Origin: Halorussus limi
Lineage (GTDB): Archaea > Halobacteriota > Halobacteria > Halobacteriales > Haladaptataceae
Length of the DNA stretch: 64,000 bases
Direction of reading: 5' to 3'
Assembly: GCF_023238205.1 (NCBI RefSeq)
Contig: NZ_CP096659.1
Coordinates: forward strand, 1,877,626 to 1,941,625
In this document: piece by piece, positions 1 to 64,000 of the stretch
Layout of the letters: every line of letters begins with the position of its first letter
Numbering within the stretch: the stretch's first letter is position 1
Program-made: the position numbers and the translations under genes
The notes under the pieces: generated by a model
What the model was told of the DNA's origin: nothing
Seen by the model: the letters and a program-made list of their open reading frames with translations, nothing else
Database searches by the model: none

Positions 1-370
1 CGGTCGCGTTCTTCGTCGCCGCGACGACGTACCGCGACCGATACTCGTCGCCGTCTCCGGTCTCGATTCGGAAGCGATCGTCGCTCGCGGCCGTTCCACC
101 GTCGTCGGCCCTGCTCACGCGCGTCACCTCGGCTTCCCGGAACTCGCACCCGGCGCGCTCGGCCTGGTCGGCCATCGCGTCGAGCAGGAGGCGGGCGTCC
201 ACTCCCGCCGGGAACCCCGGGTAGTTCTCCAGTCGAGCGTTCCGCCGGAGGATGGAGCCGCCAGCGTCGAGAATTAGCGTTTCGAGGCCGTTCCGCGCCG
301 TGTAGATGCCCGCCGACCGGCCGGCGACACCGCCGCCCACGACGACCACGTCGTACGTGTTGTCTGGCAT
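1..370 (-). CDS. FAD/NAD(P)-binding oxidoreductase, thioredoxin-reductase-like (3' end outside window)
   Basis: The gene starts with ATG at 370 and runs off the left edge, so only about 123 N-terminal residues are visible. They open with a Rossmann dinucleotide-binding motif (GGGVAG near residues 12-17) followed by a helix and an acidic residue at the end of strand 2 (ILDAG), which is how FAD-binding reductases of the thioredoxin reductase/GidA-like superfamily begin. An ENYPGF segment resembles the FAD-contact region of thioredoxin-reductase-like proteins. The redox-active CxxC and the NADPH domain would lie outside the window, so the exact reaction cannot be stated. Confidence 0.75.
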   Translation of the reverse strand, partial: MPDNTYDVVVVGGGVAGRSAGIYTARNGLETLILDAGGSILRRNARLENYPGFPAGVDARLLLDAMADQAERAGCEFREAEVTRVSRADDGGTAASDDRFRIETGDGDEYRSRYVVAATKNAT

Positions 371-466
371 GGTTCTCGGAGTCGCCTCGGCGCGGGAGGC
401 CAATAGCGTATTCGATAGAGGGTCGCTCTCCGGAGGACGCCGGTGGCGTTCGACCACGACGTCCGA

Positions 467-1783
467 CTACGGTGCGAGCGCAACGTAGCCCTCCGGCGGG
501 ATTGAGACTTCGGCGTAGCCGTTCCCGTCGGCGCGACTGTTCTGGTCACCGGTGTAGTCGTTGAGGTCCCTGTTCCGCCAACTGGTGTAGGCCGAGCGCG
601 TCTGCCAACTCGTCGAGTTGTTGATGCCGACGAGGACGTTGTTGTACCGCTCGAAGACGTACACGTTCGAGTCGGTGACGCGGTCGTAGGCCGCGCCGCC
701 GGCGAGGTTGTTCCGAATCCAGAGCAGGTTCCCGATGGCGTCGTCGCCGACGCCGTAGTCCTCGCTGTAGACGCGGGGATACCCCTCGTAGGTGAGAATG
801 AACGCGTGCGCCAGCAGCGACTGGGCCGGGTCGGGACTGTCGTGGTTGCCCGCGAAGGTCAGCGCGCTGTACGGGTCGCGGTTGACGAACCCGGCCCCGG
901 CCAACTTGCTCATGTCGCCGCCGGGTCCGTAGAACACCTCGTTTTTCATCACGTGGTAGAGTTTGTAGTCGGTGACGGACATTCCGGTGTCGGCGTACCC
1001 CTGCAGGTAGTCCAGTTTCGACTTGCCGTCGTACGATTCGGGGATGACCTCGCCGACGGTGTAGACGTCGCTCGCCCAGTGGTTGGCGTAGTCGGCGAAG
1101 AACGACTCGGGGACGTGTTTGGCGGCGTCCCAACGGATACCGTCCACGCCGACGTCGCGGTACTTGTCCACGTACTTCTTCAACTCGCCCCGGACGTACG
1201 ACGACTCGTGTTTCAGGTCGCGCAGGCCGACGAGCCAGCACCCCTCGACCGAGTAGTCGCTGGAGTAGTCGATGTCGCACTTCGGGTGGAAGTCGTCGCT
1301 GCCGAACTGCGGGATATCGTCGAGCGTCACCTTCCGCTCGAAGGTGTCGCCGCCCGCGGCCATGTGGTTGACGACGGCGTCGGCGATGACGTCCAGTCCC
1401 TGATTGTGGGCCTCGTCGACCATCGACCGGTACTCCGACTCGGTGCCGAACTCGCTGTCGAAGTTCAGGAGGTCGATTGGCTGGTAGCCCAGCGGCGGGT
1501 CGTACTTCTCGCCCGTGTACTCCCGTTCGTGCTTGTAGACCCGACTGAACTGGGCGGGCGGGACCTGTATCGCGTCGTAGCCCTGACCGGCAATCGTCGA
1601 GAGGTCGCTCTCGATGGTCGCCCAGTCGGTGTGGTAGTACTGGTACGCCGCGCCCGACCCGACCGCGGCCGCGTCGCCCGTGGCGAACTTCGCGCCCGCG
1701 GCGGCCGCACCGAGCGCACCGATTCCTTTCAGCACGTTCCTCCGGGGGATACTGTCACCGTCTCCCTTGGTTATTCTTGGCAT
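467..1783 (-). CDS. Tat-exported alpha-amylase, glycoside hydrolase family 13
   Basis: 438 residues. The N-terminus has a twin-arginine signal (RRNVLKG, residues 14-20, then an alanine-rich stretch), so the folded enzyme is probably exported by Tat. GH13 conserved regions are present in order: DAVVNH (135-140), GIRWDAAKH (215-223, nucleophile Asp219), GEV (acid/base Glu245) and GNHD (312-315, transition-state Asp315). It should cleave alpha-1,4 glucosidic bonds in starch or glycogen outside the cell. The length is close to the minimal A/B/C-domain enzyme and no extra carbohydrate-binding module is visible. The ATG at 1783 lies about 25-30 bases below a TATA-like element (1806-1816), consistent with a leaderless transcript. 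No sugar transporter adjoins it. Confidence 0.92.
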   Translation of the reverse strand: MPRITKGDGDSIPRRNVLKGIGALGAAAAGAKFATGDAAAVGSGAAYQYYHTDWATIESDLSTIAGQGYDAIQVPPAQFSRVYKHEREYTGEKYDPPLGYQPIDLLNFDSEFGTESEYRSMVDEAHNQGLDVIADAVVNHMAAGGDTFERKVTLDDIPQFGSDDFHPKCDIDYSSDYSVEGCWLVGLRDLKHESSYVRGELKKYVDKYRDVGVDGIRWDAAKHVPESFFADYANHWASDVYTVGEVIPESYDGKSKLDYLQGYADTGMSVTDYKLYHVMKNEVFYGPGGDMSKLAGAGFVNRDPYSALTFAGNHDSPDPAQSLLAHAFILTYEGYPRVYSEDYGVGDDAIGNLLWIRNNLAGGAAYDRVTDSNVYVFERYNNVLVGINNSTSWQTRSAYTSWRNRDLNDYTGDQNSRADGNGYAEVSIPPEGYVALAP

Positions 1784-2018
1784 CCGTCTGTGAACGTGTG
1801 ACGAAATAGTATAACATTTTCTCAGGCTCGCTTAAATTTCCACTCTGGGATATATTTATATTACCTACCGCCTCCCGGCGGAGTGCCCGGCGAGAACTAC
1901 TTTCGGGCGTGGAGACGGTCGCTCTCCGAGCGAATCGGTTCTCGTTCGGGCGGGACGACTACCGGCGGCGGTTTGCCCGTGTCGAAAGCTACGTCAGAGT
2001 GGACCACGACCGTCCGCT
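1784..2018. promoter_or_regulatory. Divergent promoter region between amylase and sugar dehydrogenase
   Basis: The region holds two AT-rich clusters in GC-rich surroundings: one around 1806-1818 correctly placed for the leftward amylase gene, and one around 1829-1866 (including ATATATTTATATTA) that could serve either direction. The second lies about 150 bases before the dehydrogenase start, so that gene probably has a long leader or another, weaker promoter. No convincing small ORF is seen. Confidence 0.4.
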
Positions 2019-3104
2019 ATGGACCTGAACGCCCTCTCGGAGTTCGCTCGCCGCGACTGGGAGACCGAAACCGACCACGACCCCGTCCGGTTCGCCATGA
2101 TAGGACTGGGATGGTGGACCCGCGAGGAGGCCATCCCCGCGACCGAGGAGAGCGACCGATGCGAGACTACCGTGGTCGTCAGCGGCGACCGCGACAAGGC
2201 CGAGGACGTTGCCGAGGCGTCCGCGAACGCGGATGTCGCGCTGACCTACGACGAGTTCCACGACGGCGAGGCGACCGACGAGTACGACGCCGTCTACGTC
2301 GCCACGCCGAACGCCAAGCACCTCGAATTCGCGGAGTCGGCCGCCGAGTTCGGCAAGGCCGTCCTCTGCGAGAAACCGATGGAGGCGACCCCCGAACGCG
2401 CCCGCCAGATGGTCGAGCGCTGCGAGGGCGAGGTGCCGCTGATGGTCGCCTACCGCATGCACACCGAACCCGTCGTCCGCCGGGCGCGCGAACTCGTCGC
2501 CGACGGGGCCATCGGCGACCCCGTACTCGTCCACGGAAGCATGTCCCAAGACCTGCTGGAGATATTCTCGAACCCGGACCAGTGGCGACTCGACCCCGAC
2601 CTCTCGGGCCCCGGCGCGTCGGTGATGGACTTGGGCATCTACCCGCTGAACACCGCGCGGTTCGTCCTCGGCGCCGACCCCGTCGAGGTCTCGGCGTTCG
2701 CTCGCTCGGAGGGCGAGGCGTTCTCCGACGTGCCCGACGAGGCCGCCACCTTCGAGGTCCGGTTCGACGACGGCACGCTCGCGGCCTGCTCGGCCAGTCA
2801 ACACGCCGTCCGGTCGAGTCACCTCAGGGTCGTCGGCACCGAGGGTGAGGTCAGCATCGAACCCGCGTTCTTCGACCGCCAAGACCGGCAGTTCGCGCTC
2901 GAAGTCGACGGCACCCGCGCGAACGTCGATTACGAACAGGTCGACCAGATGCTCGAAGAGTTCGACTACTTCGCCCATCAGGTCCGGACCGGCGGCGACT
3001 TCCACGCCGACGGCCGCCACGGTCTCGTGGACATCGAGGCCCTGCACGCCATCTACGAGAGCGCCGAGAGCGGGTCGGCGGTGACCGTCCTCGCCGAGGA
3101 CTGA
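2019..3104 (+). CDS. gfo6: Gfo/Idh/MocA oxidoreductase, Gfo6-type D-xylose 1-dehydrogenase
   Basis: 361 residues. Family features: an N-terminal Rossmann fold with a GLGWWTR nucleotide-binding turn (about 29-35), the VATPNAKH strand, and the family EKPM motif (about 114-117), followed by a C-terminal beta-sheet substrate domain. In Haloferax and Haloarcula the closest enzymes are NADP-dependent D-xylose 1-dehydrogenases that start oxidative pentose degradation. The assignment to xylose rests on overall similarity to that group as I remember it. No other pentose-pathway gene is adjacent, so another aldose is possible. Confidence 0.7.
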
Positions 3105-3230
3105 CTTCCTCCGGGGATTGACTTCTCCATAGGAGTCCGACTCGTCGCCCAACGCGACCGAAATGCGGTCCGCTGGCTTCGGAGACACGACCGAAACGCG
3201 GACCGCCGGCGCCTGAGGGCCGACACAGCC

Positions 3231-3240
3231 AATATTTATT
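3231..3240 (+). promoter_or_regulatory. TATA box for methyltransferase gene
   Basis: AATATTTATT lies about 30 bases before the ATG at 3268. This is the usual distance for a nearly leaderless haloarchaeal transcript and supports the chosen start. Confidence 0.5.
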
Positions 3241-3267
3241 ACAAAACGAAGAGGATGTTGTGTAAGG

Positions 3268-3993
3268 ATGGGAAGCCAGTTGTTCGAATCGTACCCGGAG
3301 GTGTACGACGCGCTGTACGGCACGAAGGATTACCGCGGCGAGAGCCAGTTCTTCGCCGAGACGTTCGCCGAGCGAGGGTCAGCGACGGGCGAGAACTGCC
3401 TGATTCTGGGATGCGGCACGGGCCGTCACGCGAAGCACCTCTCGGAGCGCGGGTTCGACGTGACCGGAATCGACAGGAGCGAACCGATGGTCGAGACCGC
3501 GCGGACCCGGTCCGACGCGGAGTTTCGCGTCGGCGAACTCCCCGACGTCGAACTCGCCTCCGACGCCTACGACCTCGTCCTCCTGCCGTTCAACATCGTC
3601 AACTACCTGGAGTACGGCGACCTCGAACCGACGATAGCGACGGTCGAGGACGCGATAGCGCACGGCGGCGTCCTCGTCTTCGACACCGCGACGGTCCCCG
3701 ACGAGGGGACGATGTATCTCCAGTCGGAGACCGCCGGCGAGGGCGACCACGCGCGTCTCGTCCAGATGCGACCCGCGGGCGAAAACCGGGCCCGATGGAA
3801 CTCGATAGTCTTCTCGGAGGCCGCGCCCTCGGGTTTCTTCGTGGACAACGTGACCCTCGCGCTGTACGACGACGAGTACGTCGGCGACGTCCTCGACAGT
3901 CACGGGTTCGAGTTCACGTATCGGACGGACTACGGCGAGGCGACCGAGACGCAGGAACAGATTTCGATATTCGTCGCCGAGTACGTCGGGTGA
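3268..3993 (+). CDS. Class I SAM-dependent methyltransferase
   Basis: 241 residues. Motif I (LILGCGTGRH, about 47-56) and the acidic residue at the end of strand 2 (GIDRS, about 69-73) form the SAM site, and LVLLPFNIVNYL matches motif IV. The fold is that of small-molecule methyltransferases (Methyltransf_25 type). No substrate can be inferred: the gene stands alone behind its own TATA box, and the next gene (DoxX) is convergent. Confidence 0.8.
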   Translation: MGSQLFESYPEVYDALYGTKDYRGESQFFAETFAERGSATGENCLILGCGTGRHAKHLSERGFDVTGIDRSEPMVETARTRSDAEFRVGELPDVELASDAYDLVLLPFNIVNYLEYGDLEPTIATVEDAIAHGGVLVFDTATVPDEGTMYLQSETAGEGDHARLVQMRPAGENRARWNSIVFSEAAPSGFFVDNVTLALYDDEYVGDVLDSHGFEFTYRTDYGEATETQEQISIFVAEYVG

Positions 3994-4062
3994 GCGCGGC
4001 GCTCGTCTCTCTCGCCGGTCGGACGGGGCGTCGGTCGCGCCGGGCCGACGATAAAAGAGCGT

Positions 4063-4629
4063 TCAGCCGAGGACGTAGCCGAGTTTGGGGTAGCGCTCGA
4101 CCAGCGCCTCGCCGTCGATTTCGTACTGTTCGATGACTGCGTCGAGTCCGAGGATGCGGCCCGCGCCGAACGCCGCCACCGCGAGGAACACGAGCATGTA
4201 CGCGAAGTCACCGTTGATGAACCCGTGGGCGACCTCCCAGTTGCCGAAGTAGAACATCAGCATCATGAACGCGCCGAAGAACGCCGCGAGGCGGGTCAGC
4301 GCGCCCACCAGCAGGCCGAGACCGATGAGGAATTCGCCCCACGGGACCGCGAGGTTGACGAACTCCACGAACCACGGGGTCTGGCCCATCCAGTGGAACA
4401 GGCCCGAGAGCGGGCTAGCCGCCGTGACGTGGGTGAGGTAGCCCGCGGCGCTGAACGGTTCGGCCGCCGTGAGCTTGTCCCACCCCGAGTAGAGGAAGGC
4501 GTAGCCCATCATCAGGCGAAGCGCGACGACGAACCACGCGCTCAGGCTGTGTGCCCGTCCGTGGACCGTGACGCCGCCGATCGTGCTCTCGAACTCGTTC
4601 GCTCGGGTGTTGATGTCGTTAGTGGTCAT
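4063..4629 (-). CDS. DoxX family membrane protein
   Basis: 188 residues with four predicted membrane segments after a roughly 30-residue cytoplasmic N-terminus. The pattern (LRLMMGYAFLYSGWDKL, then GEFLIGLGLLVG) is that of the DoxX/DoxD family. These are small integral membrane proteins linked in other organisms to thiosulfate:quinone oxidoreductase subunits or oxidative-stress complexes. Here no partner subunit is adjacent, so the function is open. A TATATG-type box at about 4668-4675 lies upstream on the minus strand. Confidence 0.8.
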   Translation of the reverse strand: MTTNDINTRANEFESTIGGVTVHGRAHSLSAWFVVALRLMMGYAFLYSGWDKLTAAEPFSAAGYLTHVTAASPLSGLFHWMGQTPWFVEFVNLAVPWGEFLIGLGLLVGALTRLAAFFGAFMMLMFYFGNWEVAHGFINGDFAYMLVFLAVAAFGAGRILGLDAVIEQYEIDGEALVERYPKLGYVLG

Positions 4630-4760
4630 CGTCGTTCACCTTACACTCGAATAGACGGCCGGAGAAGGCATATAAGCGGGTAGTGGTTCTCACGTTCCGG
4701 GAATAAGAGTCCGACGACGAACGCGTTCTGTCCGGACGGCGCTCTCGTCGCTGCGCGCCG

Positions 4761-5576
4761 TCAGTCGGCGTTCACGGGGCACGACTCGTCGGCGTACTCG
4801 ACCCGCGACAGCGAGTCGATGGGGTCGTCGCCACAGACCGGACACTCGGGGTTCTCTCGGAACTCGACCTCCTCGAAGGTCATGTCCATCGCGTCGTAGA
4901 ACACCATCCGACCGTCGAGGACCTCGCCCGCGCCGAGGAGGTACTTCACCGTCTCGGTCGCCTGAATACAGCCGAGCGTGCCGGGAAGCACGCCGAGGAC
5001 GCCGGTGCTCGCGCAGTCGGCGACCATCCCCTCCGGCGGAGCTTCGGGGAACAGACACCGGTAGCACGGCCCCTCCGTGGTGAACGTCGTGACCTGCCCC
5101 TCGAACTTGTAGATGGCACCGTGGGAGAACGGCGTCCCCGAGAGCGTGCAGGCGTCGTTGACGAGGTAGCGCGTCCGGAAGTTGTCGGTCGCGTCCACCA
5201 CGAAGTCGTAGTCCGCGACGAGGTCCTCGGCGTTCTCGGGTTCGACCCGGACCTCGTGGGTTCGAACGTCCACGTCGGGGTTCAGGTCGGCCACGAAGTC
5301 GGCCGCCGACTCGACTTTCGGCCGGCCGACGTCGTCGTTACCGTGGATTATCTGGCGCTGGAGGTTGCTCAACTCCACCTCGTCGTCGTCGGCGACGCCG
5401 AGGGTGCCCACGCCCGCGGCGGCGAGGTACTGGATGGCCGGTGCGCCGAGTCCGCCCGCGCCGATTACCAGCACGGCGGCGTCGAGCAGGGCCTGCTGTC
5501 CGTCGGGACCCACCTCGTCCATGATGATGTGCCGCGAGTAGCGGTCGAGTTGGGTCGAGTCGAGCGAGAGGCTCAT
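4761..5576 (-). CDS. ubaA: E1-like SAMP-activating enzyme UbaA (MoeB/ThiF family)
   Basis: 271 residues. The adenylation P-loop GAGGLGAP is at 39-46, the catalytic cysteine is C188 in CASTGVLG, and a structural zinc site is formed by C171, C174, C245 and C248. In Haloferax volcanii UbaA adenylates the C-termini of the small archaeal modifier proteins (SAMPs). It thereby serves both protein conjugation (sampylation) and sulfur transfer for tRNA thiolation and molybdopterin. The NcsA thiolation enzyme encoded at 33126-34097 would be a downstream user. An ATTTAAG box at about 5600-5608 gives a near-leaderless start. Confidence 0.93.
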   Translation of the reverse strand: MSLSLDSTQLDRYSRHIIMDEVGPDGQQALLDAAVLVIGAGGLGAPAIQYLAAAGVGTLGVADDDEVELSNLQRQIIHGNDDVGRPKVESAADFVADLNPDVDVRTHEVRVEPENAEDLVADYDFVVDATDNFRTRYLVNDACTLSGTPFSHGAIYKFEGQVTTFTTEGPCYRCLFPEAPPEGMVADCASTGVLGVLPGTLGCIQATETVKYLLGAGEVLDGRMVFYDAMDMTFEEVEFRENPECPVCGDDPIDSLSRVEYADESCPVNAD

Positions 5577-5686
5577 GGCCGGGAGTTGGGCGGTCGCGTG
5601 CTTAAATCCGCGGTCGAACGACTCCGCTGTGCGGTCGGTTCCTCGGATAAAAAGTGACGTTTTCGCGGGTGCGAAGCGTGCGACGT

Positions 5687-5724
5687 ATCCGCGCTACTTC
5701 GCGGAAAATCCGCGCTACTTCGCG
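5687..5724. repeat. 17-bp direct repeat duplicating the end of the L15e gene
   Basis: The segment ATCCGCGCTACTTCGCG occurs at 5687-5703 and again at 5708-5724. The second copy contains the L15e stop codon and last codons, so the gene's 3' end has been tandemly duplicated with a 21-bp period. Confidence 0.7.
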
Positions 5725-6305
5725 CGACCCTGACCGCCGTTGTTGCTCGGGCGGTTGTGCTCGGTGCCCTTACCGCGCTGCTGGAGACCGCGGTTGCTCT
5801 GGCCCGCGCTGGTGAGGCCGCGGAAGGCCCGACCCTTGTGGGAGTCGTCGCAGATCCAGTTGAGGTCGTCGTCGTTCTCGATGGCCGGATGCTCGGGGTC
5901 CAGCAGAATCACTTCGAACCACTTCTGGCTGCCGTCTTCGCCGACCCAGTAGGAGTTGAGCACGCGCAGGTTCTTGAACTTCCGACTGGCGCGCTCCTCG
6001 CCGATGCGCTGGAGGTTCTTGCGTCGGTAGATGCGGTTGACACCCTGCCGCTTCGAGCGTCGGCCGGCCTTGAACCGCTCCTTGCGGGCCGACCCCTTGC
6101 GCACGCTGACGCGAGCGACGACGACGCCCTGCTTCGCCTTGTAGCCCAGTTCGCGGGCCTTGTCGAGGCGGGTCGGGCGCTCGATGCGCTCGATAGCGCC
6201 TTGGTCGCGCCATTCCTGCTTTCGCTGCCACTGGAGCTCGGCGAGATCGCCGTCGCCGGGGTCCTTCCACGCGTCCTTGATGTGTGAGTAGAAGCTCTTT
6301 GCCAT
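5715..6305 (-). CDS. rpl15e: 50S ribosomal protein L15e
   Basis: 196 residues, the standard archaeal length. It starts MAKSFYSHIKDAW, as L15e proteins do, and is rich in Arg/Lys with the conserved core GQKWFEV-like and LDPEHPAI segments. It binds 23S rRNA in the large subunit. The frame remains open upstream, but ATG 6305 is preceded by GGTGAT at the right distance for a Shine-Dalgarno site and matches family N-termini, so the longer reading is rejected. Confidence 0.96.
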   Translation of the reverse strand: MAKSFYSHIKDAWKDPGDGDLAELQWQRKQEWRDQGAIERIERPTRLDKARELGYKAKQGVVVARVSVRKGSARKERFKAGRRSKRQGVNRIYRRKNLQRIGEERASRKFKNLRVLNSYWVGEDGSQKWFEVILLDPEHPAIENDDDLNWICDDSHKGRAFRGLTSAGQSNRGLQQRGKGTEHNRPSNNGGQGRAK

Positions 6306-6482
6306 GGTTATCACCACGGGCGTTGCGTGGTTCAGCCAACGAATCCCGACGATTCGCAGGCCACATTCCGTCCCGCGGCCGGGCGATGCGCGGCGCGAAG
6401 CCACGGACATCGCCGCCGGCCCACAGGTGCCCGCTGGTGCCCGTCTCCCAGCGAGTTACGCGGGAATTCTCGTCGTCGGGGT

Positions 6483-8030
6483 TTAAGAACTTCGGATTGG
6501 CCCGAGCGCGGACGACGACGATTCGTTGGCCGCGGGCCCGTACACGCCCGAAAGCTGTTCGACCGTCGGCGCGTTCGCGATTACGACCTTGTCCCCGCGG
6601 CGTTCGACGTAGAAGGCGTCGGAGAACTCGCGGCCCTCGGGGATGACCCACGCGTTGTTCCGGCCTTCGACCCGGTCAGCGCCGTGAATCCGGAGCAGGT
6701 CCCGGTAGGCTCGAACGAACTCTTTAGCGTCCGCCGACGAGTCCCACGCCGACTTCCAGACGTACCCCGTCTCGCCGTCGGGCGTCGCCTCGTTGGTGTA
6801 GACGACGAGTTTGTCGCCGTCCCACCCCGCGGTGTACGGGTGACTGTAGTTGTAGCCGTCGAGGGTCGTCGCGTTCGACTCGGCGGCGCTCCCGAAGAAC
6901 GATTCGGGCGGAATCACCGACTGGTTACCTTGTGAGGCGATTCCGGGGTAGACGAGCGTCGTGAACAACCCCGCCTCGCCGAGTTCGGCGTAGTCGACGC
7001 TCCCCTTCACGGTGAGTTTCTCCCACTCGTCGTTGCTCCGGTCGCGGACGGTGACCCGGGACGGTCGGTCCTCCCCGTACAGTTCGGGGTGGATTATCTG
7101 CTCGGTGCTCTCGGGCGGGTCCTCGTACAGCGCGTTCACGCCCTCCCATCCCGACGCGTTCCGCACCGAGGCGACGAACGGCGGGCCGTCGCTGTACGGT
7201 TGGTACTTCAGCAGGTACGCGCCCACGTTGGCGAGGCTTCCGCTCCCGCCGCCGGGGCGACCCTGCTCGGTCCCGTAACAGGTCCAGTTATCGCCGCACC
7301 GTTGCTGGTAGCGGTACTGGACGTAGTTCGCGTCGCCCTCGACCAGTCCGTCGATGGCGTTGTGCTGTTCTCGCGTCGGGCGCTCGAACTCCGAGAGGTC
7401 GAAGTGCTGGTCCTGTAGCGCGTGAACGAGTTCGTGGGCCAGCGTGAGTTCGTCTATCCGCGGCGCCCCCGCCGCGTCCGAGATGACCACGATTCGGTCC
7501 TCGGTCGGCGTGTAGAAGCCGCCGATCGAACTGCCGGAGTTGCGCTCCTGCACGGCGATCGAGTCGGCGGACTCGTTGATGAGGAACATCGCCTCGTACT
7601 TCGCGTTGTCGAACGTCCTGCTCGCGGCCGAGACGGTTCCGCCACCGCTCGACTGCCTGAACCGCTCTCTCGATATCACGCTGACCGGCACGCGCTTCCG
7701 GAACTCCAACTGCCGGATGCGCTCGACGCGAGCCATCGCCAGCGACACCGTCTTCCGTCGCTCGGACTTGTTCAGACCATTTTGCTGAGACACGGAGAGC
7801 GATTCGTTGTACCAGTAGCCGTTCTCCCACCCCAGTACGTCGGTCTCGGGGTCCGGTGGCGCACCGTCTTGCGCGGACGACACACCGCCTCGGTCTCTCG
7901 GCGCGTCGGCGCGCGCGGCACCGTCGGCGTCCGCGACGCCGTCAGCACCTGCGGCAGCCGCCGGAACCGCGGCGAAGGTCGTGACCCCCGCCGCCACCAC
8001 GAGGAGTGCGAGCGTTAGCTCCTTTCGCAT
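6483..8030 (-). CDS. Hvo_1808-family secreted surface protein with HExxH metalloprotease motif
   Basis: 515 residues. An N-terminal hydrophobic signal segment (residues 5-28) is followed by an acidic low-complexity stretch. The core contains LAHELVHALQDQHF with HExxH at 199-203, a gluzincin-type zinc site, and TYR-rich segments downstream. It resembles the haloarchaeal Hvo_1808 surface protein family; proteolysis has not been shown for that family as far as I know. The C-terminus lacks the PGF-CTERM type tail, so anchoring is unclear. It is transcribed away from the DUF1328 gene. Confidence 0.75.
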   Translation of the reverse strand: MRKELTLALLVVAAGVTTFAAVPAAAAGADGVADADGAARADAPRDRGGVSSAQDGAPPDPETDVLGWENGYWYNESLSVSQQNGLNKSERRKTVSLAMARVERIRQLEFRKRVPVSVISRERFRQSSGGGTVSAASRTFDNAKYEAMFLINESADSIAVQERNSGSSIGGFYTPTEDRIVVISDAAGAPRIDELTLAHELVHALQDQHFDLSEFERPTREQHNAIDGLVEGDANYVQYRYQQRCGDNWTCYGTEQGRPGGGSGSLANVGAYLLKYQPYSDGPPFVASVRNASGWEGVNALYEDPPESTEQIIHPELYGEDRPSRVTVRDRSNDEWEKLTVKGSVDYAELGEAGLFTTLVYPGIASQGNQSVIPPESFFGSAAESNATTLDGYNYSHPYTAGWDGDKLVVYTNEATPDGETGYVWKSAWDSSADAKEFVRAYRDLLRIHGADRVEGRNNAWVIPEGREFSDAFYVERRGDKVVIANAPTVEQLSGVYGPAANESSSSALGPIRSS

Positions 8031-8196
8031 GACTACGCATCCGTACCTTCGTGAGGCGGAAGTGACTTCGGGCCGTTCGCGGGCCAGAAACCGCTTCGGG
8101 CCGCTGAGACGGGGAAACCTCGGATTATCGCTACCGTTGCAGACCGTTTCACGTCGCCCGTTCGACCCGCGATTCGCCCGGAGAAATTAGCCACCT

Positions 8197-8206
8197 GATA
8201 ACTAAG
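8197..8206 (+). promoter_or_regulatory. TATA-like element before the DUF1328 leader ORF
   Basis: GATAACTAAG lies about 25-30 bases before the ATG at 8231, so transcription should begin near the short upstream ORF rather than near the DUF1328 start codon. Confidence 0.4.
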
Positions 8207-8230
8207 CGCCCGGAGGCCCGATGAACGACC

Positions 8231-8296
8231 ATGTTCGGAGCAATCCAAGAGGCGAGCGCGACCGATTCACAGACCGTCGTCCCGGGTGGTCGATAA
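8231..8296 (+). CDS. 21-residue leader ORF directly before DUF1328 gene
   Basis: An ATG at 8231 opens 21 codons ending TAA at 8294-8296, one base before the DUF1328 ATG at 8298. It sits where a leaderless mRNA from the TATA element at 8197-8206 would begin. It may be a translated leader coupled to the next gene. Alternatively it is the true N-terminus of the DUF1328 protein displaced by a one-base frameshift, since related haloarchaeal proteins (from memory) carry a short N-terminal extension. Confidence 0.35.
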
Positions 8297-8297
8297 C

Positions 8298-8450
8298 ATG
8301 GCGATTCTCGAACTCGCCATCGCTTTCGCGGTTCTCGCGATAATCGCGGGGGCGCTCGGTGCGGGCGGCGTCGCGGGACTCTCGATGGACATCGCCAAGT
8401 GGCTGGTCATCGCCTTCCTCGTGCTGGCCGTCGTCTCGTTGGTCATCTGA
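8298..8450 (+). CDS. DUF1328 (YtjA-like) two-helix membrane mini-protein
   Basis: 50 residues, almost entirely two hydrophobic helices separated by a [10 protein letters not shown] turn. It matches the DUF1328 family found in bacteria and haloarchaea. Function is unknown. The start at 8298 is chosen because the ILELAIAF segment is where family members begin; an in-frame GTG at 8286 is an alternative. Confidence 0.8.
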
Positions 8451-8469
8451 CCCCGGTCGGCAATCGGGG

Positions 8470-9387
8470 TCACTCGTCGGGCGCGTAGTCGCGCACCGAC
8501 TCGAAGTCGCCGTCGGCGATAGCGTCCGCCAGCGCGTCGGTGTCGACGTCGTCGGGGACGAGTTGGGGGTACTTCCGTCGGAAGTAGCCGACCACGTTGT
8601 CCACGTCGCGTCGGAGGAACTCCTCGGCGTTCTCGTGGTCTGTCGGCGTCGCTTGGGGCCAGTCGAAGATGGTGATGCCCTCGGTGTTGACGAAGACGTT
8701 GTACTCGCTCATGTCGGCGTGGACGTAGCCCTCGGCGTAGGCGTCGGCCATCTCCGAGAGGACGAGGTCGAGAATCGGGACCACCTGCTCGTCTTCGAGT
8801 TTCGTCCGGGAGAGTTCCACGCCGTCTATCTTCTCCATCACGATGGCGTGACGGTTGTGGTCCACCGGTCGGGGAACCGTCACGTCGGGGTAGAGCGCTT
8901 CGAGGGCCTCGTACTCGCGCTCGGCGGCTTTCCGGGCGGTGTAGAGCCACGAGACGTGTTCGCGGTCGGACGTGTAATCGCGCTCTTTCATCACCTCTCG
9001 GAAGTTGGTGTACCCCTCGCGGTGGTACTTCAGCGCGAGCGGTTTGTACGACTGGACCTCGTAGACGTCGCTCTCCTTGCCGACGCCGAGGGGCGACCCG
9101 AACCCCTCCACGCTGTCGCGCTCCGCGAAGGTGTGGAGCGCCAGCGCGTCGTACCCCTCGAACTTGAGCCGGTAGCCCTCGTACTGTATCGTCTGGCGCT
9201 CGACGAGTTCGCGGTCGAGACACCGGTCGAGTCGGTAGTCGACCTCCTCGGCGGTCAGCCGCGAGAACTCGGGAATCTTCTCGCGGGCGACCCACTCCGA
9301 GAACCGCATCCCCTGCTCGATGCCCGACAGCAGGTGGAAGTCCTCGGGTTCCAACTCCGTCAGCATGCCCGCGACGTTCTGAACCAT
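8470..9387 (-). CDS. rio2: RIO2 serine/threonine protein kinase
   Basis: 305 residues. An N-terminal winged helix (about 1-85) precedes the RIO kinase domain: the P-loop region GVGKESDVYE (101-110), Lys120, the catalytic loop HADMSEYN (Asp225, Asn230) and the metal-binding DWPQA (Asp242). RIO2 acts in maturation of the small ribosomal subunit. A 28-residue upstream extension is open, but ATG 9387 matches family N-termini (MVQNVAGML) and lies 25-30 bases after the TATA box at 9411-9417. Confidence 0.95.
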   Translation of the reverse strand: MVQNVAGMLTELEPEDFHLLSGIEQGMRFSEWVAREKIPEFSRLTAEEVDYRLDRCLDRELVERQTIQYEGYRLKFEGYDALALHTFAERDSVEGFGSPLGVGKESDVYEVQSYKPLALKYHREGYTNFREVMKERDYTSDREHVSWLYTARKAAEREYEALEALYPDVTVPRPVDHNRHAIVMEKIDGVELSRTKLEDEQVVPILDLVLSEMADAYAEGYVHADMSEYNVFVNTEGITIFDWPQATPTDHENAEEFLRRDVDNVVGYFRRKYPQLVPDDVDTDALADAIADGDFESVRDYAPDE

Positions 9388-9410
9388 CACGGTCACGTAG
9401 TCGCCCGGCG

Positions 9411-9417
9411 GATAAAA
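9411..9417 (-). promoter_or_regulatory. TATA box for rio2
   Basis: TTTTATC on the minus strand is centred about 27 bases before the ATG at 9387, indicating a leaderless mRNA. It decides the start, because it lies inside the longer open frame. Confidence 0.6.
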
Positions 9418-9684
9418 GCCCCGCGCAAGCGAGAGATGATTCTCGAAGTGGGAACCGAAATCGGACCTCACCCCTACGCCATCTCCGGGTATCAGACGAG
9501 AACTGGGCCGGCGCGTCCCAGATGACGTAGCGACTCGCTAGCTCCCCGTCTCGAAGATAATAAACTAAGTACTGATATACTAAATCGCGGTGGCGACGAA
9601 ACTGCCATTTTCGCCGAACCGGACTCGAAATACGTTCCTAGCGGCGGTTTTACTAACGCTGTCGTATACACTCACAGACACGTA

Positions 9685-9692
9685 CATAAATA
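9685..9692 (+). promoter_or_regulatory. TATA box for the solute-binding protein gene
   Basis: CATAAATA lies about 30 bases before the ATG at 9720, giving a very short leader. Confidence 0.5.
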
Positions 9693-9719
9693 GAGCCGAA
9701 CGTATTGAACTAGAGTGCT

Positions 9720-11567
9720 ATGTCTGAACAAGACACGACTCGTCGCTCCTTCTTGAGAGCGACCGGAGGTGCGGCGTCGGCAGTCGCACTCGGGAGCGGA
9801 TTCGTGGGGGCCAGCGCTGCACAAGAGACGACGACCGAAGGGGGTGAACAGGGGACGCAGACCGGGCAAGGGCAGGGCCAGCGGAGCGGCGGAACGCTCA
9901 ATCTCATCAACTCGACGATGAGTACGCTGGACCCCATCAAGGCGACCGACACCGCCTCCGGTGAGGTCATCCAGCAGGTCTTCGACGCTCTGATGAATTA
10001 CCCGAACGGGAACATCGAGGTCCAACCCCTCCTGGCGAAGAGCTACGAGGTCTCCGACGACTTCACGACGTACACCTTCACGATTCGGGAGGGCGCAACG
10101 TTCCACGACGGGTCCCAGGTCACGGCGCAGGACTTCGTCTACTCGTTCGAGCGACTCGCGCAGTCGGACAACTCCCGACGGTCGTACTTCATCCTCCAGT
10201 CCATCGGCGTCAAGCACTCGACCGACGCGGACGGGAACTACCAACCGGACACGCTGGGGGTCACGGCCCAGAACGACCGCACGCTCCGGATACAACTGGA
10301 GGAACCGTTCCACGCCACGCTCGAAATGCTGGCGTACACCTCGTTCGCCGCCGTGCCCGAAGGCATCGTCGGCGACATCAACGGGTACGACGGCGAACTC
10401 AGCTATCAGGAGTTCTCCACGAGCGCGCCCGTCGGGTGCGGTCCCTTCGAGTTCGAGACGTGGGAGTCGAACACCGAGGCGGCGGTAACGCGGTTCGACA
10501 ACTACTACGGGAAGAAGGCCGAGGTGGACCGGGTTCACTGGCGGATAATGTCCGACGCGAACGCTCGGTTCACCTACGCGATGAACAAGAACGCCGACGC
10601 GTTCTCCATCCCGACCCAGTTCTACAACCCCAACGACGTCACCGTGACGACGACCGACAACCGGGGACGGAAGGTGGGGACCTACGGGCCGGTTCGGAAC
10701 GGCGAGACGCTGAACTTCCTCGCGGTTCCGACCATCAACACGTTCTACATCGGGTTCAACACGAATCAGGTCGAGACGGCCGCCAGGAAGGCCGCGGCGT
10801 ACGTGATGAACAAGGAACAACTGGTCGAACAGGTGTTCAAGGGCCGCGGCAGACCGGCCTACCACTTCACGCCGCCGGCCATCTACCCCGGCGGTAACGA
10901 CGCCTATCAGAAGCACGCCCAGGAGGAGTACCCCTACAGCTACCGCCAGACCGACATCGCGCAGGCCCGGCAGGTGATGGAGGAGGCAGGATACGGCCCG
11001 AACAACCGGTACAGCTTCACGTTCACGGTCTACCAGCGGTCGAACACGTGGCCGCAGGTGGGCCAACTCCTGCGGGACAAACTCTCCAGCGCGCACATCG
11101 ACATGACCATCGAGACAGCGCCGTTCTCGACCCTGCTCCAGCGGGGCCGCGAGGGGAACCTGCAGGCGTACTCGCTCGGGTGGGTCATGGACTGGCCCGC
11201 GCCCGACAACTTCCTGCAACTGCTCAACCCGCCGCTGACCGACACCTCCCAGAGCGCGCCCATCTCGTACGTCAACTGGTCGGGAACCGAGGCGTCCCAG
11301 CGGGCGAGGCAGGCGTGGACCACTATCCAGAACAACCCCGCGCCGACCGACAAGGCCGAGCGACTCCGGAATCAGGCGTACATCGAGATGGAGGAGGCCA
11401 ACTGGCAGGACAACGTCTTCCTCAACGTCTACCACGAGACCGACCAGCGGTTCTGGTACGACTACGCCCAGATTCCGAAGTTCGGCGCGGCCGGAACCAG
11501 CCGTCAGATGTTCAACGGAGTGACGCTGAACGAACCGAACGGCGGCGGTGGCGGCGGGTCGAACTGA
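9720..11567 (+). CDS. ABC transporter solute-binding protein, family 5 (peptide/nickel type), Tat-exported
   Basis: 615 residues. Twin-arginine signal RRSFLRATGG near residue 9, then a Gln/Gly-rich linker (about 40-60) and a family-5 (OppA/DppA-like) fold: TLDPIKATDT at the mature start, the VRQG-like EGATFHDG motif, and DFVYSFERL. There is no lipobox cysteine after the signal, unusual for haloarchaeal binding proteins, so anchoring is unclear. The C-terminus is a glycine run. No permease or ATPase gene is adjacent, so this is an orphan binding protein. Ligands of the family include oligopeptides, nickel and glycosides. Confidence 0.88.
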   Translation: MSEQDTTRRSFLRATGGAASAVALGSGFVGASAAQETTTEGGEQGTQTGQGQGQRSGGTLNLINSTMSTLDPIKATDTASGEVIQQVFDALMNYPNGNIEVQPLLAKSYEVSDDFTTYTFTIREGATFHDGSQVTAQDFVYSFERLAQSDNSRRSYFILQSIGVKHSTDADGNYQPDTLGVTAQNDRTLRIQLEEPFHATLEMLAYTSFAAVPEGIVGDINGYDGELSYQEFSTSAPVGCGPFEFETWESNTEAAVTRFDNYYGKKAEVDRVHWRIMSDANARFTYAMNKNADAFSIPTQFYNPNDVTVTTTDNRGRKVGTYGPVRNGETLNFLAVPTINTFYIGFNTNQVETAARKAAAYVMNKEQLVEQVFKGRGRPAYHFTPPAIYPGGNDAYQKHAQEEYPYSYRQTDIAQARQVMEEAGYGPNNRYSFTFTVYQRSNTWPQVGQLLRDKLSSAHIDMTIETAPFSTLLQRGREGNLQAYSLGWVMDWPAPDNFLQLLNPPLTDTSQSAPISYVNWSGTEASQRARQAWTTIQNNPAPTDKAERLRNQAYIEMEEANWQDNVFLNVYHETDQRFWYDYAQIPKFGAAGTSRQMFNGVTLNEPNGGGGGGSN

Positions 11568-11667
11568 GGTTCGGTCGACGTTCGACTCGGTCGGGTCCGC
11601 TCGACCCGGACGAGTCGGTTCGACTCTCGGACCAGAAGCAGTGACGACCCCGCGAGGAGTCGCCTCG

Positions 11668-11781
11668 CTACCGCGCGTCGTCGCGTTCGTCGCCGGACGG
11701 GCCGCCGAACAGTCCGGCGCACACCGCCGCCCACGCTTCGGTCCGCTTCGACCGCTTGTTGCCGAGTCGGGTCAGGTCCAT
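11668..11781 (-). CDS. 37-residue basic protein behind a DtxR-like operator
   Basis: ATG at 11781 opens 37 codons ending at 11668. The product is basic at its N-terminus (LGNKRSKR) and then has a short hydrophobic AWAAVCAGLF segment with one cysteine. I do not recognise it. It is supported by a correctly placed TATA element (11806-11812, about 27 bases before the ATG) and by a perfect 6-4-6 palindrome between them, which would make it a leaderless, repressor-controlled gene. Confidence 0.5.
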   Translation of the reverse strand: MDLTRLGNKRSKRTEAWAAVCAGLFGGPSGDERDDAR

Positions 11782-11787
11782 ATCTAG

Positions 11788-11803
11788 TTTAGGCCACCCT
11801 AAA
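11788..11803 (-). promoter_or_regulatory. Palindromic operator resembling DtxR/Idr/SirR metal-repressor boxes
   Basis: TTTAGG-CCAC-CCTAAA is a perfect inverted repeat with 6-bp arms. Half-sites TTAGG/CCTAA are characteristic of iron- or manganese-dependent DtxR-family repressors. It sits between the TATA element and the start codon of the 37-codon gene, where binding would block transcription. Which metal is involved is inference. Confidence 0.55.
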
Positions 11804-11895
11804 CCACTTAACCCTTCTGCTCGGTTCCCCGGTTCCGCTTGGGACCCGAACGCCGGTTCGCAATCCACTTGGTGCCCTCGCGCGAACGCTCGGGC

Positions 11896-12717
11896 ATGGC
11901 GCTGTCCGACCGGGAGTGGCGAGTGATTCGCGAGGAGTCCCGACGCGGCCCCCTCAACATGGCCTTGGACGAGATAGCCGCGGCGACCGCGGCCGAGGAG
12001 GGAGTTCGGACCGTCCGGGTCTACCAGTGGGACCCCAGCACGCTCTCGCTGGGCTACCGGCAGGACTCCGACACCGTGGCGTGGGACTACTGCGACCGCG
12101 AGGGCATCACCGTCACCCGCAGACCCACCGGCGGCGGCGGTATCTACCACGACCGCCACGGCGACATCTCCTACTCCATCGTCGCGCCCGCCGACGAACT
12201 GCCGGGCGACCTGATGGAGACCTACGAACTGCTCTGCGAACCCGTCTTCGACGCCTTCGAGCGACTCGGCGTCGACGCGCGGTTCACCGACGAGAAACTC
12301 CCCGAAATCCACCAACCGGCCTGCTATCTCCGAGAACTCCACCCGGCCCACGACGTGGTCGCGGGCGACGGTCGGAAAATCAGCGGCAACGCCCAGTACC
12401 GCCGGAAGGACGCGGTCATCCAGCACGGGTCGCTGAAGTTCGACGTCGACGCCGACCGCCACCTCTCGACGTTCGCCGACCCCGACACCACGCCCGAGGA
12501 GTTCCGCGAGCGCGTGACGACGATGGCGGAGCAGACGGGGCAGGCGAGACTGACCCGCGAGGAGGCGGTCGAAGCAGTCGAGGAGGCCCTCCGCGAGTGG
12601 GCCGACGCCGACGAAGGGAGTTGGACCGACGACGAACTGGCGCGCGCCGAGGAGCGCGCGGAAGCGAAGTTCGAGAGCGAGGCGTGGGTTCGGGACCGCG
12701 AAGACCCGACGGAGTGA
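11896..12717 (+). CDS. Lipoate-protein ligase A family protein
   Basis: 273 residues from ATG 11896. The BPL_LplA_LipB fold signature RRPTGGGGIYH (about 76-86) binds the lipoyl/biotinyl moiety, and GRKISGNAQYRR carries the catalytic lysine. It should attach lipoate or octanoate to E2 or GcvH proteins. The chain ends in an acidic C-terminal tail and lacks a large LplA accessory domain. The open frame extends 19 codons upstream, but conserved similarity starts at MALSDREW. The gene diverges from the 37-codon gene. Confidence 0.85.
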   Translation: MALSDREWRVIREESRRGPLNMALDEIAAATAAEEGVRTVRVYQWDPSTLSLGYRQDSDTVAWDYCDREGITVTRRPTGGGGIYHDRHGDISYSIVAPADELPGDLMETYELLCEPVFDAFERLGVDARFTDEKLPEIHQPACYLRELHPAHDVVAGDGRKISGNAQYRRKDAVIQHGSLKFDVDADRHLSTFADPDTTPEEFRERVTTMAEQTGQARLTREEAVEAVEEALREWADADEGSWTDDELARAEERAEAKFESEAWVRDREDPTE

Positions 12718-12775
12718 GTCGCAACCGCTCGGACTCCCACACCGCCGGGCGTCACCGGAACGGGATTTCTCGACG

Positions 12776-13087
12776 CTACGTCGCTCTCGTCCGGTAGTAA
12801 CTCCGCTCGCCGTCCCCGGTGTCGATGATCCTGCGCTCCAGCGCACCGTGGTCCACGAGTCGGTCCAGAATCGAACTCACGGTCGCCACGTCGATGATAC
12901 AGCCGATGAGGTCGCCGTCCTCGGCGTGGGCCACGTTGGCCTCCGACCACCCCGTCTCCATCACTGCCTCGGTTACCTCCCGAACGTTGTACGCCTGCTT
13001 GTCGTGTTCGTGCAGGAACTGGACGATTCGCTCCTCGATGGAGTAGCGCTCGCTCCCTTCCTCGAAGGCGTCGATGCTGATAGGCAC
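12776..13087 (-). CDS. Small winged-helix-like regulator (uncharacterised)
   Basis: 103 residues from a GTG at 13087. The segment SIEERIVQFLHEHDKQAYNVREVTEAV followed by VSSILDRLVDHGALERR and a beta-hairpin (GERSYYRTR) has the layout of a winged helix-turn-helix. A CTTATTGG TATA element at about 13106-13113 lies roughly 25 bases upstream, so the GTG is probably a leaderless start. The family name is unknown to me. Its target could be one of its neighbours but nothing in the sequence shows this. Confidence 0.6.
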   Translation of the reverse strand: MPISIDAFEEGSERYSIEERIVQFLHEHDKQAYNVREVTEAVMETGWSEANVAHAEDGDLIGCIIDVATVSSILDRLVDHGALERRIIDTGDGERSYYRTRAT

Positions 13088-13224
13088 ACCCGGCGTAGGC
13101 CCCGGATTCCAATAAGGGTGTGGCCCGAGAGAACGCCGCGCGGTCGGGCCCCGAATCGCCGACTCCCCGGAACTCCGCCGTCGGTTCCGAAGCGCCTTTC
13201 ACCCCTCCATCCCTGCCCGGATAC

Positions 13225-14055
13225 ATGAGAGTTGGCGCGCACGAATCCATCGCTGGCGGCGTCTACAACGCCGTAGACGAACAGATAGAGGACGGCGGTA
13301 ACTGCGGACAGATATTCACTCACTCCCCGCAGGTGTGGCAGGACCCGAACATCGGCGACGACGAGGCCGAGCAGTTCCGCACGCTGTCGGCCGAGAACGA
13401 CGTGGGACCGTGGGTCATTCACTCGTCGTACCTCGTGAACCTCTGCACGCCGAAGGCGGACCTCCGCGCGAAGTCCGTCGACTCGATGCAGAAGGAGGTC
13501 GACGCGGCGGCCAAACTCGACATTCCGTACGTCAACGTCCACCTCGGCGCGCACACCGGGGCCGGCGTCGACGGCGGCCTCGACAACGCCGCGTCCGCGC
13601 TGGACGAGTTGGACATTCCGGAGGGCGTCACCGTCCTCATCGAGAGCGACGCCGGGTCGGGCACGAAGTTGGGCGGCGACTTCGAGCATCTCGCCGAGGT
13701 GCTGGACCGCTCCGAGCAGGACCTCGACGTGTGCGTCGACACCGCCCACGCCTTCGCCGCGGGCTACGACCTTTCGACCGAGGAGGGTGTCCACGACACC
13801 ATCGCCGAGTTCGACGACGTGGTCGGACTGGAGCATCTAAAGTGCGTCCACCTCAACGACTCGAAACACGAGTGCGGCACGAACAAGGACGAACACGCCC
13901 ACATCGGCGAGGGACTCATCGGCGAGGAGGGCATGCGCGCGTTCATCAACCACCCGGACCTCGAAGACGTGCCTCTCGTCCTCGAAACGCCCCACGAGGA
14001 CGGCAAGGGCTTCGCGTGGAACATCGAGCGCGTGAAGGAACTGCGCGAGGACTGA
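13225..14055 (+). CDS. nfo: Deoxyribonuclease IV (endonuclease IV family AP endonuclease)
   Basis: 276 residues, typical for the family. Zinc-ligand motifs of the TIM-barrel are visible: [45 protein letters not shown] and LETPHEDG. The enzyme cleaves DNA 5' to abasic sites in base-excision repair and needs a trinuclear zinc centre. ATG 13225 is chosen because it matches MRVGAHESI-type N-termini; the 35 codons upstream are spurious. Confidence 0.95.
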
Positions 14056-14209
14056 ACGGTCGCTCGGCCTCGTACGCCGGTCGGTCGGAACGCGGTTTCT
14101 TCGAGGAACTGCGATGTCAGTATGTACGGATACGAGGCCACTACGCCCTGTTTTCGAGCGTTACAGCTCACGAGACCAGCCGCTGAATGACAACTACTAA
14201 GTAATTTAT

Positions 14210-14228
14210 CATACCTGTCATAGGTATG
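14210..14228 (+). promoter_or_regulatory. Inverted repeat overlapping the CPBP protease start codon
   Basis: CATACCT-GTCAT-AGGTATG is a perfect 7-bp inverted repeat. Its right arm contains the ATG at 14226, and a TATA element (TAATTTAT, 14202-14209) adjoins its left arm. A bound dimer would cover the transcription and translation start. Confidence 0.5.
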
Positions 14229-15008
14229 GAACTGTCGGATCACGAGCAAAGCGACGCAGTCGCAGCGGACCCCAAGTCTCCGAGCGGAGCGCGATGGAAA
14301 CGTGGACTAGTTGCCGTGGGCCTGACGGTAGTCGCCGTCGTGGTGAACGGCATCTTCACGCTGCCCGCACTCTTCTGGTTGACCGGTATCGAGCGGACCC
14401 TCGGAGTGACGGTTCTCGGCGAGGTGGCGTTCGCCGTCGTCGGTGCGGGATTTCTGACGTTGACCGGGCGGGGACTGGACTTCCTCGACCTCTCCGTTCC
14501 CGATTCCCGAACGCTCGCGAAGTACGTCCTCGGCGCGACCGCGGCGTTGTTCGCGCTACGGTCGGCTGTCGTCGGGGTGGCGTCACTGGCGGGCGTCCCC
14601 CTCGCTCCCCCGAGCATCCTGCAATCGTCGGTCGATACGCAGTCGCTCCTGTTGGCGATGATTCCGCTCTCCGTCCTCGTAATCGGTCCCTCCGAGGAGT
14701 TGTTGTTCCGAGGCGTCGTCCAGCGATACCTCGCCGGGGCGTTCTCTGTCCGCGGTGCGGTCTTCGGCGCGGGCGTCCTCTTCGCCGCGATTCATCTGCC
14801 GACGCTGGTGGTCGTGCCGTCCGCACTCGGTATCGCGGTTACCCTCTTCGTCATCCTCCTCGTCGGTCTCGCCTTCGGATGGCTGTACGCGTCCACCGAT
14901 TCGCTCCCCGTCGCGATGGCCGTTCACGGCCTCTACAACGCCTCTATTTTCGCATCGGCGTACCTCCTGATCGAGTTCGACGTCATCGCCGCGGGCGTCT
15001 CGTGGTGA
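14226..15008 (+). CDS. CPBP-family intramembrane glutamic endopeptidase (Rce1-like)
   Basis: 260 residues with about eight membrane segments. Family motifs: PSEELLFRGVVQ (catalytic Glu157/Glu158, Arg162), AAIHLPT (His190) and MAVHGLYNAS. These form the active site of ABI/CPBP (CAAX-type) proteases. Haloarchaeal members often process bacteriocin-like or membrane substrates, but no precursor peptide gene is visible nearby. The gene has its own promoter with an operator-like repeat across the start. Confidence 0.88.
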   Translation: MELSDHEQSDAVAADPKSPSGARWKRGLVAVGLTVVAVVVNGIFTLPALFWLTGIERTLGVTVLGEVAFAVVGAGFLTLTGRGLDFLDLSVPDSRTLAKYVLGATAALFALRSAVVGVASLAGVPLAPPSILQSSVDTQSLLLAMIPLSVLVIGPSEELLFRGVVQRYLAGAFSVRGAVFGAGVLFAAIHLPTLVVVPSALGIAVTLFVILLVGLAFGWLYASTDSLPVAMAVHGLYNASIFASAYLLIEFDVIAAGVSW

Positions 15009-15091
15009 GGGCGTCCTCCTCGAACGAGGAGCGTAGCCTTCGGGAAGGGGTTAACGCGTGCGGTGAACCGGCGAGGGCGCTCGTCGCTCCG

Positions 15092-15433
15092 CTACCTGAA
15101 GAAGAACGTCAGGAGCCACAGGCTCGCCATCCCGGCGACGAGCGTCGCCAGAACGTCCTCGGTCCGCCACGCCACCAGCGCCGCGAGCGCGCCCGCCAGC
15201 AGTCGCGGGTTCGCGGACGAGAGCGCGACCGACCCGTCTACGACGACAAGTTGGGGCGCGACCAGCGCCGCCAGCACCGCCGCGGGGACGAATCGGAGCG
15301 CGCGCTCGACCACCGCCGGCACGTCGTCGAGGAGGCCGAACAGACCGATGAACGAGAACCGGATGAGGAAGGTCCCGACGCCCGCCGCGAGGATGACCAG
15401 CCACAGCGTCACCGACCCGTAGTCGGTCGCCAT
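15092..15433 (-). CDS. azlD: AzlD-family branched-chain amino acid exporter small subunit
   Basis: 113 residues with about four hydrophobic helices and the FLIRFSFIGL motif near the N-terminus typical of AzlD. It pairs with the large subunit AzlC to export branched-chain amino acids or azaleucine. Its ATG directly follows the azlC stop codon with no gap, so the two are translated from one mRNA. Confidence 0.88.
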   Translation of the reverse strand: MATDYGSVTLWLVILAAGVGTFLIRFSFIGLFGLLDDVPAVVERALRFVPAAVLAALVAPQLVVVDGSVALSSANPRLLAGALAALVAWRTEDVLATLVAGMASLWLLTFFFR

Positions 15434-16114
15434 CTACGCCACCTCCTCGGCCAGTAGTCCGGCCGCGATGCCGACGACGGCGGCGGTTATCAGTCCCAGA
15501 TTGAACGGGAGTCCGTTGGCGGCGACCCCGACCGACCCCCCGACGAGCGCGGCGATACCGGTCGCGCGGTCGGTGACCGCCGGGACCAGCACCGCGAGGA
15601 ACACCAGCGGGACCGCGAACTCCAGTCGCCAACTGTCGGGGACGCTCGCGCCGAGGACGATGCCGACGACCGTGGCGAGTTGCCACGTCACCCAGAGCGC
15701 GCTCGCGACGCCGAGGTAGTACCACCGCCGGGAGACGTCCTCGTCGTTCTCGAACCGCAACAGCGACACCGCGTAGGCTTGGTCGGTGAGCAGGTACGCC
15801 AGCGCGCCCTTCCACCGGGCCGACTCGCGCTGGAAGTACGGCGCGATGGAGGCGCTGTACATCATCATCCGGAGGTTGATGACGAGGACGGTGAACACGA
15901 CCACGACGGCCGGCGCGTTCCGGCCGACGAGTTCGGCCGCCGCGAGTTGCGAGGCCCCGGCGAAGATGACGACCGACATCGCGACAGCCTCGACCGCTGG
16001 GATGCCCGCGTTGACCGCGGCCACGCCCGCCACCATTCCGAACGGAACGATACCGAGGAGAATCGGGAGGGCGACGCGAACGCCCGAACGGAAATCTGCA
16101 CGTGGAGATGTCAC
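15434..16114 (-). CDS. azlC: AzlC-family branched-chain amino acid exporter large subunit
   Basis: 226 residues, several hydrophobic helices. The family signatures PFGMVAGVAAV and FAGASQLAAAELV, and the NLRMMMYSASIAP motif, identify AzlC. It is the first gene of the azlCD pair. No Lrp-type regulator gene is adjacent. Confidence 0.9.
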   Translation of the reverse strand: MTSPRADFRSGVRVALPILLGIVPFGMVAGVAAVNAGIPAVEAVAMSVVIFAGASQLAAAELVGRNAPAVVVVFTVLVINLRMMMYSASIAPYFQRESARWKGALAYLLTDQAYAVSLLRFENDEDVSRRWYYLGVASALWVTWQLATVVGIVLGASVPDSWRLEFAVPLVFLAVLVPAVTDRATGIAALVGGSVGVAANGLPFNLGLITAAVVGIAAGLLAEEVA

Positions 16115-16183
16115 TGTCCGTTCGTAGGCGCACCGAGGGGTATCATCCTTGTTTTTCCGGCGAGGCGTTCGGACCGAACCTCC

Positions 16184-16252
16184 CCGGCGAAGCGCAGACC
16201 GAACGCCCGGCGAAGCGTAGACCGAACGCCCGGCGAAGCGCAGACCGAATGC
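16184..16252. repeat. Three tandem 23-bp repeats
   Basis: The unit CCGGCGAAGCGCAGACCGAA plus CGC is repeated at 16184, 16207 and 16230 with one or two substitutions, in the gap between azlC and the methyltransferase gene. A diverged fourth partial copy lies near 16157. It is a simple array without spacers. Confidence 0.8.
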
Positions 16253-16335
16253 CCCCGGCGGACTCGCCCGGCGACTCGCTCGCCGGGACCGCCCCGCTTT
16301 TCACCGACCGCCTCCAAACCCGACCAGAATCAGCC

Positions 16336-17136
16336 GTGCGACAGTTCTCCGCCGACTACCTCCGAGATACGCGCCGCGGGATGTGGGACGACCGCGAGGC
16401 GCTGGCCGACCTGCGACTCGACTCCAGAGAGCGCGTCCTCGACGCGGGATGCGGCACGGGCGAACTCTCCCGCGTCCTCGCCGAGGAGACGCCGGGCGAG
16501 GTAATCGGGGCGGACGCCGACCCCGACCTCCTCGCGGTGGCGCGCGAGCAGGCCGGCGTCGAGACGGTCGCCGGCGACGCCCTCCGCCTGCCCTTCCCCG
16601 ACGACTGCTTCGACCTCGTGGTCTGTCAGGCCCTGCTCATCAACCTCCCCGACCCTGCCGCCGCGGTCCGGGAGTTCCGACGGGTCTCCTCGGACCTCGT
16701 GGCCGCGGTCGAACCCGACAACGCCGCGGTGGCGGTCGAGTCCACCGTCGAGACCGAGAGCGACCTCGCGGCCCGCGCGCGCCGGGCCTACCTCGACGGC
16801 GTCGAGACCGACGTGACGCTGGGCGGGTCGGGCACCCGCGAGGCGTTCGCCGCGGCCGGACTCTCGGACGCCGCGACTCGCCGCCACGTCCACGCCCGGA
16901 CGGTCGAACCGCCCTACGCCGAACGCGACCTGCGCGCGGCCCGCCGGAAGGCCAGCGGCGAGGGACTGGCCGACGACCGGGCGACCCTGCTGGCGGGCGA
17001 CCTCTCGGCCGCCGAGTACGACGACCTCCGGACCGACTGGCGCGAGATGGGCCGGGCCGTCGTCGAGCAGATGAGCGCGGGCGAGTACCGCCGGGCCGAG
17101 GTCGTCCCCTTCTACGTGACCGTCGGGTCGGTCTGA
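16336..17136 (+). CDS. Class I SAM-dependent methyltransferase (UbiE/Methyltransf_11 type)
   Basis: 266 residues from GTG 16336. SAM motif I is VLDAGCGTGELSRVL (about 35-49), the strand-2 acidic residue is in GADADPD, and FDLVVCQALLINLPDP is motif IV. The open frame extends 78 codons further upstream but that part runs through the 23-bp tandem repeats and is not conserved-looking, so the GTG is preferred. Substrate unknown. Confidence 0.8.
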   Translation: MRQFSADYLRDTRRGMWDDREALADLRLDSRERVLDAGCGTGELSRVLAEETPGEVIGADADPDLLAVAREQAGVETVAGDALRLPFPDDCFDLVVCQALLINLPDPAAAVREFRRVSSDLVAAVEPDNAAVAVESTVETESDLAARARRAYLDGVETDVTLGGSGTREAFAAAGLSDAATRRHVHARTVEPPYAERDLRAARRKASGEGLADDRATLLAGDLSAAEYDDLRTDWREMGRAVVEQMSAGEYRRAEVVPFYVTVGSV

Positions 17137-17190
17137 AGGTCGGTCCGCCGTGCCAACCTCTTTGGTCTCTCTCGCCGACGTTCGAACGCC

Positions 17191-18054
17191 ATGTTCGAGG
17201 ACATTCTGGTTCCTGTCGACGGGAGCGACGGGGCCGACGCCGCGGTCGGACACGCCGCCGACGTCGCCGAACGGTTCGAGGCGACCGTTCACGTCCTGTT
17301 CGTCGCCAGCACGAACCGCGACAGCGTGACCGTGGTCGGGAGTGACGTAGTGGACGCCTTGGAGCGCGAAGGCGGCGACATCGTAGACGCCGCGGCCGAG
17401 GACCTCCGAGAGCGCGGCGTCGCGTGCGAGTCGGAGGTCGTGCAGGGCGACCCCGCCACGGCCATCGCCGACTACGCCGACTCGCGGGAGATGGACCTCG
17501 TGGCGATGGCGACCCACGGCCGGACGGGTCTCTCGCGGTACCTGCTGGGGAGCGTGACCGAGAAGGTCGTCCGCCTCTCGGACGTGCCGGTCGTCACGAT
17601 TCGGACCCACGAGGAGGCCCGCACGTCGTTCCCCTACGAGAACGTCTTGGCGGCGACCGACGGGAGCGAGGCCGCGAACGCGGCCGCCGACCGCGCGGCG
17701 TCCCTCGCGGCGGCCCTAGACGCCACCCTCCACGCCGTCTCGGTCGTGGACGACGCGTCGCTCGGATTCGACGTGCGCTCGGCGGCCGCCACCGACGAAC
17801 TCCGGGCGACCGCCGAGGACGCGATAGCCGACGTGGCCGCCACCGCCGACGAGGCGGGCGTCGAGCGCGTCCGGGAGGAACTCCTCCGGGGGCGCGTCCA
17901 TCGAGCGATTCTCGACTACGCCGACGACGAGGACGTGGACCTAATCGTCGCGGGAACCCGCGGCAGGGGCGGCACCGACCGAATCCTCCTCGGGAGCGTC
18001 ACCGAGCGACTCGTCCGCACGTCGCCGGTGCCCGTGCTGACGGTGCGTCGGTAA
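17191..18054 (+). CDS. Universal stress protein with two UspA domains
   Basis: 287 residues formed by two UspA domains (about 1-140 and 146-287). Each starts with the ILVPVDGS or VLAATDGS strand, and each carries the ATP-binding loop: ATHGRTGLSRYLLGS and GTRGRGGTDRILLGS. Such tandem proteins bind ATP and act in stress signalling in the cytoplasm. It follows the methyltransferase gene by 54 bases with no evident shared function. Confidence 0.92.
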   Translation: MFEDILVPVDGSDGADAAVGHAADVAERFEATVHVLFVASTNRDSVTVVGSDVVDALEREGGDIVDAAAEDLRERGVACESEVVQGDPATAIADYADSREMDLVAMATHGRTGLSRYLLGSVTEKVVRLSDVPVVTIRTHEEARTSFPYENVLAATDGSEAANAAADRAASLAAALDATLHAVSVVDDASLGFDVRSAAATDELRATAEDAIADVAATADEAGVERVREELLRGRVHRAILDYADDEDVDLIVAGTRGRGGTDRILLGSVTERLVRTSPVPVLTVRR

Positions 18055-18170
18055 GTCCGTCCTGCTATTTCGTCGGTAGACTGTCTTGCCGTTTCGTCGG
18101 TAGCGAGACCGCGAGGCGGCGGGTGAGCGACTCGAAAAGACATATCGGTCCGGTCGGCGTCGGTGTTCGT

Positions 18171-19271
18171 ATGGACCCGCGAATCCGAAATCACGCCGAC
18201 ATTCTCGTCGACCACTGCACCGACCTCGACCCGAGCGACGACGTGGTCGTTCAGGCCCCGCCCGTCGCCGAGGACCTCGCGGTCGCCGTCGCCGAGCGAG
18301 TCGGCGAGGTGGGCGCAAATCCCTCGATTTCGCTACAGAGCGAGCGCGCGACGCAGGCGTACCTCCGGGCCAGCGACCCCGACGACTTCGAGACGCCCGA
18401 GCATCGACTGGCGATGATGGAGGCGGCCGACGCGTTCGTCCTCATCAAAGGCGACCGGAACACCGCCGAGATGAGCGACGTCCCCTCCGAGACGCTCGCG
18501 GCCTTCCGCCGGGCGCTCCAACCGCTGCAGGAGGCCCGCATGGGCAAACGCTGGGTCGGCACGCAGTTCCCCGCGCCGGGCAACGCCCAGAAGGCAGAGA
18601 TGAGTACCGCGGCGTACGAGGAGTTCGTCTACGACGCGGTCGACAAGGACTGGGACGCCCAGCGCGAACACCAGCGCCAGATGGTCGAGATTCTCGACCC
18701 CGCCGACGAGGTCCGCATCGTCTCGGGCGACACGACCGACCTCCGCATGAGCGTCGAGGGCATGAAGACGGTCAACGACTACGGCGAGAAGAACCTCCCC
18801 GGCGGCGAGGTGTTCACCGCGCCGGTCCCCGACTCGGTGGAGGGCGAGGTCCTGTTCGACAAACCGCTCTTGCGCCACGGTCGGGAGATACACGACGCGT
18901 ACCTCCGATTCGAGGACGGCGAAGTCGTGGACCACGACGCCTCGAAGAACGCCGGCCTGCTCGCCAGCATCCTCGACACCGACGAGGGCGCGCGCCGCCT
19001 CGGCGAACTCGGCATCGGGATGAACCGCGACATCGACCGGTTCACCTACAACATGCTCTTCGACGAGAAGATGGGCGACACGGTTCACATGGCCGTCGGA
19101 AAGGCCATCGCGGAGACGGTGCCCGAGGGCCAACCGCGCAACGAGAGCGCGGTCCACACCGACATGATAGTGGACATGAGCGAGGACTCCTACATCGAAG
19201 TGGACGGCGAAATCGTCCAGCGCGACGGCACGTTTAGATTTGAAGACGGCTTCGAGGAGAGCGAGGCCTGA
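18171..19271 (+). CDS. M29-family aminopeptidase (AmpS/thermophilic aminopeptidase type)
   Basis: 366 residues from ATG 18171. The C-terminal half shows the M29 metal-site pattern: GEKNLPGGEVFTAPV (first Glu ligand), NAGLLA then GELGIGMN (second Glu), DTVHMAVGKAI (His) and HTDMIVDM (His/Asp). It removes N-terminal residues from peptides using a two-metal centre. The frame is open for 249 codons upstream over the uspA gene, which is an overlap artefact of GC-rich DNA. An AAGACATATCGG element about 25-30 bases upstream is a possible promoter. Confidence 0.9.
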   Translation: MDPRIRNHADILVDHCTDLDPSDDVVVQAPPVAEDLAVAVAERVGEVGANPSISLQSERATQAYLRASDPDDFETPEHRLAMMEAADAFVLIKGDRNTAEMSDVPSETLAAFRRALQPLQEARMGKRWVGTQFPAPGNAQKAEMSTAAYEEFVYDAVDKDWDAQREHQRQMVEILDPADEVRIVSGDTTDLRMSVEGMKTVNDYGEKNLPGGEVFTAPVPDSVEGEVLFDKPLLRHGREIHDAYLRFEDGEVVDHDASKNAGLLASILDTDEGARRLGELGIGMNRDIDRFTYNMLFDEKMGDTVHMAVGKAIAETVPEGQPRNESAVHTDMIVDMSEDSYIEVDGEIVQRDGTFRFEDGFEESEA

Positions 19272-19623
19272 GCGGAGCGAAGGCCTCGAACCGAAGCGGG
19301 GAGCGTGACGACCCGTAGAGGACGGCTTCGAGGAGTGAGGCGACTGGTCCGGACTCGACCGTAGAGAACGAAATATAATTCTAAGAGACGACTTCTTCGT
19401 TCTTAGGAACTCAAGAATATTCTTCGGGCGTCACGCTACGCTTCGCGGCGCGACCCGCGGGTCGCGTCGCGAGATTTTAACTGTGAGGCCCGGACCAACC
19501 CCATCCGTGACCTGAGAACTGCCGCGCGGGCGGTCGAGGCGGTTGCGCTGTGGACTCCCGCGCGAACACTAACACAGCCTATTCGCAAGCCGCGCTACGG
19601 CGTCCGCTCAACCGAGAGCGAAC
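19272..19623. other. Non-coding region with palindromes and a gene-end duplication
   Basis: 352 bases without a convincing ORF. At about 19318-19334 a near copy of the aminopeptidase gene's last codons (GACGGCTTCGAGGAG, also at 19246-19260) appears. At 19370-19430 is an AT-rich island containing CTAAGA...TCTTAG and the palindrome AAGAATATTCTT. At 19449-19466 is the perfect 18-bp palindrome CGCGACCCGCGGGTCGCG. No tRNA or rRNA is visible. Confidence 0.6.
19449..19466. repeat. Perfect 18-bp palindrome
   Basis: CGCGACCCGCGGGTCGCG equals its own reverse complement. It could form a hairpin in RNA; the following TCGCGAGATTTTAA has a short T run, so a termination role is possible but unproven. Confidence 0.6.
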
Positions 19624-20271
19624 TCACACCACGTCGCCGCGGACCGTCGCGCCCTCTTGGCGCTTCCGGTAGGACTCGACCGCTTCTGCGGCCTCGTCGG
19701 TCTTCTCCTCGTCCATGCCGAGCATCTCCAGCGCGTCGGGAAGCGTCGGGAAGGCGAGTTCGCTCTCCCGGAGTTTGCGCAGGGCGTCGTCGCTCCGCTG
19801 GCCCTCCGCCCAGAGGCAGACGCCTCGCGGGTCCAGAATCTGCTCGTAGGACTCGCGCTGGATGGCCCCCTGCAGACGCTGGGTCACGTTGTCCTCGAAA
19901 CTGGAGTTGCAGACTTCGAGGTGGACCGGTTCGTCGTCGGGCAGGAGGTGGGCGGCCAGACACTTCTCCGGCGCGACGTGACCGCTGTCGTTGGCGCGGA
20001 TGTGCTCGGGGAACTGCTCGGCCCACTCGGCCCGGACGGTCTTGCCGACGCCCTCGACGCCGTGGGACTTCCGGAACTCCTCGGCGGCGTCGCCGTCGTC
20101 GCCCCGCAGGAGGATGTCCTTGGTGACGTACACGTCCAGTCGCTCGACCGGGTCGAGTCCGAGCGCCGCGTCGCCGTAGACCCACAACTCGCGGACCGGC
20201 ACGGGCATCGTCTCGTTCTCGACGGTGTCGAGGATGGCTTCGACCCGCTCGATGGCCTCGTCTCGGTTCAT
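19624..20271 (-). CDS. Conserved haloarchaeal protein (DUF7095-like), unknown function
   Basis: 215 residues from ATG 20271. It starts with MNRDEAIERVEAIL, has a WVYGDAALGLDPVERLDVYVTKD segment reminiscent of nucleotidyltransferase-like substrate folds, and ends with a helical C-terminal region. I associate it with the haloarchaeal DUF7095 group from memory. There is no signal peptide or membrane segment. The 31 extra upstream codons are not expected to be translated. Confidence 0.65.
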   Translation of the reverse strand: MNRDEAIERVEAILDTVENETMPVPVRELWVYGDAALGLDPVERLDVYVTKDILLRGDDGDAAEEFRKSHGVEGVGKTVRAEWAEQFPEHIRANDSGHVAPEKCLAAHLLPDDEPVHLEVCNSSFEDNVTQRLQGAIQRESYEQILDPRGVCLWAEGQRSDDALRKLRESELAFPTLPDALEMLGMDEEKTDEAAEAVESYRKRQEGATVRGDVV

Positions 20272-20424
20272 TGCTCGCGTGTTGGTGGCCGGGCGGGTTA
20301 ACGGTGGCGTGTCGGGATTCGAAATAGGGTCAGCGCGTCCACCGAGCGTCGGGCCACTACGCACGGACCGATGGCGACGCCTCGAAGTCGTCGAATAGAA
20401 ACCGAAACTCGGTCGCGTCTCGGG

Positions 20425-20820
20425 TCAGTTCTCGGCCGCGACCGGCTGTTGGTCGTACTTGTCGCGGAACTCTTGGAGCAACTGGCCCATCTTGGCGTAC
20501 CAGTCGTTGAGCATCCGCTGCATGTCGTCGGCCACCTCGTCGGGGTCGGTCGGCCGGTAGACGTGGTAGTAGCCGCCCTGCTCGTAGTTGACCTGCTCCT
20601 TCTGGACGAACCCGGACTGGAGGAGGCGCTGGATGGCCCGGTAGGCGGTCGAGCGCTCGCGGTCGACTCGTTCGGCCACTTCGTCGATGGTCAACGGCTC
20701 TTCGGTCTCCACCAGCACCTGAAAGCAGTCCCGGTCGAGTTCCTTCAGGCCGTGGATGCACTCGAGTAGTCCCTCACATTCCATGTCCTTCTGCAGGTAT
20801 TCGGCCATCGAGTCTGCCAT
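20425..20820 (-). CDS. TrmB-like winged-helix transcription regulator of the sulfur locus
   Basis: 131 residues. DRDCFQVLVETEEPLTIDEVAERVDRERSTAYRAIQRLLQSGFVQKE (about 29-75) is a winged helix of the TrmB/HTH_20 type, followed by a hairpin (GGYYHVYRP) and a C-terminal helix that probably dimerises. It lies immediately next to the sulfur transport operon and points the same way, so it is the likely local regulator. CECEGLLECIHGL near the N-terminus offers two or three cysteines (C15, C21, C30 region) that could sense a sulfur species; this is inference. Confidence 0.78.
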   Translation of the reverse strand: MADSMAEYLQKDMECEGLLECIHGLKELDRDCFQVLVETEEPLTIDEVAERVDRERSTAYRAIQRLLQSGFVQKEQVNYEQGGYYHVYRPTDPDEVADDMQRMLNDWYAKMGQLLQEFRDKYDQQPVAAEN

Positions 20821-20821
20821 T

Positions 20822-20841
20822 TTCTTAGTGGTCGGTAAGAA
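20822..20841 (-). promoter_or_regulatory. Inverted repeat between TATA box and start of the regulator gene
   Basis: TTCTTA-N8-TAAGAA lies directly before the ATG at 20820 and after a TTTTACG TATA element (about 20849-20855). It is placed for autorepression. Confidence 0.5.
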
Positions 20842-20857
20842 CTACGCCCGTAAAAGG

Positions 20858-20875
20858 ATTTGCATGATTTGCACA
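20858..20875 (-). promoter_or_regulatory. Direct repeat ATTTGCA upstream of the regulator TATA box
   Basis: ATTTGCATGATTTGCA contains two ATTTGCA copies nine bases apart, immediately upstream of the TATA element in the region where transcription factor B or an activator binds. The central TTGCATGAT resembles motifs before two other genes of the sulfur locus. Confidence 0.4.
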
Positions 20876-20915
20876 CGACTACGGGTTACGGCTCTTGACT
20901 CGGCGGCGGCGGGCG

Positions 20916-21884
20916 TCAGTCGCCCGCCGCGGCGATGGCCCTCTCGCGGCGGAGTTCCGAAACCGTCGTGTAGACGACGGCCCCCGCTACCAGCAGCGCC
21001 GACCCGAAGACGAGCACGATACTCACCGTGTTCAGCGCCTCGATACCGTAGGCGCTTCCCACTTCCTTCGCGGCGACTGCGACGCTCCCGCCGAGGAGCA
21101 TCGCGGCGAAGTAGCCCTTGATGTCGCCCTCCTCGACGACGTTGGTCGCGGCCGACCCGACGCGAGCGCCGAGCGTGCTCCCCGCGAGGAGCGAGGCCAC
21201 GACCGGGAGCGCGACGTTACCGGCTTGGGCGTACCGGAAGGCACCGAACCCGCCCGAGACGGTGATCTGAAACACGTCGGTTCCGACCGCCACCGCCGCG
21301 GGCACGCCGAGGCCGTACATCATCGCGGGCATCAGCAGGAACCCTCCGCCGACTCCGAGGAAGCCCGACAGCACGCCGACGAACAGCGCGATGGCCATCG
21401 TCAGCCACAGCGACACGTCGCCGCCGTCCGTCAGCGAGATGCGGGGCGGCGCGTCGAAGTTCCGAACCCTCCGGGCGACCGGGTGGCGTTCGTCGATGTC
21501 CTCGGTGCGCGCGTCGCGGAGGACGAAGATTCCGACCGTACCGAGCATGAGGACGTAGGCGGCGCTGACGACCGTGTCGGCGAAGCCGAGTTCGCTCAGG
21601 GCGTCCACGAAGGTCTTACCGACCTCGATGCCGGCGGTCATTCCCAGTATCATGATACCGCCGAGCTTGTAATCGACCTGCCCGTGGTCGCGGTGCTTGA
21701 GCGCCGCGATGAACGAGGTCCCGAAGACGAACGCGAGGCCGGACCCGACCGCCGTCTGGGAACTGTAGCCCATCACCAGCAGCGCGGGCGTCACGAGGAA
21801 CGACCCGCCCATCCCGAAGAATCCGAATAGGACTCCGATGAGCAGGCCGAACCCGACGAAGACGGTGATTCCGAACGGGTCCAT
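20916..21884 (-). CDS. TauE/SafE-family sulfite/organosulfonate exporter
   Basis: 322 residues with about eight to nine membrane helices. The family motif GFFGMGGSFLVTPALLVMGYSSQTAVGSGLAFV in the N-terminal half is repeated in degenerate form (GFLGVGGGFLLMPAMMYGLGVPAAVAVGTDVFQ) in the C-terminal half, the usual internal duplication. It should export sulfite or a related sulfur anion. It is cotranscribed with the 49-residue gene just upstream (stop and start two bases apart). Confidence 0.9.
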   Translation of the reverse strand: MDPFGITVFVGFGLLIGVLFGFFGMGGSFLVTPALLVMGYSSQTAVGSGLAFVFGTSFIAALKHRDHGQVDYKLGGIMILGMTAGIEVGKTFVDALSELGFADTVVSAAYVLMLGTVGIFVLRDARTEDIDERHPVARRVRNFDAPPRISLTDGGDVSLWLTMAIALFVGVLSGFLGVGGGFLLMPAMMYGLGVPAAVAVGTDVFQITVSGGFGAFRYAQAGNVALPVVASLLAGSTLGARVGSAATNVVEEGDIKGYFAAMLLGGSVAVAAKEVGSAYGIEALNTVSIVLVFGSALLVAGAVVYTTVSELRRERAIAAAGD

Positions 21885-21886
21885 GC

Positions 21887-22036
21887 TCAGGCCCCCGTCA
21901 CCGCCTCGGTCAACGCCGGGCCGGCGATTCGTTCGAGCGCCGTGTACACCGCGTTTAGTGTGAGCGCCTCGCCGATGACGGCCCCCACGATGGCCGCGGC
22001 CTGCGCGTTTCCGGAGAGGGTTTCGATCCCGAACAC
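21887..22036 (-). CDS. 49-residue membrane mini-protein preceding TauE (DUF7512-like)
   Basis: A GTG at 22036 opens 49 codons ending at 21887, two bases before the TauE ATG. The product starts MFGIETLSGN and has one long hydrophobic helix (AQAAAIVGAVIGEALTLNAVY). I recall similar mini-proteins (DUF7512) paired with haloarchaeal TauE exporters, which suggests a small accessory subunit. The GTG is preceded by GAAGGGA, a plausible Shine-Dalgarno site, inside the short leader ORF. Confidence 0.75.
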   Translation of the reverse strand: MFGIETLSGNAQAAAIVGAVIGEALTLNAVYTALERIAGPALTEAVTGA

Positions 22037-22038
22037 GG

Positions 22039-22089
22039 TTACGTCCCTTCGGGTCCGCGAGTTCGTTCGGTCGACTGTGCGTGCGTCAT
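22039..22089 (-). CDS. 16-residue leader ORF upstream of the TauE operon
   Basis: ATG at 22089 opens 16 codons; its TAA ends two bases before the GTG of the 49-residue gene. It lies about 22 bases after GATATACC (22107-22114), so it could be at the 5' end of the mRNA. Coupled translation or attenuation is possible; the peptide (MTHAQSTERTRGPEGT) is not recognisable. Confidence 0.35.
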   Translation of the reverse strand: MTHAQSTERTRGPEGT

Positions 22090-22096
22090 GGTTATT

Positions 22097-22120
22097 CTCT
22101 TAATTGGGTATATCATACAA
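22097..22120 (-). promoter_or_regulatory. Promoter of the TauE operon
   Basis: Two TATA candidates are present on the minus strand, GATATACC (22107-22114) and AATTAAG (about 22098-22104). Just upstream lies ATCATACAA (22112-22120 on the plus strand), similar to the TTGCATGAT and ATTGCGCAAT elements elsewhere in this locus. Confidence 0.4.
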
Positions 22121-22170
22121 TACTATTTCCAGCAGCTTCAGTTCGTGACGTGTGAAGTACATCGAGGAGG

Positions 22171-22653
22171 TTAGTCGGCGTTTACCGCCGCCGTGGCGTC
22201 GTTTTCGCTTCGATACGTCCGCCAGATGCCTTGGGCGTACGCGCCGAGGAACATCCCTGCGATGGCGAGCAGAATCGGGTAGTTCCCGATACCGAGGCTG
22301 GCGTAGGCCGCGCCCGGACAGATGCCCGAGATACCCCAGCCGACGCCGAAGACGACCCCGCCCGCGAGGACGTTCCGGTCGAACGATTTGAGGCGTCTGG
22401 CGTAGCTCCGGCCGGTCAGGGGCGCGCTGTCGAGGAAGTTGACCCCGATCGCGAACGCGACCCCCGCGACGAGCGAGCCGGTGCCCAGCACGAACAGCAG
22501 GCCGAAGTCCTCGAACTGGAGGAAGTCCAGCACGACCTCCGGCCGGGCCATGCGGCTAAGGCCGAGGCCGAAGCCGAACAGCAGCCCGCCCGCCACGACG
22601 AGGGGCACGAACAGGGGATGGCGGTCCCGCTCGGGCTCCGCGTTCCGGCTCAC
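22171..22653 (-). CDS. YeeE/YedE-family (DUF6691) sulfur transporter half, C-terminal type
   Basis: 160 residues from GTG 22653, which overlaps the stop of the upstream half by four bases (GTGA). Four membrane helices. GWGISGICPGAA carries the conserved cysteine C112, matching the second cysteine-containing half of bacterial YeeE (TsuA) thiosulfate transporters. In haloarchaea the transporter is split into two genes that act together. It should import thiosulfate or move sulfur across the membrane as a thiol relay. Confidence 0.88.
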   Translation of the reverse strand: MSRNAEPERDRHPLFVPLVVAGGLLFGFGLGLSRMARPEVVLDFLQFEDFGLLFVLGTGSLVAGVAFAIGVNFLDSAPLTGRSYARRLKSFDRNVLAGGVVFGVGWGISGICPGAAYASLGIGNYPILLAIAGMFLGAYAQGIWRTYRSENDATAAVNAD

Positions 22654-23135
22654 GGCGACACCCCCAGCGATTGCAGTATCTGGGCGGTCACGATAGCGAC
22701 GCCGAGGAAGGTGGCGACGTTGACCAGCGAGGTCGGTGCCACCGATCCGACGCCGCAGATGCCGTGACCGGAGGTGCATCCCTTCCCGATTCGGGTGCCG
22801 ACGCCGACGAGGAAGCCCCCGCCGAGGAGCCGCCACCAAGAGACCCGAGTGGTCCAGCCGAAGTCGCCGAAGCCGACGGCGTAGACGGCCGCCCCGGCGA
22901 CGATGCTCAGCGTGAACGCGACCCGCCAGTCGCGGGACGCGACGTACTTCGCGCGGTTGAACCGCGGCAGGTCCGACACGTACGACAGCGTGGACTCGAA
23001 GAACGTGCTCGCCCCCGCCGGGACGGCGGTGCCGAGGTAGATGGCGGCGGTGCCCAGTCCGATGAGCGCCCCGCCGACCGCGTACCGCCAGATTCCGTAG
23101 GGGAACAGTTCCCCGAACGTTACGAGTGGTTCCAT
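22650..23135 (-). CDS. YeeE/YedE-family sulfur transporter half, N-terminal type
   Basis: 161 residues with about four helices. The motif GKGCTSGHGICGVG (C120, C127) is the hallmark cysteine loop of YeeE/YedE proteins that carry thiosulfate along conserved cysteines. It overlaps the partner gene by four bases, and its start lies ten bases after the rhodanese/MBL gene's stop, so all are one operon. Confidence 0.9.
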   Translation of the reverse strand: MEPLVTFGELFPYGIWRYAVGGALIGLGTAAIYLGTAVPAGASTFFESTLSYVSDLPRFNRAKYVASRDWRVAFTLSIVAGAAVYAVGFGDFGWTTRVSWWRLLGGGFLVGVGTRIGKGCTSGHGICGVGSVAPTSLVNVATFLGVAIVTAQILQSLGVSP

Positions 23136-23144
23136 GTGTCTCGC

Positions 23145-24344
23145 TTATCTTTGGTCGCTGGTCATCGCGTCCGAACTGGCCGCGCAGTTGTTCGGCCCGA
23201 GTTCCAGCTCGAACGCCTCTTCGTCGGTCCGTTCCTCCCGCCCGAGGTTGGTCGCGATGACCTCCTCGTAGTTGGCGGGGCGCGGAGGCATGTCCGACAG
23301 GACGAGTTCGACGAACTCGTCTTCGTCCATCGTGAGCGCGTCCATCTTCTCCGTCAGATTACCGATAGTGTCGGTGTAGGTGCCGTCCTCGCGGGTGTCG
23401 GCCGCGTCGCTGAAGTGCGCGCCGCCCACGACCACGTCGTCGTTGAGCGCGAGGACGCGCTCCTGCAGGGACTCGTAGAGTTGGCGGGCCGCGTCGGGAG
23501 CGCCCTCGTCGCCGTCCTCCAAGTCCGGCCGGGCGACGCTCTCGGCGAACAGGCCGTCGCCCGTCAGGAGGACGGCGTCGTCCACGAGGTAGGAGGTCAT
23601 GCCCGAGGTGTGACCGGGCGTGAACACCGCCTCGATTTCCGCGTCGCCGACTCGGAACGCGTCGCCGTCCTCGGCCCGCGTGACCTCGTCGCCGTAGGTG
23701 ACGCCGCGGTCGATGGCGGCCGCCGGGAGGACGCCCTCGGCACCGGCCTCGTCGGCGAGCGCCCGGACGCCCGAGACGTGGTCGGCGTGGACGTGCGTGT
23801 CGATTGCGTACTTCAGGTCGGCACCGAGCGAGCGGGCGTCACGCCGGTAGGTGTCGGTGAACGCCCGCAGGGGGTCGACGACCGCGGCCTCGTCGCCGGA
23901 GACGACGAGGTAGCTCATACAGCCGCTGGAGGGACGCTGGTACTGCGCCACGGTGGCGTCGGTGGCCGCGTCGATTTCCGTGTACTCGAAGATGCGCGCC
24001 CAGCCCTGCATCCCGTCCGCGAGGGTGCGAGCGTCGTAGCCTCGTTCGATTAGCTCGCCGGCGACGTACTCGCTGGCGTGGCCCTTCGCGCAGACGACGG
24101 TAATCTCGCGGCCGTCGGGCAACCGCTCGAAGACCGCTTCGTCGGGGTCGCCGGCGAGGAATTCGAAGTACGGGACGTTGAGGCTCTCGACGTTCTCGCC
24201 GTCGATGGCCCACTCCTCTGCGTCGTCGGGGGCGCGCGTGTCGAGGACGAACACCTCCTCGCCGCCCTCGATGCGGTCTCTCAGCGCTTCGGGGTCGATG
24301 CGTTCGACGTCGGCGTCCGGCGTCGGAAACTCTGGTTCGCTCAT
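23145..24344 (-). CDS. Rhodanese plus metallo-beta-lactamase fold protein (persulfide dioxygenase-like)
   Basis: 399 residues. N-terminal rhodanese domain (about 10-118) with active cysteine C85 in CAKGHAS. C-terminal metallo-beta-lactamase domain with HVHADH (H184, H186, D188, H189), GHTSGM and TGDGLF. The order is reversed compared with most bacterial fusions. ETHE1-like members oxidise glutathione persulfide to sulfite, while rhodanese moves the sulfane sulfur; here the low-molecular thiol is probably gamma-glutamylcysteine. The sulfite product could leave through TauE. The tail ends with GPNNCAA, which is echoed in the rhodanese relic at 25571-25857. Confidence 0.85.
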   Translation of the reverse strand: MSEPEFPTPDADVERIDPEALRDRIEGGEEVFVLDTRAPDDAEEWAIDGENVESLNVPYFEFLAGDPDEAVFERLPDGREITVVCAKGHASEYVAGELIERGYDARTLADGMQGWARIFEYTEIDAATDATVAQYQRPSSGCMSYLVVSGDEAAVVDPLRAFTDTYRRDARSLGADLKYAIDTHVHADHVSGVRALADEAGAEGVLPAAAIDRGVTYGDEVTRAEDGDAFRVGDAEIEAVFTPGHTSGMTSYLVDDAVLLTGDGLFAESVARPDLEDGDEGAPDAARQLYESLQERVLALNDDVVVGGAHFSDAADTREDGTYTDTIGNLTEKMDALTMDEDEFVELVLSDMPPRPANYEEVIATNLGREERTDEEAFELELGPNNCAASSDAMTSDQR

Positions 24345-24380
24345 TACGAGTTATCCTAATCGGGCGCTCCTTCATAAGGG

Positions 24381-24400
24381 TTTGCAAAGAATTGCGCAAT
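24381..24400 (-). promoter_or_regulatory. Paired palindromes upstream of the rhodanese/MBL promoter
   Basis: TTTGCAAA (24381-24388) and ATTGCGCAAT (24391-24400) lie directly upstream of the minus-strand TATA element CCTTATG (about 24373-24379). Both arms recall the ATTTGCA repeats before the regulator gene. Confidence 0.45.
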
Positions 24401-24615
24401 ACCAACAATACCTTATCGGCGGTTCCCCGGCTCTCAGACCGCAATGGGGTGGAAACTGTGCCGTCAGACCTTGAATTGTGAATCTGTATCACGCAGACCG
24501 CTCTATGCCAGCGAACGAAGCGGGCAGAAATTCCTACTCTTCCCAAGAACCAACAAACCTTTACCCTCGAACGGAATATTGCTCGGTACACACAAGATAA
24601 ACCACTGGTGTAATC

Positions 24616-24873
24616 ATGAGTGAAGCATACGACGTTACCGAGACGCTAGACGTGAAGGGACAGTCCTGCCCGATGCCCGTCGTCAAGTCCAAGCAGGCGA
24701 CCGACGGACTCGACGCCGGCGAGGTGCTGGAAGTGACCGCGACCGACTTCGGGAGCGTGAGCGACATCGAGGGGTGGGCGAACACGACCGACGGCGTCGA
24801 ACTCCTCGACCAGCGGGAGACCGAGGAGGGCGGCGAATCGGTCTACAAGCACTACGTGCGCAAGACCGAGTGA
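24616..24873 (+). CDS. TusA/SirA-family sulfur carrier protein
   Basis: 85 residues. The CPxP motif (C18, SCPMPVVK) at the start of the first helix is the persulfide-carrying site of TusA proteins. The gene is divergent from the rhodanese/MBL operon and one base before the DsrE-like gene, a classic TusA-DsrE pair for sulfane sulfur trafficking. Confidence 0.92.
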   Translation: MSEAYDVTETLDVKGQSCPMPVVKSKQATDGLDAGEVLEVTATDFGSVSDIEGWANTTDGVELLDQRETEEGGESVYKHYVRKTE

Positions 24874-24874
24874 G

Positions 24875-25459
24875 ATGAGCGCGAACACTCAACAGGCCAC
24901 GGACGCCGCGGCGAGTGCGGAGGACGTGGCGGACCTGCGCGCCCGCGTCGAGGAGTTGGAGGAGGAGCTATCGGCGGTCGAGTCGGCGGGCGGCGACGCT
25001 CCGAAGAAGATGACCATCGTCGCCACGAAGGGTACTTTCGACATGGCGTACCCGCCGCTCATCCTCGCCAGCACTGCGGCCGCTTTCGGCTGGGACGTGG
25101 TGGTCTTCCACACGTTCTGGGGGCTGGACATCCTCCACGAGGAGAAGTCCGAGAACCTCAAACTTAGCGCGGTCGGCAACCCGAACGTGTCGATGCCCAA
25201 CGCCGTCGCCGCCCTGCCGTTCATGGATTCGGTGGCGACCAAGCTGATGGAGCGGAGAATCGACGAGCAGGGCACCGCGACCATCGGCGAACTGGTCGAG
25301 TTGTCGCTCGACACCGGCGTGGAGTTGCAGGCCTGCCAGATGACGATGGAACTGATGGACTACGACGAGGACGCGTTTTACGACGACGTGACGACCGGCG
25401 TGGGCGCGGCCACTGCGCTCGAACACATGGCCGACGCCGACATCCAGTTGCTCGTCTAA
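24875..25459 (+). CDS. DsrE/DsrF/DrsH-like family protein
   Basis: 194 residues. A short coiled coil (about 15-42, VEELEEELSAVE) precedes the DsrE-like fold: KKMTIVATKGTFDMAYPPLILASTAAAFG and the VVVFHTFWGLDIL segment. LQACQMTMELM holds a conserved cysteine about 150 residues in. Such DsrE2-type proteins accept persulfide from TusA or rhodanese. It starts one base after the tusA stop codon. Its exact sulfur acceptor is not known. Confidence 0.88.
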   Translation: MSANTQQATDAAASAEDVADLRARVEELEEELSAVESAGGDAPKKMTIVATKGTFDMAYPPLILASTAAAFGWDVVVFHTFWGLDILHEEKSENLKLSAVGNPNVSMPNAVAALPFMDSVATKLMERRIDEQGTATIGELVELSLDTGVELQACQMTMELMDYDEDAFYDDVTTGVGAATALEHMADADIQLLV

Positions 25460-25570
25460 CTTCCCGACTCGATTTTCCGTTCGCGTCGCCGCCGACCCGA
25501 ACTAGTCTTGCACTGTATTTACACTGGCAACCAGGATTAAGCCGCCTGCGACCGGATTTCCGGTGGGACC

Positions 25571-25857
25571 ATGCCAGCGAAAGTGACTCCGCGGCGGTTG
25601 GCGGACATGCTCGACTCGGGCGAGGACTTCGCCCTCCTCGACACGCGCGGCGACGAGAGCTACGAGTCGTGGCACGTCCGGGGCGCGACGCAGTTCCCCT
25701 TCACGCCGACGAGGACCTGACCGACGACCGGAAGTCGGAACTCGACGGCCTCCTCGACGGAGCGGAGCGAATCGTCGCCGTCAATCGCGGTACCGAGTCC
25801 GTCGAGGCGGAGGGGGCGACCGAACTGGAGACGGGACCGAACCGCTGTTCGGCCTGA
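25571..25857 (+). pseudogene. Frameshifted, internally deleted rhodanese/MBL relic
   Basis: Frame one from ATG 25571 reads a clear rhodanese N-terminus (RRLADMLDSGEDFALLDTRG ... SWHVRGATQFPF) and ends at TGA 25718-25720. Restoring one base near 25705 puts the reading into HADEDLTDDRKSELDGLL..., the expected continuation. The catalytic cysteine loop and everything beyond it are missing: after IVAV the sequence jumps to ELETGPNRCSA, which resembles the C-terminal tail of the intact rhodanese/MBL protein (GPNNCAA). So it carries a net one-base loss and a large internal deletion. Confidence 0.75.
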
Positions 25858-26038
25858 GGCCGCGGTAGAAGGCCGCCCGCTCCGTTCTCCGCTCTGGCGT
25901 AGTCACACTACTCTCCCTCTCGCGACGGCCATAAATCAGATAAAGCGATACAGAATACTGCTCCGCCCGCGATTCGTCGGCTCGCGCGGCGACCTCGAAG
26001 CGGTCCCGAATCGTCCGAAAACCGGCCGTAGACGGGCC

Positions 26039-26920
26039 TCACCGAACCAAGAGGTCGAGTTGGTGTGCGCAGTAGACGAGTTGCGCGTCCGCTATCTGGT
26101 CGCGGCGGCGCGCGGCCCACGCCGCGATTCGCCGCTCCTCGATTCCGCCCTCCTTTCGCACCGCCCCGGCGACCATCTCTACGATGCAGTCGAGGAAGTA
26201 CGCCTCGTCGGCGGGGTAGCCGCCGTCCCGCGGATGGACGACCCAGTCCGACCCGGCCGCCGCGAGGACCTCGCCGGTCGCGCTGGCCTCCGCGAGCAGG
26301 TGTCGCCCGGCCCTGCTGTCGCCCGACTCGTCCAGATGGCGGTGGAAGGCGTCGACGAGTCGCTGCTCGAAGTCGGGGTCGGTCGTGGGTTCGAAGCCCG
26401 TCCCGCCGTCGAACGTGATTGGGCAGTACGCGAGACCGTCGGGCGCGAGGTTGCGTCGGAAAGCGGCGAGCGCGTCGGCGGGGTCCGCGAGGTCCACGAA
26501 GGCGTGGGCGACCACGAGGTCGAACTCGCGGTCGGCGTCGGCGAGAACGTCGAAGGCGTCGGCGGCCCGGAACCGGACTTCGGCGCGGGTCCGGCCTCGT
26601 GTGAGGACGAACCGGTCGCCCGCGCGCCGGACCGCGAACCCTCGCGGGGCGGCCCACGCGGGCAGGCGCTCGCGCGCGGCCGCGACGTTCTCGGGTTCGA
26701 TGTCGAGCGCGGTGTAGTCCACCCGGTCGGGAAACCACGGTCGGCCGAGCAGTCGCGCGACGGTCGAACCGATTCCCGCGCCGACCTCCAGTACGCGCAG
26801 GGGGTCGCCGGCGGTGTCGAACCGCTCCTCGATTTCCTCGGCGAGTCTGCCCTCGACTCGCCGGTCGAGCGCGCGGTCGTCCACGCTCCGCTTGGCCGAG
26901 AGGTAGCGCTGGAAGTTCAC
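26039..26920 (-). CDS. Class I SAM-dependent methyltransferase in glycosyl/pterin cluster
   Basis: 293 residues from GTG 26920, overlapping the glycosyltransferase stop by four bases. SAM motif I VLEVGAGIGSTVARLL (about 48-63), strand-2 ALDIEPEN, and FDLVVAHAFVDLADP as motif IV. The C-terminal third is long and helical (QLVYCAHQLDLLVR at the end). The tight overlap implies that it acts with the glycosyltransferase. Substrate unknown. Confidence 0.8.
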   Translation of the reverse strand: MNFQRYLSAKRSVDDRALDRRVEGRLAEEIEERFDTAGDPLRVLEVGAGIGSTVARLLGRPWFPDRVDYTALDIEPENVAAARERLPAWAAPRGFAVRRAGDRFVLTRGRTRAEVRFRAADAFDVLADADREFDLVVAHAFVDLADPADALAAFRRNLAPDGLAYCPITFDGGTGFEPTTDPDFEQRLVDAFHRHLDESGDSRAGRHLLAEASATGEVLAAAGSDWVVHPRDGGYPADEAYFLDCIVEMVAGAVRKEGGIEERRIAAWAARRRDQIADAQLVYCAHQLDLLVR

Positions 26921-27999
26921 GTGACCGCCTCCCGTCGCGGGGCGGTCGGCGCTTCGGCGACGGCTTCGAGGAAGCGTCGGGCAGTTGCCATCGACTCGTC
27001 CCATCCGGGGTGGCGCTCGAAGCGTCGGCGGGCGGCGAGACTCATCTCCCGCAGGCGCTCGCGGTCCGAGAGCAGGGTCTCCACGGCCTCGGCGACCGCG
27101 GCGTCGTCGCCGGACGGGACGAGGAACCCGTCTTCGCCGTGGGTCACGAGTTCGGTCGCGCCCCCCGCGCTGGTCGCGACCGCGGGCAGGCCGAACCCCA
27201 TCCCCTCCAAGTAGACGATGCCGTAGCCCTCGAACAGCGAGGGGACCGCGAGCAGGTGACTCCCGGCGAGGCGGTCGGCGAGCGCGGCGTCCGACAGCCG
27301 ACCCTCGAACTGGACTCTGTCGGCTATTTCGAGGTCCACGGCCCGCCTCCGGACGCTCCGGGCGTACTCCTCGTCGGTCGCGCTCCCGACGACCGAGAGT
27401 CGCCAGTCGCCCGCGACCCGGGCCAGTCCGTCGAGCAGGACGTGCAGACCCTTCCGCGGGACGAGGTTCCCGACGAAGACGACTTCGAGCGGGTCGCGTT
27501 CGGCGCGCGCCGCGATTTCGGTCGGGCCGAGTTCGGGGTCGAACCGGTCGCCCGCGGGTCGAGCGACGACCGAGCGCCGGGGCCCGGCGAGTCGCTCGGC
27601 CGCCCGGCGAGTCGCCTCGCTGGCGTAGATGGCGGCGTCGACGGACCGGAGGTAGCGGCGTTCTACGGCGCGGTAGACGGGCTCCTGCCACGCGGGCCAC
27701 CGCTCGCTGACTCGGAGGTGGTGGACGACGGCCACGACGGGGACCTCGACGGCGCGGTTGTGTCCGACCAGCGAGGGGTGGCAGAGTTCGTCCTCGACCA
27801 GCAGGTCGAATCCCCGGAGTCGGCGTCGGACTCGGGGGTCGAGCGAGTCGGCGAGCGCCCGCGGGTAGTCGCGCCACGGGAGCGAGACGACGCCGACCCG
27901 GTGGCCCGCCTCGCGGAGCGCGCCCGCGAGTCTCCGGTCGTAGAGGAACCCGCCGGTCGTGGTTTCGAGGTCGCCGTACGCCACGAGTCCGACGCGCAT
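26917..27999 (-). CDS. Glycosyltransferase family 4
   Basis: 360 residues, GT-B fold. N-terminal GDLETTTGGFLYDRRL glycine-rich acceptor loop, VGNLVPRKGLHVLLDG at the start of the donor domain (175-191), and the EX7E motif E257...E265 in PSLFEGYGIVYLEGMG. It should transfer a sugar from a nucleotide-sugar donor with retention. Starts one base after the PTPS-like gene. Confidence 0.88.
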   Translation of the reverse strand: MRVGLVAYGDLETTTGGFLYDRRLAGALREAGHRVGVVSLPWRDYPRALADSLDPRVRRRLRGFDLLVEDELCHPSLVGHNRAVEVPVVAVVHHLRVSERWPAWQEPVYRAVERRYLRSVDAAIYASEATRRAAERLAGPRRSVVARPAGDRFDPELGPTEIAARAERDPLEVVFVGNLVPRKGLHVLLDGLARVAGDWRLSVVGSATDEEYARSVRRRAVDLEIADRVQFEGRLSDAALADRLAGSHLLAVPSLFEGYGIVYLEGMGFGLPAVATSAGGATELVTHGEDGFLVPSGDDAAVAEAVETLLSDRERLREMSLAARRRFERHPGWDESMATARRFLEAVAEAPTAPRREAVT

Positions 28000-28000
28000 C

Positions 28001-28378
28001 TCAGACCTCGCGGCGGTGGGAGGCCCACGCCACGTCGTCCTCCCGCAGCGTCACGGTCACGGCGTCGACTTCGGGGGCGTCGAGGTCCCGACAGAATCGC
28101 TCGCCGAAGATGCGCGCGAAGTGTTCGAGACTCGGATTGAGTCCCTCGAACGCGGGCAGGTCGTTCAGCGTCGCGTCCCGGTAGCGGGCCACCGCGGCGT
28201 CGATTCGCTCGTTCAGCGCGTCGATGTCCGCGAGGTAGCCGTACCGGTTCAACTCCTCGCCCGCGAGTTCGACCGTCGCGGTGTAGTGGTGGGAGTGGCG
28301 CTCGCCCTCGGGTCCGGGGTCGGGGACCGTCAGGAAGTGCTGCGCCACGAAGTCGCGCCGGACCGTGACCGTGTACAT
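28001..28378 (-). CDS. 6-pyruvoyl-tetrahydropterin synthase/QueD family protein (COG0720), atypical active site
   Basis: 125 residues. The zinc ligands are H14 (in QHF) and H28/H30 (RHSHHY). The catalytic cysteine that QueD and PTPS place just before the HxH motif is absent; glutamates E24 and E26 lie there instead, and the only cysteine is near the C-terminus. Glutamate replaces cysteine in PTPS-III enzymes of folate synthesis, so this is probably not a QueD. It heads the GT4-methyltransferase operon. Confidence 0.75.
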   Translation of the reverse strand: MYTVTVRRDFVAQHFLTVPDPGPEGERHSHHYTATVELAGEELNRYGYLADIDALNERIDAAVARYRDATLNDLPAFEGLNPSLEHFARIFGERFCRDLDAPEVDAVTVTLREDDVAWASHRREV

Positions 28379-28567
28379 GCCACCAGTGACACGACGCCGA
28401 CCGGTATGAAAGTCGGGGCTGACGGCGAAGGAAACGGCCCCTCGGAGACCGACGTGGATTCACGAACCGGAGCGTATCCTCGGCCGCCAACAGTCGGTCG
28501 CTTCCTCTCGACGTTCTCGGCGGTGAAGGTCTCTCGTCCGTCGCGTAATCGAGCGACCCGAGAGCCG

Positions 28568-28753
28568 TCAAGAGACACGCTTCGCGGTGAGATACCCCGC
28601 GACGACCGCCGCGATTGCGCCGAACACCAGACCGAGTTCCGAGCGAAAGACGACGAGTATCGGCATCGAGACGCCGACGAACGTCATCACCGCCGCGACG
28701 ATGACGGCCCGGAACTTCAGGTCGAGAACCGCGATTTCCTCGAACGTTCCCAT
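28568..28753 (-). CDS. Small two-helix membrane protein, unknown
   Basis: 61 residues from ATG 28753. Two hydrophobic helices: FRAVIVAAVMTFVGVSMPILVVF and LVFGAIAAVVAGYLTA. A GTG four codons upstream is an alternative start; a CTTTATC element at about 28781-28787 fits a nearly leaderless mRNA for either. Similar short membrane proteins are common in haloarchaea; function unknown. Confidence 0.6.
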   Translation of the reverse strand: MGTFEEIAVLDLKFRAVIVAAVMTFVGVSMPILVVFRSELGLVFGAIAAVVAGYLTAKRVS

Positions 28754-28801
28754 GCGCAAGTCCACCGACGGCTGGTCGATAAAGCTACGGGCGAAACGAA
28801 C

Positions 28802-29857
28802 TCAGTACTCGAAGACGACCCCGAGCGCCTCGCCCGGATTCTCGTCCAGCAGTTCGTACGCCTCGGCGGCGTCCGAAACGTCGAACTCGTGGGTCACGAA
28901 CCGCTCGGGACTCACCTCGCGGAGGCGGTCCCACGCCACGTCCAACCGGCGGTCCTTCGACCACCGGCCCCGGAGTTCGGGGGCGATGGTGCTGACCTGA
29001 CTGCTCTCGACGCTGACGCGACTCCGGTGGAACCGCCCGCTGAGGTCCAACTCCGCGGGTTTCGTCCCGTACCACGACCCGACCACGACCCGGCCGTCGT
29101 ACCCCGTCGCCGAGATGGCCGAGTCGAGCGCGTCCGGACACCCCGAGAGTTCGTAGGTCAGGTCCGCGCCCGCGGTGTCGACGGCGTCGCCGTCGCCGTC
29201 TTCCCCGTCACCCTCGCCATCTTCTAATTGGTCCCGGACGCGCTCACCGACGTCGCCGTCGGGCGCGAGCGCCGCGTCGGCCCCCAGTTCGAGCGACCGC
29301 TCGCGCCGCGCGGGGTAGCGGTCGAGCGTCACGAGGTCCGCGAGCGGGAATCGCCCGAGGAGCGCCGCCGTGAGCAGGCCGACCACGCCCTGTCCGAAGA
29401 CGACCGCGCGCTCGCCGAGTCGGGGCGCGCCGTCCTGCACGAGGTTGACTGCGGTCTCGACGTTCGGCAAGAACGTGGCCTCGGTCGCCGAACAGCCGTC
29501 GGGGACCGCCAGCACGTCCCCGACGGGCGCACAGAAGTGGCTCTCGTGGGGGTTGAACCCGAACACGCGGCGGTCGAGCCACGACGAATCGACGCCCGGC
29601 CCGACCGCCTCGACCCGGCCGACGGCGGCGTAGCCGTACCGGAGCGGGAACTCGAAGGTGCCCGCGAGCGCGTCGATGGTCGCGTCGGCGGCCATCCCGG
29701 TCGGCACCTCGCCGCGGTAGACCAGTAGCTCCGTGCCGGGACTGACCGCCGACCGCTCGGTCCGGACCCGGACTTCCCCCTCGTCCGGGTCAGGGACCTC
29801 TCGCTCGCGCACCTCCACCGCTCCGTCCCCCGTGAAGTAGAGTGACCGTGCTGGCAT
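28802..29857 (-). CDS. Zinc-independent medium-chain dehydrogenase/reductase (MDR)
   Basis: 351 residues. It has the N-terminal GroES-like and central Rossmann domains of alcohol dehydrogenases: SAVSPGTELLVYRG, YGYAAVGRVEAVG, and the nucleotide-binding VFGQGVVGLL (about 162-171). The catalytic-zinc cysteine is replaced (SAVSPG) and the four-cysteine structural zinc lobe is missing, so hydride transfer would be metal-independent. An acidic insertion (EDGEGDGEDGDGD, about 216-228) is a haloadaptation or low-complexity loop. It lies beside the PTPS/GT4 cluster in the same direction. Confidence 0.82.
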   Translation of the reverse strand: MPARSLYFTGDGAVEVREREVPDPDEGEVRVRTERSAVSPGTELLVYRGEVPTGMAADATIDALAGTFEFPLRYGYAAVGRVEAVGPGVDSSWLDRRVFGFNPHESHFCAPVGDVLAVPDGCSATEATFLPNVETAVNLVQDGAPRLGERAVVFGQGVVGLLTAALLGRFPLADLVTLDRYPARRERSLELGADAALAPDGDVGERVRDQLEDGEGDGEDGDGDAVDTAGADLTYELSGCPDALDSAISATGYDGRVVVGSWYGTKPAELDLSGRFHRSRVSVESSQVSTIAPELRGRWSKDRRLDVAWDRLREVSPERFVTHEFDVSDAAEAYELLDENPGEALGVVFEY

Positions 29858-29968
29858 GCTCCCCCGACGGCGCTCGGCCGTCCGACGGGCTTACGACAGG
29901 CCGACTTATGCCTCTTTGGCCCCGAACCGACGCGAGAACGTTCCAGCACCCGGAAACTGTTCGGGGAA

Positions 29969-30565
29969 CTATCTCCCGAAGTAGCCGTCGAGCGCATCCT
30001 CGACCGCCCCGCAGATGCGCTGTCGCAGGGGTCGAACTACGCGGTTCGCGCCGACGCCGACGTAGGCGCGCTGGGGGGAGAACTCCCCCGAGCGCATCCG
30101 GAGCGCCAGCGCCACCGCGCGGTGGTTGCCGTCGGCCACGTATCGCGGAACGCACCCCTCCCGCGTCGAGAGGACCAGCGGTCCCGCCGGCATCTCGTCC
30201 ACGAAGTCGAGGACGGTCCCCACGTCCACGCCCGTCTCGTCGGTCAGTTCTTCGGGGTCGCCGCTGGCGATTCTGTCGGCCGCGCCGCGAATCGTCCCGT
30301 CGGGCGAGAGTTTGCGCCACCGGAGATTCCGCGGTCCCTCCACCACCCGGAGGTCCGCGAAGTCCTCGCGGACGAGGGTCGTCTCGTACCACCGTACGGG
30401 GGCGTCCCGCCAGACGAACGCGGCCGCGCCGGGTTTGCGGTCGAGCAGTTCGTCCAGCGCCGCTCGCTCGTCCAGCGATTCCACGGGGAACCAGTCCACC
30501 TCGGGGTGGCTTCGCTCCACCCTGAGCCACTCCCGGAGGACTTCGATTTGGGCTACGCGGCGCAT
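29969..30565 (-). CDS. Protein with ParB/sulfiredoxin-like DGNHR motif
   Basis: 198 residues, soluble. VPRYVADGNHRAVALAL (about 140-156) resembles the nucleotide-binding GxxR/DGNHR loop of ParB-like and sulfiredoxin-like folds, which bind CTP or ATP. The N-terminal half is acidic and helical with a WYETTLVREDF segment. I know no function. It could belong with the dehydrogenase just downstream in the same direction (111-base gap). Confidence 0.55.
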   Translation of the reverse strand: MRRVAQIEVLREWLRVERSHPEVDWFPVESLDERAALDELLDRKPGAAAFVWRDAPVRWYETTLVREDFADLRVVEGPRNLRWRKLSPDGTIRGAADRIASGDPEELTDETGVDVGTVLDFVDEMPAGPLVLSTREGCVPRYVADGNHRAVALALRMRSGEFSPQRAYVGVGANRVVRPLRQRICGAVEDALDGYFGR

Positions 30566-30744
30566 TCGTCGGTCCTACGCGCCGAAGTCACTCAATTCCG
30601 TTCCCCGACTCGTGCGGCCCGGGGTGTCGTTCCCCCGACCGGCTCGCGGCAGGGACGAACCGAGACGCGTCTGCCGGCACCGAACCGGTTTTCAAGGCCG
30701 ACTTCAAACTCCCGCGAACGCGCACGAATCGAGGGACAGCACTC

Positions 30745-31593
30745 GTGTCCACGCTCACCTACGTCGAGTTCCTGCTCGCCTTCCTCGGAGTGCCGGTCGC
30801 GGCGCTGGCAGTCGCGGTCGCTCGGAAGACCGACGACCACCGGCGCGTCCTCGCGGGCGTGGCCGCGCTGGTCTGCATCGCGGTGACCTACACCGCGCCG
30901 TGGGACAGCTATCTCGTCGGTCGCGGCGTCTGGACCTACGGCGAGGGCGTGGTCGCGGCCCGATTCGCTCGCGTCCCCCTCGGCGAGTGGCTGTTCTTCG
31001 TCCTCCAGACCGTCACGACCGGACTCTGGTATCACCTGCTCGCGCCCCGGGTGGACCCCGGAGTTCCCGGCCGGGACGCCCCCGGCAGAAGCGACGCCCG
31101 GACCGTCGGCGCCGTCGCGTGGCTGGCGCTCGCGGCGGTCGGGGCGGTTCTCACCGCGACCGCGACCCGGACCTACTACCTCGGGATGATACTCGTCTGG
31201 GCCGGGCCGGTCGTCGCGTTCCTCTGGGCGGTCGGCGGCCCGGTCGTCTGGCGCTACCGCCGACTCGTCGCGGCCGCGGTCGCGGTCCCGTCGGCGTACC
31301 TCTGGGCCGCCGACCGGTTCGCCATCGGGACGGGCCTCTGGACGATATCGCCCGACTACTCGACCGGCCTCCACGTCGCGGGACTGCCGGTCGAGGAGGC
31401 GATTTTCTTCGCCCTGACGAACCTCCTCGTCGTGCAGGGGCTCTTGCTGTTCGACTGGGTGACCGCCCGGGCCGCCGAGCGCGGTACGGCCCACGCGGTC
31501 GCGGGTCTGGTGCCGCCGTCGGTCGCGTCGCTGGCCGGGTCGCTCTCGGCCCGCGTTCCGGGCGTCGCGGAGGTGCGCCGCCGATGGCAGTGA
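30745..31593 (+). CDS. crtY: Lycopene beta-cyclase, fused CrtYc-CrtYd type membrane protein
   Basis: 282 residues from GTG 30745 with about seven membrane helices. Two homologous halves carry the family motifs VPLGEWLFF and LPVEEAIFF, the carotenoid-cyclase P-E/L-E signature. It should cyclise lycopene to beta-carotene, the retinal precursor. Its end overlaps the next gene by ten bases, so the two are translated together. Confidence 0.88.
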   Translation: MSTLTYVEFLLAFLGVPVAALAVAVARKTDDHRRVLAGVAALVCIAVTYTAPWDSYLVGRGVWTYGEGVVAARFARVPLGEWLFFVLQTVTTGLWYHLLAPRVDPGVPGRDAPGRSDARTVGAVAWLALAAVGAVLTATATRTYYLGMILVWAGPVVAFLWAVGGPVVWRYRRLVAAAVAVPSAYLWAADRFAIGTGLWTISPDYSTGLHVAGLPVEEAIFFALTNLLVVQGLLLFDWVTARAAERGTAHAVAGLVPPSVASLAGSLSARVPGVAEVRRRWQ

Positions 31594-32663
31594 GCGGCGA
31601 GCGCGATTCGGACGGGGCCGGTGGCGGCGGTGGCCCGCCCGCCGGCTTCGGCGGGGAACTGTTCCGAATCGCGGTCGTCCCGGCGTGGCTCGCCCTCACG
31701 GCGGTCGCGGTCACGGCGGCGCTCGGCGTCGGTGCCGACCTGCCGACTGTCGTGCGCTACCTCCCGTTTCTCGCCAGCCTCGTCGTCTTCGGACTCCCCC
31801 ACGGCGCGGCCGACCACCTCGCAGTCGAGCGACTCGGCGGGCGTCGCCCGCTGGTCGCAGTCGGCGCGGCCTACCTCGTCGGGGGCGCGCTGTTCCTCGC
31901 CGCGTGGCTGGCCGCGCCCGCGCTCGGCTTCGTCTCGTTCGTCCTGCTCACGTGGTACCACTGGGGACAGGGCGACCTCTACGTCCTGCTCGCGGTCGGC
32001 GACCACCTCCGGACGCGGGGGCAGCGCCTGCTCGCGCTCGCGGTCCGGGGCGGGATTCCCATGGTCGTCCCGCTGGTCGCGTTTCCGGAGGTCTACCGGT
32101 CGGTCGCCGCCGCGACGGTTCGACTGTTCGACTCCGGCGGCGTCACCGTCACCGCTCTCGACGTCGCGTTCGGGCCCGCGGTCCGCGTCGCGGTCGGGGG
32201 CGGACTAGCCGCGCTATCGCTGGCGGCGCTGGTGCTCGGGGGCGTCCGCGGCGGTTTGGCCAGTCGCGGCTGGCGAGTCGACGCGCTCGAAACCGGCCTG
32301 CTGTGGGCGTACTTCCTTCTAGTCCCGCCGATACTGGCGGTCGGTCTCTACTTCTGTCTCTGGCACTCGGTGCGCCACGTCGTCAGACTCCTCGCGGTCG
32401 AGGACGGCGGTAGGTCGCTTGCGCCGGGTCGTCTCGGGGTCGGACTGGCCGGGTTCGCGCGGGACGCGCTTCCCAATACGGTCGGCGCGCTCGTCGTACT
32501 CGGCGGACTCGCGGTCCTCGCACCTCCCGAGGGCGGGTTCCTGTCGCTGCTCGCGCTGTATCTGGTGCTGTTGGCGGTGCTGACGCTCCCCCACGCCGCG
32601 GTCGTCACGTGGATGGACTGGCGCGAGGGCGTCTGGTCGGTCGAATCGGAGTCGGCGAGTTAG
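31584..32663 (+). CDS. blh: Brp/Blh-family beta-carotene 15,15'-dioxygenase
   Basis: 359 residues from ATG 31584. A Gly-rich cytoplasmic N-terminus (about 1-25) precedes about eight to nine helices with the iron-binding histidines in GLPHGAADH, TWYHWGQGD, CLWHSVRH and TLPHAAVV. The enzyme splits beta-carotene into two retinal molecules, the chromophore of haloarchaeal rhodopsins. No opsin gene is within this window, so its user lies elsewhere. Confidence 0.92.
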   Translation: MAVSGERDSDGAGGGGGPPAGFGGELFRIAVVPAWLALTAVAVTAALGVGADLPTVVRYLPFLASLVVFGLPHGAADHLAVERLGGRRPLVAVGAAYLVGGALFLAAWLAAPALGFVSFVLLTWYHWGQGDLYVLLAVGDHLRTRGQRLLALAVRGGIPMVVPLVAFPEVYRSVAAATVRLFDSGGVTVTALDVAFGPAVRVAVGGGLAALSLAALVLGGVRGGLASRGWRVDALETGLLWAYFLLVPPILAVGLYFCLWHSVRHVVRLLAVEDGGRSLAPGRLGVGLAGFARDALPNTVGALVVLGGLAVLAPPEGGFLSLLALYLVLLAVLTLPHAAVVTWMDWREGVWSVESESAS

Positions 32664-32875
32664 CTCGCGGCGTCCTCGTCGCTCGCTCCCTCCTCGTCTT
32701 TCCGGAGCAGTTCGTGGATGTCCTCCTCGCTCAAGAGGTCCACCAGACTCCCGCCGTCCTCCCACTCGGCTATCTCCTCGTCGGTCAGCCAGTTCGACGG
32801 GTCGCGGTGTTTGGCTTCCATCCGGCGTTCGAGCGCGTCGTCGAGGTCCTCGGGGTCGTACCCACCCACAGGCAT
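32660..32875 (-). CDS. 71-residue acidic protein, unknown
   Basis: Convergent with blh, the 3' ends overlapping by four bases. Strongly acidic with helical segments (DPEDLDDALERRMEAKHRD and LTDEEIAEWED) and a C-terminal acidic tail. No known domain. Conserved-looking codon structure and a clear ATG at 32875 support a real gene. Confidence 0.55.
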   Translation of the reverse strand: MPVGGYDPEDLDDALERRMEAKHRDPSNWLTDEEIAEWEDGGSLVDLLSEEDIHELLRKDEEGASDEDAAS

Positions 32876-33125
32876 GGGTCCGTAGACGGGACGAACTCCC
32901 TTGGCTGTTCGGGGACAGTCACCGGATACGCCGTCGAGAGTCGCGCTCGGCCGTTCATTCGGCCGTTTTAGGCTCTCAGGATGGCTTTCTTACTACGACA
33001 CGTGCTTTCTCGTACCGAGAAAAGCAGTCCCCGATTTCCGCCGTAACCCGAATTTGATATACCGAGAATAAGTTTATCAGTCCGAGGCGAAACCGACAAA
33101 CGCCCGGAACCCCACCTCACGAGCG

Positions 33126-34097
33126 ATGGACTGCGACAAATGCGGCCGCGAGTCGGTCATGCACGCCGCGTACTCGGGGTTGCACCTCTGCGAAGACCAC
33201 TTCGTCGCCTCCGTGGACAAGCGAGTCCGGCGTCGCATCCGGGAGGACGACCTCGTGCCGAGCGACGCCACCCCGGAGAACCCCCAGACGTGGGTCGTCG
33301 GTCTCTCGGGCGGGAAGGACAGCGTCGTGCTGACCGACATCCTCCACCGGACCTTCGAGAAGGACCCTCGCATCGAACTCGTCGCGCTTACGATTCACGA
33401 GGGCATCGAGGGCTACCGCGACGAGAGCGTGGACGCCTGCGAGGAGTTGACCGACGAGTTGGGAATCCGCCACGAACTCGTGACCTACGAGGACGAGTTC
33501 GACGTGCGCATGGACGACGTGGTCGAGAAGGACCCCGAGGGGATGGCCGCCTGCGCCTACTGCGGGGTGTTCCGCCGGGACCTGCTCTCGAAGTACGCCG
33601 AGCGGTTCGACGCCGACAAACTCCTCACCGGACACAATCTGGACGACGAGGCCGAGACCGCGCTGATGAACTTTCTGGAGGGCGACGTGGCCCAAATCGC
33701 CAAGCACTTCGACGCCAGCCTCGGCAACTTCGAGGAGCGCGGCGAGCAGGACGACTTCGTGCCGCGGGCGAAACCGCTCCGCGACGTGCCCGAGAAGGAA
33801 GTCGCGCTCTATGCCCACGTTAAGGACCTCCCGGCACACATCACGGAGTGCCCCCACGCCGAGGAAGCGTATCGCGGCGAGATTCAGAAACTGCTCTACC
33901 AACTCGAAGAGAACCACCCCGGAACGCGCCACTCTATCATGTCGGGGTACGAGGAACTGGCCGCGTTGGCCGCCGAGGAGTTCGGCGCGCGCGACGGCGG
34001 CGACACCGAACTCGGCGAGTGCGAGCAGTGCGGCGCGTCGACGACGCGTGACATCTGCCGGAAGTGTTCGCTGTTAGAATCCATCCACGCTGTCTGA
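33126..34097 (+). CDS. ncsA: tRNA 2-thiouridine synthase NcsA (TtuA/Ncs6 family)
   Basis: 323 residues. N-terminal zinc finger (C3, C6, C22, H25), PP-loop SGGKDS (61-66), catalytic/cluster cysteines C143 and C146 in CAYC, and a C-terminal zinc ribbon (CEQCG ... CRKC). It adenylates the wobble uridine of tRNA Lys/Glu/Gln and inserts sulfur delivered by a SAMP thiocarboxylate, which UbaA (encoded at 4761-5576) would make. In Haloferax the gene also neighbours ftsZ2. A TATA element GATATACC-like at about 33055-33062 lies upstream. Confidence 0.93.
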   Translation: MDCDKCGRESVMHAAYSGLHLCEDHFVASVDKRVRRRIREDDLVPSDATPENPQTWVVGLSGGKDSVVLTDILHRTFEKDPRIELVALTIHEGIEGYRDESVDACEELTDELGIRHELVTYEDEFDVRMDDVVEKDPEGMAACAYCGVFRRDLLSKYAERFDADKLLTGHNLDDEAETALMNFLEGDVAQIAKHFDASLGNFEERGEQDDFVPRAKPLRDVPEKEVALYAHVKDLPAHITECPHAEEAYRGEIQKLLYQLEENHPGTRHSIMSGYEELAALAAEEFGARDGGDTELGECEQCGASTTRDICRKCSLLESIHAV

Positions 34098-34288
34098 CCC
34101 GGCGACTTCTCTCGGCTCTGACTGAGGCCGCCGACCGGGGTCGGGCGGTAGGTCTCGAAGGCGACGCTCGACTCGGTCTCCGACTCGGAGAGCGACAGTA
34201 GAGACTGCCGGAAATCACAACAGTCGTACCGAAAACGATCGGAAACCGCGAAAACCCGACGGCGACGAACGGGAAAATCGAGGCGTCG

Positions 34289-35524
34289 TCAGCGAATGAC
34301 GTCGAGACCGTTGCTCTTCTCGACCGGGTCCTGTCCGCCGTCGCTCTGGGCGCTCCACGAGTCGGACGATTTGCCGGTCGTCTCCCGGGTACCGCCGGAA
34401 TCGCCGAGGCCGTCGATGCCTTCGACGTTCTGGCTGGCGTCGAACGACTGGGCGTCCACGTCGCGCATCTCCTGGCGGGACTTGTCGGCCTGCTTCTGGG
34501 TGCTCGGGCCGAGGACCTGCGCGCTCTGGACGCCGGTCATAATGGCCATGACCCGGACCTTCCCCTTGTAGTTGTCCTGAATCCGCGCGCCCCAGATGAC
34601 GTTCGCGCTGGCTTCGAGGCGCTCGGTGATGTTGCTCGCGATGGATTCGGCCTCCTTGAGCGTGAGGTCCGGGCCGCCCGTGATGTGGACCAGTCCGCCC
34701 GACGCGCCGCGGTAGTCCACGTCGAGCAGCGGGTGATTCATCGCGTCGCGGACGACCTCCTCGGTCTTGTTCTTGTCCTGCGTCTCGCCGACCAGCATGA
34801 CCGCGACCCCGCCCTGATTCATGATGGAAGTCATGTCGGCGTAGTCGAGGTTGATGAGCGAGGGCTGGGTGATGGTCTCGGAGATGCCCTTCACGGTCTC
34901 GGCGATAATCTGGTCCATCACCGAGAACGCCTTACCGATGGGCAGGTTCGGGACGTAGTCGAGCAGTCGGTTGTTGTCGAGCACGATGATGGAGTCGGCC
35001 TCGTTGCGGAGTTTTTCGAGACCTTCCTCTGCCTTCACCGTGCGGGCGCGCTCGACGTTGAACGGTGTCGAGACCATCCCGACGACGATAGCGCCCTGCT
35101 CTTTGGCGATTTTCGAGACGACCGGGGCCGCGCCGGTGCCCGTGCCGCCGCCCATGCCCGCTGTGACGAACACGAGGTCTGCGTCTCCCAGTACCTCCTT
35201 GATGGTGCCCTGAGCCATCTCGGTGGCGCGCTCGCCCATCGAGGGGTCGCCGCCCGCGCCGAGTCCGTTGGTCAGGGACTTGCCGACCAGAATCTTCGTG
35301 TCGGCCTCGATCATCTTGAGGTGCTGCTTGTCGGTGTTGATTGCGACGGTGTCCGCGCCTTCGACGCCGATGTTGTAGAGTCGGTTGACGGTGTTGTTTC
35401 CGGCGCCGCCACAGCCGACGATGACGATTCGGGGGTCGCCGAACTCGTCACCGTTCGTGGTGGCGTCCATCTCGCGGCTCTCTTCTTCGGCGTTCTCCAG
35501 CGCGTCCTGAACGATATCCTGCAT
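34289..35524 (-). CDS. ftsZ2: Cell division GTPase FtsZ2
   Basis: 411 residues. The GTP-binding tubulin signature GGGTGTG is at 125-131, the T7 synergy loop NLDYADM at 225-231. The N-terminal [15 protein letters not shown] tail and the position beside ncsA and cdrS identify the FtsZ2 paralogue rather than FtsZ1. In haloarchaea FtsZ1 assembles first and recruits FtsZ2, which drives constriction. The last 60 residues are a polar, disordered tail. It starts three bases after the cdrS stop codon, forming the cdrS-ftsZ2 operon. Confidence 0.95.
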
Positions 35525-35527
35525 TGT

Positions 35528-35710
35528 CTACACCTTGGCCCACGACCGCTTGTTCGTGGTCTGTTCGGTCGTTTCGTCTTCGTGTTCGTTCAACATGTCT
35601 CGAACCGCGGCCCGAATCGCTTCGCTGCGGTTCGGAAACTCGCCGGTCTCGACCATCTGTTCGACTTCCTCGATCTGCTGCTTCGGAATGCGAAGTGTCA
35701 CACGCTCCAT
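35528..35710 (-). CDS. cdrS: CdrS, short ribbon-helix-helix cell division regulator
   Basis: 60 residues: [20 protein letters not shown] and [13 protein letters not shown] form a ribbon-helix-helix DNA-binding fold (CopG/MetJ type). In Halobacterium and Haloferax CdrS is encoded with ftsZ2 and acts as a global regulator of cell division genes. The basic C-terminal tail (TNKRSWAKV) may contact DNA or a partner. Confidence 0.93.
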
Positions 35711-35899
35711 GTTTTGTATTCCCCTGTGGTAGAGTAAGACGGCGCGCAGTTTCTTGCACGTCCTGTCTTACACCGTGTAACCGGTTAACGCGGGCGAGAA
35801 GCCCGTTCACCGGCCCGGTGTAAGACGACCGTCTTACGCGGCCATACCCACAAAGTCAAAACTTAAATAGTTAACGGCGATTGTAAAACAACGTCTTAC
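35711..35899 (-). promoter_or_regulatory. cdrS-ftsZ2 promoter with five GTAAGAC boxes
   Basis: GTAAGAC or its reverse complement GTCTTAC occurs at 35734-35740, 35765-35771, 35820-35826, 35831-35837 and 35893-35899. The middle pair forms an inverted repeat, GTAAGACG-AC-CGTCTTAC (35820-35837). The minus-strand TATA box ATTTAAG (about 35863-35869) puts the transcription start near 35840, right at that inverted repeat. Ribbon-helix-helix dimers bind such short repeats, so CdrL or CdrS is the likely ligand. Confidence 0.6.
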
Positions 35900-36528
35900 G
35901 ACCGGTCGAGAACGTCTGCAGCGGGCGTTCGGCGGCCACAGCCGGGGCAGAACCCCCAGTCTGAACGCACTTCGTCGCCGCACTCGCAAAAGACCCGTCG
36001 AGACGCCTTCTCTCCGCAGTTAGGACAGTACACGTGGTCGTCCGACAGCGTCTCGCCACACTGCCCACAGGCGGTTTCGCGGTCGTCGGCACGCTCGTCC
36101 GCCCGCCGGTCTGAGTCGGTGGCGGTTTCGTCTGACGCGCTGTCGGACGTGCGCGCGGGACGACCGGCATCTGCGTCGTCCTGCACGCGCGCGTCGCGTT
36201 CGAGCGTCACGTTGACGTTCACGTCCTGCGGACGCTCGGTGGCACGGTTGCGCGCCTCCCACGCGGCGAGTCGCTCGGTCACGAGTTCGTCCACGCGCTC
36301 GGCGAGGACGGCGTCGAGGCTGGCGGCGCTCCCGGATTCGCGGTGAGCGTCTTCGCGGCCGGTGTCTGACGGCGTCGCGCGCTCCGGGTTGCGGCCGCGG
36401 TCGGCGCGCCGGTCGCTCGCGTCGAGGTACTCGCGGAGCGCTTCGCGCATGATCTCGCTCTTGGAGGCGTCGCGGGCCTCGATGCGCTCGACCAGTTCCT
36501 CGTCCGCGCGGAAGGTTATCTTGCTCAT
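35896..36528 (-). CDS. cdrL: CdrL-like ribbon-helix-helix regulator with zinc ribbons
   Basis: 210 residues from ATG 36528. N-terminal ribbon-helix-helix (MSKITFRADEELVERIEA and KSEIMREALREYL, 1-41), a long acidic disordered linker (45-150), and a C-terminal double zinc ribbon with CGQCG, CPNCG, CECG and CPGCG knuckles. This layout and the position upstream of cdrS match CdrL, which binds the cdrS-ftsZ2 promoter. Its stop codon overlaps the last GTCTTAC box. Confidence 0.85.
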   Translation of the reverse strand: MSKITFRADEELVERIEARDASKSEIMREALREYLDASDRRADRGRNPERATPSDTGREDAHRESGSAASLDAVLAERVDELVTERLAAWEARNRATERPQDVNVNVTLERDARVQDDADAGRPARTSDSASDETATDSDRRADERADDRETACGQCGETLSDDHVYCPNCGEKASRRVFCECGDEVRSDWGFCPGCGRRTPAADVLDRS

Positions 36529-36832
36529 GTGCCGGTTCGACTCCAACTGTCACACCCATCGTATTTTAATCTTCGGACACACGTCTGACACCGTATGGAG
36601 GGGTGTCGAGACTGGGAGCTACAGCGGCTCTGTCGTCGGTCTCACCTTCGGTGCGGCGCCGTCTCGCGTCGGACAGGAACCGGTCGGCGAGGAAAGTACT
36701 GAAAAACGACAGGAGTTTCGACTCGTCCGTCTCCCTTCGTTGTCGCTCGGAGCGCAGTTCGCTGGCCCGTGGCACGGTCTCGCCGAATAATAACCCTTAA
36801 GTCCGGTAGGGCTCCTACGTGAAACTGCGTGC
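36529..36832. other. Intergenic region between cdrL and tRNA-Tyr
   Basis: 304 bases. The left end contains the cdrL promoter (minus strand GATTAAAATACG at about 36567-36578) and GGTGTCAGACGTGTGTCC nearby, similar to the GTGTAAGACG boxes. The right end has the tRNA promoter (TAACCCTTAAG, 36791-36801). Open frames in between look like chance readings. Confidence 0.5.
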
Positions 36833-36906
36833 CCGCCCTTAGCTCAGACTGGTAGAGCAGTCGACTGTAGATCGACTTGCCCCCCGTTCAAATCGGGGAG
36901 GGCGGA
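36833..36906 (+). tRNA. tRNA-Tyr (GUA)
   Basis: The cloverleaf is complete: acceptor CCGCCCT (36833-36839) pairs with AGGGCGG (36899-36905); anticodon stem GTCGA/TCGAC (36860-36864, 36872-36876) encloses loop CTGTAGA with anticodon GUA; T stem CCCCG/CGGGG (36882-36886, 36894-36898) encloses TTCAAAT. Discriminator A at 36906, CCA not encoded, no intron. Upstream CTTAAG about 30 bases away is the likely TATA element. Confidence 0.96.
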
Positions 36907-37318
36907 CTTCTTCGCCGTTCGCAACCCGCGAGTGGAGCGAGCGCCGTGAACGTTGAGAGGCGAACCGTGACGATTTGAATAGACGAGTCGAAGGCCCGGA
37001 ACGGCGCTTCGCGCCGCACGCCCGGCCCGTCTCGGCGAGTTCGAATCAGGAAGGGCAGACTACTCGGACCCGAAAACAACGAACAGAACGAACTCATATC
37101 TTGAAGAAAAGCGCTGTTGGAGGTGATTCAGACACCTTGTTGGACGTACGGAGTATTGACACTCGTTCACATCGAAGGACTCCTCAACCGCTCCCAGTAG
37201 GAAATTTACAAACGACGATCAGCCAGCACAAACGTTTCGTCGCTTCGACTCTCAAACCTATTCGGACTGTGATACAAATGGTAGGGCTTTTCACCTGCTC
37301 ATCCGAAACTGGGAGCCA
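36907..37318. other. Non-coding region downstream of tRNA-Tyr, lower GC toward the right
   Basis: 412 bases with no supported gene. At 37035-37061 there is an imperfect copy of the tRNA-Tyr 3' end, described separately. From about 37065 base composition drops and resembles that of the following phosphatase-like gene. A weak promoter for that gene may lie in AAATTTACAAACG (37202-37214) or later. Confidence 0.6.
37035..37061 (+). repeat. Degenerate copy of the tRNA-Tyr 3' end (possible att remnant)
   Basis: Aligned without gaps to tRNA positions 36882-36908, 20 of 27 bases match, including GTTC, AATC and AGGGC blocks in the T loop and acceptor 3' strand. There is no matching 5' half nearby. 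This is what an old integration at the tRNA 3' end leaves behind, though chance similarity is not excluded. Confidence 0.4.
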
Positions 37319-38269
37319 ATGAGCCTTCAGGAGTGGATAGGGGAAAGTTCGGAACGGATTCGGCGCAACGGATGGGACGGCGTTAAGATGTCGGCCCGGG
37401 AGTTCTACGTCGAGGGACGCCGTCGCGTCGTTCGACGAACCCTACGGTCGGTCCCCGGTCCGGACGGGACGAACGTCTTCGAGAAGGACTGGGACGTTCT
37501 AGTTCTCCTCGATTGTGCACGCCCGGACTTATTCGCGGACATCTCCGGCGATTACGACTTCCTCGACGACTCGAACACACTCACGTCTGTTGGTAGCTCG
37601 TCTTCTGAATGGATAGCGAACACATTCGTCGATGAGTACGAAGAAGAGATGGCCGAGACTATATACGTCACTGCCAATTCGCACTCCCCGGAAATCAAGA
37701 ACCAGGACTGGCTGAAAGACATCAAAGAGGTGTGGCGATACGGCTGGGACGGACGAGAGCGCACTGTCCTCCCGCGCACGGTGACAGACAGAGCAATCTC
37801 CGTCGGCCGAAACAGGGAGTTCGACCGACTCATCGTCCACTACATGCAACCGCACGCCCCATTCGTCGGTTACGACGACACCATCGCGGGTGGCGGGATG
37901 ACCCCGCCGGACGTTGAACGGGACGGCGTCACGTTCGGCAAGGCGCTCCGGATGGGCCACATCTCACGCCGGGAAGCGTGGGAAGCGCACGTCCAGAACC
38001 TCGAATACGTTTTGGAGGACGTAGCCCTGTTGCGGGAGAACATCGCCGCCGACACGTTCGTCGTCTCGGCTGACCACGGTCAAGCACTCGGCGAGCGGTT
38101 CGTCTACAGTCACCCCGACGGGATGCCGCTCAACGTTCTCCGGGAGGTTCCGTGGATAGTGACTGACGCAACCGACACTGGGTCCCACGACCCTGACGTG
38201 TCGACAACCGAACCGAGGGCGTCGGAGGATGTTGACGAAAAACTCCGGGCGTTAGGGTATCGAACGTAG
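37319..38269 (+). CDS. Alkaline phosphatase-superfamily (sulfatase-like) hydrolase
   Basis: 316 residues, no signal peptide. KDWDVLVLLDCARPDLF (about 56-72) holds the strand that carries the nucleophile in this superfamily, HYMQPHAPF and VVSADHGQALGERF (about 247-260) the metal-binding D-H pair and a later His. In haloarchaea such proteins occur in surface polysaccharide and glycosylation islands. Here it is alone, has lower GC and more A/T-ending codons than the flanks, and follows tRNA-Tyr, so horizontal acquisition is likely. Substrate unknown. Confidence 0.75.
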   Translation: MSLQEWIGESSERIRRNGWDGVKMSAREFYVEGRRRVVRRTLRSVPGPDGTNVFEKDWDVLVLLDCARPDLFADISGDYDFLDDSNTLTSVGSSSSEWIANTFVDEYEEEMAETIYVTANSHSPEIKNQDWLKDIKEVWRYGWDGRERTVLPRTVTDRAISVGRNREFDRLIVHYMQPHAPFVGYDDTIAGGGMTPPDVERDGVTFGKALRMGHISRREAWEAHVQNLEYVLEDVALLRENIAADTFVVSADHGQALGERFVYSHPDGMPLNVLREVPWIVTDATDTGSHDPDVSTTEPRASEDVDEKLRALGYRT

Positions 38270-38593
38270 TTGTAGATCCGAGGCGGTGGCCTCTTTCGAT
38301 TACGTGCCGCCTTTCAGACCGCGCTCTTCGTCACGTAGACAATCGGTCGGTGTCGGTAGATACTGTCAAAACAGCCGGTCTTTCGGTCCGACCGTTCGTG
38401 AGACGCCGTTCGAGTGGCTGAGTGATTTAGCACACGACCCACAGTAATGTGGGCGTCCCATGCTGAGGTCGAAGTTGGTTCACTCTTCTTACACGGCTTA
38501 ATTGAGACGAAGCGTGGGGAGTCCCTTCGCTGAGTACGGGTCGGAGCGGCCGCCACCTAGAGCTATTTATCGAACCTGCCCGTATCGTGTCGT
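38270..38593. other. Non-coding region with hairpins after the accessory gene
   Basis: 324 bases. A GAGGC-GGTG-GCCTC hairpin followed by TTT lies just after the phosphatase gene. Around 38402-38465 the plus strand can pair GACGCC with GGCGTC around a CCCACA-GTAA-TGTGGG hairpin. A TTTAT box near 38565 precedes the DUF2892 gene. No supported ORF. Confidence 0.55.
38280..38296 (+). terminator. Possible hairpin terminator
   Basis: GAGGC, loop GGTG, GCCTC, then TTT, eleven bases after the stop codon at 38269. Hairpins are not required for archaeal termination, so this is tentative. Confidence 0.35.
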
Positions 38594-38824
38594 ATGGACT
38601 ACCAGAAGAACGTCGGCGGCATCGACCGAATCGTTCGGGGCGTTCTCGGCACCTGGCTGATCGCAGTCGCCATCAGCGCGTTCCTCGACGAGAAGCGCGT
38701 GACCGCCGCGACCGCGGCCATCGCGGGCGCGGGACTGCTCCGGAACGCCCAAGCCCAACACTGCGGCGGTAACGCGTTGCTCGGTATCGACACGACCGCG
38801 GACGAATCGACGGAGAGCCAGTAG
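38594..38824 (+). CDS. DUF2892 (YgaP-like) inner membrane protein
   Basis: 76 residues. It starts MDYQKNVGGIDRIVRGVLG, the DUF2892 signature, and has two hydrophobic helices. QHCGGN at about 55-60 gives one cysteine. In bacteria this domain is fused to rhodanese (YgaP), but here it stands alone. A TTTAT element at about 38562-38570 lies upstream. Confidence 0.85.
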   Translation: MDYQKNVGGIDRIVRGVLGTWLIAVAISAFLDEKRVTAATAAIAGAGLLRNAQAQHCGGNALLGIDTTADESTESQ

Positions 38825-38851
38825 GACAGTCGGCGGGAAGGGCGGAACGGC

Positions 38852-39385
38852 TCAGGCGAACCCGAAACTCTCGGTCTCGGGCCGGCCGAGGACGTCCATC
38901 ACGACCTCGTAGAGGTCGCTGATTCGAGGCCGGACGCGACCGCTTCGGTTTCGGTCGCCGACCCATCGGTACCGAATCGTTCCCTCGCGGTCCACGAAGA
39001 AGCAGGCCGGGCGCGCTCGCCGGGCGACGCCGAACGCCCGGTAGGTCACGCCGTAGGCGTCGGCTATCGAGAGGTCGCGGTCCGAGCAGAACGGGTAGGT
39101 CACCTCGAGGTAGTCGGCGAACTCCCGGTTAGTTCGCGGTCGGGCGCGGTTGACGCCGACCACCCGGAGGCGGTCGTCGGCCGTGAACCAGTCGTACTCG
39201 CCCAGCGCGTGGCGTTCGGCGAACGACCCGACGTCGAAGTCGGTCGGCTGAAACACCAGCAACACCGCCCCGTCCGAGCGCAGCGACGACAGCGACACCT
39301 CCGACACCGACCCGTCGGGGGTCGCCAGCGGCGCGGTGAACTCCGGCGCCTGCGAACCCTCGGTCGGAGCGCCCGAATCTACCAT
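38852..39385 (-). CDS. Redoxin/peroxiredoxin-like protein lacking the peroxidatic cysteine
   Basis: 177 residues from ATG 39385. The AhpC/TSA-type fold is clear: GSQAPEFTAPLATPDG, VLLVFQPTDF, FCSDRDLSIADAYGV and RRARPACFFVDREGTIRYRWVG. Where peroxiredoxins have PxxFTPxC, the sequence reads PTDFDVGSF, with no cysteine. Cysteines occur only at FCSD and PACFF. It is therefore probably not a standard peroxidase. ATTTAAAT at about 39412-39419 is a well-placed TATA box. Confidence 0.8.
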   Translation of the reverse strand: MVDSGAPTEGSQAPEFTAPLATPDGSVSEVSLSSLRSDGAVLLVFQPTDFDVGSFAERHALGEYDWFTADDRLRVVGVNRARPRTNREFADYLEVTYPFCSDRDLSIADAYGVTYRAFGVARRARPACFFVDREGTIRYRWVGDRNRSGRVRPRISDLYEVVMDVLGRPETESFGFA

Positions 39386-39483
39386 CGTTTTCGGTATCTC
39401 TCCGGGCTGATTTAAATTTTGGCAGGGTACGTCGAACCGGGAGTTCCGACCCATTTATTAGGTCGGAATAGCAACGACGGCCC

Positions 39484-39825
39484 GTGATTTCCGCTCTCGT
39501 CGCCGACGCGCTCGTGGTCGTGGCGCTGGCCGGCTTCTACGCCGGTCTCGCCCACGACCTCGGCGCGACCGCCGAGTTCCTCGACCCCCGACTCGGACTC
39601 GGCCTGTCGCTCGCGGCCTACGTCGCGGGCGGCGTCGGGGCGCTGTTGGCGCTGGCGACGGTCGCGGCGGAGGTGTCGCCGCTGCGTTCCGACCCCGCCG
39701 GTGCGACCGCGACCGCGGTCGGTCTCGGTCTGCTGTTCGCGGTCGCGTTCGGCCTCTGTTTCCGGTTGGGGATCGCTCTCTACGCGATTTTGCTCCGGGT
39801 CGGGTTCCGCCTGCCTCGGGGGTGA
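39484..39825 (+). CDS. Small membrane protein, unknown
   Basis: 113 residues from GTG 39484 with three hydrophobic helices (about 2-22, 38-62, 76-105) and a short loop. No family recognised. It is divergent from the redoxin gene and 33 bases before the end of the convergent beta-propeller gene. Confidence 0.5.
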   Translation: MISALVADALVVVALAGFYAGLAHDLGATAEFLDPRLGLGLSLAAYVAGGVGALLALATVAAEVSPLRSDPAGATATAVGLGLLFAVAFGLCFRLGIALYAILLRVGFRLPRG

Positions 39826-39857
39826 GGAGCTACGCCGACGTGTGCGAGGTCGATGGA

Positions 39858-41018
39858 CTACGCCGGCGTGAGTGACTTCGTGAGCGCGTATACCACGCCG
39901 TCGTCGAGACAGTAAAGCCGGTCTGAGCCGAGGGCGAGTCCGACGCCCCCGGACCCCACTCGGTGGGACTGCTCCTCGGTCGCGTCCGCGATGGCGAGGC
40001 GGTAGACGGTTCCGGTGTCGTCGGTCACGAACACGGTGTCCCCGTCGACCACCGGCGCTCCCAGCACGTGTTCGTCGCGTTCCAGCCGCCAGTTCCGAGC
40101 GCCGGACGCGGGAGCGAGGCTGAAAAGCGCGCTCTCCTCGCGACTCATGTCGTAGGACTCGACCAGCAAGTGGTCGCCGGCGACGCCGTACACGGTGGCG
40201 CGGTTCCCGACGTTCGCCTCCCACTGCTTCTCGCCCGTTGCGGTGTCGAGCGCGTACACGGTCCCGTTCCTGCTCCCGGCGAAGACCCGCCCGTTCGCCG
40301 TCGCGGCGCTCGTCATCTCCGGGCCGCTGTATGTATCCGAGGTCTCGAACTGCCACGCCGTCTTGCCCGTCCGTATAGAGACGGCGGTCAGCGGCGCGTT
40401 GCTCCGGGGGAGATACGCCCGCTCGGAGTCGAGCGCCATCGAACCGCTGAGTCCGTCGCCGCCGAGGCTCCAGTGCTGTTGGACCGCTCCGTCGCCGACC
40501 GCGAGCCGGTAGACGGCGTAGCCGCCGACGAACGCGGAGCCGTTCCGGACGGCGACGTCCCGGGGGTACGTGACGTCGAGTTCAGTCTCCCACCGCTCGT
40601 CGCCGGAGTCGAGGCCCACGGCGAAGGCGTCGCCCGCCTCGCTCGTCCCGAACACCGTTCCGTCGGCGACGGCGAGACTGTCTCGAAGTTCGTCGTCGGT
40701 CTCGTAGCTCCACGCGGCGTCGCCGGTCTCGCCGTCGAGGAGAGTGAGCTTTCGGTAGCGTCCGACCAGCACGCCTCGCTCGGTTCCGACCGGTCCGACG
40801 GACAGGTCGCCGGTTCGGGTCTCCCAGCGTACCGGGGTCGGTTCCGGCGTCTCCGTCGTCGTGGTCGGCGCGGGCGTCTCCGTCGGGGACTCCGACGGCG
40901 ACCGCCGGTCGTCAGACGGGTCGGACCGACCGAGGAGCGGGTTCAGGCCCGTGAGACCCGCGATGCCGCTGGCGATAGCGCCGGTGCCGTACTGAAGGAT
41001 GGTGCGTCGTCGTGTCAT
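39858..41018 (-). CDS. Tat-exported PQQ-like beta-propeller repeat protein
   Basis: 386 residues from ATG 41018, overlapping the upstream gene by four bases. Twin-arginine signal TRRRTILQYG, a Thr/Pro-rich linker (about 50-80), then seven or so propeller blades of the PQQ_2/outer-membrane BamB type (for example LTLLDGETGDAAWSYET, VYALDTATGEKQWEAN, VYRLAIADAT). Most such haloarchaeal proteins do not bind PQQ and serve as exported scaffolds. A longer 32-codon upstream reading is rejected. Confidence 0.85.
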   Translation of the reverse strand: MTRRRTILQYGTGAIASGIAGLTGLNPLLGRSDPSDDRRSPSESPTETPAPTTTTETPEPTPVRWETRTGDLSVGPVGTERGVLVGRYRKLTLLDGETGDAAWSYETDDELRDSLAVADGTVFGTSEAGDAFAVGLDSGDERWETELDVTYPRDVAVRNGSAFVGGYAVYRLAVGDGAVQQHWSLGGDGLSGSMALDSERAYLPRSNAPLTAVSIRTGKTAWQFETSDTYSGPEMTSAATANGRVFAGSRNGTVYALDTATGEKQWEANVGNRATVYGVAGDHLLVESYDMSREESALFSLAPASGARNWRLERDEHVLGAPVVDGDTVFVTDDTGTVYRLAIADATEEQSHRVGSGGVGLALGSDRLYCLDDGVVYALTKSLTPA

Positions 41019-41896
41019 TGGTCGTTGGACGGGGAAGCGTTCGCAGTCGATTCGTCGGTGCGGCGACGCCAGAGGGCGACGGCGCCGAGTCCGCTCGCGA
41101 CGTACGCCAGCCACGCGACGCCGCCCGGTGCGGTGCCGACGAGCAGGCCGACGACGCTGTTCACCGACAGTCCGCCGACGACCGCGACGCCGGCCGACTG
41201 CCCGGCGACGGCGAGCGTGGCCCGAGTCGAGTCCGAACCGGACGGTTCGCTCTGCCGACCGTCCTGCGAGGCGGGCGCGGGCCGATTCGACTCCGCCGAG
41301 TTCGGGGTCAGTTCTTCCCGGGTCGCCCCGTCCGCCTCCGCGGCGGTCGCGGCCCGTCCCGGGGACTCGTCAGTCCACGACGGGGACTCGTCAGTCCGCG
41401 ATGGGGACTCGTCAGTCCGGTGCCGAGACTCGGCGGCCCGTGACGATGTGTCGTCGGCCGGCCTCTCCCCGGAGTCGTGTCGTTCGACCTGCTCGGCGAG
41501 CGTCTCGGCGTCGACCCGACCGTCCCGTCGGTCGGGCGTCAGTTCGCTGCGGGGCGACATGTCCGACCGAGGCGACCGCCGCTCGCCGCTCTGGCCGTCC
41601 GTCGGCGCGGACCGGTCTCCGGTCGTCCGGCGGGAGTCCCGACCCGTCGCGGTGTCGCGACCGACGTGCCAGAGGACGGCACCGATGAGTAGCGAGGCGA
41701 AGCCCCCGCCCAGAACCGCCCCTTTTCCGGTCGGGGCCTGATAGCTGGTCTCCACGCAGTTCTGTCCGTACTGAACCACCGAGTCGTAGCACGTCCGGGC
41801 CGTCTCGGTCCGGGTGGCCGGCATCGCCAGTCCGGCGAGCGTCAGCAGGACGCCGAGACCGACCAGTCCGACGCCCAGCGTTCGCTTGAGGTTCAT
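41015..41896 (-). CDS. Membrane protein with long Ser/Arg/Asp-rich linker and internal repeats
   Basis: 293 residues from ATG 41896. Two N-terminal helices (about 7-28 and 59-78) enclose a loop with two cysteines (C36, C47), followed by a polar disordered linker (about 85-215) and two C-terminal helices (about 222-272). The linker includes the tandem TDESPSR/W/G units encoded by 21-bp DNA repeats. No family recognised. Middle gene of a three-gene operon with four-base overlaps on both sides. Confidence 0.65.
   Translation of the reverse strand: MNLKRTLGVGLVGLGVLLTLAGLAMPATRTETARTCYDSVVQYGQNCVETSYQAPTGKGAVLGGGFASLLIGAVLWHVGRDTATGRDSRRTTGDRSAPTDGQSGERRSPRSDMSPRSELTPDRRDGRVDAETLAEQVERHDSGERPADDTSSRAAESRHRTDESPSRTDESPSWTDESPGRAATAAEADGATREELTPNSAESNRPAPASQDGRQSEPSGSDSTRATLAVAGQSAGVAVVGGLSVNSVVGLLVGTAPGGVAWLAYVASGLGAVALWRRRTDESTANASPSNDQ
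41361..41423. repeat. Three tandem 21-bp repeats inside the linker gene
   Basis: Units start at 41361, 41382 and 41403 (GGGGACTCGTCAGTCC plus five variable bases). They are in frame and encode DESP-type repeats of the disordered linker, so copy number can change without a frameshift. Confidence 0.8.
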
Positions 41897-42090
41897 GGCG
41901 TCGCCACCGGTACGGGGGTGGCGAACGCGGCCGTCACCGACCCGCCGTCGCCGACCCGTCCGCCGCCCGTCTTGCCCGCGATTCGACTCCCGGTCTCGCA
42001 ACGTATCTCGACCTCCTCCGTCCGCTCGAAGGTGGCCTCCGCGGGGACCCGGGCGTCCGCACGCGAAGACTGTAGCGTAAACTCCGGCAT
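41893..42090 (-). CDS. 65-residue protein heading the beta-propeller operon
   Basis: ATG 42090 to stop at 41893, overlapping the next gene by four bases. It reads MPEFTLQSSRADARVPAEATFE... with a predicted beta-rich character, one cysteine, and a hydrophobic C-terminus. The correct TATA box (GTATATACG, 42113-42121) lies 25-30 bases upstream, so it starts a leaderless operon. Function unknown. Confidence 0.65.
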   Translation of the reverse strand: MPEFTLQSSRADARVPAEATFERTEEVEIRCETGSRIAGKTGGGRVGDGGSVTAAFATPVPVATP

Positions 42091-42112
42091 ACCGCCACTG
42101 TAAAAGCAGTCC

Positions 42113-42121
42113 CGTATATAC
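42113..42121 (-). promoter_or_regulatory. TATA box of the three-gene surface operon
   Basis: GTATATACG is centred 27 bases before the ATG at 42090. Confidence 0.6.
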
Positions 42122-42202
42122 GTCCCGATTTCCGCTCCGTCCCGCGATTTCGTCGGCGGTCCGGGGTCTCGCCGACGACCGCCGGGTTGCCCCCACGTGA
42201 AC

Positions 42203-42210
42203 GTTTAACC
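42203..42210 (+). promoter_or_regulatory. TATA box for the M24-family gene
   Basis: GTTTAACC lies about 28 bases before the ATG at 42236, supporting that start over one six codons upstream. Confidence 0.5.
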
Positions 42211-42235
42211 CGCCGGGTTGCGTGAGTCGGTCTAT

Positions 42236-43438
42236 ATGCCGACGCGAGTTCCCGACAGCGAGTTTCAGGACCGACTCGCCGCCGTCCGCGACCGCATCGA
42301 CGACGCGGGCGCCGACGCCGGCGTCTGGTTCGGCGCGACGAGCATCGAGTATCTGACCGGCTTCGACCACATCCAGACCGAGCGCCCGGTCGTGCTCGCG
42401 GTGACCGACGACCGCGTCGCGGTCACGGTGCCCCGCCTCGAAGTCGAACGGGTCGAGACCAACCCGCGCATCGACGCGGTCCATCACTACTTCGACTACC
42501 CCGGCGGCGACCCCGTCGAGACCGCGGCCGGGATGCTCTCGGAGTTGGGCGTCGAGTCGGTCGCCGCCGACGCCGACGGCGCGCCGGGCGTGATGGGCTA
42601 CGAGGGACCGAAACTCTCGTCGTTCGTCGAGGTCGAGAGCCAGAACTGGGTGAGTCGGATGCGGTGGGCCAAGTCCGACGCGGAGGTCGAACTGGTCCGC
42701 GAGTCGGCCCGGTGGGGCAACCTCGCACACCGCTACCTCGCCGACTTCACCGAGGTAGGCGAACACCCCGCGACCGTGAGCCAGCGCGCCTCGCTGGAGG
42801 CCTCGCGGGCGATGCTAGACGCGCTGGGCGACGAGTACGTCCCGCGCACGCGCGGCGACGGTCCGGCGATGGCGGGGTTCATCACGGGCGAGCAGACCGC
42901 CCTGCCCCACGGCCACACCGCGAACCGCCGCCTGCAGGAGGGCGACGTGCTGGTGACGGGCGCGAGCGCCGACGTGGACGGCTACCGCTCGGAACTCGAA
43001 CGGACCATGTTCCTCGGCGAACCGGACGACGAGCAGGCCCACTACTTCGAACTCATGCTGGAGGCCCAGACCGTCGCCATCGACGCGCTCGGACCGGGCG
43101 TCGAACTGTCGTACGTGGACGAGCAGGTCTGGGACTTCTTCGAGGAACAGGGCGTCGCCGACCTCGCGCGACACCACGTCGGCCACAACATCGGCCTCGG
43201 CGCGCACGAACCGCCGTACATCGACCGCGGGTGGACGACTCACTGCGCCGAGCAGGACGGCCGCGAGGACCGCGACGCCGAGATGGAACCCGGCCACATC
43301 TACACCATCGAACCCGGCATCTACACCGACGAGTACGGCTACCGCCACTCCGACACCATCGCCATCACCGAGGACGGCGTGGACTGGCTGACTTACTTCC
43401 CGCGGGACCTGGAGTCGAACACGATTCGCGCGGAGTAG
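42236..43438 (+). CDS. M24 (Xaa-Pro aminopeptidase/creatinase fold) family protein with altered metal ligands
   Basis: 400 residues. An N-terminal creatinase-type domain (about 1-140) precedes the pita-bread domain. Conserved: HHVGHNIGLGAHEPP and IEPGIYTDEYG. Deviations: the DGYxSDxTRT metal region reads DVDGYRSELERT (second Asp is Glu), and the RxEDT motif reads RHSDT, so the last Glu ligand is lost. It may be a metal-poor hydrolase of the creatinase/DMSP-lyase kind rather than a dipeptidase. It stands alone with its own promoter. Confidence 0.8.
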   Translation: MPTRVPDSEFQDRLAAVRDRIDDAGADAGVWFGATSIEYLTGFDHIQTERPVVLAVTDDRVAVTVPRLEVERVETNPRIDAVHHYFDYPGGDPVETAAGMLSELGVESVAADADGAPGVMGYEGPKLSSFVEVESQNWVSRMRWAKSDAEVELVRESARWGNLAHRYLADFTEVGEHPATVSQRASLEASRAMLDALGDEYVPRTRGDGPAMAGFITGEQTALPHGHTANRRLQEGDVLVTGASADVDGYRSELERTMFLGEPDDEQAHYFELMLEAQTVAIDALGPGVELSYVDEQVWDFFEEQGVADLARHHVGHNIGLGAHEPPYIDRGWTTHCAEQDGREDRDAEMEPGHIYTIEPGIYTDEYGYRHSDTIAITEDGVDWLTYFPRDLESNTIRAE

Positions 43439-43571
43439 CCGGTCGACGGTCTCGCGGCGGTTTCGCGGCGGATTCTCTCGTCTCTGGGTATTTTTCGGAA
43501 CGCTGTCCGTCCGCTCGCTCGAACTTCGTCCGTCCTTGCGCGAGGCGAGTTCGGCGGACGCGGTTCGCTCC

Positions 43572-43590
43572 GCCAGCGCCGGGCGCTGGC
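43572..43590. other. Strong GC-rich hairpin before the corrinoid operon
   Basis: GCCAGCGC-CGG-GCGCTGGC is a perfect 8-bp stem with a three-base loop in the 204-base gap between the M24 gene and the corrinoid operon. It may end the M24 transcript or affect the operon leader. I see no cobalamin riboswitch features around it. Confidence 0.5.
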
Positions 43591-43642
43591 ACGGTTCCCC
43601 GACTCCGAGCGATTCAAGTTCATTTGCACTAACACCGACGTA

Positions 43643-44266
43643 GTGGCAGTCTCGTTCGACCTCTTCGGAACCCTCGTGGACGCCGACCGACCCGACGACC
43701 CCGCGAGCGCCGTCGCCGCGGAACTCGACTCGCGGGGCGTGGCGGTCCCCGACGACTGGGCCGCGGCCTACCGGGAGGTCCACGTCGACGCGCCCGAAGG
43801 CGCGGAGGTTCCGCTGATGGCCCACGTCAGCGCGGCGCTGGCGAGTCGAGGCGTCGAAGCGCCGGGAAACGCCGCGCGCCGGGCGGTCGTCGCCGCGTTC
43901 GACCCCGAGGTCGAGACCCGCGAGGGCGCGCTCGACGCCGTCGCGGCCGCGAGCGAGCGCGGCCCGGTCGCGGTGCTGTCGAACTGCGCGGTGCCCCAAC
44001 TCGCGCGGAAAGCGCTGATTCGCTCGGCTCTCGACCGCGAGAGCTTCGACGCGGTCGTCACCAGCGTCGCCTCCGGGTGGCGCAAGCCCGACCGCCGGGC
44101 GTTCGAGACCTGCGCCGACCGACTCGGCGTCTCGGTCGCCGAGCTAATCCACGTCGGCGACGACCCCCGAACCGACGGCGGCCTCGACGACTGCGGCGGC
44201 GAGGCCGTCCTCCTGTCGGACGTTCCACTCACCGCGTTTCCCGAGTGGCTGGAGGGTCGGCGATGA
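43643..44266 (+). CDS. HAD-superfamily phosphatase heading the corrinoid operon
   Basis: 207 residues from GTG 43643. HAD motifs: SFDLFGTL (nucleophile Asp), SNCAVPQLARK (motif II Ser), WRKPDRRAF (Lys) and HVGDDPRTDGGLD (acidic motif IV). Its ATGA overlap with cbiB says it belongs to corrinoid metabolism. The one nucleotide-loop step with no gene in this operon is removal of the phosphate from alpha-ribazole phosphate or adenosylcobalamin phosphate, so this HAD could fill it; that is inference. Confidence 0.82.
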   Translation: MAVSFDLFGTLVDADRPDDPASAVAAELDSRGVAVPDDWAAAYREVHVDAPEGAEVPLMAHVSAALASRGVEAPGNAARRAVVAAFDPEVETREGALDAVAAASERGPVAVLSNCAVPQLARKALIRSALDRESFDAVVTSVASGWRKPDRRAFETCADRLGVSVAELIHVGDDPRTDGGLDDCGGEAVLLSDVPLTAFPEWLEGRR

Positions 44267-45225
44267 ACGCTGCGGTCCCCGTCGCAATCGCGCTCGCCCT
44301 CGACGCCGCAATCGCGGAACCCCCGCGCCGACTCCACCCCGTGGCGCTGTTCGGGTCGCTGGTCGCCGTCTTCGACCGCGAGTGGTCCCGGCCCCGAATT
44401 GCGGGTCTCGCCGTCGCCGCCGCGCTCCCCCTGCTGGCGGCCGCGACGGTCGCGCTCGCGGTCGAAGTGGCGGTCCGGCTACACCCCGTCGCGGGCGCGC
44501 TCGCGGCCGGAATCGTCGTCTTCGCCGCGACCAGTCTCCGCATGCTCACGGAGACGGCGACCGAGGTCGTCGCCGCGACCGAGACCGACCTCTCGGCCGC
44601 CCGCGAGCGCCTCCGGTGGTTGGCGGGCCGGGACGCCGCCGACCTCTCGGCCGCCGAGGTCCGGAGCGCCGCGGTCGAGAGCGCGGCCGAGAACCTCGCC
44701 GACGGCGCGGTGGCGGCCCTGCTCGCGTTCGCCCTGTTGGCCCCGGTCTCACTGCCCGCCGGGGCCGCGGCCGCGGTGTGGGTCAAGGCGGTCAACACCC
44801 TCGACTCGATGTTGGGCTACCCCGACAAGGCACACGGCACCGCGAGCGCCCGCCTCGACGACGCGGTCATGTGGATTCCCGCCCGCGTGAGCGCGGGACT
44901 GCTCGCGGTCGCGGCGCTCGTACCCCTGTCCGGCGCGGGCGCGCGTCGCCGCCTCGCGTCGCTGTCGGCCGCCCGCCGGTGGGCCGCGGCCCCGCCCTCG
45001 CCCAACTCCGGATGGCCGATGGCGACGCTCGCGGCGGTCGTCGACGCACGCCTCGAAAAGCCGGGCGTCTACGTCCTGAACCCCGACGCCGCGCTCCCTT
45101 CGGTCGAAACCTCGCGTGCCGGGGTCCGGGTCGTCCGGGCCGCGGGCGTCCTCGCCTTCCTGCTCGCGGCGCTCCTCGCGGGGGTCGGATACGCGTTCGC
45201 GCCGGAGGTGGTCGCGTGGCTCTGA
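44263..45225 (+). CDS. cbiB: Adenosylcobinamide-phosphate synthase CbiB
   Basis: 320 residues from ATG 44263 with about five helices. Family motifs EPPRRLHPVALFGSL, AAVESAAENLADG and NTLDSMLGYP identify CbiB. It joins aminopropanol phosphate (from CobD) to adenosylcobyric acid. Overlaps the HAD gene by four bases and cobS by ten. Confidence 0.93.
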   Translation: MNAAVPVAIALALDAAIAEPPRRLHPVALFGSLVAVFDREWSRPRIAGLAVAAALPLLAAATVALAVEVAVRLHPVAGALAAGIVVFAATSLRMLTETATEVVAATETDLSAARERLRWLAGRDAADLSAAEVRSAAVESAAENLADGAVAALLAFALLAPVSLPAGAAAAVWVKAVNTLDSMLGYPDKAHGTASARLDDAVMWIPARVSAGLLAVAALVPLSGAGARRRLASLSAARRWAAAPPSPNSGWPMATLAAVVDARLEKPGVYVLNPDAALPSVETSRAGVRVVRAAGVLAFLLAALLAGVGYAFAPEVVAWL

Positions 45226-46037
45226 CCGCGGTCCCGAGTCGCACTCGGGAACTCGTCGGACGGCGTCTGACGGCGGTTCGGGGCGCGCTCGGCTTCCTCA
45301 CCCGCCTGCCGACCGGCCGGAGCGAGGCGGCGTGGACCGCGTTCAGCGAGACCCCTGCCGCCTTCCCGGCGGCCGGGTGGGTCGCGGGCGCGCTGGCCGC
45401 GACCCCGTTGGTCGCCGCGCAGTTCCGGGCGCTCCCGGCCCCGACCGTCGCGTTCGGCTACCTGCTCGCGCTCTACGCCGTCACCGGCATCAACCACGCC
45501 GACGGCGTCGCCGACCTCGGCGACGCCGCGGTCGTCCACGGCGACCCGGAGCGACGCCGCGCGGTCCTGAAGGACACAGAGGTCGGCGTCGGCGCGGTGC
45601 TGGCGCTCTCGCTCGTCCTCGCGGGTCTCGCGCTGGCCGCGCTGGCGCTGGCGGGACTGCCCGCGGCCGCGCCCCGGACCGCCGCGGTCGGCGTCTCCGG
45701 CGCAGTCGCTATCGCCGTCGCCGCGGAGGTCGGCGCGAAACTCGGGATGGCCGCGCTGGCTTGCCTCGGCGACCCCGCCTTCGAGGGACTGGGGTCGGCG
45801 TTCACCGACAACGCCCCGGCCGCGCTGGTCGCGCCGGTCGTCGTCGCGGCCCCGGTCGCCCTGCTGGGCGTCCCGGCGGTCGCGGCGCTCGGCGGGGCGC
45901 TGGCGGCCGCGCTCGGCGTCCTCCGGTGGTCGCGGACCAACCTCGGCGGGGTCAACGGCGACGCCTTCGGCGCGGCCAACGAACTCGCCCGCCTCGCGGG
46001 CCTGCATCTGGGGGTGGTCGCGTGGACGCTCTCGTGA
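45216..46037 (+). CDS. cobS: Adenosylcobinamide-GDP ribazoletransferase CobS
   Basis: 273 residues from GTG 45216, mostly hydrophobic. [10 protein letters not shown] at the N-terminus, [15 protein letters not shown] (metal-binding DG-D motif) and [18 protein letters not shown] near the C-terminus are characteristic. It joins GDP-activated cobinamide to alpha-ribazole, the last assembly step. Confidence 0.94.
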
Positions 46038-46615
46038 TGTGCGGCGGCCGGGGCACCCGCCTCGACGCTCCGACCGAGAAACCGCTGTTCGAGGTCGGCG
46101 GGCGGCCGATGGTCGCCCGCGTCGCCGACGCCCTCGCCGAGAGCCGAGTCGAGAGCGTCCGCGCGGTCGTCTCGCCTCACGCGCCCGAGACCCGGAAATT
46201 CGCGGACGGCCGCGACGACCTCGCCACCGTCGAGACGCCGGGCGAGGGCTACGTCGCCGACCTACAGGTCGCGCTGGAGGCGGTCGAACCGCCGGTCCTG
46301 ACCGTCGCCGCCGACCTGCCCCTGCTCGACGCCGACGCCGTGAACGCGGTCCTCGACGCCTCCGACACGGAGACCGACCGTCGAGACGACGGCGGCCGGC
46401 CCTCCACGACGGTCTGCGTCCCGGCCCAACTCAAGCGCGCTCTCGGCGCGAGCCTCGACACCGCCTTCGAGCGCGACGGCCGGGAACTCGCACCGACCGG
46501 AGTGAACGTCGTCGCCGAAACGGAGAGAGAAACCATGTACGAGACTTACGACGCGCGACTGGCCGTGAACGTGAACCGACTCGCAGACGCCGACCTCGCG
46601 GAGGGTCTGCTGTGA
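46022..46615 (+). CDS. cobY: GTP:adenosylcobinamide-phosphate guanylyltransferase CobY
   Basis: 197 residues from GTG 46022, overlapping cobS by 16 bases. Nucleotidyltransferase start [28 protein letters not shown] (about 3-30) and [13 protein letters not shown] metal site. CobY is the archaeal non-orthologous replacement of bacterial CobU and activates cobinamide phosphate with GTP. Confidence 0.92.
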
Positions 46616-47637
46616 GACTGCTCCTGTTCGCCGGGACCACCCGGACCGCCGAAATCGACGGGATAAGCGCCGCGGGGGCCGACCCCGAGGCGATGGTGTG
46701 GACGCCGAGCGCCGACGCCGAGATTCTGGAGTACGGCGAACCGGTCCGCGCGCCCGAGGTCCCGGTCAGTCCCACGGGGTGTCCGACGCCCGCGCTCGCG
46801 ACCCGCGCGGTCCGAGAACTCGCCGACTTCGAGACCGGCGTAGTGGACGCCGGACTCGCCGAACCCACCGCCGCGCCCACCGTCTCGGTCGGCGCGCGCC
46901 CCGGCGAGGACGTGCGCGAGTCCGACCCCGTGCCGACCGCGCCGGGTGCCTACGCCGCCGCCCGGCAGTTCGGCCGACAGTTTCCCGACGACGAGGTCAC
47001 GGTCGCCGAGACGATTCCCGGCGGCACGACCACCGCGCTCGGGGTCCTGACCGCGCTGGGCGAGGAGCGGGGCGTCTCGTCGTCGCTCCCCGACAACCCC
47101 ATCGAGCGAAAGCGCGAGGTGGTCGCGGAGGCGCTCGACGCCAGCGGATTGGAGTCGGGCGACGCCGCGGGCGACCCCCGGTCGGCGGTCCGGCGCGCGG
47201 GCGACCCGGTGCTGGCGAGCGCCGCGGGGTTCGTCGTCGGGGCCGCCCGGACCGGCACCGCGGTGACGCTGGCCGGCGGCACCCAGATGCTCGCCGTCGC
47301 CGCCCTCGCGCGCCACGCCGGGGTCGAGCGACCGCTCGCGCTCGCGACGACGACGTTCGTCGCCGACGACCCCGCCGCCGACCTCCGGGGCGCGGCCGCC
47401 GACTTCGACCTCGACCTGACCGTCGCCGACCCCGGGTTCGAGGAGTCGGACCACCCCGCGATGGCGAGATACGTCGCCGGAGAGGCCAAGGAAGGCGTCG
47501 GGATGGGCGGGGCCTTGGCGCTCGCCGAGCGAGAGGGAATCGAGATGGCCCGCGTCCGCGACCGGATTCGGACGCTGTACGACGAACTGGTCGAGGGCGA
47601 ACCGGCCCCCGCGGGACGCGACGATGGACCGCGATAG
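46612..47637 (+). CDS. cobT: Archaeal CobT-like nicotinate-nucleotide/dimethylbenzimidazole phosphoribosyltransferase
   Basis: 341 residues from GTG 46612, GTGA overlap with cobY. The archaeal CobT group signatures [41 protein letters not shown] and [12 protein letters not shown] are present. It should make alpha-ribazole phosphate or a related lower-ligand nucleotide for CobS. Confidence 0.88.
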
Positions 47638-48634
47638 CGTCCGGGAGGTCGGCCGAGTGCCCCACGGCGGGAGCGACGACCCCGACCTGCTCGACTTCAG
47701 CGCGAACACCAACCCGCGGACGCCGCCCGGGACCCGCGAGGTCTACGCCGACGCCCTCGACGCGTCCCGGTCGTATCCGAACGACGACTACCCCGAGTTC
47801 CGGGCGGCGGCCGCCGACTTCGCGGACTGCGACCCCGACGCGGTCGTCCCCACGCCGGGCGGTCTGGCGGCGCTCCGACTCGCGTTCGCCGTGAGCGTCT
47901 CGCCCGGCGACTCGGTGCTGGTCCCGTTTCCCAGTTTCGGCGAGTACGCCCGCGAGATTCGCCTGCAGGGCGGGCGACCGGAGTTCGTACCCCACGACGA
48001 ACTGCTTGACGCCGACCCCCGGGACCACGCCGCGGTCGTGGTCTGCAACCCGAACAACCCGACCGGCGACGCCTACGACCCCGGCGCGCTCCGCGAGTTC
48101 GCGGCCGAGTGCCGAGAGAGCGACGCCCTGCTCGTCGCCGACGAGGCGTTCCTCGGGTTCACCGACCGCCCCTCGCTCGCGGGCACGCCGGGCGTCGCCG
48201 TCGCGCGCTCGCTGACCAAACTCTTCGGCCTCCCGGGTCTCCGGGCCGGGTTCGCGGTTGCGACCGGCGAGGTCGGCGCGGACCTCGCTACCGCACGGCG
48301 GGCGTGGAGTTGCGGGACCCCGGCGGCCCGCGTCGGCGCGCACTGCCTCCGAGCGGACGAGTTCGTGGCCGAGACCCGCGAGCGCGTCCGCCGGGAGCGC
48401 GCCCGGATGACCGACGCCCTCGGCGAGGAGTTCGAGGTCCACCCATCCGAGTCCCCCTTCCTCCTGCTCGACGCAGGGGAGCGCGACCCCGCGGAAATCG
48501 TCCGGCGCGCCCGCGAACGTGGCGTCGCGGTCCGCGACGCCACGACGTTCCGGGGACTCGACTCCCACGTCCGGGTCGCGGTCCGGACGCCCGGCGAGAA
48601 CGACCGCCTGCTGGAGGTCCTCGGCGATGTCTGA
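47624..48634 (+). CDS. cobD: L-threonine-O-3-phosphate decarboxylase CobD
   Basis: 336 residues, class I/II PLP aminotransferase fold. [20 protein letters not shown] and the PLP lysine K199 in [14 protein letters not shown]. It makes (R)-1-amino-2-propanol phosphate for CbiB. Overlaps cobT by 14 bases and cbiZ by eight. Confidence 0.9.
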
Positions 48635-49445
48635 GGACTCCTCGGGCGTGTTCGAGACCACCGTCAGCGAGGGCGTCCTCCGGGTCCGCCGGGAGGGCGC
48701 GCGGTGGCTCTCGACCGGGTGGGCGGGCGGCGAGTGTCGCGCCGACGCGGCCGACAACGTCTCGGTCCCGGAGGGGTTCGACCGCACGGACCTCGACGCG
48801 TACATCGCCGAGCGCCGGCGGGCGGCGGGGTTCGAGGGTTCGGGACCCGCGCTTCTCACCGGCGTCGAGTTGCGCCACGCCCGCGGCGCGCGACTGGGGC
48901 CGGTCGCGGCGGTGGCGACCGCCGGCGTCTCGAACCCGGCCGCGCTCCCGACCGACCCCGAGGACGCGCGCGCCGACCGGTCGGGCGAGCGCGCCGAGCA
49001 GTCGTGCGGTCCCGCCGACGCGTCGGCGGACGCCGCCGGTCCGGACGGGTCGGAGACGCCCGAGGTCGGCACCGTCAACGTCGTCGTCGGCACCGAGCGG
49101 TCGCTGGCCGACGGCGCGTTGGCGAACCTGCTCGCGGTCGCAGTCGAGGCCAAGACCGCGACCCTGCTCGCGGAGACCGGCTTTCCGGGCACGACAAGCG
49201 ACGCGGCCGTCGCGGCCTGCGACCCGGCGGGCGAGCGGGTCGCCTTCTCGGGGAGCGCCACCGAGGTCGGGGCCTGCGCGCGGGCCTGCGTCCGCGAGGC
49301 GGTGCGCGCGAGCCTCGACTCGCGGTACGGCGAGGGCACCGGCGCGACGGTTCCCGAGTCGGTCGCCGACGCGGAGTACGGCGTCGCGACCGACCGACGT
49401 GCGGCGGTGTTCCGTCCGGCGGAACGCGAACGAGACGACGCGTAG
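48627..49445 (+). CDS. cbiZ: Adenosylcobinamide amidohydrolase CbiZ
   Basis: 272 residues. WLSTGWAGGECRADAADNVSVPEGF, LTGVELRHARGARLG, VATAGVSNPAA and TVNVVVGTERSLADGALANLL are the conserved CbiZ blocks. It removes the aminopropanol arm from salvaged cobinamides, giving cobyric acid that CbiB can use. It carries an Ala/Asp/Ser-rich insertion (about 112-145) not needed for the fold. Its presence marks salvage of incomplete corrinoids from outside. Confidence 0.92.
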   Translation: MSEDSSGVFETTVSEGVLRVRREGARWLSTGWAGGECRADAADNVSVPEGFDRTDLDAYIAERRRAAGFEGSGPALLTGVELRHARGARLGPVAAVATAGVSNPAALPTDPEDARADRSGERAEQSCGPADASADAAGPDGSETPEVGTVNVVVGTERSLADGALANLLAVAVEAKTATLLAETGFPGTTSDAAVAACDPAGERVAFSGSATEVGACARACVREAVRASLDSRYGEGTGATVPESVADAEYGVATDRRAAVFRPAERERDDA

Positions 49446-49480
49446 AGACTGAAATTTGATGCTTTAACGAACATATACAC

Positions 49481-50083
49481 ATGCCAGAGACAGAGAAAAC
49501 CGACTCCGACGACGGCGATAGCATCGAACCGGCCGACCCCGACGAGTTCGGTCTCGTACAGGTCTGGTGGGGCGACGGCAAGGGAAAGACTACGGCGGCG
49601 CTCGGCATGGGGTTCCGGGCGGCGGGCCACGGCTACCGGGTCCACCTGCTCCAGTTCATGAAGGGCGGCGCGGACAGCGTCGAGGACTCGCGCGGCGAGT
49701 ACGCCGCCATCGAGGCCCTGCCGACGTTCACCTACGAGACGACCGGCGAGTACGGGTGGCACGGCTTCTCGGACGGGAGCGACGACGACGAACACGCCGC
49801 TCGGGCGCGGGCGGCGCTCGCTCGCGCCCGCGAGGCCGCCGACGAGGGCTACCACATGCTGATTCTCGACGAGGTGCTGTACGCCGCCAACCGAGGACTG
49901 GTCGAACCGGACGACGTGCGCGAGTTGGTCGAATCGAAGCCCGACGACCTCGAACTCGTCCTGACCGGGGGTCACGACCGCCCCGAGTACGTCACCGACC
50001 TCGCGGACCTCGTGACCCGCGTCGAGAAGGAGCGCCACCCCATCGAGGACGGACAGGGCGCGCGGAAGGGAACCGAGTACTGA
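49481..50083 (+). CDS. cobA: Cob(I)yrinic acid a,c-diamide adenosyltransferase (CobA/BtuR type)
   Basis: 200 residues. The P-loop GDGKGKTTAALG is at 31-42 and ILDEVLYAANRGLV is the Walker B-like region. It adds the 5'-deoxyadenosyl group to reduced corrinoids. An acidic N-terminal stretch of about 22 residues is haloarchaeal. A CTTTAACG element at about 49461-49468 suggests that it can also be transcribed separately from the operon. Confidence 0.93.
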   Translation: MPETEKTDSDDGDSIEPADPDEFGLVQVWWGDGKGKTTAALGMGFRAAGHGYRVHLLQFMKGGADSVEDSRGEYAAIEALPTFTYETTGEYGWHGFSDGSDDDEHAARARAALARAREAADEGYHMLILDEVLYAANRGLVEPDDVRELVESKPDDLELVLTGGHDRPEYVTDLADLVTRVEKERHPIEDGQGARKGTEY

Positions 50084-50108
50084 CCCGTCGCCGGGTCGAA
50101 CGTCCGGT

Positions 50109-50993
50109 ATGGCTCTCCGCGATTCGCTCCTCCGTCGGTCGGCCCTCGCGCCGTTCGCCGTCGCACTTGTGCTGTTCGCCGCCCTCGCGTTCGCGCTCCG
50201 CCGCGCGGCGGCGCGCGCCCGCGGCGTCCCGCTGAGTCCGCTCACCGCCGGGCGGCGCGTCGGCGCGGACTACCCCGAGCGCCGGGGCATCGTCGCGGAC
50301 GGCGAGGTGCGGGGTGAGATGGACGACCTGCGGGAGTTCGCCGGGCCCGACTTCGACCCCGGCGCGGTCCACCCCGCGGTCCGGAACTTCTACGAGCGCA
50401 CCGCCGACTACGAACTCGCCTACGAGGTGCGCTGGCACCGCCCGTTCCGACTCGGCGCGGCGCTCGCCGCCGGACTGACGGGTCGCGTCGAGCAGTTGAA
50501 CCTCCCCGGTCCCGGCGAGTCCGGCGTCCGGGAACTCGACAGCCGATTCGCTCGCGTGGACCCGGACGTCGACCCCCGGTCGGGTGCGCGGGCCTGGGTC
50601 CGGACCCGCGGGGACGGGACCGCCGTCTTCGTGGCGATATACGCCCACCACGAGCGCGGCGGCACCCGGTACGTCAACATCGCCGTCCCGCTCCCCGGCG
50701 CGAACCTGAGCACGGTCCTCCGCCCCGAGAATCTGGCCGACGGAACCGACGGCCTCGAACTGACCACGCTCGGCGGGTCGTCCGACGAGACCGACGGCGA
50801 CGAAGGGCTGTTTCTGGCGACGCCGCTCGGCAACCTCGCCCTGCCGCTCGACCAGCGATTCCGAGTCCGGCCTCGGGAGGAGGCGCCCGACGCCGCCGGC
50901 GTCGAGGCGACTCACGAGATGTGGGCGTTCGGGCGGCGGTTCCTGACGATTCGGTACACTGGTCGGAACGCGCGGGACGGAGACCGGTCGTAG
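50109..50993 (+). CDS. Membrane-anchored haloarchaeal protein, unknown
   Basis: 294 residues. One N-terminal helix (about 12-32, APFAVALVLFAALAFAL) followed by a soluble domain of about 260 residues with conserved-looking blocks (RRGIVADGEVRGEMDDL, YELAYEVRWHRPFRLG, RYVNIAVPLPGANLSTVLRPENL). No family recognised. It is 25 bases after cobA but a corrinoid role is not supported. Confidence 0.6.
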   Translation: MALRDSLLRRSALAPFAVALVLFAALAFALRRAAARARGVPLSPLTAGRRVGADYPERRGIVADGEVRGEMDDLREFAGPDFDPGAVHPAVRNFYERTADYELAYEVRWHRPFRLGAALAAGLTGRVEQLNLPGPGESGVRELDSRFARVDPDVDPRSGARAWVRTRGDGTAVFVAIYAHHERGGTRYVNIAVPLPGANLSTVLRPENLADGTDGLELTTLGGSSDETDGDEGLFLATPLGNLALPLDQRFRVRPREEAPDAAGVEATHEMWAFGRRFLTIRYTGRNARDGDRS

Positions 50994-51042
50994 CCCGTCG
51001 GTCGAAAACGGAGAAGGCCGCGAAAGCGGAGAAGAGAGCGGC

Positions 51043-53571
51043 TCAGTCCTGCCGTCCGGCCGGGGTGCCGGACGGCGACTCCGTGACCGCTTCGGGAGTC
51101 GCGTGGACGTAGCGCGTCCAGAGCAACAGCAGACTCGGGAGGACGAAGATGGCCACGACGAACGACAGCGACAGCGCGAGGACGACCAGCGTCCCGAAGC
51201 TCCTGAGTTGGGGCGAGGGCGACAGCAGGAGCGCGCTGAACGCGCCGGTCGAGGTCAGCGTGCTGCCGAACAGCGCGCCGCCCGTGCCCGTCACGGCCTC
51301 GCGGAGCGCGCGGTAAGCGTCCCGGCCCGCGTCGAGTTCCTGCGCGAACCGGTCGCTGATGTGGATGTTGTAGTCGATGCCGAGGCCGATGACCAGACTC
51401 ATCAGCAGCGACGTGAGCAGGGTCAGCGGCACGTCCAGCAGGTACATGCCGCCGACGACGAGCGCGGTGACGAGCGCGATGGGGACCACCGTAATCGCGC
51501 CGAGCGAGGCGCTCCCCTCGGCGATTCGGTAGACGACCATCAGCATGACGAACACCGCGGCGAGCGCGATTACCAGCGTGGTCAGGATGCTGTCGGCGGT
51601 CTGGGACGACTCCGCCTCGCTGACGGTCGCCGCGCCGACTGCGGTCGCGGTCAGCGCGTCGCCGTCGTCGTCGACCGCGGCCGCGACGGCGCGCATCTCG
51701 TCGGCCTGCGTCCCGTACTTCGCGTCTGGTTGGATGGGTACGACCATCCTGAGCGACCGGAACTCGCCGCTCGCAGTCCGCTCGATTACGCGGCTTGCCT
51801 CCTCGGGGGCGGCGTCGTAGAGCGCGGCGTAGACTTTTCGGAGATTCCGGTCGGGCACGCTGTCGCCGTCGGTGTCGGCCTCGCGGAACGTCTCGGCGAA
51901 CGCCTCGTCGCGGGCGGCCACCGACTCCATGACGGTCAGCGGCGAGACGAACGGCACCGACCCCGACCGCTCGAAGACGACCTCGCTGTCGGCGGCGCGC
52001 TGGCGGCCCTCGCGGAGGCGTTCGAGCGTCTTCGGGTCTGTCACGTCGCCCTCGACGAGAATCTGGGAGATTCGGCGGTCGCTCTCGTCGGCCGACCGGT
52101 AGCGCTCGTCCACGAACGCGCTGTTCTTCTCGTACTCCGTGACCTCCCACGCGAGCGGTTCGGGGAGGTCCTGTTTCCACTCGGCGACGCCGTCGTCGCC
52201 CTGCTGGAACGCCTTGCGGTCGAGTTCCGTCCACGCGAGACCGCTCGCCGCGCCCGCCACGAGCGCGACGACGACGACGGCCGGCGCGGCCCTCCGCGCG
52301 AGGTCGGCGCCGCTTCCCAGCAGGGGTTCGAGGAGTCTGGTCTTGCCGAGCGGTCGCTTTCGTCGGTCGAGACCGACTCGCTCGAGCAGACTGTCGACGC
52401 TCACCTTCAGCGCCGGGACGATGGTCACGAAGATGACGAACGCCGAGACGACGCCGAGGGTGATGCCGACCGAGAGGTCCTTGATGAGGTCGAACTCGTT
52501 GGTGACGTTCGACATGAAGCCGACCGCGGTCGTCACCGTGACGAGACCGACCGCGACGGCGACCGACGACAGCGACCGACTCATCGGCCCGCGGATGTCG
52601 TCGCCTTCGCCGCGCTCCTCGCGGTAGCGCATGAAGACGTGAAGCCCGTAGTCGACGCTGAGTCCGACGATGAGGACCGGACCGATGATGAGCGTGAACC
52701 CGGCCGGAATCTGAAGCCAGCCGAGGATGCCGAACATCCAGACGACCGACAGGACGACTCCCACGAAGCCGACGACCACGTCCACGAGGTCCCGATAGGA
52801 GAACGCGAGGACGGCCAAGATGGCCGCGAGCGCGGCGGGGAGTATCAACTCGAAGGTGTCCTGCTGAGTCTGCTTGCGGTAGACGCTCTGGGCGTGGGGG
52901 CCCGTGGTGAAGTGACCGTCCGCCTCGTCGGCCTGCTCGTAGAGAACGCGAGTCGCGGGCGTCCCCTGCGCCCGCTGACCGTCCTCGCCCGCGGTCCGGA
53001 ACCGGAAGACCATCCGGCGACTCGTCGCGCTCGCGGTGCCCGGTTCGTAGTCCTTCGGCAGGAGTTCGAGCGCGGGCGACCCCTCCGAGAGCGTCTGTTT
53101 CACGGTCCTCTCGACTTCGGCTTCGCCGGCCGATTCGAGCGCCGCGATTTGGTCGCTCAGCGACGCGGACTGGCTCCCGGCCAGTCGCTTGGCGACGAGG
53201 TTCGAGACGCCGACGACGCCGCCCCGGTCGGGGAGCGCCCCGGCGACCGACTCGTTGCTCCGGACCGCCTTCTGGTACCGGAGCGAGTCGAGCAGCGACG
53301 ACTTCGAGAGGACGTTTCCGTCCGTGTCGCGGACGTAGACGGGGGTCGGCGACCCGCCGCTGTCGTTTCGCTGGGCGTAGTTGTCCTGAATGTAGAGTTG
53401 CTTCTGTGCGACCTCCGTGTCGCCGAACGCGTCGCTCCCCGTCGCCTCGCTGGAGAGTTGGAGTTTCGTGACGCCGGCGCCCACGCCGGCCGTCAGCAGG
53501 AGCATCAGGACGACGACGACGAGGCTGTGTTCGGTGACGAATCGGGCCGGCCTCTCGAAGAGGCGTTTCAT
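51043..53571 (-). CDS. RND-superfamily (MMPL/HpnN-like) transporter
   Basis: 842 residues. Two homologous halves, each with one leading helix, a large extracellular domain (about 35-230 and 440-640), and five helices ending with the sterol-sensing-like block; the first half contains FTLIIGPVLIVGLSVDYGLHVFMRYREE, the second LMSLVIGLGIDYNIHISDRFAQE, with the proton-relay aspartates (GLSVDYG, GLGIDYN). Archaeal members probably move lipids or hydrophobic compounds. No membrane-fusion partner exists or is needed. GGAGGT lies 5 bases before the ATG. Confidence 0.9.
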   Translation of the reverse strand: MKRLFERPARFVTEHSLVVVVLMLLLTAGVGAGVTKLQLSSEATGSDAFGDTEVAQKQLYIQDNYAQRNDSGGSPTPVYVRDTDGNVLSKSSLLDSLRYQKAVRSNESVAGALPDRGGVVGVSNLVAKRLAGSQSASLSDQIAALESAGEAEVERTVKQTLSEGSPALELLPKDYEPGTASATSRRMVFRFRTAGEDGQRAQGTPATRVLYEQADEADGHFTTGPHAQSVYRKQTQQDTFELILPAALAAILAVLAFSYRDLVDVVVGFVGVVLSVVWMFGILGWLQIPAGFTLIIGPVLIVGLSVDYGLHVFMRYREERGEGDDIRGPMSRSLSSVAVAVGLVTVTTAVGFMSNVTNEFDLIKDLSVGITLGVVSAFVIFVTIVPALKVSVDSLLERVGLDRRKRPLGKTRLLEPLLGSGADLARRAAPAVVVVALVAGAASGLAWTELDRKAFQQGDDGVAEWKQDLPEPLAWEVTEYEKNSAFVDERYRSADESDRRISQILVEGDVTDPKTLERLREGRQRAADSEVVFERSGSVPFVSPLTVMESVAARDEAFAETFREADTDGDSVPDRNLRKVYAALYDAAPEEASRVIERTASGEFRSLRMVVPIQPDAKYGTQADEMRAVAAAVDDDGDALTATAVGAATVSEAESSQTADSILTTLVIALAAVFVMLMVVYRIAEGSASLGAITVVPIALVTALVVGGMYLLDVPLTLLTSLLMSLVIGLGIDYNIHISDRFAQELDAGRDAYRALREAVTGTGGALFGSTLTSTGAFSALLLSPSPQLRSFGTLVVLALSLSFVVAIFVLPSLLLLWTRYVHATPEAVTESPSGTPAGRQD

Positions 53572-53663
53572 GGTCTACCTCCGCCGTCGGCTACGCGTCG
53601 GTACTGCCGCCTCGCTCCGTCGGCGCGAGGCGGGTCCGTGTCGTGTCGTATGTCGTGACTCAT
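53568..53663 (-). CDS. 31-residue leader ORF overlapping the RND transporter start
   Basis: ATG 53663 opens 31 codons whose TGA overlaps the ATG of the RND gene (ATGA). The TATA box TTTTTATACGG (53693-53703) puts the transcription start within a few bases of 53663, so the ORF would be leaderless. The RND gene's Shine-Dalgarno GGAGGT is inside it. The peptide is Arg/Asp-rich (MSHDIRHDTD...) and unknown. Confidence 0.5.
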   Translation of the reverse strand: MSHDIRHDTDPPRADGARRQYRRVADGGGRP

Positions 53664-53692
53664 CGGTACACTGCGGGCTACGCCCCCGATTC

Positions 53693-53703
53693 CCGTATAA
53701 AAA
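53693..53703 (-). promoter_or_regulatory. TATA box of the RND transporter operon
   Basis: TTTTTATACGG on the minus strand. It lies about 30 bases before the leader ORF start at 53663 and about 125 bases before the RND ATG. Confidence 0.6.
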
Positions 53704-53783
53704 CACCCAGAACTGCCGACGGCGCAACTGCGGGAAAGATTTATCTACCTCGACGCAGGCGCCGCCGCGATGCCCGTGCGGCG

Positions 53784-54560
53784 TTACACGTCGGGAGTCT
53801 CCATGATGCGGGGGACGCCCGCCGCGGTGATGGTCTCGCCGACGAGGTACGACGCGGCGGGACTTGCGAGGAACTGGGCGAGGTCGGCTATCTCCTCGGT
53901 CGTGCCGATTCGCCGCTCGACCTCCTCGCGGTCGATGTCGTCGGCGCTGACGCCCATCTGGCTCTCGACGCCCGGCGTGGCGACGAACCCGGGCGCGATG
54001 CAGTTGACCCGCACGTCGTCGCCCGCCCACTCGAACGCGAGCGTCGAGGTGAGGTTGATGACGCCCGCCTTGGCCGCGCCGTAGTGGCTCATGTGGGGCG
54101 ACCCCTTCTGGCCCGCGACGCTGGCGAGGTTGATGACCGCGCCGCCGCCGTCCTCGCGCATGTGTTCGCCCGCGACCTGCGTGCAGTGGAACGTCCCGTG
54201 GAGGTTGATGTCCACGATGGTCTCCCATCCGTTCTCGCTGATGTCGGCGAACGGGGCCATGAAACTCGCGCCCGCGTTGTTCACCAGCACGTCGATGCCG
54301 CCGAACTCCTCTACGGTCGCGTCCACCAGCGCCTCGACGGCGTCGCGGTCGGTCACGTCGCACTCCACCGCGAGCGCGCTCCCCTCGCGGTCGCTGTCCT
54401 CGATGCCCTCCGCGACCGGTTCGACGTTCTCCTGCTCGCGCGAGCAGACCACCACGTCCGCGCCGTCGGCCGCGAACCGCTCGGCGATGGTCCGACCGAT
54501 GCCGGAACTCGCGCCCGTGACGATCGCGGTGGCGTCGCCGACGCCGAACTGATCTCTCAT
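53784..54560 (-). CDS. Short-chain dehydrogenase/reductase (FabG-like)
   Basis: 258 residues from ATG 54560. NAD(P)-binding TGASSGIG (about 15-22), NNAG (about 92-95) and the catalytic Ser-Tyr-Lys with SHYGAAKAG. C-terminal FLASPAASYLVGETI-TAAG is classical FabG type. The substrate is probably a 3-oxo- or other hydroxyacyl thioester. It is divergent from the acyl-CoA ligase gene, and the 140-base gap between them is AT-rich with two promoters. The open frame upstream covers that gap and is rejected. Confidence 0.87.
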   Translation of the reverse strand: MRDQFGVGDATAIVTGASSGIGRTIAERFAADGADVVVCSREQENVEPVAEGIEDSDREGSALAVECDVTDRDAVEALVDATVEEFGGIDVLVNNAGASFMAPFADISENGWETIVDINLHGTFHCTQVAGEHMREDGGGAVINLASVAGQKGSPHMSHYGAAKAGVINLTSTLAFEWAGDDVRVNCIAPGFVATPGVESQMGVSADDIDREEVERRIGTTEEIADLAQFLASPAASYLVGETITAAGVPRIMETPDV

Positions 54561-54700
54561 TCGCGACCCTCCGCGGTCCGTCGGCCAATAGCGTTCCTTA
54601 CCATTGTTAACTACGACAGCGAATACTCGCCCGCCGTTAATAAATGTGGGCGCGGTTTTGCAATCGTTATATTGATTTAGGTTGCTAGTCATTAGCTCTC

Positions 54701-56260
54701 ATGGACAAGTCCGCGTTCGGCGAGGACGCACGTTCGGGCAACGTCGCGCGCCTCCACGACGAGACGGCGGAGCGCCACGCCGACGAACTAGCGCTGGAGA
54801 TGCACGGCGCTGAAATCACTCACGGTCGACTTCGGGACCGCACGGCCCGGTTCGCGGGCGGACTCGGCGAACTCGGGGCCGACGCGGGCGACCGAGTCCT
54901 CCTCTACCTGCCGAACTGCCCCGAGTACGTCGTCGCCGCGCTCGGGACGCTCAAGGCCGGTGCGGTCGCGTCGCCGATGAACCCCCAGTACAAGGCCCGC
55001 GAAATCGGTCACCAACTCGCCGACACCGGGGCGTCGGTCGTCGTCACCCACGTCGCGCTCCGAGACCACCTGACCGAGGCCCTCCGGGAGACAGACCGGA
55101 GTCCGACCGTCGTCACGGTCGGCGACCCCGACGATATCTCGGACGGCGACGTGGCGTTCGAGGACGTGGATGGCGACCCGACCACCGTCGAACGCGAGAG
55201 CAACGACGTCGCACTCCAACCGTACACCAGCGGGACGACCGGCCAACCGAAGGGCGTCCTGCTCACCCACCGCAACCTCCGAGCGCAGGCGTTCTCGGGG
55301 TTCGAGTTGGTCGACGTGGAACCGGACGAGGACCGGAGTCTCGCCGTCCTACCGCTGTACCACATCACCGGTTTCGTCCACTCGACGTGGCAGACGCTGA
55401 TTCGGGGCGGCGCGGTGTACGTGCGAAACCCCGCCGAGTGGGACGCCGAGGACGCCATGCGGACCATCGAGCAGGAGAGCATCACGGGGTTCATCGGCGT
55501 CGCGGCGATGTACGTGGACCTCGTCAACCACGAGGCGTTCGGCGAGTACGACCTGTCGAGTCTCCGCGAGACCGGACAGGGCGGCGCGAAGATGCCGGTC
55601 GCGGTCCAGCAGGAGTTCGAGTCTGTCGCGGGCGTTGACACGTGGGAGGGGTACGGCCTCACCGAGACGACGGCGGCGACCCACACCGGCGCGGCGACGA
55701 CGTTCGGGCACAGACTGGGCACCATCGGCCAACCGCTCCGGATGACCGACTGCAAGATAGTAGACGAGAGCGGCGAGGAGGTCCCGCCGGGCGAGGAGGG
55801 CGAACTGCTGGTCCGCGGCCCGCAGGTGATGAAGGGGTACCACGACCTGCCCGAGGCGAACGACGCGGCGTTCACCGAGGCGGGGTACTTCCGGACCGGC
55901 GACGTCGCGCGGCGCGACGGGGACAACTACTACGAGATAATCGACCGGAAGAAGCACATGATAAACACCGCGGGGTACAACGTCTACCCGAGCGAGGTCG
56001 AGGAGTTGCTCTTCGAACACGATGGCGTCGCGGACGCCGCCGTGGTCGGTGTCCCGGACGAGCGCCGGGGCGAGACGGTCAAGGCGTTCGTCGTTCCCGC
56101 CCCGGACACCGAGGCGACGCCCGAGGACCTCAAGCAGTTCTGTCTGGACAACCTCGCGGAGTACAAACACCCCCGCGAAGTCGAGTTCGTCGAGGAACTG
56201 CCCCGGACCGCGAGCGGCAAGGTCCAGAAGTTCAAACTGGTCGAGGGCGAGGAGCGCTGA
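54701..56260 (+). CDS. AMP-forming fatty-acyl-CoA ligase
   Basis: 519 residues, ANL superfamily. P-loop-like YTSGTTGQPKG (175-185), GYGLTET, YFRTGDVARRDGDNYYEI and the C-terminal lysine K507 in RTASGKVQKF. It activates a carboxylic acid to its CoA thioester in two steps via the acyl-adenylate. Its start is 141 bases from the SDR start, and the HAD gene follows two bases after its stop codon. Confidence 0.92.
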   Translation: MDKSAFGEDARSGNVARLHDETAERHADELALEMHGAEITHGRLRDRTARFAGGLGELGADAGDRVLLYLPNCPEYVVAALGTLKAGAVASPMNPQYKAREIGHQLADTGASVVVTHVALRDHLTEALRETDRSPTVVTVGDPDDISDGDVAFEDVDGDPTTVERESNDVALQPYTSGTTGQPKGVLLTHRNLRAQAFSGFELVDVEPDEDRSLAVLPLYHITGFVHSTWQTLIRGGAVYVRNPAEWDAEDAMRTIEQESITGFIGVAAMYVDLVNHEAFGEYDLSSLRETGQGGAKMPVAVQQEFESVAGVDTWEGYGLTETTAATHTGAATTFGHRLGTIGQPLRMTDCKIVDESGEEVPPGEEGELLVRGPQVMKGYHDLPEANDAAFTEAGYFRTGDVARRDGDNYYEIIDRKKHMINTAGYNVYPSEVEELLFEHDGVADAAVVGVPDERRGETVKAFVVPAPDTEATPEDLKQFCLDNLAEYKHPREVEFVEELPRTASGKVQKFKLVEGEER

Positions 56261-56262
56261 CC

Positions 56263-56973
56263 GTGCCGGGCGACGAACCGGCGACGGACTACCGGGCGGT
56301 GTTCTGGGACATCGGCGGCGTCGTCCTCGACCCGGACTCGGTCCGGGAGGCCCACGAGGCGTTCGTCGGGAGACTGGTCGAGGAGTACGCCCCCGAACGC
56401 TCGCCCGAGGACGCGGTAGAGACGTGGCGTCGCGCGGTCGGGTCGTACTTCCGGGAGCGCGACGGGACCGAGTTCCGGTCGGCCCGGACCGCCTACGACC
56501 GCGCCGTCGCCGAGATAGCCGGGCAGTCGATACCGGAGTCCGAGTGGCGACCGCTGTTCGAGGCGGTGACCACCGAGATTTTGCGGCCCGAACCCGGCGC
56601 GGTCGAGGCCGTCGAGCGACTGGCCGACAGCGAGTTGCACGTCGGCGTCGTCAGCGACGTGGACACCGCGGAGGGACTCCGGATTCTGGAGACGTTCGGG
56701 GTCCGTGACCGGTTCGACTCGATAACCACCTCCCAGATGGTCGGCCGGACGAAACCCGACCGCCGGATGTTCGAGACCGCCCTGCAGGAAGCCGACGCCG
56801 CGCCGGCCGAGGCGGTCATGATAGGCGACCGGTACGACCACGACGTGGCGGGCGCGAAGGAGGTCGGACTCGCGACGGTCGCGTACGGGGCCGACGACGG
56901 CCCGGCGGTCGATTACCGCGTGGAGGACCTCCGCGAGGTACTGGACATCGTCGGCGCGAGTCGGAAAACGTGA
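56263..56973 (+). CDS. HAD-superfamily hydrolase resembling the ACAD10 HAD domain
   Basis: 236 residues from GTG 56263, two bases after the ligase stop. Motifs: FWDIGGVVLD (nucleophile Asp in DIGGV), VGVVSDVDT (motif II), GRTKPDRRMF (Lys) and MIGDRYDHDVAGA (motif IV). DxGGV is the variant seen in soluble epoxide hydrolase N-domain and ACAD10-type HADs. With the convergent acyl-CoA dehydrogenase and the kinase-like gene it recreates the domain set of human ACAD10. Confidence 0.82.
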   Translation: MPGDEPATDYRAVFWDIGGVVLDPDSVREAHEAFVGRLVEEYAPERSPEDAVETWRRAVGSYFRERDGTEFRSARTAYDRAVAEIAGQSIPESEWRPLFEAVTTEILRPEPGAVEAVERLADSELHVGVVSDVDTAEGLRILETFGVRDRFDSITTSQMVGRTKPDRRMFETALQEADAAPAEAVMIGDRYDHDVAGAKEVGLATVAYGADDGPAVDYRVEDLREVLDIVGASRKT

Positions 56974-56994
56974 GGGACCGGTCTCAGCGCGCTC

Positions 56995-58212
56995 TTACTC
57001 GTCGTCGAACCGGAGCAGGTGTTCGACCTCGCTCCGGTCGGTGTCCTCGAAGGCGTTTCGCGCGATGACGCGCTTGTGGACCTCGTCCGCGCCGTCGATG
57101 ATGCGGAACTGGCGGACGTTCTCGTAGAAGTCCGCGAGCGGCAGGTCCTTGCCGATGCCGTTGCCGCCGCAAATCTGGACCGCGGTGTCGATGGCGTCCT
57201 GCGTGACGTTCGCCGCGAACGTCTTGCTCATCGCCACCTCGATGCGGGCCTCGTTGCCGGCGGCTATCTGACGGGCGGCGTGGCGGACCATCGAGCGGAC
57301 CGCGTGGAGGCGGGTCTCGGCCTCGGCGATTTCGAACCGGAGCGCCTGCTTGTCCGAGAGCGTCCCGTCGAACGCGCGGCGCTCCTCGGCGTAGGCCTTC
57401 GCCACGTCGAGGGCGCGCTCGGCCATCCCCGAGAAGCGCATGCAGTGGGTCAGGCGCGCCGGGCCGAGGCGCTGCTGGGCGATGGCGAACCCGGCGTTCT
57501 CCTCGCCGAGCAGGTTCTCCTCGGGCACGCGGACGTCCTCGTACCGAATCTCGGCGTGACTCGCGCCGGTGAGGCCGCCGCCGAGGTGCGGGATGTCGCG
57601 CACGATTTCGACGCCCGGCGTGTCGGCGGGCACGAGGAAGATGGAACAGCCCTGATACGGGTGGGCGTCCTCGTCGGTCCGGGCCATCACCAACAGTACG
57701 TCGGCCTCGCTCCCCTGCGTGGTCCACCACTTGTGGCCGTCGATGACCCACTCGTCGCCGTCTTTCTCCGCACTCGTGCGAATCATCTTCGGGTCCGACC
57801 CCGCGCCCTGCATGGGTTCAGTCATCGAGAACCCCGACCGGGCCTCGCCCTCGGCCAGCGGTCGGAGCCACTCCTCCTTCTGGTCGTCGGTGCCCACCAG
57901 TTCGAGGGTGTGCATGTTGCCCTCGTCGGGCGCGTTCGCCCGGACGGCCGTCGCGCCGAGGAGGCTCCGCCCGGCCGCCTCGAAGACCGGCAGCATCTCG
58001 CGGAAGTCCATCCCCAGACCGCCGTACTCCTCGGGAATCTGTGGGCCGTACACGTCGTACTCCCGCGCCGTCTCGCGGAGTCGGCGGACATCGTCGCGGG
58101 GAACCGGCCCGTCGCCGAGGTACTCGCGCTCGACCGGAACGACCTCCTCTCGGACGAACTCTCGGACGCGCTCGGCGACCTCTCGGCCTCGCTCGGGGTC
58201 GTCGTACTTCAT
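56995..58212 (-). CDS. Acyl-CoA dehydrogenase, ACAD10/11-like
   Basis: 405 residues. FAD/substrate segments RSGFSMTEPMQGAGSDPKMI, VIDGHKWWTTQGSEADVLLVMARTD, and in the C-terminal domain RLGPARLTHCMRFSGMAERALD and QICGGNGIGKDLPLADFYENVR. R-I-IDGADEVHKRVIAR matches the large ACAD10/11 group, in which the usual catalytic Glu position lies elsewhere. It runs convergently to the HAD gene and divergently from the kinase-like gene, with 163 bases for a shared promoter region. Confidence 0.88.
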   Translation of the reverse strand: MKYDDPERGREVAERVREFVREEVVPVEREYLGDGPVPRDDVRRLRETAREYDVYGPQIPEEYGGLGMDFREMLPVFEAAGRSLLGATAVRANAPDEGNMHTLELVGTDDQKEEWLRPLAEGEARSGFSMTEPMQGAGSDPKMIRTSAEKDGDEWVIDGHKWWTTQGSEADVLLVMARTDEDAHPYQGCSIFLVPADTPGVEIVRDIPHLGGGLTGASHAEIRYEDVRVPEENLLGEENAGFAIAQQRLGPARLTHCMRFSGMAERALDVAKAYAEERRAFDGTLSDKQALRFEIAEAETRLHAVRSMVRHAARQIAAGNEARIEVAMSKTFAANVTQDAIDTAVQICGGNGIGKDLPLADFYENVRQFRIIDGADEVHKRVIARNAFEDTDRSEVEHLLRFDDE

Positions 58213-58375
58213 GTGCCCAACCTCTCCGCAACGATGTAAAAGTATTTCCCCGATTCTATTACCCTCGTAAGTTCTTTACCGGAGTTGCGCGTACAATCGT
58301 CGTGAAAACGCCGGACCGATGCGACGGCGCGCGGTCCGTCGGAACCGCCACCGACCGAACGCGAAGGACGAACTC

Positions 58376-59554
58376 ATGACAGGTGAAGAATACGACGACG
58401 CCACGACCGAGGACGAACGCGACGACTCTGCGACCGGGACCGGTCACGCGACCGACGACGACTCCGCGACAGACGACGGTCACGCGACCGACGCCGAACG
58501 CGACTACTTCGAGCGACTCGTGGACCGGCCCGCGCTCCGGGACTACCTCGCCGACCGTCTCGGGGACGCCGACGAGTTCGCCGTCAGCCACCACGCGGAG
58601 GGCCACTCCAACGAGACGCTGTTCGTGACGTGGGGCGACCGCGAACTCGTCGTCCGGCGGCCGCCGCCGGGCGAGACGGCCGACACCGCCCACGACGTGC
58701 TTCGGGAGTACCGGGTGATGGACGCGCTTCAGGACACCGCGGTCCCGCTCCCCGGGACCGTGCTGGCCTGCGAGGACCACTCGGTCGTCGGCAGCGACTT
58801 CTACGTGATGGAGCGCGTCGAGGGCGACGTCCTCCGCCACGCCGAACCCGACCGCTTCGGGACGCCGGCGGCCCGCCAGCGGGTCGGCGAGGAGTTGGTC
58901 GACACGCTCGCGGCCGTCCACGCCGTCGACTACGAGGCGGTGGGTCTCGGCGAGTTCGGCCGCCCGGAGGGCTACACCCGGCGGCAGGTCGAACGCTGGA
59001 CCAAGCAGCTGGAGTGGGCGTTCGAACGGACCGCCGACGAGCGGACGGTGCCGAAACTCCGGGAGGTCGGGGATTGGCTCGCCGAGGAGTGCCCGACCGA
59101 CCACGAGCGGACGCTGGTCCACGGCGACTACAAACTCGACAACGTGCTGTTCGCGCCGGGCGCGCCGCCGGAACTGGCCGCGGTGTTCGACTGGGAGATG
59201 GCGACGCTCGGCGACCCGCTGGCGGACCTCGGGTGGATGCTGTCGTACTGGCGCGACCCCGGCGACCCCGACCCGGCCACGCCCGAACTGACCGCGACGT
59301 TCATGGCGGCCGAGGGCTACCCGACCCGGCGGGAACTCGTCGAGCGCTACGAGCGGGCGACCGGCATCGAGTACGAGAACGACCGGTTCTACCGGGCGCT
59401 CGCGGTGTACAAACTGGCCGCGCTCGGCGAGATGTTCTACCGGCGCTACCTCGAAGGAAACAGCGACGACCCGATGTATCCGAAGATGGAACACCGGGTG
59501 CCGGACCTCGCCCGGCGCGCCGAGCGCATCATCGACGGCGACGAACCGCTGTGA
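58376..59554 (+). CDS. Aminoglycoside-phosphotransferase-like kinase (ACAD10/11-type partner)
   Basis: 392 residues from ATG 58376. A Thr/Asp/His-rich N-terminal tail (about 1-40) is disordered. The kinase core has GHSNETLFVTWGDRELVVRRPP (ATP site with the Lys-equivalent Arg/Val region), catalytic LVHGDYKLDNVLF (HGDxxxxN, about 249-261) and VFDWEMATLGDPLADLGWML (DWE metal site). Fused or adjacent to acyl-CoA dehydrogenases, such kinases phosphorylate 4-hydroxyacyl-CoAs. A start 19 codons upstream is less likely. Confidence 0.87.
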   Translation: MTGEEYDDATTEDERDDSATGTGHATDDDSATDDGHATDAERDYFERLVDRPALRDYLADRLGDADEFAVSHHAEGHSNETLFVTWGDRELVVRRPPPGETADTAHDVLREYRVMDALQDTAVPLPGTVLACEDHSVVGSDFYVMERVEGDVLRHAEPDRFGTPAARQRVGEELVDTLAAVHAVDYEAVGLGEFGRPEGYTRRQVERWTKQLEWAFERTADERTVPKLREVGDWLAEECPTDHERTLVHGDYKLDNVLFAPGAPPELAAVFDWEMATLGDPLADLGWMLSYWRDPGDPDPATPELTATFMAAEGYPTRRELVERYERATGIEYENDRFYRALAVYKLAALGEMFYRRYLEGNSDDPMYPKMEHRVPDLARRAERIIDGDEPL

Positions 59555-59567
59555 CCTCGCCGCGCGA

Positions 59568-59631
59568 ACCGGCGAACCGACAAACCGGCGAACCGACCGA
59601 CCGGCGAACCGACCGACCGGCGAATCGACTC
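59568..59631. repeat. Four tandem 16-bp repeats
   Basis: Units ACCGGCGAACCGAC plus two bases start at 59568, 59584, 59600 and 59616 (the last has one change). They lie just after the kinase gene stop codon in the gap before the beta-oxidation operon. Confidence 0.85.
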
Positions 59632-59767
59632 CCGGGCCGCCAGTAGTTAACAAACACTGCTCTAAAATCTCTATCCCCACCGTTGTTCGACTTTTCCAAA
59701 TATGGGTTTACAGAGATAACTTTCTCCCGGTGGAGTTAAGGCGGCATGTCACGAAACGGAGTATCGT

Positions 59768-61732
59768 ATGACAGTTCCTGACATCCAGCGCGTGACCGTT
59801 CTCGGAGCGGGGAACATGGGACACGGAATCACCGAGGTCGCCGCGATGGCGGGGTACGACGTGACGATGCGCGACATCGAGGCCGACCTCGTGGCCGACG
59901 GCTACGAGGACATCCGGTGGAGTCTGGAGAAGTTGGCCGAGAAGGGCCGCCTCGACGAGTCCGCCGAGGCGGTACTCGACCGCATCGAGACGACGACCGA
60001 CTTGGAGGAGGCGGTAGCCGACACCGACCTCGTGGTCGAGGCCGCGCCCGAGCGCATGGACCTCAAGAAGGACATCTTCGGCGACCTCGACGAGTTCGCG
60101 CCCGACGACGCGATACTCGCGTCGAACACGTCGAGTCTGAGCATCACCGAGATGGCGACCGCTACCTCGCGGCCCGAGCGAGTGGTCGGGATGCACTTCT
60201 TCAACCCGCCGGTGAAGATGGACCTCGTGGAGGTCATCTACGGCGAGGAGACCGCCGACGACACCGCCGAGACCGCCTACGAGTTCGTGGAGTCGCTCGG
60301 CAAGACGCCCATCTACGTCCGGAAGGACGTCAACGGCTTCGTGGTCAACACGGTCCTCGGGCCGTTCACCGACGAGTCGGCGTGGATGGTCTCGAACGGC
60401 GAGGCGACGATTCGGGAGGCCGACGCCGCGATGGTCCACCGCCGGGGCTACCCGATGGGTCCCTTCGAACTCGCGGACCTCACCGGCATCGACGTGGGCT
60501 ACCACGTCCGGAAGGAGGCGGGCCGACCGATTCCGCCGATTACCGAGGAGAAAGTCGAGAACGACGAACTCGGCCGGAAGTCCGGCCGGGGCTTCTACGA
60601 GTACGAGGACGGGGAGGGCGTGAACTACGAACCCGGCGACGGCGAGGAGTTCGACACCCTGCGCGTCGAGGCCCGGATGATAAACGAGGCCGCGCGACTC
60701 GTCGGCGACGACGTGGCGACGCCCGAGGAGATAGACACCGGAGTCAAACTCGGTCTCGGCTTCCCGGAGGGCATCTGCCGGCGCGCGGACAAAATCGGTC
60801 TCGACGCGGTCCTCGACAAACTCCGGACCCTCCGCGAGGAGACCGGCGAGGACCGATTCGACCCGGACGACTACCTCGTGGAACTGGTCGAACAGGGCCG
60901 GACCGGCGAGGAAGCGGGCGCTGGCTTCCACGAGTACGGCGGTTCGGGCGGCGACGGACCGGGCGACTACCGTCTGCTGAACTACGACCTATCGGAGGAC
61001 GGCCTGCTCGCAGTCGAACTCGACCGCCCGGAGCGCATGAACGCGCTCTCGGGCGACTTGCTGGGCGAGATAGACGACCTACTCTCGTCGGTCGACACCG
61101 ACGAGGTGCGGTGCGTCACCTTCGAGGGCGCGGGCGACCGGGCGTTCAGCGCCGGGGCCGACATCGGCGGGTTCGCGGACATGGACCCGACCGACGCGAT
61201 GGACGTGACCCCCGCGTTCGAGACGGTCAACGACTTCGAGCGCCCGGTAATCGCCAAGGTGGACGGCTACTGCCTCGGCGCGGGGTTGGAACTCGCGCTG
61301 GCCTGCGACCTCCGCATCGCGACCGAGGACTCCCAGTTCGGGTCGCCCGAGATCGGTCTCGGCCTCATCCCTGGCGGCGGCGGCACGCAGCGCCTGCTCC
61401 GACTGCTCGGCGAGACCCGGGCGAAGGAACTCGTGTTCCGGGGCAACCGCATCGACGCCGACCGCGCCGAGGAGTGGGGACTGGTCAACCGGGCCGTCCC
61501 CGAATCGGAGTTCGAGGACACCGTCTCGGCGTTCGTCGAGGACGTGCTGGAGGGGCCGCCGGTCGGCCTGAAGGTCGCCAAGAAGGTGATGAACGAGGGC
61601 GCGGACGCCAGCCTCGACGCCGCGCTCGCCATGGAGAGTCAGGGCTTCGGCCTGCTGATGAGCACCGACGACGTGCGCGAGGGGACCGCGGCGTTCCGCG
61701 ACGACCGCGACCCCGAGTTCACCGGGGAGTGA
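59768..61732 (+). CDS. 3-hydroxyacyl-CoA dehydrogenase / enoyl-CoA hydratase fusion
   Basis: 654 residues. N-terminal 3-hydroxyacyl-CoA dehydrogenase (about 1-385): GAGNMGHG (13-20), NTSSLSIT, HFFNPP (catalytic His) and NGFVVNTVLGPF. C-terminal crotonase (about 400-654): RPERMNALSG, FSAGADIGGF and GLIPGGGGTQRL with the GGG oxyanion region. The order dehydrogenase then hydratase is opposite to bacterial FadB and common in archaea. It starts a three-gene operon with the thioesterase and MaoC genes. Confidence 0.94.
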   Translation: MTVPDIQRVTVLGAGNMGHGITEVAAMAGYDVTMRDIEADLVADGYEDIRWSLEKLAEKGRLDESAEAVLDRIETTTDLEEAVADTDLVVEAAPERMDLKKDIFGDLDEFAPDDAILASNTSSLSITEMATATSRPERVVGMHFFNPPVKMDLVEVIYGEETADDTAETAYEFVESLGKTPIYVRKDVNGFVVNTVLGPFTDESAWMVSNGEATIREADAAMVHRRGYPMGPFELADLTGIDVGYHVRKEAGRPIPPITEEKVENDELGRKSGRGFYEYEDGEGVNYEPGDGEEFDTLRVEARMINEAARLVGDDVATPEEIDTGVKLGLGFPEGICRRADKIGLDAVLDKLRTLREETGEDRFDPDDYLVELVEQGRTGEEAGAGFHEYGGSGGDGPGDYRLLNYDLSEDGLLAVELDRPERMNALSGDLLGEIDDLLSSVDTDEVRCVTFEGAGDRAFSAGADIGGFADMDPTDAMDVTPAFETVNDFERPVIAKVDGYCLGAGLELALACDLRIATEDSQFGSPEIGLGLIPGGGGTQRLLRLLGETRAKELVFRGNRIDADRAEEWGLVNRAVPESEFEDTVSAFVEDVLEGPPVGLKVAKKVMNEGADASLDAALAMESQGFGLLMSTDDVREGTAAFRDDRDPEFTGE

Positions 61733-61733
61733 G

Positions 61734-62213
61734 ATGAGCGAGGAGTTCGCCGCGGGCGGCGACTCGCCCGCGGACGCGACGGCCGAGATGCAGGCGTTCG
61801 TGGACCGCCACGGCTACCTCTCGTGGCTCGGAGTGACGGTCGAGTCGGTCGAGCGCGGCCGACTCGTCATGTCGGTCCCGTACGACGAGAAGTTGGTCAA
61901 CCCCGACCCCGACGGCACCCCCGTCGTCCACGGCGGCATCGCCGCGACGCTGGTGGACACCGCCAGCGGGTTCGCACTGCGGACCACGTTCGAGGACCCG
62001 GCCGAGGCCGCGCTCACGACCACCGACCTGAACGTCTCGTACCTCCGACCCGCGACGGGCGACCTGCGGGCCGAGGCCGAGGTGGTGCGGGCCGGCGGGT
62101 CGATGGGCGTGACCGAAGTCACCGTCACGAGCGAGCGACCCGACGGCGAGGGGGCGACCGAAGTCGCGGTCGGACGCGCGAGCTATCGGCTGTTCCGGGA
62201 GGGAGAGACGTGA
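61734..62213 (+). CDS. PaaI-family hot-dog thioesterase
   Basis: 159 residues, one base after the fusion gene's stop. LVNPDPDGTPVVHGGIAATLVDTASGFAL (about 54-82) is the hot-dog active-site helix with the HGG motif and its catalytic acid. It probably hydrolyses acyl- or aryl-CoA thioesters, freeing CoA when intermediates accumulate. Confidence 0.9.
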   Translation: MSEEFAAGGDSPADATAEMQAFVDRHGYLSWLGVTVESVERGRLVMSVPYDEKLVNPDPDGTPVVHGGIAATLVDTASGFALRTTFEDPAEAALTTTDLNVSYLRPATGDLRAEAEVVRAGGSMGVTEVTVTSERPDGEGATEVAVGRASYRLFREGET

Positions 62214-62647
62214 CGCTGTCGTTCGACGAACTCGACGTGGGCCGCCGGATTACCACCCCGTCCCGGACCGTCACCGAGGCCGACGTGACCAACTTCGCGG
62301 GCGTGAGCGGCGACTTCAACCCCCTCCACACGAGTCGGACCGAGGCCGAGGCGTCCGACTTCGGCGGGCGCGTGGCCCACGGCGCGCTCGTGTTCTCGAT
62401 GATGACCGGACTGGCGCGCCGCGCCAGCGACCGGCGCGCCGACGTGGTGGCGTTCTACGGCGTGGACCGACTCCGGTTCACCGCGCCGGTCGAGTTCGGC
62501 GACACGATTCGCGTCGAGATGGAACTGGTCGAGAAGGACCCGAAGGACCATCCGACCGCGAGCGGCGTCGTCCGGTACGACGCCGAGGTGCTGAACCAGC
62601 GCGACGAGACGGTGCTGTCGTGCGAACTGCTCTCGCTGGTGAAGTAG
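62210..62647 (+). CDS. MaoC-family (R)-specific enoyl-CoA hydratase
   Basis: 145 residues from GTG 62210, GTGA overlap with the thioesterase gene. FAGVSGDFNPLHTSRTEA (about 31-48) is the hydratase-2 motif with catalytic Asp and His, and RVAHGALVFSMMTGLA follows. It gives the R isomer of 3-hydroxyacyl-CoA and so complements the S-specific crotonase upstream. Confidence 0.92.
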   Translation: MTLSFDELDVGRRITTPSRTVTEADVTNFAGVSGDFNPLHTSRTEAEASDFGGRVAHGALVFSMMTGLARRASDRRADVVAFYGVDRLRFTAPVEFGDTIRVEMELVEKDPKDHPTASGVVRYDAEVLNQRDETVLSCELLSLVK

Positions 62648-62720
62648 GCGACGGCGGAAGCGCCGCGGGACGACCGTTCGAGACGGCCGCGCGGCGCTCA
62701 CCGGCTTGTTCTCCCCGCGC

Positions 62721-64000
62721 TCACTCCTGAGAGGCGGACTGGACGCCCGTGAACTCGAATCGCGCGCCGCCGGCCTCGCTCTCGGTGACGGCGTACTCCC
62801 ACCCGTACACCGCCGCGAGTTTCCGGACGAACGCCAACCCGATTCCGCTCCCGCCGCTGTCCGCGCTCGTCGTGAACCCCTCTTCGAACACCGCGTCCCT
62901 GTCCTCGGCCGGGATGCCCTCCCCGTCGTCGGCGACGTAGAAGCCACCGACGGACTCGTCCGTCGAGGCTCCACTCGCTTCGCTCGCGGAGTCGTCGGGG
63001 AGGTGACCGACCGTGACCGTCACGTCGGCCCCGCCGTGCTCCACGGCGTTTTCGAGGAGATTCCGGAACAGGTGTTCGACGTACGTCTCGTCGGCTTCGA
63101 TTACGTCGCCGATTTCGGAGTCGAGTTCGGCGTCGGGCGCGTCCACGTCCGCCCACGCCCGTTCGGCGACGGCCGAGAGGTCGACCGGCGCGCGCTCGCC
63201 GACCGCTTCGCGCCCCCGGGTCAGCACCAGCATCACGTCGACCATGTCCTCGATGCGGTCGAAGGCTTCGGTGACGTACTCGACCGCTTCGGAGTCGGAT
63301 TCGTCGGGTAGTTGTTGGCTGTAAATCTGGCCGATCATGGTCGGATTCCGGAGCTCGTGGGCGAGCATGCTGGCGAAGTTTTCGAGCCGACCGTTCTTCC
63401 GTTCGAGTTCCTCCTCGCGGTGGGTGCGTTCGAGTTCGTAGCTCATGCACTGGCCCATCAGTTCGAGGAACGTCTGTTCGGCGTCGGTGAACGCCGCGTC
63501 CCGCGGCGAGAGGTCCGTGAAACAGATAGTGCCGTAGGCGTCGTCGCCCACCGTCAGTTGCACCCCGGCGTAACACGCGAGGCCGAACTCGTGGTAGAGG
63601 GCGTCGCCCTCCCACCCGGCGGCCTCGGCGTCGGCGACGCTGACCGGACTCCCCGTATCGACGACCTTCCGGCAGTAGTTGTCCGTCAGCGGCGGCGTGA
63701 GCGACCCTTCTCCGAGGTCGGGGTGGCTGCCGTGCATCTGCTTTATCTCGAACGCCTCCTCCCGCTCGCGGGTCACCATCCCCACGGGGAGGTCGAGGTG
63801 TTCGCACCCCAACTCCAGCAGTCGCTGGAACTTCTCGTCGGTCGATAGCTCGTTGTCGGCCGTAATCTCGTAGAGTTCTCGCTGGGACTGCTCGTGTTCG
63901 CGCTGTTCGAGTTCGTAGCTCACCCACTGGCCCATCAGTTCGACGAAGGTGCGCTCGGTCTCGGAGAACTCGCGGTCGCGCGCCTCCGTGCTCCCGAACC
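62721..64000 (-). CDS. GAF-domain sensor histidine kinase (N-terminus outside window)
   Basis: The frame is open to the right edge, so the start lies beyond 64000; about 426 residues are visible. They show the end of one GAF domain (FVELMGQWVSYELEQREHE), a second GAF domain with an almost identical end (FLELMGQCMSYELERTHRE), and then a kinase core: SMLAHELRNP (phospho-His), LFRNLLENAVEHGG (N box), ADDGEGIP (G1), FEEGFTTS (F box) and GSGIGLAFV (G2). The duplicated GAF-linker ends suggest a tandem GAF array. No response regulator gene is in view. Confidence 0.9.
   Translation of the reverse strand, partial: FGSTEARDREFSETERTFVELMGQWVSYELEQREHEQSQRELYEITADNELSTDEKFQRLLELGCEHLDLPVGMVTREREEAFEIKQMHGSHPDLGEGSLTPPLTDNYCRKVVDTGSPVSVADAEAAGWEGDALYHEFGLACYAGVQLTVGDDAYGTICFTDLSPRDAAFTDAEQTFLELMGQCMSYELERTHREEELERKNGRLENFASMLAHELRNPTMIGQIYSQQLPDESDSEAVEYVTEAFDRIEDMVDVMLVLTRGREAVGERAPVDLSAVAERAWADVDAPDAELDSEIGDVIEADETYVEHLFRNLLENAVEHGGADVTVTVGHLPDDSASEASGASTDESVGGFYVADDGEGIPAEDRDAVFEEGFTTSADSGGSGIGLAFVRKLAAVYGWEYAVTESEAGGARFEFTGVQSASQE

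Follow-up and report, generated by a model that had tools for sequence, protein, structure and literature searches.

We predict that the archaeon Halorussus limi encodes a two-enzyme system, a kinase and an acyl-CoA dehydrogenase (ACAD), that channels 4-hydroxyacyl-CoAs into beta-oxidation, and we would put the probability of this reading at about four in five. The genes lie in a 64,000-nucleotide stretch of contig NZ_CP096659.1, referred to as the window, and all positions are those of the window. The identity of the genes, their diagnostic residues, phylogeny, co-occurrence and synteny were observed directly, and we infer the reaction by transfer from mammalian ACAD10/11 and Pseudomonas LvaA/LvaC.

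The cluster begins with an SDR-family oxidoreductase (53784-54560, minus strand; Pfam adh_short, 215 bits), which is a candidate 4-oxoacyl-CoA/4-hydroxyacyl-CoA dehydrogenase. It is followed by an AMP-forming acyl-CoA ligase (54701-56260, plus strand; AMP-binding, 326 bits), a HAD hydrolase with the motif FWDIGGV (56263-56973, plus strand; HAD, 80 bits) and the ACAD (56995-58212, minus strand; ACAD C-terminal domain, 137 bits). A 163-bp divergent intergenic region (58213-58375) separates the ACAD from the APH-fold kinase (58376-59554, plus strand; APH, 171 bits). Further downstream on the plus strand are a 3-hydroxyacyl-CoA dehydrogenase/enoyl-CoA hydratase (HADH/ECH) fusion (59768-61732; 3HCDH_N, 224 bits, and ECH_1, 192 bits), a PaaI-type hotdog thioesterase (61734-62213; 4HBT, 53 bits, and TIGR00369, 80 bits) and a MaoC-type hydratase (62213-62647; MaoC_dehydratas, 103 bits). 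The Pfam scores of the cluster proteins are far over the cut-offs in the profile search, and the SDR, ligase, HAD, ACAD, kinase and beta-oxidation fusion are all located where the initial annotation had placed them. That annotation had also described the HAD, ACAD and kinase genes as adjacent. They are indeed neighbors, but they do not form a single operon; because their strands alternate (plus, minus, plus), they are a gene cluster rather than one transcription unit.

The ACAD carries the most telling residues. An active-site signature of two arginines, an HCMR motif and a catalytic Asp (R248, R253, HCMR and Asp in the window numbering) is reported to be unique to ACAD10/11 and LvaC. In these enzymes R626, H634 and R637 accompany an HCMR motif next to the FAD (PMC12440821), and mutagenesis of ACAD10/11 showed that these three residues and the catalytic Asp are needed for phospho-elimination. 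All of their equivalents are present in the window ACAD. Its motif RLGPARLTHCMR (residues 248-259; 57436-57471, minus strand) supplies R248, R253 and H256-C-M-R259, which correspond to R626, R631, H634 and R637 of mouse ACAD11, and D373, the first residue of DGADEVH (57076-57096, minus strand) within IIDGADEVH, aligns with ACAD11 D753, an Asp where a Glu is usual. The motif is invariant across all of the haloarchaeal orthologs examined, and the motif and catalytic Asp are absent from the other ACADs of the same genome whose loci were long enough to check. All 80 bacterial relatives have the motif, even though the patterns that retrieved them did not contain it.

The trees and the structures agree with the residues. 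The window ACAD groups with ACAD10/11 and LvaC and is split from ordinary ACADs at 100% SH-aLRT, a value that stays at 100% after the motif columns are removed. The initial annotation had named a grouping of the ACAD with ordinary short-chain dehydrogenases as a refutation of its reading, and the trees do not refute it in this way. The best PDB matches are 4hr3 (244 bits) and ACAD11 (223-224 bits), with ordinary ACADs at 198 bits or less, and the solved folds nearest to the predicted structure are likewise 4hr3 and ACAD11. By these sequence features the protein is a member of the ACAD10/11-LvaC group, and it is predicted, like them, to eliminate phosphate from 4-phosphoacyl-CoA with no need of an electron acceptor. 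Within the group the haloarchaeal ACADs form a lineage of their own beside LvaC and ACAD11 and are nested in neither. The closest bacterial ACAD found is from Thermus (44-45% identity); the Thermus and Variovorax ACADs came out as sister to the haloarchaeal ones at 85% in one tree, but this grouping gave way to a three-way fork when LvaC was added.

The kinase is a predicted 4-hydroxyacyl-CoA kinase of the ACAD11 type. The expected motifs, HGDYKLDN, RRQVERWTKQ and REY (with the Arg beside the alpha-C Glu), were all found. The catalytic loop HGDYKLDN (59120-59143, plus strand) provides D251 and N256, the counterparts of D220 and N225 of ACAD11, and the segment YTRRQVERWTKQ (residues 200-211; 58973-59008, plus strand) contains an Arg matching the CoA-contacting R176. 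The Arg beside the alpha-C Glu is called R86 in the ACAD11 paper; counted along the chain, this Arg directly precedes the Glu and has a number lower by two. Among PDB entries the kinase matches 9o56 (230 bits), 3dxp (188 bits) and the ACAD11 kinase (172-175 bits), with the next APH structure at 68 bits. Its identity is 34-38% to ACAD11 and 9o56 and 24-26% to LvaA. In a tree built without an outgroup that had joined the Thermus kinase as a second long branch, the window kinase is ACAD11-like, in a subtype apart from the LvaA/Thermus type. Residues and tree thus bear out its assignment to the ACAD10/11 and LvaA group. The Thermus kinase groups with LvaA in this tree, and so it is ruled out as the donor of the haloarchaeal kinase.

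The initial annotation had noted that an LvaB-like partner was missing, and there is in fact no DUF6285 (LvaB) gene in the whole genome. None was present at the 80 bacterial ACAD loci or at the haloarchaeal loci, and in the loci examined DUF6285 occurs solely beside LvaA/Thermus-type kinases. Since DUF6285 accompanies another kinase subtype and the window kinase is ACAD11-like, its absence is not a gap, and the idea that the pathway is incomplete without LvaB can be rejected for this sample.

The proposed pathway would proceed as follows. The starting compound would be a 4-hydroxy acid, or else a 4-keto acid (for example levulinate) that an SDR first reduces, and a ligase would convert the acid to its CoA ester. 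The kinase would use ATP to phosphorylate the 4-hydroxyl of the 4-hydroxyacyl-CoA. Asp373 of the ACAD would then take the C2 proton while the hydride moves through FAD. The phosphate, presumably held by R248, H256 and R259, would be expelled and the hydride returned, giving a 2-enoyl-CoA with no net oxidation. The HADH/ECH fusion and the MaoC hydratase could process the enoyl-CoA onward. As for the HAD, it probably serves as an accessory brake, hydrolyzing or limiting the 4-phosphoacyl-CoA in the way that the ACAD10 HAD may restrain its kinase. The substrate would be levulinate, 4-hydroxyvalerate or a different 4-hydroxy acid, and the roles given to the SDR, ligase and HAD are predictions.

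The substrate allows another reading. Identity is low (24-26% to LvaA and 37-40% to LvaC), and so the substrate may differ from that of the lva pathway. The same chemistry could act naturally on some other hydroxyacyl-CoA (branched, isoprenoid-derived, or from long-chain 4-hydroxy acids of lipid oxidation) rather than on 4-hydroxyvaleryl-CoA from levulinate, an alternative that we take seriously even though we give it slightly less than an even chance. Besides the deep separate lineage of the haloarchaeal ACADs, it is favored by the varied chain lengths accepted by ACAD10/11 (PMC11342911) and by the character of the SDR and the ligase. The SDR is 37-41% identical to the LvaD proteins of five lva operons in local alignments of 192-214 residues, its best NCBIfam match is the broad glucose 1-dehydrogenase subfamily, and it falls outside the LvaD clade in a quick tree with moderate support. 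A second haloarchaeal SDR type sits nearer to the LvaD-containing clade in a quick tree, and the H. limi genome has no close copy of it. The CoA ligase is of a long-chain acyl-CoA ligase subfamily type (NCBIfam) and is an optional cassette; it is adjacent in five Halorussus-type loci, and orthologs with 87-92% identity lie by the HAD gene in four other loci.

Against this alternative, the SDR is linked to the module in most loci and an SDR in many haloarchaeal and bacterial ones, the sequence contains nothing that would rule out short substrates, and one carrier of the module is known to use levulinate. Haloferax mediterranei ATCC 33500 has the genes on pHME132 in the order SDR-HAD-ACAD-kinase-HADH/ECH, with E6P09_RS18915 as the HAD, E6P09_RS18920 as the ACAD and E6P09_RS18925 as the kinase. 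For strain DSM 1411 of this species, growth on levulinic acid is reported at 0.097 per hour (PMC12455835). We found no genes assigned to this growth in the open-access literature, and the module genes are candidates. The initial annotation had counted the SDR and the ligase as pathway parts. Both genes are there, but SDR orthologs occur in 30 of 40 related genomes (E<=1e-80), including some without the module, which rules out the SDR as an exclusive part of it, and the ligase, as noted above, is optional. Thus, of the haloarchaeal 4-hydroxy acid or levulinate route first suggested, the kinase and ACAD families hold by residues, trees and predicted fold, the substrate is inferred, and an ACAD10-type HAD does not hold.

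The HAD had been likened to that of ACAD10, which is described as keeping just one of the two DxD aspartates, the first. Motif I of the window protein, DIGGVVLD (56308-56331, plus strand), has the nucleophile D16 and a Gly at +2 in place of the second Asp, and motifs II (S131), III (K164) and IV (GDRYDHD, 188-194) are kept. The motif F[W/F]D[I/V]GGV is found in the window HAD and in every other full-length haloarchaeal ortholog (12 full-length sequences aligned). The D-x-G-G-V motif is common to both HADs, but the subfamily differs. The window HAD scores 100 bits to CTE7/PH0459-like HADs and 42 bits, below the cut-off of 125, to TIGR02247 (epoxide-hydrolase-N-like HADs), which we take to be the ACAD10 type, and so it is not the ACAD10 HAD.

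The HAD gene is present in 12 of the 21 kinase-bearing genomes and in none of the 19 others. At the equivalent place, loci of Pseudomonadota, Deinococcota, Planctomycetota and Acidobacteriota have a histidine phosphatase, those of Mycobacteriales a Y_phosphatase3, and actinomycetes have TIGR02247-type HADs, with the reservation that this survey carries a seed bias. A HAD found only with the kinase, and unrelated phosphatase families at the same place in bacteria, suggest a recurrent brake on 4-phosphoacyl-CoA. It is not an essential one, because the HAD is missing from nine of the 21 module-bearing genomes. We tentatively suggest that phosphatase-like genes recur as accessory parts of the pathway, supplied independently by unrelated families, and that the ACAD10 HAD domain may be what remains, in fused form, of a brake of this kind on a toxic or CoA-trapping intermediate. 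A rather unlikely alternative is that the HAD is an ordinary phosphatase traveling with the CoA ligase and unrelated to the kinase. Its start codon hugs the end of the ligase gene (TGA at 56258, GTG at 56263), nine module genomes do without it and HADs abound, with 9-51 first-look candidates per module-bearing genome. However, all 12 HAD-bearing genomes have the kinase, the HAD stays by the SDR, kinase or ACAD gene in H. mediterranei and the genomes G020, G023 and G030, in which the ligase gene does not adjoin it, and other phosphatase families occupy its place in bacteria.

The ACAD and kinase genes have an identical presence pattern, with both in 21 and neither in 19 of the 40 related genomes, and they form a divergent pair in 16 of 20 haloarchaeal loci. 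This recurrence and the shared pattern indicate that the neighborhood is not due to chance. The two genes usually share a divergent promoter region. In the window, the repeats found in this region are limited to a short, imperfect inverted repeat and a palindrome that overlaps it, and neither suggests a clear operator. The HADH/ECH fusion, noted downstream in the initial annotation, also adjoins the kinase in H. mediterranei and several other haloarchaea. Among 247 genomes sampled across the phylum, the 20 matches are all within the same order. That an ordinary short-chain acyl-CoA dehydrogenase and a small-molecule (antibiotic-type) kinase merely happen to be neighbors is very improbable: the annotation names are generic (acyl-CoA dehydrogenase family protein and phosphotransferase family protein) and no curated NCBIfam model reaches its own cut-off for either, but the diagnostic residues, 100% tree split, presence pattern, synteny and fold ranking all contradict it.

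The predicted kinase-ACAD system resembles known ones in different ways. Pseudomonas lva-type operons have the kinase (LvaA), DUF6285 (LvaB), ACAD (LvaC), SDR (LvaD) and ligase (LvaE) in that order as separate clustered genes, and their ACAD motif RLAPARLTHCMR is nearly identical to the haloarchaeal one, with the catalytic Asp in both. The haloarchaeal cluster differs in lacking LvaB, in its kinase subtype and SDR clade, in the added HAD and in its alternating strands. Mammalian ACAD10/11 share the kinase and ACAD families and all of the reported catalytic residues, and ACAD10 also pairs a HAD with one Asp of DxD with these two domains. However, they are kinase-ACAD fusions, with the HAD N-terminal in ACAD10, whereas the haloarchaeal genes are unfused, the haloarchaeal ACAD is in its own lineage and 34% identical to ACAD11 and the HAD is CTE7/PH0459-like. 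Thermus thermophilus pTT27 has nearly the same functional parts (SDR-ACAD-kinase-DUF6285-histidine phosphatase, plus AMP ligase, MaoC and PaaI), but its kinase is of the LvaA type with DUF6285 and the histidine phosphatase replaces the HAD.

We found no archaeal report of a kinase and phospho-eliminating ACAD pathway in the open-access literature. The present results would extend this pathway from proteobacteria and mammals to the Archaea, where it would form a distinct lineage that has unfused genes and lacks LvaB, and they name candidate genes for levulinate or 4-hydroxy acid use in halophilic archaea, including the bioplastic producer H. mediterranei. The free-standing haloarchaeal proteins also offer a way to test two live questions: the role of the human ACAD10 HAD domain, and whether a phosphatase-like brake is a general requirement of the pathway.

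The initial annotation had placed an SDR, a CoA ligase, a HAD hydrolase, an acyl-CoA dehydrogenase (ACAD) and a kinase at 53784-59554, and the analysis bears out both the coordinates and the gene set: SDR (minus strand), AMP-forming CoA ligase (plus), HAD (56263-56973, plus), ACAD (56995-58212, minus) and aminoglycoside-phosphotransferase-like kinase (58376-59554, plus). Beyond the kinase come genes for a 3-hydroxyacyl-CoA dehydrogenase/enoyl-CoA hydratase fusion, for a thioesterase and for a MaoC hydratase. The ligase and HAD genes nearly overlap, the HAD and ACAD genes are convergent, and the ACAD and kinase genes diverge from a 163-bp intergenic region. With these strands, the proposed "module" stands as a gene cluster but not as one operon. 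An RND-type exporter (51043-53571) adjoins the SDR, and its orthologs lie close to the kinase and ACAD in several Halorussus-type loci; genes resembling late cobalamin biosynthesis at 44382-50083 (CobS, CobY, CobT, an aminotransferase and a cob(I)alamin adenosyltransferase-like protein) appear ordinary.

Each of 40 related genomes has orthologs of both the ACAD and the kinase (21 genomes) or of neither (19); the formal chance of such identical sets, about 8e-12, overstates the evidence for linkage because many of these genomes are close kin. The two genes are adjacent and divergent in 16 of 20 loci, and 20 of 247 sampled genomes of the phylum, all from the same order, have the ACAD.

In mouse ACAD11, R626, H634 and R637 bind the 4-phosphate, the catalytic base is an Asp, and the HCMR motif holding H634 and R637 is restricted to ACAD10/11 and LvaC (PMC12440821). 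Residues 248-259 of the window ACAD (RLGPARLTHCMR) align exactly with the phosphate-binding motif, and D373-G-A-D-E-V-H with the catalytic Asp region. HCMR is kept in all haloarchaeal orthologs examined and in 80 of 80 bacterial relatives, which were gathered with patterns from outside the motif; it was not found in those other ACADs of the same genome that could be checked. Among solved structures, a sequence search ranked 4hr3 (244 bits) and ACAD11 (223-224) ahead of ordinary ACADs (198 at most). An AlphaFold2 model (mean pLDDT 86), whose input alignment came from the same family, gave a similar fold ranking: 4hr3 (Z 44.6), human ACAD11 (43.0), mouse ACAD11 (42.1), next 40.2. Extra HCMR-type copies (62-66% identity) in sampled genomes G030 (C10:125950), G079, G182, G201 (C1:3360901 and 3362469, in tandem), G230 and G240 suggest subfunctionalisation in some haloarchaea.

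Phylogeny places the window ACAD, as the comparison with ACAD10/11 and LvaC had supposed, with the HCMR-type enzymes and apart from ordinary ACADs (100% SH-aLRT), a split that persists without the motif and active-site columns. LvaC was placed by searching Pseudomonas genomes for DUF6285 genes; five loci ordered kinase, DUF6285, ACAD, SDR, ligase match lvaABCDE, and so were taken as lva operons with DUF6285 as LvaB. The family then comprises three lineages: LvaC with Thermus and one Variovorax protein (91%), the haloarchaeal ACADs (100%), and ACAD11 with most bacterial ACADs (99%).

The kinase is nearer the ACAD11 type (34% identity; 38% to PDB 9o56) than LvaA (24-26%), which forms a separate clade with the Thermus kinase (100%). 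It retains ACAD11 D220, N225, R176 and the Arg beside the alpha-C Glu. The absence of an LvaB-like partner, noted earlier for the window, extends to a search of the whole Halorussus limi genome and is expected, since among the loci examined DUF6285 adjoins only LvaA/Thermus-clade kinases. An lvaB homolog was reported absent from the P. citronellolis levulinate cluster (PMC6692424). A similarly arranged cluster (L169, genome G351) has a DUF6285 gene (about 6784-7074, 55 bits) between kinase and histidine phosphatase, and the P. citronellolis homolog may have been overlooked.

The HAD occurs in 12 of the 21 genomes with the pair and in none of the other 19. Where the ACAD has relocated, the HAD can remain with SDR and kinase (G030) or with the SDR (G022, G028); two genomes have it at an unlinked position. 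F[W/F]D[I/V]GGV, in which Gly replaces the second Asp of DxD but the nucleophile Asp is retained, is present in all 12 full-length HADs aligned; motifs II-IV are retained. The ACAD10 HAD likewise retains just the first Asp; its phosphatase activity is negligible, and it acts as a restraint on the kinase (PMC11342911). The likeness drawn to it holds for the motif, but the subfamilies differ. Directly adjoining HCMR ACADs in Nocardiopsis (L094) and Actinomadura (L099) are TIGR02247-type HADs with DWGGV, unfused pairs whose HAD is nearer the ACAD10 type.

Next to bacterial kinase/ACAD pairs, phosphatase genes of other families recur: histidine phosphatases are present in Caballeronia, Deinococcus, Thermus and 6 of 80 sampled loci, as reported for the P. 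citronellolis cluster; Y_phosphatase3 in six mycobacterial loci and one Rhodococcus plasmid; and TIGR02247-type HADs in two actinomycetes. All 12 histidine-phosphatase and Y_phosphatase3 matches are no more than 3 kb from the ACAD, with over half of the sequence that was searched further out, which is suggestive of enrichment rather than a clean statistic because neighbours of this kind had served as seeds for the HMMs. In mycobacterial L101, L104, L107, L111, L124 and L149, Y_phosphatase3 (PF13350) is directly downstream of the HCMR-type ACAD and no ACAD11-type kinase was detected within 8 kb; this neighbourhood suggests an acyl-phosphate role for the family. The haloarchaeal HAD is read as a convergent recruitment and is likely a regulator or a phosphatase.

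The SDR and the ligase had also been assigned to the pathway. The SDR is linked to the pair, but it is not exclusive to it, being found in 30 of 40 genomes whether or not they carry the pair, and a quick tree puts it outside the LvaD clade; the ligase is present in the window, but only five loci have it in an adjacent position. A second haloarchaeal SDR type, nearer the LvaD-containing clade, lies downstream of the kinase in L021, L022, L024, L026 and L028 and beside the ACAD in L074. Haloferax mediterranei ATCC 33500, which we take to be the same type strain as DSM 1411, carries SDR-HAD-ACAD-kinase-HADH/ECH on plasmid pHME132. Strain DSM 1411 grows on levulinic acid (PMC12455835). In open-access papers we found neither an assignment of genes to this growth nor a description of an archaeal kinase/ACAD pathway for 4-hydroxyacyl-CoAs. 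Levulinate is a plausible substrate because of this growth and the LvaC-like motif; it is not rated higher because of the SDR's distribution and position and the ligase's rare adjacency.

In conclusion, the kinase-ACAD pair very probably phosphorylates 4-hydroxyacyl-CoAs, with subsequent phospho-elimination, and it adds a new, haloarchaeal variant to the ACAD10/11-LvaA/LvaC system.
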